Source of the DNA: a virus
DNA length: 27,640 bases
Direction: 5' to 3' (one strand)
IMG/VR virus record: IMGVR_UViG_3300009151_000301
Coordinates: 1 to 27,640 of that record
How positions within the stretch are numbered: position 1 is the first letter of the stretch; the number at the start of each line of letters is the position of its first letter. Position numbers and translations under genes: made by a program. This document shows, piece by piece, positions 1 through 27,640 of the stretch. The notes below the pieces were generated by a model. The model was not told the origin of the DNA. It saw only the letters and a list, made by a program, of their open reading frames with translations, and searched no databases.

Positions 1-3000
1 GAACTGCACCGAAAGACATCGTACGCATAGGAGCGGAAACATCATCCAATGTTGTGCTCAAATCCAAACCATATTTTTCTGGTTGTTTGACAGCTAGTGC
101 GGCTAATAGTTTGTGTGGTTCAAATGATGCTGATGATTTGATATTATCTCTTTTTTCTCTTAACTCCTTGAGGGCCTCAACTTTTGCAGCATATTCTGGA
201 TCGGTTTCTGCTTTTTTATTATCTATTCTGGAAATACCTACAGTTTTAATTTGTTGTTCTATATCAGCTAATTTAACGCCTTGTGTTTGTTTGACTTCTT
301 CTATGATTGAAGGAAGTATTTTACTTCTGTTCTGAATTCTCCCTATATTTCTCGAAATTAGATCATAAACTCCAGGACTCAATACCTTTTGTAATTCTCC
401 AAGATTGCCTTCTTTTATAAGGTCACGAACCATCGTTCCACTAATACCACCAGTTCTCTCTATATTCTTAACTTTATATCCAGCTGTTTTATATTTTTCT
501 GTTTCTTTTGGATCTTTATCAGCCACAAATGTTGTGCTACCTTTAGCTGGTACTAATACTTTGCGGCGTTCTCCTGGTTCAGAGAGGTCGAAAGCTTGAG
601 GAACTTCAAAGTCTCTTGGTTTTGGAAGCACAGTGGCTCCACGAGCACCAGCACCAGCTTTTGCCAATAAAACTCTAGTATCTTGATCAAATATTGCTGT
701 TCTATAGGATTGCTCTTTTCCAGGGACTATTCCTTCGTTGGATCCAACCATATAAATGAAATCTTCTGGGGGTATGCCCATTGCGGCTGCCGCATCCAGA
801 ATACTTTCATGACCAGCGGTCATTGGAGAATAACCTCCCCATGTAAATCCTATTTTCTTTTTAACCACATCAACCAGTTCATCTCCCTGTTTTCTGCGTA
901 ATCTGCCACTCTCAGAGCGACCTAAAACAGTAGATCTATTACCAAGTCTGTCTGATAATAAAGCTTCACTGACAGCGGTATCTGTTGCAACATTGGTTGT
1001 GGATCCAGGTTTACGATTTTCTAAACCTATACCACTAATGTCTCTTCCAACTCTACGAGATCTAACTCCTTCTCTTTCCTCTTTAGTAGTAGAGCTTAAA
1101 GTATATGTTCTGTCTGTCTCTCCAAAAACGTTATCTAATTTATCTTTTGAAACACTACTACTTAAAACTAAAACCTCAGTAGCTCTTTGAATATCTTCTG
1201 GAGATAATATTGGGAATCTTTCAGTTTGTCTTAAAGTTCCACTATCTGTTCCTTGGCCTCTTGCTAGTGTTGTTTTACCACTACCAGCAACACCATATAT
1301 TGCTCTTAATTTATCTAGACTACTTTCTTTTCTTGCTTGTATTGCTAGCTGTGTTAAATGATCAGTATACAGTCTAGGACCGGTCATTCCGGTGGCTTCC
1401 ATACCCTTCTTGACAACGGCTTCATTATCAGGATTAGCAATAACGTCATAATCAATATATCCAACTTTTCGTTGAGCTACTCCACCGTCTGCAAATTTTT
1501 GTGCTTTCCCTCCACGGCTTAACATTTTTACAGCCCAATCCATATTGAGCGATTCAAGAAGATTTCCACCTTCTGTACTATTATCGTTAGCCTCTATATT
1601 TTTTACTTTAAATTGAGAATTTCTTGGTAGAATATATTCTGATTCAATATCATAATCGTCAGCATAATTTTCATCGGCTTTGCCCTTACCGTAAGAATCA
1701 GAGATAAGTCTCTGGTCTATTTTTCTTGTTTTTGATTTGTCTCTGTTAATTGTTTCTGTCTTAGCTCTTTCTGGACTTAATCCTTTGCTTTTTTTGTTTG
1801 TTTCTATTGTCATCATGCCTGTTCTTGCAAAGCTTTCTGCTGTGGCTGGCACTTCTGAAGTAGATAAGAAAGAAGGTATACTGACAGTTTTTCCAACTAG
1901 TTTTTTGGTATCTTCTAGTTTATTAATTTTTACGCCAGCTGATTCTATAAATAGTTTTTGCTTACTAGCTCCTATACCACTATATAATTTTTCTGGTAAT
2001 GAAAATTGCATAGCAGCATCTAATGATCCAGCAAAATAAGACAATGGCTGATCTACTGCTGGTCCAAGTTTTTTTCTTTTTGTCTTATTCAAACCTGCTA
2101 CATCAGCTAATGACTGACTTAAATCTTCTTTTCTACCCAAAGCGGGATTAAGAGCTCCGTCTAAGCCTATTGCCTGATATGCTCTAATAGTATCTAGCAT
2201 ATCACTAACGCTATAGCCTTTATTAGCAGTTAGATTTTCAACATCTCTACCTTCTAAACTTTTAACTTTATCAATATATTTGACATCATTTTCTAACACG
2301 CTCAAAGGAACATCAACGTATTCTCTGTCTGGATTGTATCTAACTATACTTTTTGGTCCAACCTTATCTATATTTTCTTGTTTATTACCAGGACCCAAAT
2401 TTCCCCTATATGCTTCATTTAATGCTTGTTTAACAACACCCCCATAAACTCCTCTTGTTATTTCATATGTTTTATTTTCTGCAATTAACGATTTAAGATG
2501 ATCTGAAATGTTAGATGGAGCTTTTGGTAAAGTTATTTCTTTCTCAACTTCTTTTCCCTTTTGTGGTTCTTTAGCAGCTAGGAACTTTTGGATCGCGTCT
2601 ATTCTTTCTTTAACTTCTTTTTTCCCAGCATCTTCCATGAAAGGGGCCGATTTACTGAATGTGCTAATTGGAACCTTTCTTTGAAAACCAAATAACTCCA
2701 ATGTAGAATCAAGTAATCCTAGTTCGTCTTTAAGTTTATTAATGGGTTGCTGCTGCATTCTTTTAACCCAGCCACCATCTGCAAATTTCTGATAAGCATC
2801 AGGATGATCAAATAAATACTCATAAAATTTATGTTTAGATTCTGCTGCACGATAATAATCAATATTTCCTACTTGAATATCATCTATTTTATCTTTTCTT
2901 GCTTCTGTAAATTGAGATAGTAATTTTTGTTCTGATGATTTGATCTTATATCTAAATAATTTACTAATTAAAGTCTCTGGTTCTTCTTCAACAGATCTAA

Positions 3001-5179
3001 ATTTAACTTCTGCGGGGGCTTTGCCTCTTTTTCTTCTAACATCAATAGGGAAATTGCCTCCTGCAACAGATTCTAACTGATCGTCTGAATGAGCTACAAT
3101 ATAGTCTTCAAAAGCTGATCCCCACCTCTTTTCTGCGCTTTTCCATAGGCTTGCTTGTGGATTCCATTTTCTTTTATTAGAACCCTTACCAAAATAAACA
3201 TCTAGATAATTTTGTTTATTTTCTTGGGTTAGTTCTAAATCTCTATATGAGCTTTTTCCTCCAGCAGACTCATTAGCAATAGCTTCAGATCTACTAATAA
3301 TTTCTTTAAAATCTTTTGGCCCAAGATTTGGTTCTATTTTATTAATTTTACCAGTAACTTTATCATCTAGTTCTATGTCTTTTTTCTTTTTAGCAAATTC
3401 AAAAATAGTCTCGGGACCACCTGCTTTTGCCAACTGCTCCACTGTAAAGGTTTCTATTTTCCCACCACTACCATATTTATTCATGCTATGTAATTTATTA
3501 ACGCCCATAGCTTTTACGGCTGCTTTACGAACAACAAACTCTCCGGGAGTAAGCATTGCCGGAACACTATCACTATCTCCTACTCCAGGAACCAAACCTC
3601 CGGTAGCAAATCCTTTCTTTGAAGAATCTTTACCTCCACCAGATAGTCCTTCATATAATCCTCCGGCAAATCGGGATATTGCTTTGGCTCCTTGTACAGC
3701 AGCAATGGCAGTAAACATTGGTAGCAAGCCTTTAGCAGCCCCGACAACCTTGATTAAGGCGCTTGTTAGCTGCAAAGCTCCAGTAACCATTGTTTGAAAA
3801 GTATTAGACGATCCTATATCTCTGAATAGTGCTAAAAATTCTTCTCTTGTTTTGGCAATTTGATTAGCTAATGATAGTTGTGCTTTGGCAGCATCTGTGG
3901 CTAGCGAGCCTTGTCCCTGTTGAGCAACCGACAATGCTTGTTGTGCAGTAGAGAATTCTTGGATCAAAGGGATAACTTTGCCAATCTGTCGGAAACCACC
4001 AAGTTCTTCAATGATTTTGGAAAATTTAACATCTCTAGGGTCTAATCTTGATAGTCCTTGAGAAAGTAATTCTACCGATTTATAAGCTCCAACAAATTTA
4101 CCGTCAAGATTTTGTAGATTAACTCCATATTCCTTAAGAGCATCAATAGTACTTTCTCTTTGAATTCTAGTAAATATTGTTCTTAAACCTGTTGCAATAG
4201 TTTCTGCGCTTTCACGAGTTGTGGCTCGTACGCTAGTAAATACTGCAATAAATTCATTTAGAGCGTCTGTTCCTTCACTAACTCCTTTGCTTGCTGTAGC
4301 AAACACACCACCGGTTCTTTGAATGGCAGTAATAATGTCGCTGGCTTCTACAGCAAACTTAGCAGCTACTGAGTTGACCGCGCCGAGTGCTTTTTCCAGG
4401 TCGCTAGCACTAATATCAAACTGTCTCATCAAAGCAATAGATCCTTCGACCGTTTCATTCATGCTATCAAAAGATGGAGCTAGCGAACTTAATGCTAATG
4501 CTTTAAGGGCTTTTTCTGTATCTCTAGCACTCAAGCCTGCCTGTGCTAATGTAGAAGCAATATCCACCAACTCTGCTGATGATGTTCCAAGACCAGCAGA
4601 TAAACTAGTAATTACTCTGCCCAAAGATTTTAATCCTTCAGCACTTTCTCCAGTAACTTGCTGTAGTTTAACAAACTCTTTATCAAAAGAGATAAATTCT
4701 GATGTTCCTTTACCAACAGCACTAACTAGTCCATAAATAACACTTGTAACACTGCTAAATGCAGCAAATCTTCTTACCGCCAAACCAGCTTGCTTGCCGA
4801 ACTCTTGCATACTAGAAGAAGATTCTTGTATTGCTTGAGATGTCGCTGCTTGAGTACTAGATAGATTTTTAGCAGCTTGGTTGGCTTGGTTTAATTGATT
4901 ACTATATTGACTAACAGAATTACCCTGGCTCATGGCTGAAGTAAATTTGGATACGGCCGTTGCTGCCGCTGTTGCTGATACTTGGGTGTCTTTAAATGTT
5001 TGATTAAGAGATTTTAAAGAGGCATCCAACTGTGATACATTCTTGGCCGCATTAGGATCAAGAGTAAACTTAACTGTAGTATTGATATTCCCAAGTTGAT
5101 TTTTAATACTGGATACTATTGATCCAATATTAGATGGTCCCTTGAGATTTAGTTGTGCTGTTAAATTAAATGCTGCCAT
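1..5179 (-). CDS. Giant multidomain tail tape measure protein (partial, C-terminus beyond left edge)
   Basis: Tape measure proteins set tail length and can pass into the cell with the DNA. I translated the minus strand from the ATG at 5179 (AGGGA about 9 bases upstream) and found an open frame to the window edge: 1,726 codons, no stop in the stretches checked. Residues 1-520 look like a TP901-type tape measure: Ala/Ser/Gln-rich helices, a QQVTGES motif with LAQAG-type helices (about 170-215), and a hydrophobic stretch near 470-510. Residue 523 starts GFATGG, followed by the VPGxGDSDSVPAMLTPGEF motif typical of tape measures. Beyond it come enzyme-like modules listed separately: nuclease (640-760), ADP-ribosyltransferase (950-1190), P-loop (1275-1430) and nucleotidyltransferase (1435-1625), separated by QKFADGG at 797 and 1227. 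It follows the tube and tail-assembly genes, the usual place. Tape measure identity is very likely; module functions are inferred from motifs. Confidence 0.93.
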   Translation of the reverse strand, partial: MAAFNLTAQLNLKGPSNIGSIVSSIKNQLGNINTTVKFTLDPNAAKNVSQLDASLKSLNQTFKDTQVSATAAATAVSKFTSAMSQGNSVSQYSNQLNQANQAAKNLSSTQAATSQAIQESSSSMQEFGKQAGLAVRRFAAFSSVTSVIYGLVSAVGKGTSEFISFDKEFVKLQQVTGESAEGLKSLGRVITSLSAGLGTSSAELVDIASTLAQAGLSARDTEKALKALALSSLAPSFDSMNETVEGSIALMRQFDISASDLEKALGAVNSVAAKFAVEASDIITAIQRTGGVFATASKGVSEGTDALNEFIAVFTSVRATTRESAETIATGLRTIFTRIQRESTIDALKEYGVNLQNLDGKFVGAYKSVELLSQGLSRLDPRDVKFSKIIEELGGFRQIGKVIPLIQEFSTAQQALSVAQQGQGSLATDAAKAQLSLANQIAKTREEFLALFRDIGSSNTFQTMVTGALQLTSALIKVVGAAKGLLPMFTAIAAVQGAKAISRFAGGLYEGLSGGGKDSSKKGFATGGLVPGVGDSDSVPAMLTPGEFVVRKAAVKAMGVNKLHSMNKYGSGGKIETFTVEQLAKAGGPETIFEFAKKKKDIELDDKVTGKINKIEPNLGPKDFKEIISRSEAIANESAGGKSSYRDLELTQENKQNYLDVYFGKGSNKRKWNPQASLWKSAEKRWGSAFEDYIVAHSDDQLESVAGGNFPIDVRRKRGKAPAEVKFRSVEEEPETLISKLFRYKIKSSEQKLLSQFTEARKDKIDDIQVGNIDYYRAAESKHKFYEYLFDHPDAYQKFADGGWVKRMQQQPINKLKDELGLLDSTLELFGFQRKVPISTFSKSAPFMEDAGKKEVKERIDAIQKFLAAKEPQKGKEVEKEITLPKAPSNISDHLKSLIAENKTYEITRGVYGGVVKQALNEAYRGNLGPGNKQENIDKVGPKSIVRYNPDREYVDVPLSVLENDVKYIDKVKSLEGRDVENLTANKGYSVSDMLDTIRAYQAIGLDGALNPALGRKEDLSQSLADVAGLNKTKRKKLGPAVDQPLSYFAGSLDAAMQFSLPEKLYSGIGASKQKLFIESAGVKINKLEDTKKLVGKTVSIPSFLSTSEVPATAESFARTGMMTIETNKKSKGLSPERAKTETINRDKSKTRKIDQRLISDSYGKGKADENYADDYDIESEYILPRNSQFKVKNIEANDNSTEGGNLLESLNMDWAVKMLSRGGKAQKFADGGVAQRKVGYIDYDVIANPDNEAVVKKGMEATGMTGPRLYTDHLTQLAIQARKESSLDKLRAIYGVAGSGKTTLARGQGTDSGTLRQTERFPILSPEDIQRATEVLVLSSSVSKDKLDNVFGETDRTYTLSSTTKEEREGVRSRRVGRDISGIGLENRKPGSTTNVATDTAVSEALLSDRLGNRSTVLGRSESGRLRRKQGDELVDVVKKKIGFTWGGYSPMTAGHESILDAAAAMGIPPEDFIYMVGSNEGIVPGKEQSYRTAIFDQDTRVLLAKAGAGARGATVLPKPRDFEVPQAFDLSEPGERRKVLVPAKGSTTFVADKDPKETEKYKTAGYKVKNIERTGGISGTMVRDLIKEGNLGELQKVLSPGVYDLISRNIGRIQNRSKILPSIIEEVKQTQGVKLADIEQQIKTVGISRIDNKKAETDPEYAAKVEALKELREKRDNIKSSASFEPHKLLAALAVKQPEKYGLDLSTTLDDVSAPMRTMSFGAV
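305..877 (-). other. HIGH-superfamily nucleotidyltransferase-like domain inside the tape measure protein
   Basis: About residues 1435-1625. The strand GFTW leads into GGYSPMTAGH (G1448 to H1457), matching the G-x-[FY]-x-P-x-[HT]-x-G-H signature of NMN adenylyltransferase, phosphopantetheine adenylyltransferase and cytidylyltransferases. ISGTMVR at 1579-1585 matches the second family signature (I-S-[ST]-T-x-[IV]-R), and an LSPGVYDLI-type helix follows as in NMNAT-like enzymes. Both nucleotide-binding signatures are intact at the expected ~120-residue spacing, so activity is plausible. Substrate cannot be decided from sequence: NMN, FMN, phosphopantetheine or a sugar phosphate are all possible. 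Confidence 0.8.
890..1357 (-). other. P-loop NTPase/kinase-like domain inside the tape measure protein
   Basis: About residues 1275-1430. A hydrophobic strand (RAIY) runs into GVAGSGKTT (G1296, K1302), a clear Walker A motif, so nucleotide binding is likely. The segment that follows (FPILSPEDI, then ATEVLVLSSSV, then DRTYTLSSTT) resembles small-molecule or zeta-toxin-like kinases more than AAA+ or helicase proteins: I see no Walker B with acidic pair and no arginine-finger pattern. It is followed closely by a nucleotidyltransferase domain, a kinase/adenylyltransferase pairing also known, in the opposite order, from the NAD salvage enzyme NadR. Substrate unknown. Confidence 0.65.
1610..2332 (-). 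other. ADP-ribosyltransferase-like domain inside the tape measure protein (Arg motif degenerate)
   Basis: About residues 950-1190 of the tape measure protein. R-S-E class ADP-ribosyltransferases have an Arg strand (LYRG), an STS strand and an ExE motif. Here LYSGIG is at 1065-1070, FLSTSE at 1104-1109 and ESEYILP at 1179-1185. The spacing of about 39 and 73 residues fits the family. The Arg that normally contacts NAD+ is Ser1067. STS (S1106, T1107, S1108) and the two Glu (E1179, E1181) are intact; E1181 would be the catalytic Glu. The family transfers ADP-ribose from NAD+ to proteins or other targets. With Ser for Arg the enzyme may be weak, altered or inactive. The fold call is fairly secure, the activity is not. 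Confidence 0.75.
2900..3262 (-). other. PD-(D/E)XK nuclease-like domain inside the tape measure protein
   Basis: Domain covering about residues 640-760 of the tape measure protein. A Trp/Lys-rich helix leads to FEDY with E691. A beta segment F-P-I-D713 follows, then ten residues, then A-E724-V-K726-F. This is the E...D-x(n)-E-x-K arrangement of the PD-(D/E)XK nuclease fold, with a basic stretch (RRKRGK) between D and E. Families with this fold cut or repair DNA using Mg2+. The match rests on motif order and spacing that I read, not on a profile search. A structural, inactive nuclease-fold remnant is possible, though all four key residues are present. Confidence 0.72.
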
Positions 5180-5201
5180 TTATTTTGTCCCTATAGAAAG
5201 C

Positions 5202-5232
5202 AAAATCCCCAAACAGTTGCCTGAGAGGGGAT
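5202..5232 (-). terminator. GNRA-capped hairpin followed by TTTT, upstream of the tape measure gene
   Basis: On the minus strand ATCCCC pairs with GGGGAT and an inner CAG pairs with CTG, closing a GCAA tetraloop of the GNRA type; a symmetric TCT/TTT internal loop separates the two helices. TTTT follows directly. It lies between the stop of the 291-aa gene and the tape measure start. It could be a weak terminator or attenuator lowering tape measure transcription, or an RNA structure protecting the upstream message. Confidence 0.5.
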
Positions 5233-5263
5233 AATGCCAGAGAAGATAATTAACCAAAAACTA

Positions 5264-6139
5264 TTACGCTGCGGGTGGTGTGACACTATCTGTTGTTGTA
5301 GGTGGAGCATCGCTGGACACAACAGTGTCAGGCTTAACATCCTCGTCAAGAACGATGGGGTTCCCACTATCATCCAGGAATGGTTTCGCTTCAACAACAT
5401 AGTCTCCTTGTGCGTCTACTTTATTGCCAAACTTGTCAACAAAACTACCCTGATCATCAATATATCGTCCAGTCTCATCGATTAGTCTTCCTTCACTATC
5501 GATTAGTCGTCCTTTCTTATCCACCAATCTTAGTTTGTCGTCAACAAACCTGTACTTTTTCAAAAACTTATTTTCTGGCAATGTTGACTCATAATCATTA
5601 TCAAGACCATATAACATATTAGCCAAATTTTGAGCAGCTAATACTGAAATTGATTCTCCTGCACGATTAAGGTAGTCTTCCATGTTCGAAAAATATGTTT
5701 GCTTAGTATCATTATACACCAAACATGCTGATACAAGATAGTTAAACCTAGCATTATCTGCTTGACCTTCAGCACTATGATTATCCAGAGAAGTTCTAAC
5801 ACTAATAAGATCTCGAATCTCTTCTCGTGTTCGGCGCATCTTAACTGCTAGGTCTTTAGCCTCATTTAAACTGAAGCCACCCTTTGCTAGTTTCTTTTCT
5901 CCGTCTAGGAGTTCTCTTTGAAGTGCCGTGAACTTGGCCTGTTTCTCGTCATTCCATAGTCCTTGGTCCTGTAGCAGATCGTCTAGCTTCGCCCTAACCA
6001 CACTCTTCGACTTTACAGCATCGGTAAAGGCTTGATTATATACCTTTTGTCCTTCTCTCTGGTCTGTTAGGGAGGGGCTACGAACTAAAAATTCCTTCTC
6101 AACACCATCTACGGTCGCAGTAAAAGTTTTTGTCTTCAT
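5264..6139 (-). CDS. Tail-assembly-type protein with heptapeptide repeats, 291 aa
   Basis: Function not proven. It lies directly upstream of the tape measure gene, where tailed phages encode tail assembly chaperones that wrap the tape measure during tube building. The N-terminal ~180 residues are charged and helical (DQREGQKVYNQAF, KLDDLLQDQGLW, AEGQADNARFNYLVSA). Residues 197-245 hold seven consecutive 7-residue units of the form R-L-I-D-x-x-G. The C-terminus (250-291) is acidic and Pro/Thr-rich, probably disordered. The ATG overlaps the preceding stop as ATGA, so the two genes are translationally coupled. The repeat block could be a flexible beta-type stalk or a partner-binding surface. I saw no slippery sequence for the programmed frameshift common in this gene class. 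Confidence 0.85.
   Translation of the reverse strand: MKTKTFTATVDGVEKEFLVRSPSLTDQREGQKVYNQAFTDAVKSKSVVRAKLDDLLQDQGLWNDEKQAKFTALQRELLDGEKKLAKGGFSLNEAKDLAVKMRRTREEIRDLISVRTSLDNHSAEGQADNARFNYLVSACLVYNDTKQTYFSNMEDYLNRAGESISVLAAQNLANMLYGLDNDYESTLPENKFLKKYRFVDDKLRLVDKKGRLIDSEGRLIDETGRYIDDQGSFVDKFGNKVDAQGDYVVEAKPFLDDSGNPIVLDEDVKPDTVVSSDAPPTTTDSVTPPAA
5405..5551 (-). repeat. Heptapeptide (21-base) tandem repeat block
   Basis: Seven units of seven residues in the 291-aa protein (residues 197-245): RFVDDKL, RLVDKKG, RLIDSEG, RLIDETG, RYIDDQG, SFVDKFG, NKVDAQG. Asp at position 4 is invariant and Gly at position 7 is kept in six of seven. The repeat is clearer in protein than in DNA, so it is an old duplication kept by selection on protein shape. 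Confidence 0.85.
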
Positions 6140-6450
6140 TGATCTTCTCCGTTTTTAAAATAAAACTTATATCGATATTTCTGTTTAAAAGCACTAGTCT
6201 TAGGTCCTGGTTTTGAGTTCCTATCCAAAAAATCTTCTAGCTCATCTAGAGCTAGTCGAATCTGATTATTGCCATTATTTAATATAGAAGTACGAGTCTG
6301 TTCCCACAAGTTCTCATATTCTAATCTATTTTTATTATCTTCTTCCCATAAATGACCAAAATATTCTTCAAATTTAGCTAAAGATCCTATCATAGTAGTC
6401 TTTAGTCTGGTCTCTATGTTCTTAAAGATTTCTTGTTCTTCGTTGTGCAT
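6136..6450 (-). CDS. Small helical tail-region protein, 104 aa
   Basis: Function unknown. The protein is mostly helical and charged, with MIGSLAKFEEYFGHLWEED near residue 20-40 and an ILNNGNNQIRLALDELEDFL helix near 55-75, ending in a basic and aromatic tail (KQKYRYKFYFKNG). It is the middle of three tail-assembly-type genes before the tape measure gene; it begins 1 base after the stop of the 348-aa gene and its stop overlaps the next start as ATGA. A role as accessory tail chaperone is suggested by position only. Confidence 0.8.
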   Translation of the reverse strand: MHNEEQEIFKNIETRLKTTMIGSLAKFEEYFGHLWEEDNKNRLEYENLWEQTRTSILNNGNNQIRLALDELEDFLDRNSKPGPKTSAFKQKYRYKFYFKNGEDQ

Positions 6451-6451
6451 A

Positions 6452-7498
6452 TTATGATTTCCTTTGTTTTAGCATAGAATTCAGTTGATTTACAGCTTCT
6501 CTTTTAACATCTGGCAAATCTAAATCGTCTACTTCCTTAGCTTCTCGAATCATGGCAAATTTTTCTTTCATTCTATGCATACCTTCTCCACTATTCAAGC
6601 CAAACACATTTTCAGCATCTTCTTCATTATTTGATAGTACAAATACTTCTTGAGCATTTCTTAATCTTGGATTAGCCATGTCAATAGACTGTTCGGTTTT
6701 TTGTTTTTCTATTTTTCGCTTTTGATGAATCATCCAACCATCTAAGAAATCGTCATCATTAATCACGGTCTGATCAGGACATTCTGGGTGAGCATATACG
6801 CTATCATACATTTTACTAATATTGACTAAACTTTTTTGTTCATCAGTCCAGTCAGCCACCTGAGAGCTAAAAACATTATCCTTATTAGCGTTCCAGTAAG
6901 ATCTCCAAGCATTACTTCGGGCTATGTTTCTAAAATCTGCCATACTAATGGTATGTTCATTAATAGCATGAATTAAATTATTAAAATACTGATAAGATTT
7001 AGAGTTATTATTGGCTGTATCTTTAAAAACAAGTTTATTATTTTTGTACAACGTATTACAGATAAGGAATTCATTTTTGATTGATGATGCGTAACCTTCC
7101 AAAGTATTAGAATGGAAATCATTCTTGGTCTTTAAAACTCTACCCAGCTGACCTTCCATAGATCTTATTTTGGGTCTTATATTATTAACCATATCTTTAT
7201 TCATGTAGTTTTTAAATATATCCACTTTCAAATTATCTATTGTTTTTTCCAGTTGAGAGATTACTTTTTCCGTATTTTTTTCCCATAATCCTAAATTAAT
7301 CATAATCCTAATTAAATATTCTTCTCTGATCCATTCATTATATTTTTCATCGTTCAGTATATTATCATACAATATGGACGCTTCGTATTTTAGAACATTA
7401 GAAGCATATCTGAGTTCGTATCTTTCGTTATCATAAGAAAAGATAAGATAGCCACAAAGGATTCTATAAAGATAGAGTTCAATGTCAGCATCATTCAT
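6452..7498 (-). CDS. Tail-region protein, candidate tail assembly chaperone, 348 aa
   Basis: No catalytic motif recognised. The sequence is helix-rich with Tyr/Asn/Lys-rich composition; a conserved-looking segment (WTDEQKSLVNISKMYDSVY, about 215-235, then an acidic INDDDFLDGWMIHQKRK stretch) is followed by a charged C-terminus with coiled-coil character. The gene comes after the tail tube gene and before the tape measure gene, the interval that encodes tail assembly chaperones in most long-tailed phages, so that is my tentative reading. Its ATG overlaps the stop of the 50-aa gene (ATGAATGA), so translation is coupled. There is no signal peptide or membrane segment. Confidence 0.82.
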   Translation of the reverse strand: MNDADIELYLYRILCGYLIFSYDNERYELRYASNVLKYEASILYDNILNDEKYNEWIREEYLIRIMINLGLWEKNTEKVISQLEKTIDNLKVDIFKNYMNKDMVNNIRPKIRSMEGQLGRVLKTKNDFHSNTLEGYASSIKNEFLICNTLYKNNKLVFKDTANNNSKSYQYFNNLIHAINEHTISMADFRNIARSNAWRSYWNANKDNVFSSQVADWTDEQKSLVNISKMYDSVYAHPECPDQTVINDDDFLDGWMIHQKRKIEKQKTEQSIDMANPRLRNAQEVFVLSNNEEDAENVFGLNSGEGMHRMKEKFAMIREAKEVDDLDLPDVKREAVNQLNSMLKQRKS

Positions 7499-7643
7499 CT
7501 GATTCCTTGGGCTGTTTGAGTTCCCTTATTTCTTGATCCTTGGATTTTAGTTGCTGTTGTAGAATGTCTATAACTTTGTGAGAATTATAAACATCCACAT
7601 ACAGCCGTCCTACCATATTAAAAAGTTCGTCATTATTATCCAT
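7491..7643 (-). CDS. Small coiled-coil protein, 50 aa
   Basis: A short ORF reading MDNNDELFNMVGRLY, then a helical VIDILQQQLKSKDQEIRELK segment with heptad spacing, so probably a short coiled coil. The ATG at 7643 has GAGGA 7 bases upstream, a good ribosome binding site, and the stop TGA at 7493-7491 overlaps the start of the 348-aa gene, typical of a coupled phage operon. Its place between tail tube and tail-assembly genes suggests a small tail-assembly factor. Function unknown; existence is supported by RBS, overlap and tight fit between neighbours. Confidence 0.72.
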   Translation of the reverse strand: MDNNDELFNMVGRLYVDVYNSHKVIDILQQQLKSKDQEIRELKQPKESDE

Positions 7644-7683
7644 TTTAGTCCTCGAACCATATCCCTATAATTATAATTGTCTA

Positions 7684-8706
7684 TCAGACAGAGGCAAAAC
7701 TACCAGCAACAGTAACAGTAAGGGAGTTAAATGTCTGGTAGCTATATGTTACCTGAGCATTTCCGCCACCAGTATCTCCACCAGTATAGTTAACGCTTGT
7801 TAGCTTGTTCTTGGGTCCAAGATTAATGCTCATGGTATCTCCAGTACCACTACCACAAACAGCAATAGTAATCTGACGGTCTGTTAGATTCTTGAAAGCT
7901 GAACAAGCACCGTAACTGATCATGTCGTCAGCTGTTACTTTATCTCCGTCTGTTGCTGTGATAACAAACTCTGATGTGATCTCTAGTGGAAACTTGACAT
8001 AACGGCAGTATGGAGCCATCTTGCCAAGTTCATTGATGGCTTCTCTTCCAAGATTAGCTTTTACATTGATACTCTGAAAGTGAGGGCTTCCACCACCGGC
8101 TGGATTTGGAATATCTCCTGGAATTGTTGAACCAGCAATATTGACATTCAATCTGCGAATAGCAGTCTTGGCAGTTTGTGGAGTACTTTCATTGAATCCA
8201 CCCGTCATACTAGCAGTCCATTTCTTGCTGTTGCCAACAAGGGTGACGTCTTCTGTGGAAAAACCATCTAATGGGAATGTATAGCCAATACTGGACAAAT
8301 ACATGCCTGTGCATTCAACGGCAGTGCTTGTGGCACCTTCGGCGGCAGTTTTGGTATCGTCAAAAATACCTAATTTAAAGTTAACACGATTATTGGCTAG
8401 TGAACCAATACTTCCGCCAGAGCCACCACCGTTTGTTCCACCCATGCATAGCAGATAAAGAGGCATAGTTCCATCAAGAGTTTTTTGTAGTGTAACTTCT
8501 ACTTCAGGAACGCCCTCAACGTTATCATAAAGGTCTTGCTGACCAAGCTCGAATAGCTGGGTTAGATTAAAGTTTGTGGTCATTCCAACACTTTGGAGAC
8601 CCTTGGGAGAAACGTAAGTACCTAGAGTAAAAGTGCCACCTGTTTCAGCCTTAACCGGCTGTAGTTGAACTGATTGTGTTGCGTAATAAATTCTTTTATT
8701 TGCCAT
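7684..8706 (-). CDS. Probable major tail tube protein, 340 aa
   Basis: Probably the tube subunit that polymerises around the tape measure protein. The protein is beta-rich and Gly/Thr/Ser-rich, with few charged helices. Features include VQLQPVKAE near residue 13, FELGQQDLYDNVEGVPEVEVTL near 52-73 (a pattern seen in tail tube proteins, where the early beta hairpin is followed by an E-V-E-V strand), and a Gly-rich loop near 90-100. The gene precedes tail-assembly and tape measure genes, as expected. The start has GGAG 8 bases upstream in a leader (ATATCGGAGA...TAAAATG) almost identical to that of the 942-aa fibre gene. Its own promoter-like motif lies about 90 bases upstream, fitting a need for many copies. 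I infer identity from composition and position. Confidence 0.75.
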   Translation of the reverse strand: MANKRIYYATQSVQLQPVKAETGGTFTLGTYVSPKGLQSVGMTTNFNLTQLFELGQQDLYDNVEGVPEVEVTLQKTLDGTMPLYLLCMGGTNGGGSGGSIGSLANNRVNFKLGIFDDTKTAAEGATSTAVECTGMYLSSIGYTFPLDGFSTEDVTLVGNSKKWTASMTGGFNESTPQTAKTAIRRLNVNIAGSTIPGDIPNPAGGGSPHFQSINVKANLGREAINELGKMAPYCRYVKFPLEITSEFVITATDGDKVTADDMISYGACSAFKNLTDRQITIAVCGSGTGDTMSINLGPKNKLTSVNYTGGDTGGGNAQVTYSYQTFNSLTVTVAGSFASV

Positions 8707-8781
8707 TTTAGAATCTCCGATATCGTGTTGGTTGAAAAGGACTCTTTTAATTCTTTAGTCTGGTGACGACGCTAATTGACT

Positions 8782-8800
8782 ATTCTGTTTTACACCAAAA
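8782..8800 (-). promoter_or_regulatory. GGTGTA-type promoter-like motif upstream of tail tube gene
   Basis: Minus-strand sequence TTTTGGTGTAAAACAGAATA in the about 100-base gap between the 317-aa gene and the tail tube gene. It shares the GGTGTA core with three other intergenic sites (22117-22134, 13746-13763, 12741-12760) but matches them least well downstream of the core. The gap otherwise holds a long leader and a strong RBS. Confidence 0.4.
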
Positions 8801-8808
8801 AAAAGGAA

Positions 8809-9762
8809 TCAAGGAAAAATTTTTAAGTTCCAACGAACAATTCCATTGTACAATGATGACGTAAAATTGTTGAGTTCTGCCAAGTCAGCCGATTTAATAT
8901 ATGACGTTTGGTGCTGATAATCAGGGTTTGTTACTAGTTGAGAATAAGTAAGACCATTAATATTCTTTTCTCCCCTATAATTTAAGGGATAAACTGCATT
9001 TTTGACCACTTTATTAACATCATATAAAATTAAAGATTTGTCTTTTTGTGATAATAAAATGTCAGTTATGATGGATCTTTGAGTGGTGTTTTCTGTAAAA
9101 ACATGTAATAAAATATCTTGAGATATCATATTTTTAGCATTCCCAAGCTCATAAGCTTCTTGGTTAATTCTAGCGACAGGTTCTATAATTAAAAATGGAA
9201 GTTGAACTTTATGACCAGATAATAGAGTACTATACGAATTATTATCTTTAGTCGTATAAATAATATCAGATAATTCTTTCCACCACATTGCCTCATTAGA
9301 TTTATATACTTGGATATATCTATATGCATAATCAAGTTTAATATTACTATTAGAGTTAATGGCATTATTAAAAACTATTCTTCCCAAAGGATAATCAATA
9401 TAATATCCATAATTACCACTACCTGTTGGCGCTGGCAAAAAGGTATTATTTAAAGATACTCCAGAAATATGATTAATATTTTTAGCAGGATCGAGGATTG
9501 ATGTATCTTCGTAAATCCAATCTTTTACAGGGCCTTCCCAAGTTTTTGCCTGAGATCCAACAGAGGTTCCTGTTACTTGGGGTTGTGGTCTGAGAGTATA
9601 TAAACCAGACTGTGAAGCTGATGATTGATTAACATTAACATAACCATCTATCTGTAAAAAAGACCAATCTAAAAAATGCTTTAGATTATCTTCTACTTGA
9701 GAGATAGAATTTTTATTACGAATACTAGTGATATAATTAAATTTTGTATAATCTTCAGTCAT
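8809..9762 (-). CDS. Neck or tail-completion candidate structural protein, 317 aa
   Basis: No diagnostic motif. The protein is mixed alpha/beta with many Tyr/Asn/Ile residues; a segment with YYIDYPLGRIVFNNA followed by IKLDYAYRYIQVY near residues 125-155 looks like a beta sandwich, and the C-terminus ends in a beta strand (GIVRWNLKIFP). It lies between the 214-aa neck candidate and the tail tube gene. In this order the slot is usually a tail terminator or head-tail completion protein, although 317 aa is longer than typical terminators. I chose the ATG at 9762, one base after the preceding stop at 9764; an upstream TTG at 9780 has no RBS and lies inside the previous gene. Confidence 0.78.
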   Translation of the reverse strand: MTEDYTKFNYITSIRNKNSISQVEDNLKHFLDWSFLQIDGYVNVNQSSASQSGLYTLRPQPQVTGTSVGSQAKTWEGPVKDWIYEDTSILDPAKNINHISGVSLNNTFLPAPTGSGNYGYYIDYPLGRIVFNNAINSNSNIKLDYAYRYIQVYKSNEAMWWKELSDIIYTTKDNNSYSTLLSGHKVQLPFLIIEPVARINQEAYELGNAKNMISQDILLHVFTENTTQRSIITDILLSQKDKSLILYDVNKVVKNAVYPLNYRGEKNINGLTYSQLVTNPDYQHQTSYIKSADLAELNNFTSSLYNGIVRWNLKIFP

Positions 9763-9763
9763 A

Positions 9764-10408
9764 TTAAATGTTCTTTTCAATACTGGTTTGCATGATTTTT
9801 AAAATATCTTTTTCCATATTCTCTATGGCTCTTGTTGTCCAGTTGTTTGTTATCGAACCGGCAAACTGAGGAGGAACTCTCCAGTTTTTATTAGAATCAA
9901 CCATAATAGCCATTCCTGTACGCGAATTATTATTAGGTCCCAATCTAACCTCAAAGTCTTTAACTATGGGCTTATTGGATTGAAACAATAACCAATCTAA
10001 CCAAGGTAAAACATATCCCCTAGCATCATCCTGTACCGTAGCTGCTTCATCCTTAATAATTCCATTAATGTCATCTGATTTAATCATGGTCATTTTATAT
10101 CCACCAGTAAGACCAAAATTAGAAGCAGTAATTGGAACTTTATTTATTTCTAGTGTATCTGCCATAAGAACGATAACTCTGTCTATAGCAGTAGAGTCTG
10201 GGATGCCAAACTCAAACTTTAGTGAACCGGACATTAAGGACTCATATTCTGGTTCTTTTTTAAGTCCTTCTATAAATATTTTCTTGATTTCTTCTCTAAT
10301 CTCTGAAATAGACTTATTAAAAGCAATATCTAAATGACTTCTCATCGCTTCTAAAATGAGCGATCTAATTTCACTATCAGATTCCATGATGATAATATCA
10401 AAGTTCAT
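9764..10408 (-). CDS. Neck/tail-completion candidate, 214 aa
   Basis: Function inferred from context. The N-terminal half is helical (SEIRSLILEAMRSHLDIAF, SEIREEIKKIFIEGL), the middle is beta (SLKFEFGIPDSTAIDRVIVLMADTL) and the C-terminus has a basic helix. The pattern MSGSLKFEFG and the later RTGMAIMV segment recall HK97 gp10-like neck proteins, but similarity is weak by eye. I chose the ATG at 10408, which overlaps the stop of the 173-aa gene as ATGA; a TTG at 10432 would add eight residues but has no ribosome binding site. It sits two genes upstream of the tail tube gene. Confidence 0.8.
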   Translation of the reverse strand: MNFDIIIMESDSEIRSLILEAMRSHLDIAFNKSISEIREEIKKIFIEGLKKEPEYESLMSGSLKFEFGIPDSTAIDRVIVLMADTLEINKVPITASNFGLTGGYKMTMIKSDDINGIIKDEAATVQDDARGYVLPWLDWLLFQSNKPIVKDFEVRLGPNNNSRTGMAIMVDSNKNWRVPPQFAGSITNNWTTRAIENMEKDILKIMQTSIEKNI

Positions 10409-10926
10409 TTGCTGGTCCACATTGTTATGCAATAGTTTGTATTACCGAAACCACAAAGGTTGGGGTCTCCTGCTCTGTCGTATGACTTGCTTCCTACTCC
10501 GTGAGATTCTACTATCTCTAAATATTTTGCATTTCTTAATTTGTTGAGATAGGAGCTTGAACATATTGTTTGTATAGATCCATTAGCTATTTCTATTCCA
10601 TTTTGAGGTATATTTAACCAGTACTTGCTATCAAAAATAACTCCCAAATGTAAAATTTCACTAACATCTCCACTATTATTATATCCATCGCCCATACATA
10701 CTGGACATGTTTGGCCATCAGAGAAAGGTAGTGGTCCAGATCCGTTGTATATGTTTGCTGAAAGATGAGAGATAGGATCAAATTGACAATTGTTGCACAT
10801 AACAGGACTATTCATTTTGTCAAAAATCAACCTACAAGGAACAGACAAAGATCCCTCTGCTAAAATAGTATTAATAGCATCATCAAATATTTGTTTAAAT
10901 TGTGGGGTAATTAGATTATCAAACAT
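10405..10926 (-). CDS. Zinc-ribbon-containing head-tail region protein, 173 aa
   Basis: The protein has two C-x2-C pairs, C44/C47 (CNNC) and C74/C77 (CPVC followed by MGDGY), separated by 26 residues, which is a plausible structural zinc site; the second pair resembles the CPxCxGxG knuckle of DnaJ. The C-terminus is beta-rich and ends GFGNTNYCITMWTSK. It starts 2 bases after the stop of the 73-aa gene and its stop overlaps the next start as ATGA. Between head-tail adaptor and tail tube, the likely role is head closure or neck assembly, by position only. Confidence 0.8.
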   Translation of the reverse strand: MFDNLITPQFKQIFDDAINTILAEGSLSVPCRLIFDKMNSPVMCNNCQFDPISHLSANIYNGSGPLPFSDGQTCPVCMGDGYNNSGDVSEILHLGVIFDSKYWLNIPQNGIEIANGSIQTICSSSYLNKLRNAKYLEIVESHGVGSKSYDRAGDPNLCGFGNTNYCITMWTSK

Positions 10927-10928
10927 AT

Positions 10929-11150
10929 TTAGTACTTAATAGATATAGTCTGGTTCGTGGCGTTTAAAGATACTACTTCTTTTTGAAATAATACTGAAGG
11001 TTGCTGAAAAGGAATTCTTTGTATGGTAACGAATTGTTCTAGAAGAGATATGCCTTGAGCAGATGAGGATGATATATTTTGAAAATCATTAGGAATATCC
11101 ACCTGAGTTCGATTACTTTTTATATTGTAGTTAGTTTGAACAAAAATCAT
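10929..11150 (-). CDS. Small hypothetical protein, 73 aa
   Basis: No recognised domain. Ser/Gln/Asn-rich with beta-type strands at both ends (MIFVQTNYNIKS, QTISIKY) and no Cys, signal peptide or membrane segment. It sits tightly between the P-domain gene (7-base gap) and the zinc-ribbon gene (2-base gap), so it is probably real and part of the same transcript. Probably a small virion or assembly protein. Confidence 0.65.
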   Translation of the reverse strand: MIFVQTNYNIKSNRTQVDIPNDFQNISSSSAQGISLLEQFVTIQRIPFQQPSVLFQKEVVSLNATNQTISIKY

Positions 11151-11157
11151 ATAAAGC

Positions 11158-12174
11158 TCACTCTTGATAAGTAATAATTAATTTCCAATTATCTATCAGA
11201 CCTGATACAGAAGCATCATTGTCACAGACGTGCAAAGACCATATTCCAGAGGATGGGACATAACCTTTGAGGTGGCCAAAAGAACTTAATAGATTTTCAT
11301 TATTAAGAGCCCCCAATGTTATGGAGCCATTTGATATGGATATTGGGATTCTTGCTTCTGAACATCCTGAATTATCGCAGATTGTCATTGGAATACTATT
11401 GTCAAATCTTGTGCTGTTTGTTTTATCTATAATCTTACACAATCCACCATTTTTTGTATTAGATACATTAGTCTGAGGTAAAGCCCTATCGGACAACATA
11501 AAACTAAAACCAGGAACATAATTAGATATTTTGTGGTGGGCAAATAGTAGTATTTTATCTCCAGAAGGAGGAGCTAGAAACATGGTTAGGTCTTGTGGAG
11601 AATTATGGTTTAATCCATTTATTCCTATTTCTACATTTTCTATTGGTCTACTATCCATAATAGTGATAGAGCTTGTGCTGGTCGCATTATCTACTATATA
11701 AATTCTAGGACCATTATATATTGACGAATCAAAAGCAGAACAATTTATTGTGCAGGCATCTAGGATTTGACCTTCTATAGGCTCTCTAATATCAAATGCT
11801 GGTATTGTGGTATTTCTTTTGACTATGGTAATGGTTCCTTGGGCTAGTCTATATCTTTTAAGTCCACTACCAGAATATTGTTCATTAGGTTCCTGTAAAT
11901 CAAGATCATAGACTGCGGTCTCAAAAGAGTAATTATTTGTAATGTGAGCTGGGATATTTAAAACAATATCTCCATTACTATAAGCGATCAAAGAATAGTC
12001 TGATGTTTTAGTAATATTATCAAAAGTATATATTTGACCAGTATTACTAACAAATTTAAATAATACATACCAGTTGGTCATATTAACACTAGTGTTATTT
12101 TCATCCAGATATCTAAATGTAATCTGAAAATCAGAACCTTGCTCTAGGAGAAAATTGTGTGTTGCGGCAGGCAT
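11158..12174 (-). CDS. Virion protein with BppU-like N-terminus and proprotein-convertase P-domain, 338 aa
   Basis: Two parts are visible. Residues 1-125 match the whole 134-aa protein encoded at 21672-22076: both start MPA, then EQG(S/T), N(M/I)TNW, IPA, YDL(D/E)L and a closing GT strand with R. Such domains are common near phage fibres and are probably virion-anchoring beta sandwiches. Residues 157-336 match the proprotein-convertase P-domain: I-x-I-N-G-L-N-H, then DLTMFLAPPSGDKILL, a loop with C265/C271, and GIWSLHVCDNDASVSGLIDNWKL at the end. P-domains act as folding and binding domains in secreted proteases; no protease domain is attached here. It lies just after the head-tail adaptor gene with AAGGA before the ATG. 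Likely a virion surface or decoration protein that binds the host envelope. Confidence 0.85.
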   Translation of the reverse strand: MPAATHNFLLEQGSDFQITFRYLDENNTSVNMTNWYVLFKFVSNTGQIYTFDNITKTSDYSLIAYSNGDIVLNIPAHITNNYSFETAVYDLDLQEPNEQYSGSGLKRYRLAQGTITIVKRNTTIPAFDIREPIEGQILDACTINCSAFDSSIYNGPRIYIVDNATSTSSITIMDSRPIENVEIGINGLNHNSPQDLTMFLAPPSGDKILLFAHHKISNYVPGFSFMLSDRALPQTNVSNTKNGGLCKIIDKTNSTRFDNSIPMTICDNSGCSEARIPISISNGSITLGALNNENLLSSFGHLKGYVPSSGIWSLHVCDNDASVSGLIDNWKLIITYQE

Positions 12175-12188
12175 TGTCTATGGTTCCT

Positions 12189-12710
12189 TTAAGAGTAAAA
12201 ATCTCGTGATCTATCAGAACTATATCGAATAGCACTTGGGTCAAATTTATTACCAACGAATGGAGAAAGAATAGACTTGATACCATTAGCATTACCAATC
12301 TCATATTGTAGTCTAAGATCTTGATACATTGCACAGGGGCCCATCTCCAATATGGTTTGATATCCTTTAAGATTTCCCCCCACACTTAAACTAGCAGGTC
12401 CTAGAGCAGCTCTGATGCCCTCTGAAGCAGCTTTGGTTCTGAAAGTACTTTGATCTAATAAGCAGGCGGCTTTTAGGGCCACAAATCCTATAAAATCTTG
12501 ATCTGGGGATTCTAATTGGGTTGGGTCAGGAGTGATGGTTAACTTGACCGTATCTATCGTATAGGTATTGGAAAAATTAATCTCTCTTTTAACATACTGA
12601 GCTGCTACAGCAATTAGTTGTTCTAATCTATCATCACTATATGTTGGGGTTTCAGATAGATCGTTTATCCAAACTCTAACAATAATGGGTATTTCATTTT
12701 TCCAGCTCAT
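12189..12710 (-). CDS. Head-tail connector (adaptor) protein, 173 aa
   Basis: Probably the adaptor ring under the portal (gp6/gp15-like). The pattern fits: an N-terminal helix VRVWINDLSETPTYSDDRLEQLIAVAAQYV, a short beta region with YTIDTVKLTITPDP, then FIGFVALKAACLLDQ and helices ending in GPASLSVGGNLKGY and a short acidic stretch. Length is in the usual 100-180 aa range. Start ATG has AGGG upstream and a promoter-like motif about 50 bases away. In most phages this gene directly follows the capsid gene; here a fibre cluster separates them. Confidence 0.8.
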   Translation of the reverse strand: MSWKNEIPIIVRVWINDLSETPTYSDDRLEQLIAVAAQYVKREINFSNTYTIDTVKLTITPDPTQLESPDQDFIGFVALKAACLLDQSTFRTKAASEGIRAALGPASLSVGGNLKGYQTILEMGPCAMYQDLRLQYEIGNANGIKSILSPFVGNKFDPSAIRYSSDRSRDFYS

Positions 12711-12740
12711 TTTTTGACCCTTTTATAAGGATAGAATGTC

Positions 12741-12760
12741 TAGTCTTTAATACACCTTAT
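12741..12760 (-). promoter_or_regulatory. GGTGTA-type promoter-like motif upstream of head-tail adaptor gene
   Basis: Minus-strand ATAAGGTGTATTAAAGACTA lies about 35-50 bases before the adaptor ATG, in a 167-base gap. It shares the pattern ATA-GGTGTA-YTA-A-ACTA with the sites at 22117 and 13746. The GGTGTA core is also preceded by TACACC at 11 bases, so a hairpin could form here. Confidence 0.5.
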
Positions 12761-12806
12761 GTTGATTGGTGTAATGTTTTAAATTAAGTGGCTAAATTGG
12801 AATAAC

Positions 12807-12878
12807 TTATAATCCAATAGTCTCATCTAAAATATATTCCTCAGAATTGGGTGCAATAGCTAAATGTTTATTGTTCAT
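12807..12878 (-). CDS. Candidate 23-aa mini-ORF coupled to the 279-aa fibre gene
   Basis: Reads MNNKHLAIAPNSEEYILDETIGL and stops with TAA. The ATG overlaps the stop of the fibre gene as TAATG, so a ribosome could re-initiate; the only RBS-like sequence is GAAG. A small hairpin (ATTGGA/TCCAAT, 12794-12816) follows. It could be a peptide gene, a chance ORF, or the remnant of a longer one. No homologue can be named. Confidence 0.3.
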   Translation of the reverse strand: MNNKHLAIAPNSEEYILDETIGL

Positions 12879-13717
12879 TAAAAATTAATTCTTCTATAAG
12901 AGCCAAGGTCTGTTCCTGCTCCAAAAGAAGAGACATATGTTGTTCCAGTATTAGTTGCTAATGTGAATGTTTTATTTGCGGTTACTACTTCTGAGTATGT
13001 TGTGATCCTATAGCTATAAACTCCTGCTATATATATTCTGATGTCTATAAACGATAATGGATTATTAATAGGAAGGATTTGATTAAATCTTATCTTAGAT
13101 CCAGAAGTTCCAGAAAGTGTGACTCCATTACCAGAAGAAGAATTGGTTCCGGAAGCTATTGTTAGAGTCGTATCAAATACCGATGTGGGTGTTGGGGTTG
13201 GGGTTACGGTGGGCGTAACTGTTATTGTTGGTGTTATTGTTGGTGTTATAGTTACTGTTGGAGTAGGGGATGAGACTATCCAAGTTGATAGGGCTGATCT
13301 TTTCCAAGTATTGTTGTCTGTAGCAACATAGAAATAATCGCTATCATAAGCAACGTTACCAGCAACTCCGGATGCTGTTGGTGAACTGGGAACAGTAGAC
13401 CATGCAAAGCTTGCTGAAGCTCCTCCGTTGCTTGAATTAATAGTATAGGCCCCATTGACAGAACTTATAGTGATATTATTTCCGGCGGATATGCTCTTTA
13501 CTGGTAAAACACCACTAATAGCACTATTAAAATCAGTAATATTTGATGAGCTTAAATTAATACTACCTAAACTAGCCCAATTTGATACTCCATCACCAAT
13601 TTTAAAAATCTTATCGGTCAGATCATATCCCGGCTCACCACTAGCTAATACTGGATTGGCCAAAGTCCATGCAGCAGAAGTTCCTTTGCGTATTTGTATA
13701 AGATCATTTACGGCCAT
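12878..13717 (-). CDS. Short fibre with Mtd-type N-terminal module, Pro/Thr stalk and beta C-terminus, 279 aa
   Basis: Residues 1-50 carry the module found at the start of many phage receptor-binding proteins: IQIRKGTSAAW, then GEPGYD and FKIGDG; the same module starts the 942-aa fibre. Residues 57-86 (NITDFNSAISGVLPVKS, then AGNNITI) also match that fibre. Residues 118-145 (GNVAYDSDYFYVATDNNTWKRSAL) form a second small domain. Residues 151-178 are a Thr/Pro stalk, and 181-279 a beta-rich tip. A virion-anchored adhesin is likely, the tip contacting the host. AGGA lies 9 bases before the ATG and a GGTGTA-type motif about 40 bases upstream. It is the last sizeable gene of the fibre cluster. Confidence 0.85.
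   Translation of the reverse strand: MAVNDLIQIRKGTSAAWTLANPVLASGEPGYDLTDKIFKIGDGVSNWASLGSINLSSSNITDFNSAISGVLPVKSISAGNNITISSVNGAYTINSSNGGASASFAWSTVPSSPTASGVAGNVAYDSDYFYVATDNNTWKRSALSTWIVSSPTPTVTITPTITPTITVTPTVTPTPTPTSVFDTTLTIASGTNSSSGNGVTLSGTSGSKIRFNQILPINNPLSFIDIRIYIAGVYSYRITTYSEVVTANKTFTLATNTGTTYVSSFGAGTDLGSYRRINF
13182..13266 (-). repeat. Imperfect Thr-Pro-coding repeat in the 279-aa fibre
   Basis: A run of short degenerate units (GGTGTTATTGTT-like on the plus strand) encoding TPTVTITPTI-type sequence, residues 151-178. It is less regular than the 12-base array in the 749-aa fibre gene but codes for the same type of extended stalk. Confidence 0.75.
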
Positions 13718-13745
13718 TTAATAAAGTCCTATAAGACAGGTATAT

Positions 13746-13763
13746 TAGTTATAATACACCTAT
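13746..13763 (-). promoter_or_regulatory. GGTGTA-type promoter-like motif upstream of 279-aa fibre gene
   Basis: Minus-strand ATAGGTGTATTATAACTA, identical to the site at 22117-22134 except for one base, in the 80-base gap between the oxygenase gene and the fibre gene. A TTGACA lies a little upstream (13782-13787) but has no -10 box at a normal distance. A phage-directed promoter is the simplest reading. Confidence 0.55.
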
Positions 13764-13797
13764 TACCTATTTAAAGAAAGTTGTCAATTTTTAAAGT

Positions 13798-14376
13798 TTA
13801 CTGGTTTACCCAGGTGTCTTTATCAACAACAAATCCAAACATAAATAGTGTTCGTGGATTATCTCCATGACAAACATCAACACTATGATAAAGTTCTGTT
13901 ACTAAATAGCACATCATATCGCCTTCATTTAAATCATAGGCTTTATCTTCAACATGAACAGTACCGCCGCTCTGTGCTTTGCTAGCAAGAATATTACATC
14001 TTAATCCAACTACTCCTTCGCCAACACTAGGATCTTTATGCTTGTAAACATCACCGTCGTTATAGGTTACACTCACAACAACTCCGTCTTTACCATGATT
14101 CTCAATAACCGGAGCTTGTGCTGTTAGCGGAATTGTTTGACGAATTCGGTCTTGCAAAGTCTTGACCAAGTCTGGGTAATCAATCTTTGGACTCATGCGA
14201 TTTGTGAGTCTCAGTTTTGTTGTACTAAATTCTTTTTTATCCCAATCCCCAGTAATCCCATCAACAAACTGTCCATCAATTACAGCTTGATTAGCCCAAT
14301 CTTTAAGAGCTTGAATTTCTTCTGCTGTTATAAAATTAGGAACTAACAACACCTGACCATCAAAATTATTTGCCAT
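13798..14376 (-). CDS. 2OG-Fe(II) oxygenase, prolyl-4-hydroxylase-like, 192 aa
   Basis: Enzymes of this family use 2-oxoglutarate, O2 and Fe(II) to hydroxylate proteins or small molecules. The double-stranded beta-helix core is visible from about residue 95: H113-x-D115 (YKHKD) gives the first two iron ligands, H164 (ELYHSV) the third, and R175 (NPRTLFMFGF) the likely 2-oxoglutarate contact, all at normal spacing. The N-terminal PNFITAEEIQALKDWA is typical of prolyl-4-hydroxylase-like proteins. Length is normal for a stand-alone enzyme. The start lies 11 bases inside the sulfotransferase gene and uses AGGAG within it, so expression is coupled. Surrounded by fibre genes with Pro-rich stalks, a role in modifying virion prolines is inferred; modification of a host protein or a small molecule is the alternative. 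Confidence 0.88.
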   Translation of the reverse strand: MANNFDGQVLLVPNFITAEEIQALKDWANQAVIDGQFVDGITGDWDKKEFSTTKLRLTNRMSPKIDYPDLVKTLQDRIRQTIPLTAQAPVIENHGKDGVVVSVTYNDGDVYKHKDPSVGEGVVGLRCNILASKAQSGGTVHVEDKAYDLNEGDMMCYLVTELYHSVDVCHGDNPRTLFMFGFVVDKDTWVNQ

Positions 14377-14899
14377 AGTAATTCTCCTTTAATCTTTGGT
14401 ATAGTTCATTATCATTATAATACTGTTTGGTTACTAATTCAAGCTGTTCTTCAGTTAAAACTGGCTTTTTCTCATCTTTTTCTTCGTTTACTCTTGGTAC
14501 TGGAGTTGGTAATCCTAGCCAATCTGCACATTCATCTATTTGTTCTGGAAATAAGAAGTATTTAATACTATCATTTATAAGTCCCATACTTTCTATGCTC
14601 CAAAAGTGAACCTCGTCTTCTAACAATCCTTCTTCCACCGTCTTATTCCTTCTTGCACAAGCACTTTTAAATCTTTCAATCGGATCTCGAACCATGCAAT
14701 AAACTTCGCATTCTGGCAAACCTAATTTTAGATCATGGCCGGTAAGATTCATTATAGGGTGCCATTTTTCATTTTTAAAAGGTTCTGGTTGAGTTTTTAT
14801 ATGATCTTTTGGAAGCATCAAATTCATTAATGCATGACTTCCGCTTCTTGTAACAAGAGCAAGAGCCTTCCCATTGAATAAAGCACAGACACCTTTCAT
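14366..14899 (-). CDS. PAPS-dependent sulfotransferase family protein, 177 aa
   Basis: The family moves sulfate from PAPS to hydroxyl groups of sugars, tyrosine or small molecules. TRSGSHALMNLML (residues 17-29) corresponds to the 5'-phosphosulfate loop, and VRDPIERFKSA (70-80) to the 3'-phosphate loop with R71, R76 and S79. The C-terminal helix with YYNDNELYQRL is common to phage and bacterial members. In the first loop the usual Lys is Arg18, so activity is plausible but not certain. At 177 aa it is shorter than many members (about 200-300 aa), so acceptor-binding parts are reduced. Its start overlaps the stop of the 439-aa discoidin-like fibre gene (ATGA), and its end overlaps the oxygenase gene by 11 bases. 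Fibre modification is inferred from this coupling. Confidence 0.82.
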   Translation of the reverse strand: MKGVCALFNGKALALVTRSGSHALMNLMLPKDHIKTQPEPFKNEKWHPIMNLTGHDLKLGLPECEVYCMVRDPIERFKSACARRNKTVEEGLLEDEVHFWSIESMGLINDSIKYFLFPEQIDECADWLGLPTPVPRVNEEKDEKKPVLTEEQLELVTKQYYNDNELYQRLKENYYGK

Positions 14900-16215
14900 G
14901 ATATGATTCCTACAAGTTGAAGGTCATTTAGTGCTATATTATACCAACATCCTCCTTTGTCACAATTACTAGTTCGTGAACCTCCTCCTCCTTTAACTTC
15001 TAGCTTGTAATATCTATATGACGAAGGAGAGCCTATGCTATAATTTGAATAAGCTGTATACGTCAAACTGGCATTTGTCCTTGAGTCAATAGTTGTCCAT
15101 GTTGAGTTATTATTTGACCCATAGAGTGTCCAATTTTTAGGAGAACCATCTGTTTTTACACTCCAACCATCCGCAACATATCCTCCCAGCATATTATAAG
15201 ATGTAATGGTTAATGCTTGACCCATATCAATAGATGCTGAAATTATAACAGCATTTGAATTGCCACTATAGTAATTTGCTCTAAATGTTCTAGTTTGACC
15301 AAGTATAGAATAATAAATATTTTCATAAGTCCAATCTCCCCTATATGCCCAAAGAGTAGATAGATATCTATAACTACTATCTGACACAGATCCTTCATTA
15401 ATACCAACTTCTTTACAGGCATTTTTTAATCCAAATAGTTTGCTCATAGATCCGTTTGTTCCGGGGAGTAGAGTATCGTATCCATGCAAACTACAAGAAG
15501 ACGTTGGACTTTCATATCCCAGCAACTGCAATTCTCCTATTTGCCATCCATAAAAATAAGTACAACCACTTTTATTACAATCTATGGCAAGAGCAGAATT
15601 AGACGCTCCAGTAGTAACTGATAGCTTATATGTTTTATAAGCTGATGGAGACGCTATTGAATATTCTGAATAAGGACTATTTTTACAAAGTTTACTAGTC
15701 GCATATGACAATGGAGACTGATTGGATCTTGAGTCTATCGCCGTCCAGTTAATGTAATCATTGCTTCCGTATAATACCCATGATCTTGGGGTATCTAGTC
15801 CCATATTACTACTTGTTTGTCCACTTGTTCCGTTTGCAAAACCGTTCCATATTCTGTATTTTGTCAAAGTAATGGGAAGTCCAAATGTAAAAAATATTTC
15901 ATTTGCATTGGATAATCCAGGAAGATAACCAGGTATTACAGGGGGCAAACTTAATGTTTGACAATAGTAGTTTTTATCATATGGATCAGCATATGGTAGA
16001 ACTCCAGTAAAAAGTCTATTGGTTACTATGGTATATTGATTACTAATATATACTCGACCGTTGGTAGAAGAAGATACAGCATTTATTCCACCACCATAGC
16101 CTACAATCTCATAAATATCATAGGTCCTAAAATTGTAGTATGGTTGATATTTGGCATCAACGTTGGTTTTGTCATACCCCGTTCCTCCTCCAATCAATAT
16201 TCTTTCACTTGGCAT
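14896..16215 (-). CDS. Fibre/adhesin with two discoidin-like domains, 439 aa
   Basis: The protein matches the C-terminal 375 residues of the 749-aa fibre next to it. After MPSERILIGGG (compare TPRALVGGG there) come two F5/8-type (discoidin-like) domains. Each has a W-x-L-Y-G-S-N strand (about 146-152 and 362-368), a D-S-R turn, a Y-K-x-Y-K-L strand and a closing LQL-(L/V)-G strand. Before that last strand each repeat has a C-x4-C motif: C213/C218 and C418/C423 (CNKSGC, CDKGGC). Discoidin domains bind carbohydrate or phospholipid, so host-surface adhesion is likely. No signal peptide is present, as expected for a virion protein. The start has AAAGGA upstream; the stop overlaps the sulfotransferase start. 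Confidence 0.85.
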   Translation of the reverse strand: MPSERILIGGGTGYDKTNVDAKYQPYYNFRTYDIYEIVGYGGGINAVSSSTNGRVYISNQYTIVTNRLFTGVLPYADPYDKNYYCQTLSLPPVIPGYLPGLSNANEIFFTFGLPITLTKYRIWNGFANGTSGQTSSNMGLDTPRSWVLYGSNDYINWTAIDSRSNQSPLSYATSKLCKNSPYSEYSIASPSAYKTYKLSVTTGASNSALAIDCNKSGCTYFYGWQIGELQLLGYESPTSSCSLHGYDTLLPGTNGSMSKLFGLKNACKEVGINEGSVSDSSYRYLSTLWAYRGDWTYENIYYSILGQTRTFRANYYSGNSNAVIISASIDMGQALTITSYNMLGGYVADGWSVKTDGSPKNWTLYGSNNNSTWTTIDSRTNASLTYTAYSNYSIGSPSSYRYYKLEVKGGGGSRTSNCDKGGCWYNIALNDLQLVGIIS

Positions 16216-16225
16216 AATTTATCCT

Positions 16226-18475
16226 TTATGTTATATAGCCTTTGAGTTGTATATCAGAAATTCTTACATTTCCCCAAATGCATCCATTTTTACTGCAACT
16301 TCTGGTACTGTCCTTAGCTATTAATTTGTAATATTTGTAACTAGTAGAATTATTAAAACTATAATTTGTTGATATGTCATTTGAACCAACACCAGATCTA
16401 CTATCCAACAAGCTCCAAGAAGAAAAATTATTTGATCCATATAATTCCCAAGAAGAGATAGAGTATAGACCTCCGTTTTGGTTAGTTATAGATTTTATGC
16501 TATAAGAATTTATTACTACCCCATAATCAAAACCAAAATACCCTGTCTCAGTTGCTCCGATAGCTTTGTATGGGATATCCCAATAATAATCATACCAAGT
16601 TCTATTCGGCGTTCCGTGTTGATATACTGACCACTTATTTCTATTATCTCCTCCCAGACCACCAGATTGGAAAAATACTTTCTTAAATGAAGAGGTATCA
16701 AATCCTTGAGACGCATTCAAGTATTTTATTGTCGGTAAACATGAATAGTATCCGTGAATAGCACTTGTAGACGACGGACTTTCATATCCCCATAATTGTA
16801 TCTCTCCTAATACCCAGTCATAAGAACATCCACTCTTATTGCAAGAGTGCGCATCTCTTCCTGTTCCAGTAACAATAAATTTATATGACTTATATGCAGT
16901 TGGTGAACCTACAGAAAATTCTGAATATGCACTGTCAGCTGTTATGCTACTAGTTGCATATGGTAATCTTGCTTGACTTGTTCTAACATCAATGTCTACC
17001 CAATTAACATCATCATTAGTTCCTTGTATTTTCCATGATTGAGGAGTTTGGTTGCCAAAATCTAAATATTTATTGTATCCATTTTGACTACTCCAAGAAC
17101 CTCCTTCTCCAGGACATGGAACATTGACTTTAAATGGATTCCATAATCTATACTTTGTAAGTACTGTTGGAATCATAAAATTAAAATAATATGTTCCACC
17201 ACCATTAAACAAATAACAGTTATTCCAAATATTATCATAAGGTAATCTTCCATTACTTATTGTATAGTTCCAACGATCTACTATTTGACCATAATATTGT
17301 CTATAGTCACTATTAATGAATGTTGGATTATAAGTTACTCCACCACCAACTAATGCTCTTGGAGTACTAGATACGCTAGACTGAACAATAATACCACTAC
17401 TAGCTGCTACTGGACTAGCTGATGGGGTTTTCGTTACTGTTGGAGTAGGAGTAGCTGGTATGGAGCTAGAAGTAGGAGTGTTGGTTATTGTAGTTGTTGG
17501 AGTAGTAGTGGGGGTTTGTGTTAGTGTGGCTGTTGGTGTGGCTGTTGGTGTGGCTGTTGGTGTGGCTGTTGGTGTGGCTGTTGGTGTGGCTGTTGGTGTG
17601 GCTGTTGGTGTAGGTGTAGGGTCACCAATTTCTATATTAACAGCGCCCACTAGCCCAGTATTATCAGATAAAACAGGTAACACCTCAGCATGAGTAGGAT
17701 CCCAATCCTCAATAGCAGCATTATTACCCTCTCCATTTTCTCCAAGATTTTGTAAATTATCAAAAATACTACCATTTTGGGTAAAGTTTTCTGTTGCAAC
17801 CGATAGGAAGTTGGCTTCTTTTTCTGATAATATTAGTTCTTCTGATAAGCTTTGAACCCCAATACCTGTCTCAAAACTACTTCTATTCAGACCATAAGGA
17901 GCTAATGCTTTTCCAAAACCATCCCAGGTTGCTCCGTCTCCACCATTCCATAAAACTCCATTATTATCAGCTACTCTTTTAAGAATAGGAACTAGAGCGC
18001 CACCCAATTTAACTATATTATTAATGTTAGACCAACTCATCTCAAAAGTCAAATAAGCAGAGGCTCCTGATCCAACTTTTAGAATATTCAGAGTTACTGG
18101 ACCAAGAGTTAGTCTTGTGGTAGAGTTATACGTTGTAGAGACAGTGTTGTATACCACTCTAATATTACTTATAACTTTAGCACTACCATAAGCCTTATTA
18201 GTATAATAAATTTTTATACTATCTGTTGACGTTTGTAAATCTAATAACTGCAATTCATTATTTCCTGCAGTTCCTGGTTTATTATCTCCCCACTGAGCTA
18301 TAGTTTTAGTGCTGACTCTATTTTTAGAATCTGTAGAACTAGTAGTAATGTAAAGATGAGGATCACCCCAACCTCCTATTGTCATGGCTGATAAGGAGGA
18401 CAGCGGAGGAGACGGGGGTTGTGGAGGATTTACTTTGGCTCTTCCATTAACTATAAATATTTTACCATTTTTCAT
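16226..18475 (-). CDS. Large fibre: GDPH N-terminus, Thr/Pro stalk, two discoidin-like domains, 749 aa
   Basis: A modular virion adhesin. Residues 1-30 are Pro/Ser-rich. GGWGDPHLYITT (34-45) starts a region (to about 190) with the G-D-P-H signature of von Willebrand type D domains, which then continues in beta strands (IKIYYTNK, TLNILKVGS). Residues 286-352 are a Thr/Pro stalk containing a perfect DNA repeat. Residues 375-566 and 640-749 are discoidin-like domains, with WKIQGTNDD and WELYGSNN strands and C-x4-C motifs at 545-550 and 727-732. The last half is a paralogue of the downstream 439-aa protein. The N-terminus probably anchors to the virion, the stalk extends and the discoidin tips bind surface glycans. 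The vWD assignment rests on one motif and is uncertain. Confidence 0.85.
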   Translation of the reverse strand: MKNGKIFIVNGRAKVNPPQPPSPPLSSLSAMTIGGWGDPHLYITTSSTDSKNRVSTKTIAQWGDNKPGTAGNNELQLLDLQTSTDSIKIYYTNKAYGSAKVISNIRVVYNTVSTTYNSTTRLTLGPVTLNILKVGSGASAYLTFEMSWSNINNIVKLGGALVPILKRVADNNGVLWNGGDGATWDGFGKALAPYGLNRSSFETGIGVQSLSEELILSEKEANFLSVATENFTQNGSIFDNLQNLGENGEGNNAAIEDWDPTHAEVLPVLSDNTGLVGAVNIEIGDPTPTPTATPTATPTATPTATPTATPTATPTATLTQTPTTTPTTTITNTPTSSSIPATPTPTVTKTPSASPVAASSGIIVQSSVSSTPRALVGGGVTYNPTFINSDYRQYYGQIVDRWNYTISNGRLPYDNIWNNCYLFNGGGTYYFNFMIPTVLTKYRLWNPFKVNVPCPGEGGSWSSQNGYNKYLDFGNQTPQSWKIQGTNDDVNWVDIDVRTSQARLPYATSSITADSAYSEFSVGSPTAYKSYKFIVTGTGRDAHSCNKSGCSYDWVLGEIQLWGYESPSSTSAIHGYYSCLPTIKYLNASQGFDTSSFKKVFFQSGGLGGDNRNKWSVYQHGTPNRTWYDYYWDIPYKAIGATETGYFGFDYGVVINSYSIKSITNQNGGLYSISSWELYGSNNFSSWSLLDSRSGVGSNDISTNYSFNNSTSYKYYKLIAKDSTRSCSKNGCIWGNVRISDIQLKGYIT
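17524..17607 (-). repeat. Seven perfect 12-base tandem repeats in the Thr/Pro stalk
   Basis: On the plus strand GTGTGGCTGTTG is repeated seven times without change, coding T-A-T-P units on the minus strand, followed by degenerate copies. A perfect array of whole codons can expand or shrink by slippage without breaking the frame, so stalk length may vary between isolates or within a phage population. Confidence 0.95.
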
Positions 18476-18548
18476 ATTATATGTATTCCAACATAAAGGA
18501 TTAGATTATTAGTTGTGTAAAAAATATAAAACTTAAAAACAGTCTTAA

Positions 18549-21377
18549 TTATGGTGTTCCACCATCTATAATAAAGTATTTCAATGTTGTTGCTGGTGTG
18601 GTATTTGATGAACCCAAAAGCTCATTGGCAGATGCATTAAATCGGAGATTATTATTGACGCTTGGTTTAAGATTACCATCTGTACCATTAACAAAAACTA
18701 AATTATTAGTATTAGAACTACTAAGATCAACTTCAATATTATTGGCATTAGTAGCTGTACCACTAAGATCACCAACAAATGACGTGCTACTAACACTACT
18801 TAGTCCTGATACAGAAGTGATGCTTCCTCCAAGACTAACTGATGTTGAACCAATAGTTACAGAGCTGTTAGCTAATTGAGAATTATCGACACCACTAGCT
18901 TTGATACTTACGACGCCAGAAGAAACACTAAAATCTCCACTATCAAAACTAGCAAGACCTTTATCCTGTGTTGAAGCGTTAAGTATATAGCTGTCAATAA
19001 TTCCTGTTACTCGACCATAAGAATCTGTAGTTACACTAGAAACTACTGCTTGAGCAGAGGTCGCTCCGGCTGGGAGACTGCTAACAGCGCGAGCAAGCGT
19101 TACAGTATCAAGATCAATATTATCAGCATTAACAACTATACGACCAGCTGTACCAACAGCATCTATAGTATTTCCATTCTTTGTTAAACCAGCACCGGCG
19201 GTTATCTGACCTGCCCCGGAGAATTGAGCAAATGCTAGGCTGGTTGTGCCGAGAGTGATGGTGTCGTTTGTTGTCAATACCCACCCACTATCAGCATTAA
19301 CAGTACCTTCAGACACGAAAGTAAATAGTCCAGTAGTAACTTCAGCATCAGAATCAGCGTCGGATGCTCTACTCCAAGAACCAGCAGCTACCGTATAGAT
19401 ACCATTTTGACTACCAGTATTCTGATTCTTTACTAATACTCTATCGCCAGCTATAACGGTAACCCCGTCAACAGTTTGGGTTCCAGATAGTGTTATATTG
19501 GCTGTTGTAGCAACTCTAACACTTGCTTTAACATCAAGACCCATTCGGGCAGCATCTACGTATGCTTTTGTGGCAGCATCTTGAGCACTAACCGGATCTG
19601 CTAAACTAGTAATCTTAACACTATTGAAGGATACGTCACTTGTAGGAACACTCATTTGATCCAAACGATTGGTTCTTACAGCAGTATTGAAGTCATTAAT
19701 ATTACTAGCAACTAAACCACTACCACCAACAGTAAGATTACCATTAATGGTCACTCCACTCAGTGTGGGATTATTTGCAAATACTAATGATCCTGTTCCT
19801 GTTTCATCACTAATAACTCCAGCTAGTTGTGAAGATGTTGTCGAAGCAAACTGAGCTAAGGTTCCTGCTACAGCAGCGCGACTGGTGTCTGTTGGATGAA
19901 CGTGGTCAGCACGAGCTGCTGTTGTTGCAGTACCCACTGCTGCGATACTGTCCATCAACGGAGTTGAGCTACTTAGACCGGTGATACTATTAAAAGACGT
20001 ACCTGTTGCTACTCCGATGTTTGGAGAAACAAGCGTGGGACTATTAGAAAATACTAAATTGCCTGATCCAGTTTCATCGCTAACAAGAGTTGAGAGATTG
20101 TTACTACTTGGTGTTAGTAAAAAGGTTCTAGCGTTAGCTGAAAGATCTGTAATCTCTGCTAGTTGAATAGTAGGATCACTTAAACTAATAACATAATTAC
20201 CGCTATTATGTGTTAAAGATATACCACTACCAGCTGTTAAAGAGCTACTAATTGTAAGAGTATTAGTTCCACTACTATATACGATATCAACACCGCTACC
20301 ACCAACAATACTTGCGCTAACAGCATTATCAATAAGAGCATTAACGCCACTAGCAAAGTTAGTAATTAAAGATGTTGGAATACCAGTCACACTAACAGTA
20401 TGATTACCAGAAACACTAACAATACCAATTCCAGAGCCTTGAACTAGACTCTTCACGCCTAATAGTCCACTTACTGCTGTGTTAAAATCAGTAATATTAG
20501 AGCTTGTATGAGTATGTCCATTCAAACTAACTGCCGTATTACCAACAGTTAAAGTATTAAAATTACCAGTTCCACTTGGAATACTAACTGATCCTGTAAA
20601 AGCTGCTCCAGCCAATGCTGCTCTTGTTGTATCTGTTGGATGAACGTGATCTTCTCTCGAATATTTTTTGGAAGTTCCGACAGCAGCAGTTCCGTTCATT
20701 AAAGGATTGCTTGAAGAAGCTTGTCCAATAACAAATGCTGTACTAGCAATTTGTGTTGTGTTCGTATCAGCAGCAGCAGTTGGAGCTGTTGGAGTTCCAG
20801 TCAATGCTGGACTATTTAGTGGAGCATATACTCCGCTTACCAATCCACTAACACTAGTATTAAAATCTCCAATATAAGAACTAGTTAGTCCAGTAACCGA
20901 GATTGTTTCTACCTTACCAGTATTGTCGTAGCTGGCTTTAATTCCACTTACTCCAGTAATTGTAGATCCAATTAGATCTTTAACAGTATCAGAATTAACA
21001 GGCGAACTAATAACAAAACCTTTATCTCCTGTTGGAGTTATAGTAATATTATTTCCGGCAATAATGCTCTTTACTGGAAGTAGTCCGCTAACTGCGCTAT
21101 TAAAATCGCTAAGATAGCTAGAACTTAATCCAGTAACTGATACTGTTATTGTTCCTGAAGTTGAAGCATAAGATACATTTATACCACTAGTTCCTACAAA
21201 ATCAGCTCCGGTAATATTTGCCCAAGATAAACTTCCCCAGAGACTAGTGCCATCGCCTATCTTAAATTTTTTAATTGTTGTATCGTAGCCAAGCTCTCCT
21301 TGAGCTAGTGGGCTATTAGAAGCTGCCCATAGGCTTGATGATCCTCTTCTGAGCTGAATAGTAGTTAAAGCTGGCAT
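18549..21377 (-). CDS. Long tail fibre with Mtd-type N-terminal module and cyanophage-type fibre domain, 942 aa
   Basis: Likely a long receptor-binding or side fibre. Residues 1-50 form the Mtd-type module (IQLRRGSSSLW, GELGYD, FKIGDG). From there the protein is a Ser/Thr/Gly-rich beta fibre with recurrent units: a DFN(S/T)AVSGLL-type motif at about 91, 171, 297 and 562; DHVHPTDT(S/T)RA at 243 and 491; and SDETG(S/T)G-LVF at 433 and 523. Residues 590-760 carry a well-known phage fibre segment (ADPVSAQDAATKAYVDAA, then GLDVKASVRVATTANITLSG and SGWVLTTND). The protein ends IIDGGTP; no endosialidase chaperone is visible. The leader ATATCGGAGA and ATG match those of the tail tube gene. High confidence for a fibre, low for the receptor. 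Confidence 0.9.
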   Translation of the reverse strand: MPALTTIQLRRGSSSLWAASNSPLAQGELGYDTTIKKFKIGDGTSLWGSLSWANITGADFVGTSGINVSYASTSGTITVSVTGLSSSYLSDFNSAVSGLLPVKSIIAGNNITITPTGDKGFVISSPVNSDTVKDLIGSTITGVSGIKASYDNTGKVETISVTGLTSSYIGDFNTSVSGLVSGVYAPLNSPALTGTPTAPTAAADTNTTQIASTAFVIGQASSSNPLMNGTAAVGTSKKYSREDHVHPTDTTRAALAGAAFTGSVSIPSGTGNFNTLTVGNTAVSLNGHTHTSSNITDFNTAVSGLLGVKSLVQGSGIGIVSVSGNHTVSVTGIPTSLITNFASGVNALIDNAVSASIVGGSGVDIVYSSGTNTLTISSSLTAGSGISLTHNSGNYVISLSDPTIQLAEITDLSANARTFLLTPSSNNLSTLVSDETGSGNLVFSNSPTLVSPNIGVATGTSFNSITGLSSSTPLMDSIAAVGTATTAARADHVHPTDTSRAAVAGTLAQFASTTSSQLAGVISDETGTGSLVFANNPTLSGVTINGNLTVGGSGLVASNINDFNTAVRTNRLDQMSVPTSDVSFNSVKITSLADPVSAQDAATKAYVDAARMGLDVKASVRVATTANITLSGTQTVDGVTVIAGDRVLVKNQNTGSQNGIYTVAAGSWSRASDADSDAEVTTGLFTFVSEGTVNADSGWVLTTNDTITLGTTSLAFAQFSGAGQITAGAGLTKNGNTIDAVGTAGRIVVNADNIDLDTVTLARAVSSLPAGATSAQAVVSSVTTDSYGRVTGIIDSYILNASTQDKGLASFDSGDFSVSSGVVSIKASGVDNSQLANSSVTIGSTSVSLGGSITSVSGLSSVSSTSFVGDLSGTATNANNIEVDLSSSNTNNLVFVNGTDGNLKPSVNNNLRFNASANELLGSSNTTPATTLKYFIIDGGTP

Positions 21378-21411
21378 TTTAATAGTCTCCGATATTTTTA
21401 AAAAAATTTTT

Positions 21412-21675
21412 TTATGGGGTACCGCAGTCGAAGTTGTAATGGTCTAAATAATGGTCTAGTCCACTGATCCTAGATACGTCTAAATTTCCAATAATTTTAC
21501 TAAAAGGAATATCTGGTAAATCACCAACTCCAATAATAGCTGATCTACTTAGTATACTTACACCAGCAGACGAGAATCTTTCTATTTCCACTACTCCAAC
21601 AGTATCTAAAAAACTAGTTTCTATAGAAATAATATTGGGTTGAGTATTTTCAACTATTACAGTAAAGTCGTTCAT
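21412..21675 (-). CDS. Small fibre-associated protein, 87 aa
   Basis: No recognised catalytic motif. The N-terminal half is beta-like (FTVIVENTQPNIISIETSF) and the C-terminal half reads like a short fibre linker (GDLPDIPFSKIIGNLDVSRISGL...), ending FDCGTP; the next gene downstream ends IDGGTP. The ATG at 21675 overlaps the stop of the 134-aa gene (ATGA), so I prefer it to a TTG nine bases upstream at 21684. Probably a small structural or adaptor protein of the fibre complex. Confidence 0.75.
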   Translation of the reverse strand: MNDFTVIVENTQPNIISIETSFLDTVGVVEIERFSSAGVSILSRSAIIGVGDLPDIPFSKIIGNLDVSRISGLDHYLDHYNFDCGTP

Positions 21676-22076
21676 GTTTGACAATCCAAAAGAGTTTCAT
21701 TTTCACTAAATCTATGAGTAATTTTAACTGTTCCAAATATTAGTCTGATAATCTCTTTTCCTCCTCCAACATACATATCTTGGGGACTTTCTAATTCAAG
21801 ATCGTATTTTGCTTTGCTAAAAATGAATCCGTTTGTAGTATTAGCCGGAATCTGTAGCAATAATTTTCCATCAACTCCGATAATATCAAACTTATAAATA
21901 CTATGGTCTGTATTTGCTGTAGAAAAAATCTGCATAGCTCCATCGTCTGTTGTCCAAACGAGTCTAGCGCACCAATTAGTGATATTAAAAGGAATATTAT
22001 TAGGATCTTTGTAGATTAATGCTAGTTTAAAGGATGTTCCCTGCTCAATAGAAAAATCGTATTTACTTGCAGGCAT
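21672..22076 (-). CDS. BppU-N-terminus-like virion protein, 134 aa
   Basis: A single beta-rich domain: SIEQGTSFKLALIYKDPNN at the start, NITNWCARLVW near 31-41, KLLLQIPANTTNG near 71-83, AKYDLELESP near 89-98 and a final RLIFGTVKITHRF strand. The whole length aligns with residues 1-125 of the 338-aa P-domain protein (11158-12174), so the two are paralogues, here without a P-domain. Domains of this type are common beside phage baseplate or fibre genes. It is the first gene after the capsid terminator and has AGGA 11 bases before its ATG and a GGTGTA-type motif about 40 bases upstream. Confidence 0.8.
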   Translation of the reverse strand: MPASKYDFSIEQGTSFKLALIYKDPNNIPFNITNWCARLVWTTDDGAMQIFSTANTDHSIYKFDIIGVDGKLLLQIPANTTNGFIFSKAKYDLELESPQDMYVGGGKEIIRLIFGTVKITHRFSENETLLDCQT

Positions 22077-22116
22077 AGTGTTGTTATCCTATTTAAAACA
22101 GATAATTAGATAGATA

Positions 22117-22134
22117 TAGTTATAGTACACCTAT
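22117..22134 (-). promoter_or_regulatory. GGTGTA-type promoter-like motif opening the fibre cluster
   Basis: Minus-strand ATAGGTGTACTATAACTA lies just downstream of the capsid terminator and about 40 bases upstream of the 134-aa gene. It differs by one base from the site at 13746-13763. Its place straight after a terminator makes a promoter role likely: without one, the fibre cluster would receive only read-through. Confidence 0.6.
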
Positions 22135-22138
22135 AGAC

Positions 22139-22173
22139 AAAAATCAGGGCCGGGTTTTTAGGCCCAGCCCTGA
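22139..22173 (-). terminator. Rho-independent terminator after the major capsid gene
   Basis: On the minus strand TCAGGGC pairs with GCCCTGA over seven bases, one mismatch (C/A), then three more G-C pairs around an 8-base loop; a TTTTT run follows on the minus strand. It lies about 40 bases past the capsid stop codon and ends the head operon, keeping high capsid transcription separate from the fibre genes. Confidence 0.9.
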
Positions 22174-22209
22174 CTTTTATAGCTGATTAGGTTAAGTTAA
22201 CTAACTTGA

Positions 22210-23220
22210 TTAGAGAGCACCAAGTAGAACTCTACGGTTATCTAGAACAGCAAAGCCTTGCTCGGCCCATCCATAGAAACCGGCTCTCTTCTGACGATGT
22301 AGTGTCTCGTCTTCGAAGATCTGGACTTCTTGGCGAACTGGCATGATGAAACTGTCTCTCTTGCGTAGATCAAGACCAACTACAACTTCACCCTTACCAC
22401 TTGGTAGTGTGCCGCTGAGAGTATTGGTATAGAATAGTTGATATTCTTGTCCAACACCTAGTTCGTCTCTGTCGTGCAAGTTGATTCCGAAGATTCTGTT
22501 AAGAGTACCGTCGGCAGCGGTATAGATCTCACGACGAGTAATCTCGTCAACGATATCGATACCCCAGTTACGGATGTCTTCCATAGCTTCTGGAGAAACA
22601 TAAAGATCAGTTAGAATACCACGGTTGGTACTAGCAGAGTTACCACCACCGTTTCTACGCATAACTGTCTTCATGAGACTGACTAGTCTCTTGGTAAACT
22701 GATTAGCATTGGCGTCACTATCGTATACTACGATGTTACGATCAACAGCAGCGGCCATTAGTGTGTGCCAGCCATCGTCGTTCATCTTCTTAACGAATGA
22801 AGCCTCTAGGACTTCCATAGCACGACCAACAACGTCCCAGCGAGCATCACGAGCATACTTCAAGAGATAGTCAATTGAAGCGCCGATGTCATAGGTTGGA
22901 ACCATGACGTAATCGCTTTCAACGTGACGCTCTGGAATATATCCATGATTTGGTACAGTGTAGGCTACGAAGTCCTTTTCTGTGCCAGGAGCGATGAAGT
23001 CCAATGGAAACTCAGGAGTTGCACTCTGAGCCAATTGGATGGGTTCAAAAATATTGTCGAGGATGTTACCGCTTAACAGTCCTTGACGAAGGGGCAATTC
23101 GAGAGCTTTTGCAAACTCTCTGTTAGCTGCTAGAGCTACTTCTCGGTCTGGTGAACCAGAACGAACTAGTAGTTCAGTAACTTCTGCAGTTGGTTGGAAC
23201 TTATTTGTATTAGATGCCAT
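22210..23220 (-). CDS. Major capsid protein, 336 aa
   Basis: Identified by position (after portal, protease/scaffold and a small head protein), length (336 aa, normal for the HK97 fold), and a very strong RBS. The N-terminus is charged and helical (SGSPDREVALAANREFAKAL), followed by a region rich in aromatic beta strands and a long central helix (WDVVGRAMEVLEASFVKKM), then a basic C-terminus with RVLLGAL. I chose the ATG at 23220, which has AGAGGAG seven bases upstream; a TTG at 23244 would overlap the previous gene and has no RBS. The coding stretch is followed by a strong terminator. HK97 fold is inferred, not seen directly. Confidence 0.9.
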   Translation of the reverse strand: MASNTNKFQPTAEVTELLVRSGSPDREVALAANREFAKALELPLRQGLLSGNILDNIFEPIQLAQSATPEFPLDFIAPGTEKDFVAYTVPNHGYIPERHVESDYVMVPTYDIGASIDYLLKYARDARWDVVGRAMEVLEASFVKKMNDDGWHTLMAAAVDRNIVVYDSDANANQFTKRLVSLMKTVMRRNGGGNSASTNRGILTDLYVSPEAMEDIRNWGIDIVDEITRREIYTAADGTLNRIFGINLHDRDELGVGQEYQLFYTNTLSGTLPSGKGEVVVGLDLRKRDSFIMPVRQEVQIFEDETLHRQKRAGFYGWAEQGFAVLDNRRVLLGAL

Positions 23221-23240
23221 TTTTTTTCTCTCCTCTAAAA

Positions 23241-23696
23241 TCAAGTAATGTTGATGTCTACTTTAACGTAACCGTCAGCGTCTTTACTACCAAGGAATGT
23301 ACCTACTTTCACAGCGTTTGTGGATGAAGTACTAAGTAAGCCGTTAGCGCCTACGTAAGCACCGACACCTGCTGTTGGAGTATTTCCAGATACAACCATG
23401 TTAGTAGTGACTTGTCCCTGACGGAGAAGAGTTACCTTGCCCCCGACTTGGACTTCGTCTTTGTACCAGTTGATGTGCTGTCTGGTTAAATCAATATTTA
23501 CAACGTCGTTCATAAGAACGCCAACGGGTAGAGCACCCGAGACGGCTGAGGCGTAGCCAACGACAGCATTAGCGTCGTCCATAGCTACTCCGGCACCACC
23601 AGTTACAACAGAAGCTACGCCGCCTCTTTCTGCAACTGTGTTCATGAAAAAAGAAATATCTGTGCGAGCTTCGATACGATCTGGTTTTAGAGCCAT
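23241..23696 (-). CDS. Small head protein, probable capsid decoration protein, 151 aa
   Basis: Between the protease/scaffold and capsid genes, where many phages encode a decoration (stabilising) protein. The sequence is Gly/Ala/Val-rich and beta-like: GGVASVVTGGAGVAM near 25-39, PVGVLMNDVVNIDL near 57-70, then short strands to NAVKVGTFLG near 128. This composition is common in decoration proteins, and no catalytic or membrane motif is present. The stop lies 20 bases before the capsid ATG. An alternative is a small capsid-assembly factor. Confidence 0.72.
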   Translation of the reverse strand: MALKPDRIEARTDISFFMNTVAERGGVASVVTGGAGVAMDDANAVVGYASAVSGALPVGVLMNDVVNIDLTRQHINWYKDEVQVGGKVTLLRQGQVTTNMVVSGNTPTAGVGAYVGANGLLSTSSTNAVKVGTFLGSKDADGYVKVDINIT

Positions 23697-23718
23697 TTCA
23701 GTTTCTCCCTATTAATAG

Positions 23719-25329
23719 TTATTTTTTACCTAATCTGCTACTTACAAAATCGATTAATGCGGCTCTGGTGGTGTCTACCGAAGATTCGGTTTCTCCTCCA
23801 ACGCCAAGATTAACTTCTTCTACTACCTCAACTGTGTCTAATACTTCTGGATCAGCAGAAGTTTCTGATGCTTTCTTCTTGTCTTTGGCTTTTTTATCAT
23901 CTTCTTTATCGTCGCCCTTCTTGATCTTTTCCAACCATGGTGGCATCTTACCAGCAAACAAGCTGGTCATAGCCTCAAAAGCATCATCAGCCATAGTTTC
24001 AAATTTTTCTACAACGGTTTCTGCTGACTCAGCATCAACACCATTGTCGATTAGAGAAGCTTTTCTTTTCATCTTCTTTTCTTTCTTAGCCATTTCTACT
24101 TCTTTCATCTTATATCCAGCAATGGCTTCTAGAGCAGCATCTAGTTCAGATTTGACCTTTTTCATTTCTTCATCTTTTTTGGCCATTTCTTGTTTTGTTT
24201 TCTTGGCTGCTTCTGTTTCTTCTTCTTTATCTTCTTCTTTTTTACTTTCCTTTTTATCTTCTACTTCATTCTTTTCTTCTTCTTCCTTCATTTTCTTAGC
24301 AGCTTCAATTATCTCTAATTGGGAAGCGACTTGAGATTCAAGTTCAACTATTCTTGTTTGTAGGCTGTCTACAAAAGCCGTATCTGTTGCAACAGTTTCT
24401 GTTGTGGTGGTTGTTTCTGTAACAACGTCTGTTGTTTGTGTGCCAACATCTGGTGTTGCTACAATGGTCTGTTCTGTTGAAGCTACTGTCTCTGTCTGAG
24501 TTGAATTCATAGTCGTGTTCTCCACATTTAAGGTTGACTGATTATCAAATACACCTAGATTTGATAAATTAGCAAAAATTTCTGTTGAATTATTTAAAAA
24601 AGAATCTTTTGTAAAAATTATACTATCGGGATTTGCTGGTTTGTCAACAAAACCCTTGCCTGAAAAGGTTATGTTTCTCAATACTCTACCAATTTTATAA
24701 TTATCATGTTCTCCTAATCCACCGTATGATCTAAGGTGTTTAGTTAAAAATGCTGTTTCTGCATTTCTATTTAAAACTTTAAATTCACCTGTTGATTTAT
24801 TTAATAGTCCGTAATCAAATCCTTTAAAAAAGCATTCCATACTAACATATTTAGTTCCGGACTCTATTTCTGATATTAGAGTATTCGCCCTACTCATTAA
24901 TTCTTCAGAAGAAAATCCTTTATAAATAACTGATCCTGTTAAAATATGAAATTTATTTGGTAGATTTTCTACTGGAGTATTTTCGTCAATTAAAACTCCA
25001 TCATCAGTAATAGGCCAGTTTGATGTAATATGGCCAACTATAACATTTTCGTCATGATTAAGATTAGTGGGTTTATCCTCTGGGGTATGTTTAGCTGCCC
25101 AAACTTCATCTTTATCAAAAATATCATCGTTTTTATTCCAGCTAGAAGTTACTAAAATAGACTGGACATAATAAAGATCACTATCTTGTAGTGAAGCTAA
25201 ACTCTTTATGTGCTTAACACTATGATTGGTTTTATTCGAAGGCTCAACAACGCAAGCATATGAGATAGAAGCTTGTGATTTAAGCTTTTCTTCGAGACCA
25301 TCGCTAATCTCTTGTTCAAAAATATGCAT
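23719..25329 (-). CDS. Prohead protease fused to scaffold domain, 536 aa
   Basis: The N-terminal ~250 residues read as a prohead maturation protease: SYACVVEP strand, VQSILVTSSWNKNDDIFDKDEVW, then H92 (NLNHDENVIVGH) and S163 (KYVSMECFF), candidate His and Ser of the catalytic site, and GKGFVDKPANPDS near 225-235. Residues 330-450 are Lys/Glu-rich coiled coil and the rest is charged and low in complexity, as expected of a scaffold that is digested during maturation. The ATG is one base after the portal stop. An in-frame ATG at 24510 (residue 274) has GGAG 9 bases upstream, so a separate scaffold of 263 aa could be made from the same gene. Catalytic residue assignments are by eye. Confidence 0.85.
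   Translation of the reverse strand: MHIFEQEISDGLEEKLKSQASISYACVVEPSNKTNHSVKHIKSLASLQDSDLYYVQSILVTSSWNKNDDIFDKDEVWAAKHTPEDKPTNLNHDENVIVGHITSNWPITDDGVLIDENTPVENLPNKFHILTGSVIYKGFSSEELMSRANTLISEIESGTKYVSMECFFKGFDYGLLNKSTGEFKVLNRNAETAFLTKHLRSYGGLGEHDNYKIGRVLRNITFSGKGFVDKPANPDSIIFTKDSFLNNSTEIFANLSNLGVFDNQSTLNVENTTMNSTQTETVASTEQTIVATPDVGTQTTDVVTETTTTTETVATDTAFVDSLQTRIVELESQVASQLEIIEAAKKMKEEEEKNEVEDKKESKKEEDKEEETEAAKKTKQEMAKKDEEMKKVKSELDAALEAIAGYKMKEVEMAKKEKKMKRKASLIDNGVDAESAETVVEKFETMADDAFEAMTSLFAGKMPPWLEKIKKGDDKEDDKKAKDKKKASETSADPEVLDTVEVVEEVNLGVGGETESSVDTTRAALIDFVSSRLGKK
24508..24525 (-). promoter_or_regulatory. Internal ribosome binding site and ATG within the protease/scaffold gene
   Basis: Minus-strand GTGGAGAACACGACTATG: GGAG, a 9-base spacer and an in-frame ATG for residue 274, close to the border between protease and coiled-coil scaffold parts. 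Several phages, including lambda, make the scaffold this way, so this site probably sets the protease:scaffold ratio. Confidence 0.55.
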
Positions 25330-25330
25330 T

Positions 25331-27550
25331 TTAAGCCTCAGTATAAGATTTTTCGATCAAAGAATTATACACCAGAGAATAAAAAGAAGACTTAAGTTGT
25401 TTAATCTCGTCAACTGTTAGATCTCTATTGATTTCTGTTTTAATGGGTTTTAGCCAATTATTATAAGCCCCAATAACCGTGGCGTGTTCTTTGGCATGAA
25501 TGTTGGCTAATGCTTTGGTCATTAGGTCGGGGTCAATTGTGCAGGTTGGTGTGAGACTGAATAAGATTTTGGTTTTAACCGAATCCATTTCCTTACTCTC
25601 TGCTTTAGATAAACTCCTCAAATTTTTCTTGTTATAAAAGTCTAATAAGATTGGATTAAGCATATCATTAATTTTATCTTGTGCTTCATTAGCCCATAGC
25701 ATTAGGCTAGCTCCAGTCTGGGGCGAGAACTTTTTGGTTTTTCGGGGTGCAGAATCCTTACTTAATTTAGGTCTGCCTTGTCCGGGGATACCTGGCAATG
25801 ATTCTGGCGAATCATTTGCCAACTTCGTTGAAGGACCAGACTGAGGAGGGATTTTTTGTTCTAAAGCTGTTTTTTCTCCGCTTTTCTTTTTCTCTAGTTC
25901 TAGACCAACTTGGCTAGGAGTTACGGTACCTGTTTGTAAAGCAATCTTCTTGAGAGCATTTTCAACTTGAGGATCATTCCACGGTCCAGCTTTTGGAACC
26001 ATTCTTTCTGAGTTTCTTTCTCTGGTTTCTCTATTGAGTCTACTCTTTTCCATGTCTGGATCTATGCCGAACTTGGTTTGTAATAGCTCATCACTAATTA
26101 CATTCCTATCTGCTAGTTGAATTAATAATGCTTTCTCAGCATCTTCATTACTTAAGTCCATTCTATCAAATTCTATTTTAGCTCCATATTTAAAGCCCAT
26201 AGCTTTTTGTACTAGCTCGATCTCTTTCTCCCAAAAAGAAATAAGCATATCTCTACCGTACTGAAGTCTTTGTGTGAGAGTTTTGAGGGATATAAAATTG
26301 TTGGTTGTTCCGGCTGCTCCGAATGTTCCTGTTAATGTAGGAGGAATTCCCAAACCAGCATATACGCTATTCATGTGGGGAACATATTTGCCTTCTCCTA
26401 AAAATTGATGAACACTTGTTTTAGATTCTATGAGTTCAATATCTGGTCCCCATACTAAATCCATTGTGCCTCCACCAACATTATTACCCAAAATCTGAGC
26501 TAGCTTTGCTGTGGCTGCTTTTGTAGGAGCAATCTTGTGTTCTAGACTTCCTAATTTAAAAATACGAATATTAGAGATAGCCCCGTCAAGAGCTGCCATA
26601 TCTGCTAGTTTAAGTTTTTCTATAACTGTAATATCATCCATTATAGAATAGACCATAGGATATGCCCATGTTTGCCAATCGTCTTTTTTGTAGTGAAATA
26701 CTAAAATCTTTTGTGGATCTAGAGGATATGGTTTTTTTGCTTTTGCTGCTTGAACTATCTGAGGAGGTAGATTATTAATGATTTCTTTTTCAGCATCGGA
26801 CTGAGGAGAGTTGATCATTTTTCTCAAAATAGCAGGTAGTGTTAATTCATATCTTTTTTGAGAAACAAAAGAAGAAAGTGGACCAGCAGCAACATCTACA
26901 AATGACGGATCTATAAAAGTATACTTCCACGGAATTTCTCTTTTTTCTACTTGCACACTATCCATATCAGCTATTTGAAGATCTGGGGAGCTTACTGCTC
27001 TATATAACTTATCTGTAACTTTAAGACTAAGTTTGCCCGTTTGTCTATTTATGACAACGTTACCCGTTTTATAAAGATTGTTAAGGAATCTTTCGCTGCG
27101 TTCCTTTCCTCCTATTTTCTTAAACCACTGTCTGTAAAATCGTTCTATCCTTTTATTTTTATGACAGATATTAATCCCCTGTACAGCAAAATCTCCCATG
27201 AGATCTATAACATTTTTTACTAATCCAACCTTTTGGTAAATCTCATCAGATCTGCGCATAATATCTTTGATGCGCTTGGGTACTGCTTCGTCTGGTCTAA
27301 AGAAGTCATAGTCACTTCTTGTTAGTCCTGGCCTACCTCCTGTGCTACCATCAAGATTACTATAATCTACCCTGTAAAATCTACCAGCCTTGGATCGTTG
27401 TACCATTGTAAATTCGTCTAAAGATTCAGACGAAGTTTTTAGAGCTTCCTGTTTGCTGGCTAGGTCATCTCCCCAAGCAATATAGGCTTGATCTGGGATA
27501 TGTGGTGCTGCATCTTGAATGATGGGATTTGTGGGCTGTTTATTGGCCAT
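25331..27550 (-). CDS. Portal protein, 739 aa
   Basis: The portal is the dodecameric ring at the capsid vertex through which DNA enters and leaves. This protein is first in the head operon and just upstream of the protease. Its body shows portal features: an N-terminal RRSDEIYQKVGLVKNVIDLMGDF helix near 100-122, a NVVINRQTGKLSLK segment, an IDPSFVDV strand, HYKKDDWQTWAYPMVYSI near 290-307, and a helix with LGIPPTLTGTFGAAGTTNNF near 395-415, which fits the portal crown and clip region. The C-terminal third is Pro/Ser/Lys-rich and then helical. At 739 aa it is long (portals are usually 400-750 aa). The start has only a weak RBS (GTGGA). Confidence 0.88.
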   Translation of the reverse strand: MANKQPTNPIIQDAAPHIPDQAYIAWGDDLASKQEALKTSSESLDEFTMVQRSKAGRFYRVDYSNLDGSTGGRPGLTRSDYDFFRPDEAVPKRIKDIMRRSDEIYQKVGLVKNVIDLMGDFAVQGINICHKNKRIERFYRQWFKKIGGKERSERFLNNLYKTGNVVINRQTGKLSLKVTDKLYRAVSSPDLQIADMDSVQVEKREIPWKYTFIDPSFVDVAAGPLSSFVSQKRYELTLPAILRKMINSPQSDAEKEIINNLPPQIVQAAKAKKPYPLDPQKILVFHYKKDDWQTWAYPMVYSIMDDITVIEKLKLADMAALDGAISNIRIFKLGSLEHKIAPTKAATAKLAQILGNNVGGGTMDLVWGPDIELIESKTSVHQFLGEGKYVPHMNSVYAGLGIPPTLTGTFGAAGTTNNFISLKTLTQRLQYGRDMLISFWEKEIELVQKAMGFKYGAKIEFDRMDLSNEDAEKALLIQLADRNVISDELLQTKFGIDPDMEKSRLNRETRERNSERMVPKAGPWNDPQVENALKKIALQTGTVTPSQVGLELEKKKSGEKTALEQKIPPQSGPSTKLANDSPESLPGIPGQGRPKLSKDSAPRKTKKFSPQTGASLMLWANEAQDKINDMLNPILLDFYNKKNLRSLSKAESKEMDSVKTKILFSLTPTCTIDPDLMTKALANIHAKEHATVIGAYNNWLKPIKTEINRDLTVDEIKQLKSSFYSLVYNSLIEKSYTEA

Positions 27551-27588
27551 AATATTCCACGTTATGATTGTGATGGGATTACAATAGT

Positions 27589-27616
27589 ATTATAAGAGAT
27601 CATACACTATTGTCTA
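27589..27616 (-). promoter_or_regulatory. Sigma70-like promoter upstream of the portal gene
   Basis: On the minus strand TAGACA (5 of 6 matches to TTGACA), a 16-base spacer, then TATAAT (perfect). It starts about 40 bases before the portal ATG and would drive the head operon with host RNA polymerase. It has no GGTGTA core, unlike the motifs in the downstream gaps. Confidence 0.55.
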
Positions 27617-27640
27617 TAAATTCCAGTATATATATCTTCA

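Follow-up and report, generated by a model that had tools for sequence, protein, structure and literature searches.

Introduction

Enzymes that accompany phage DNA into the host cell have been described or proposed in several settings. Polyvalent proteins, found in phages and conjugative elements, are multi-enzyme polypeptides thought to be injected together with the DNA (Iyer et al., 2017, PMC5512222), and ADP-ribosyltransferases (ART) are carried by the virion in the case of T4 Alt and other proteins (PMC5512222, PMC7824862). In Thermus phage P23-45, the 5,002-aa protein gp96 is a tape measure protein (TMP) fused to the virion RNA polymerase, which has been proposed to work at the entry pore (PMC10770324). 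In phage lambda, labelling during injection has placed the TMP next to ManZ, a protein of the inner membrane (PMC13190303). Here, a locus is described from a 27,640-base virus record, the whole of which was analysed and is referred to as the window, in which a TMP and four enzyme-like modules share one reading frame.

The tape measure gene

The gene occupies positions 2..5179 on the minus strand, as a stop-free ORF from its ATG, and encodes the N-terminal 1,726 aa of a giant TMP. No ORF end lies inside the window, with the 3' end having been lost where the ORF runs off the record. Complete genes were found uninterrupted in 12 distinct relatives, with products of 4,355-7,733 aa, several times the usual size of a tail ruler, so the part visible in the window is probably no more than a quarter to a third of the full protein, counted from its N-terminus. 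The N-terminal part (TMP-N, aa 1-520; 3620..5179, minus strand) matches TIGR01760 over aa 149-484 (E 6.6e-26, 91.2 bits against a cut-off of 28.8) and PhageMin_Tail (PF10145) over aa 193-394 (E 3.3e-22, 79.8 bits against a cut-off of 33.2), and several PHROG tape-measure families also match the protein. Its mean column identity is 78% in an alignment of 13 sequences. An earlier note on this DNA had read the first half of the ORF as a tape measure, which these profiles confirm, and had found no stop in the frame carrying the modules, which holds for the 1,726 aa and for the relatives alike. An assembly or frameshift artefact is ruled out, since about 65 distinct proteins have the same type of uninterrupted ORF. 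In one relative (G007, aa 1-135; L008:7989-8400), extra short repeats (SIRQ..IRRQLG.IN..VN) precede TMP-N, as if the ruler had been extended by duplication.

Relatives and organization of the slot

Relatives of the window protein were taken from IMG/VR, and overlapping pieces of 12 distinct phage contigs were joined, yielding the complete ORFs mentioned above. When the search was widened by means of the TMP-N alignment, at least 80 loci were detected which, pooled with the first set, correspond to at least 65 distinct proteins, the shortest complete one having 1,958 aa. Common to all relatives are TMP-N and a repeated linker of about 50 aa with the signature DTVPAMLTPGEFV, of which 244 copies occur among 65 proteins, with 4 to 9 in each of the 12 complete long ones. 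Linker 1 of the window (aa 524-573, starting with FATGGLVPGVGDSDSVPAMLTPGEFVVRKAAVKAMG; 3461..3610, minus strand) is one of these copies. The motif has also been detected once in a tail-region protein of cyanophage S-SM2 and is therefore not specific to the giant TMP family. A conserved core of about 900 aa is seen in the long relatives, and a related C-terminal block in some members only.

The stretch from linker 1 to the linkers preceding the core, designated slot 1, could be delimited in 56 proteins, where it measures 150-2,210 aa with a median of about 940. All enzyme modules recognised in these 56 proteins lie inside slot 1 and none elsewhere, although many of the proteins are truncated at about 3,850 aa, so that good coverage of the second variable region is limited to the complete proteins. 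The slot holds varied combinations of PD-(D/E)XK nuclease, SNase-like nuclease, ART, P-loop NTPase and HIGH-family adenylyltransferase modules; the window has the PD-(D/E)XK, ART, P-loop and adenylyltransferase set. Short module boundaries of the sequence QKFADGG occur in the window at aa 797-803 (2771..2791) and aa 1227-1233 (1481..1501), both on the minus strand, and a similar short motif is found at other module edges. Some relatives possess a short slot only, and 25 of the 65, some of them short fragments, contain no recognised enzyme, which indicates that the cargo is not essential or that other types of cargo went unrecognised. Over other slot-1 stretches, and over the greater part of the second variable region, Pfam returned nothing usable. 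At the start of that region, just past the core, EF-hand-like motifs scoring slightly under the Pfam cut-off were observed in G009 (L010) at aa about 3960-4130. The real length of the gene, the linker repeats and the exchangeable enzyme set in one fixed slot all go beyond what the earlier note had described.

Enzyme-like modules

The presence of all four enzyme-like stretches, in the order previously proposed, is confirmed by motifs conserved across relatives and by profile and fold matches. The first, a PD-(D/E)XK nuclease-like module (aa about 645-790; 2810..3247, minus strand), carries E691, D713 and K740. Nuclease and ART domains were aligned separately, and across 24 nuclease sequences with a mean column identity of 21%, D713 and K740 are invariant and E691 near-invariant, with no other such columns. 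The core of the AlphaFold model of this module has a pLDDT of about 90. Comparison of the model by VIA-align placed Hjc as the top match and recovered PD-(D/E)XK nucleases as most of the matching solved structures, with Z at most 5.2; a Foldseek search with the same model gave no significant match. In other members, the same first slot position is taken by SNase-like modules, most copies of which keep the DGD and R...D..E elements and several the GRP element; Pfam gave a sub-threshold SNase match. Of the 20 proteins that combine two or more module types, 18 begin the series with a nuclease.

The ART module consists of an N-terminal part (aa 804-1060; 2000..2770, minus strand), with full-length counterparts in G001 and G007 and most of it present in L152, followed by the ART-like core (aa 1061-1233; 1481..1999, minus strand), which includes S1106-T-S1108 and E1179-x-E1181. 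The Pfam family ADPrib_exo_Tox matches this core with E 6.5e-5, 0.6 bits below the cut-off, and a profile of the family recovers known ARTs such as iota toxin Ia, CdtA and Lmo0066, among others. The STS and ExE motifs are conserved, with S313, E386 and E388 invariant in alignment A7. Nonetheless, the motif-1 arginine is replaced by Ser, Ala or Thr (Y[S/A/T], aligned to LYRG of Lmo0066) in all 14 sequences, with S1067 standing in the window where Arg is usual. The module is for this reason filed as an ART relative and not as a canonical R-S-E enzyme; the ADP-ribosyltransferase proposed earlier is thus upheld by STS/ExE and the profile matches, short of this arginine. Two ART modules were observed within one slot in L134 (aa 957-1090 and 1566-1709).

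The P-loop NTPase or kinase-like module (aa 1238-1443; 851..1468, minus strand) contains the Walker A motif GVAGSGKT at aa 1296-1303, a GxxGSGK-type motif in which the GK, including the lysine, is invariant among the relatives that have the module. Profile searches gave P-loop similarity and nothing more specific, and Foldseek gave weak matches to zeta toxin (6epi, probability 0.98, E 0.019) and AvrRxo1 (4z8t, 0.89, E 0.028). The P-loop part of the earlier assignment is therefore borne out by the invariant lysine, while a kinase of the zeta toxin/AvrRxo1 type is weakly suggested by the fold matches to the model.

The last module, a HIGH-superfamily adenylyltransferase (aa 1444-1629; 293..850, minus strand), presents T1454-x-G-H1457 and I1579-S-G-T-x-x-R1585 and is followed by a helical tail (aa 1650-1709; 53..232, minus strand). 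The (T/H)xGH and ISxTxxR motifs are conserved across 26 sequences. Its model is confident and its fold matches NadD/CoaD/NMNAT, with Z 14.5 to NadD, which gives the nucleotidyltransferase of the earlier note a superfamily; viral matches of the module are annotated mostly as cytidyltransferase-like. Structure prediction, which that note had called for, has thus provided a clear fold for the adenylyltransferase and, for the nuclease, a confidently modelled core but the low Z values given above.

Exchange and maintenance of the cargo

Several module orders have been seen, including nuclease-ART-PK-NT, SNase-PK-NT-ART, PK-NT-ART (PK-NT being the P-loop/nucleotidyltransferase, or P-loop/NTase, pair), nuclease only and others. 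Between G002 and G016, TMP-N is 97% identical and P-loop/NTase 43%, whereas between G002 and G005 the corresponding values are 84% and 99%. The window and G007, which differ in module order, share 59% identity in TMP-N, 79% in ART and 33% in P-loop/NTase. In the pairs G009/G012 and G004/G012, the flanks align well and the P-loop/NTase between them is only about 32% identical. Judging from these comparisons, cargo is swapped between near-identical TMPs and the slot is exchangeable. Pairs of ART and P-loop/NTase modules gave dN/dS values of 0.13-0.25, which indicates that the cargo is under purifying selection and is maintained as protein.

The distribution of the modules was also surveyed. In the viral collection, no ORF with a PK-NT match is shorter than 3,000 aa and none with an ART match is shorter than 2,500 aa, and each of the six ART-bearing ORFs checked begins with TMP-N. 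Among 50,697 phage records, no match to the ART and P-loop/NTase modules was found.

Gene neighbourhood and tail type

The TMP gene stands in a structural gene context, with a portal protein gene at 25331..27550 (minus strand; phrog_2739, E 6e-13) and other structural genes in the window. Directly upstream of the TMP lie four genes (5264..8706, minus strand) coding for 291, 104, 348 and 340 aa, which in relatives are of similar size and in the same order, the comparison being one of size and order only. Elsewhere on the minus strand, two structural genes (12878-13717 and 18549-21377) have in common an N-terminal segment of about 50 aa that matches PHROG families of structural and tail-fibre proteins (phrog_697 among others), and the 942-aa product of the second also matches a head-decoration family. 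Two separate genes on the same strand (11158-12174 and 21672-22076) both match phrog_1084, a family of unknown function (E 3e-14 and 4e-10).

Neither tail sheath (PF04984) nor baseplate J (PF04865) was detected in the records of eight relatives, which may be fragments, with the controls positive. The large terminase of one relative is related to those of SPbeta-like and other siphophages, its similarity to that of a Microcystis phage being only 24%. From the sheath and baseplate J profiles together with the terminase, a long non-contractile tail is likely for this TMP family.

Two further observations concern the genomes in which relatives occur. The related 244-kb genome G012 encodes three FGE-sulfatase (C-type-lectin fold) proteins (L027:4590-8096, L031:5677-7224 and L040:16771-18792), whose domains raised the possibility of a diversity-generating retroelement; the absence of any reverse transcriptase match leaves no sign of one. 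TMP-N at 64% identity occurs on a 5.3-kb contig (L164), which may be a wrongly binned phage, of an alphaproteobacterial MAG from Lake Lanier; the host link is uncertain.

Proposed role and alternative explanations

We regard the protein, with a probability of roughly 0.6, as a giant siphovirus-type TMP with a built-in slot of exchangeable enzymes, which would be delivered to the host and be catalytically active there. TMP-N, the core and the C-terminal part would serve tail building and DNA passage through the envelope, and the slot modules, being segments of the TMP, would be carried inside the tube of the virion tail, probably in an incompletely folded state. By analogy with the lambda TMP near ManZ and the P23-45 fusion, they would leave together with the TMP, before the DNA does, and their site of action, from the very start of infection, would be at or inside the inner membrane. 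Putative targets are host or competitor DNA for the nuclease, host proteins for the ART, as for T4 Alt, and NAD-like nucleotides for the P-loop/adenylyltransferase pair. Phage counter-measures to NAD depletion have been described (PMC12774641), and an adenylyltransferase and P-loop module acting on NAD-type nucleotides would fit counter-measures of this kind. A broader proposal, for which the odds are about even, is that the TMP constitutes a general delivery chassis, with a conserved ruler, a fixed slot and recombined enzyme cassettes, through which each phage would inject its own pre-expression effectors, including an NAD-centred set of ART-like and adenylyltransferase modules.

Several points weigh against this interpretation. 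The tail tube is about 4 nm wide, so the modules would be partly unfolded in transit, and the possible misfit between folded enzymes and tube is the main difficulty for delivery. The absence of the motif-1 arginine in 14 of 14 ART sequences is likewise counted against an effector, as are the 25 relatives with no recognised enzyme. Nor was a peptidase able to free the modules revealed by Pfam, which could miss weak domains and was run on the window protein, on G007, on most of G009 and on parts of other relatives.

A different course of events would be that the modules are made within a TMP precursor, removed from it in the course of tail assembly or earlier, and active late in the producing cell, the linkers being cleavage sites and no injection taking place. 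The separation of the blocks by repeated linkers is in keeping with such processing, and the lambda TMP, gpH, is known to lose a C-terminal piece. Late enzymes, however, need no TMP carrier, and slot 1 sits between the conserved TMP-N and core, so that its excision would break the tape into two pieces; this course appears unlikely. It is more doubtful still that the modules are catalytically dead fillers, captured folds that serve not as enzymes but to extend the tape or to bind factors of the host. Such a role would accommodate the Ser, Ala or Thr in place of the motif-1 arginine in all ART members and the relatives with a short slot only, but it leaves unexplained why, amid divergence, conservation is retained in the nuclease E/D/K, the DGD, R, D and E of most SNase copies, the ART STS/ExE, the Walker A and the PK-NT TxGH/IS-T motifs.

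The position of the nucleases allows yet another interpretation, in which they are recombination or homing-type elements that drive slot exchange while the other modules hitch-hike. The first module at the boundary is nearly always a nuclease and exchange is concentrated in the slot, as would be expected of such elements. On the other hand, unrelated folds occupy this same position (PD-(D/E)XK types, and the SNase type, which is usually non-specific), the nucleases are in frame, and many slots vary with no recognised nuclease, making a recombination or homing role very improbable.

If delivery of the enzyme slot, the interpretation preferred here, is correct, tape measures would be effector carriers in addition to their roles as ruler and DNA conduit, and from the slots of uncultured phages one could read off which functions a phage requires within seconds of infection, before its genes are expressed. 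It also raises the physical question of how the enzymes fit the tube, and whether tail length is set by the full protein or by its cargo-free part.

Comparison with known systems

As in polyvalent proteins, several enzymes including an ART are combined in one phage polypeptide for which entry with the DNA is proposed, the window ORF containing two or more conflict-type enzyme domains (PD-(D/E)XK, ART, P-loop and NTase). Recombining cassettes constitute a further likeness, having been suggested in PMC5512222 too. In the present case, however, the carrier is a TMP with a linker-bounded slot, the word "tape" being absent from the text of PMC5512222; no metallopeptidase was recognised, and the nucleotidyltransferase is of the HIGH type and not Pol-beta. 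Polymorphic toxins (PMC3482391) similarly join a constant delivery part to exchangeable toxin-like modules, with the difference that their exchangeable module is C-terminal, whereas the cargo described here is internal, comprises several modules and is followed by linkers and the conserved core. T4 Alt resembles the ART module as a virion-carried ART, a location proposed here by analogy, but Alt is packaged in the head as a protein of its own, in contrast to an ART within a TMP and lacking the motif-1 arginine. With SPbeta-type YomI there is 22-25% similarity in TMP-N, along with the terminase related to the SPbeta group, and a transglycosylase is annotated there in contrast to the slot cargo.

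The earlier note had considered a tape measure with this enzyme set to be new. No description of such a TMP was found in the open-access literature searched, subscription papers and preprints lying outside that search, and to this extent the claim stands; it is qualified by polyvalent proteins and by P23-45 gp96, which is a precedent in being an enzyme-carrying TMP. That protein has a single N-terminal RNA polymerase, as opposed to several exchangeable enzymes placed after TMP-N, and Pfam, applied to the window protein and to parts of relatives, detected no RNA polymerase family. The locus is therefore not quite new in principle, since an enzyme on a TMP and injected multi-enzyme phage proteins were both known; what is new is a TMP with an exchangeable enzyme slot.
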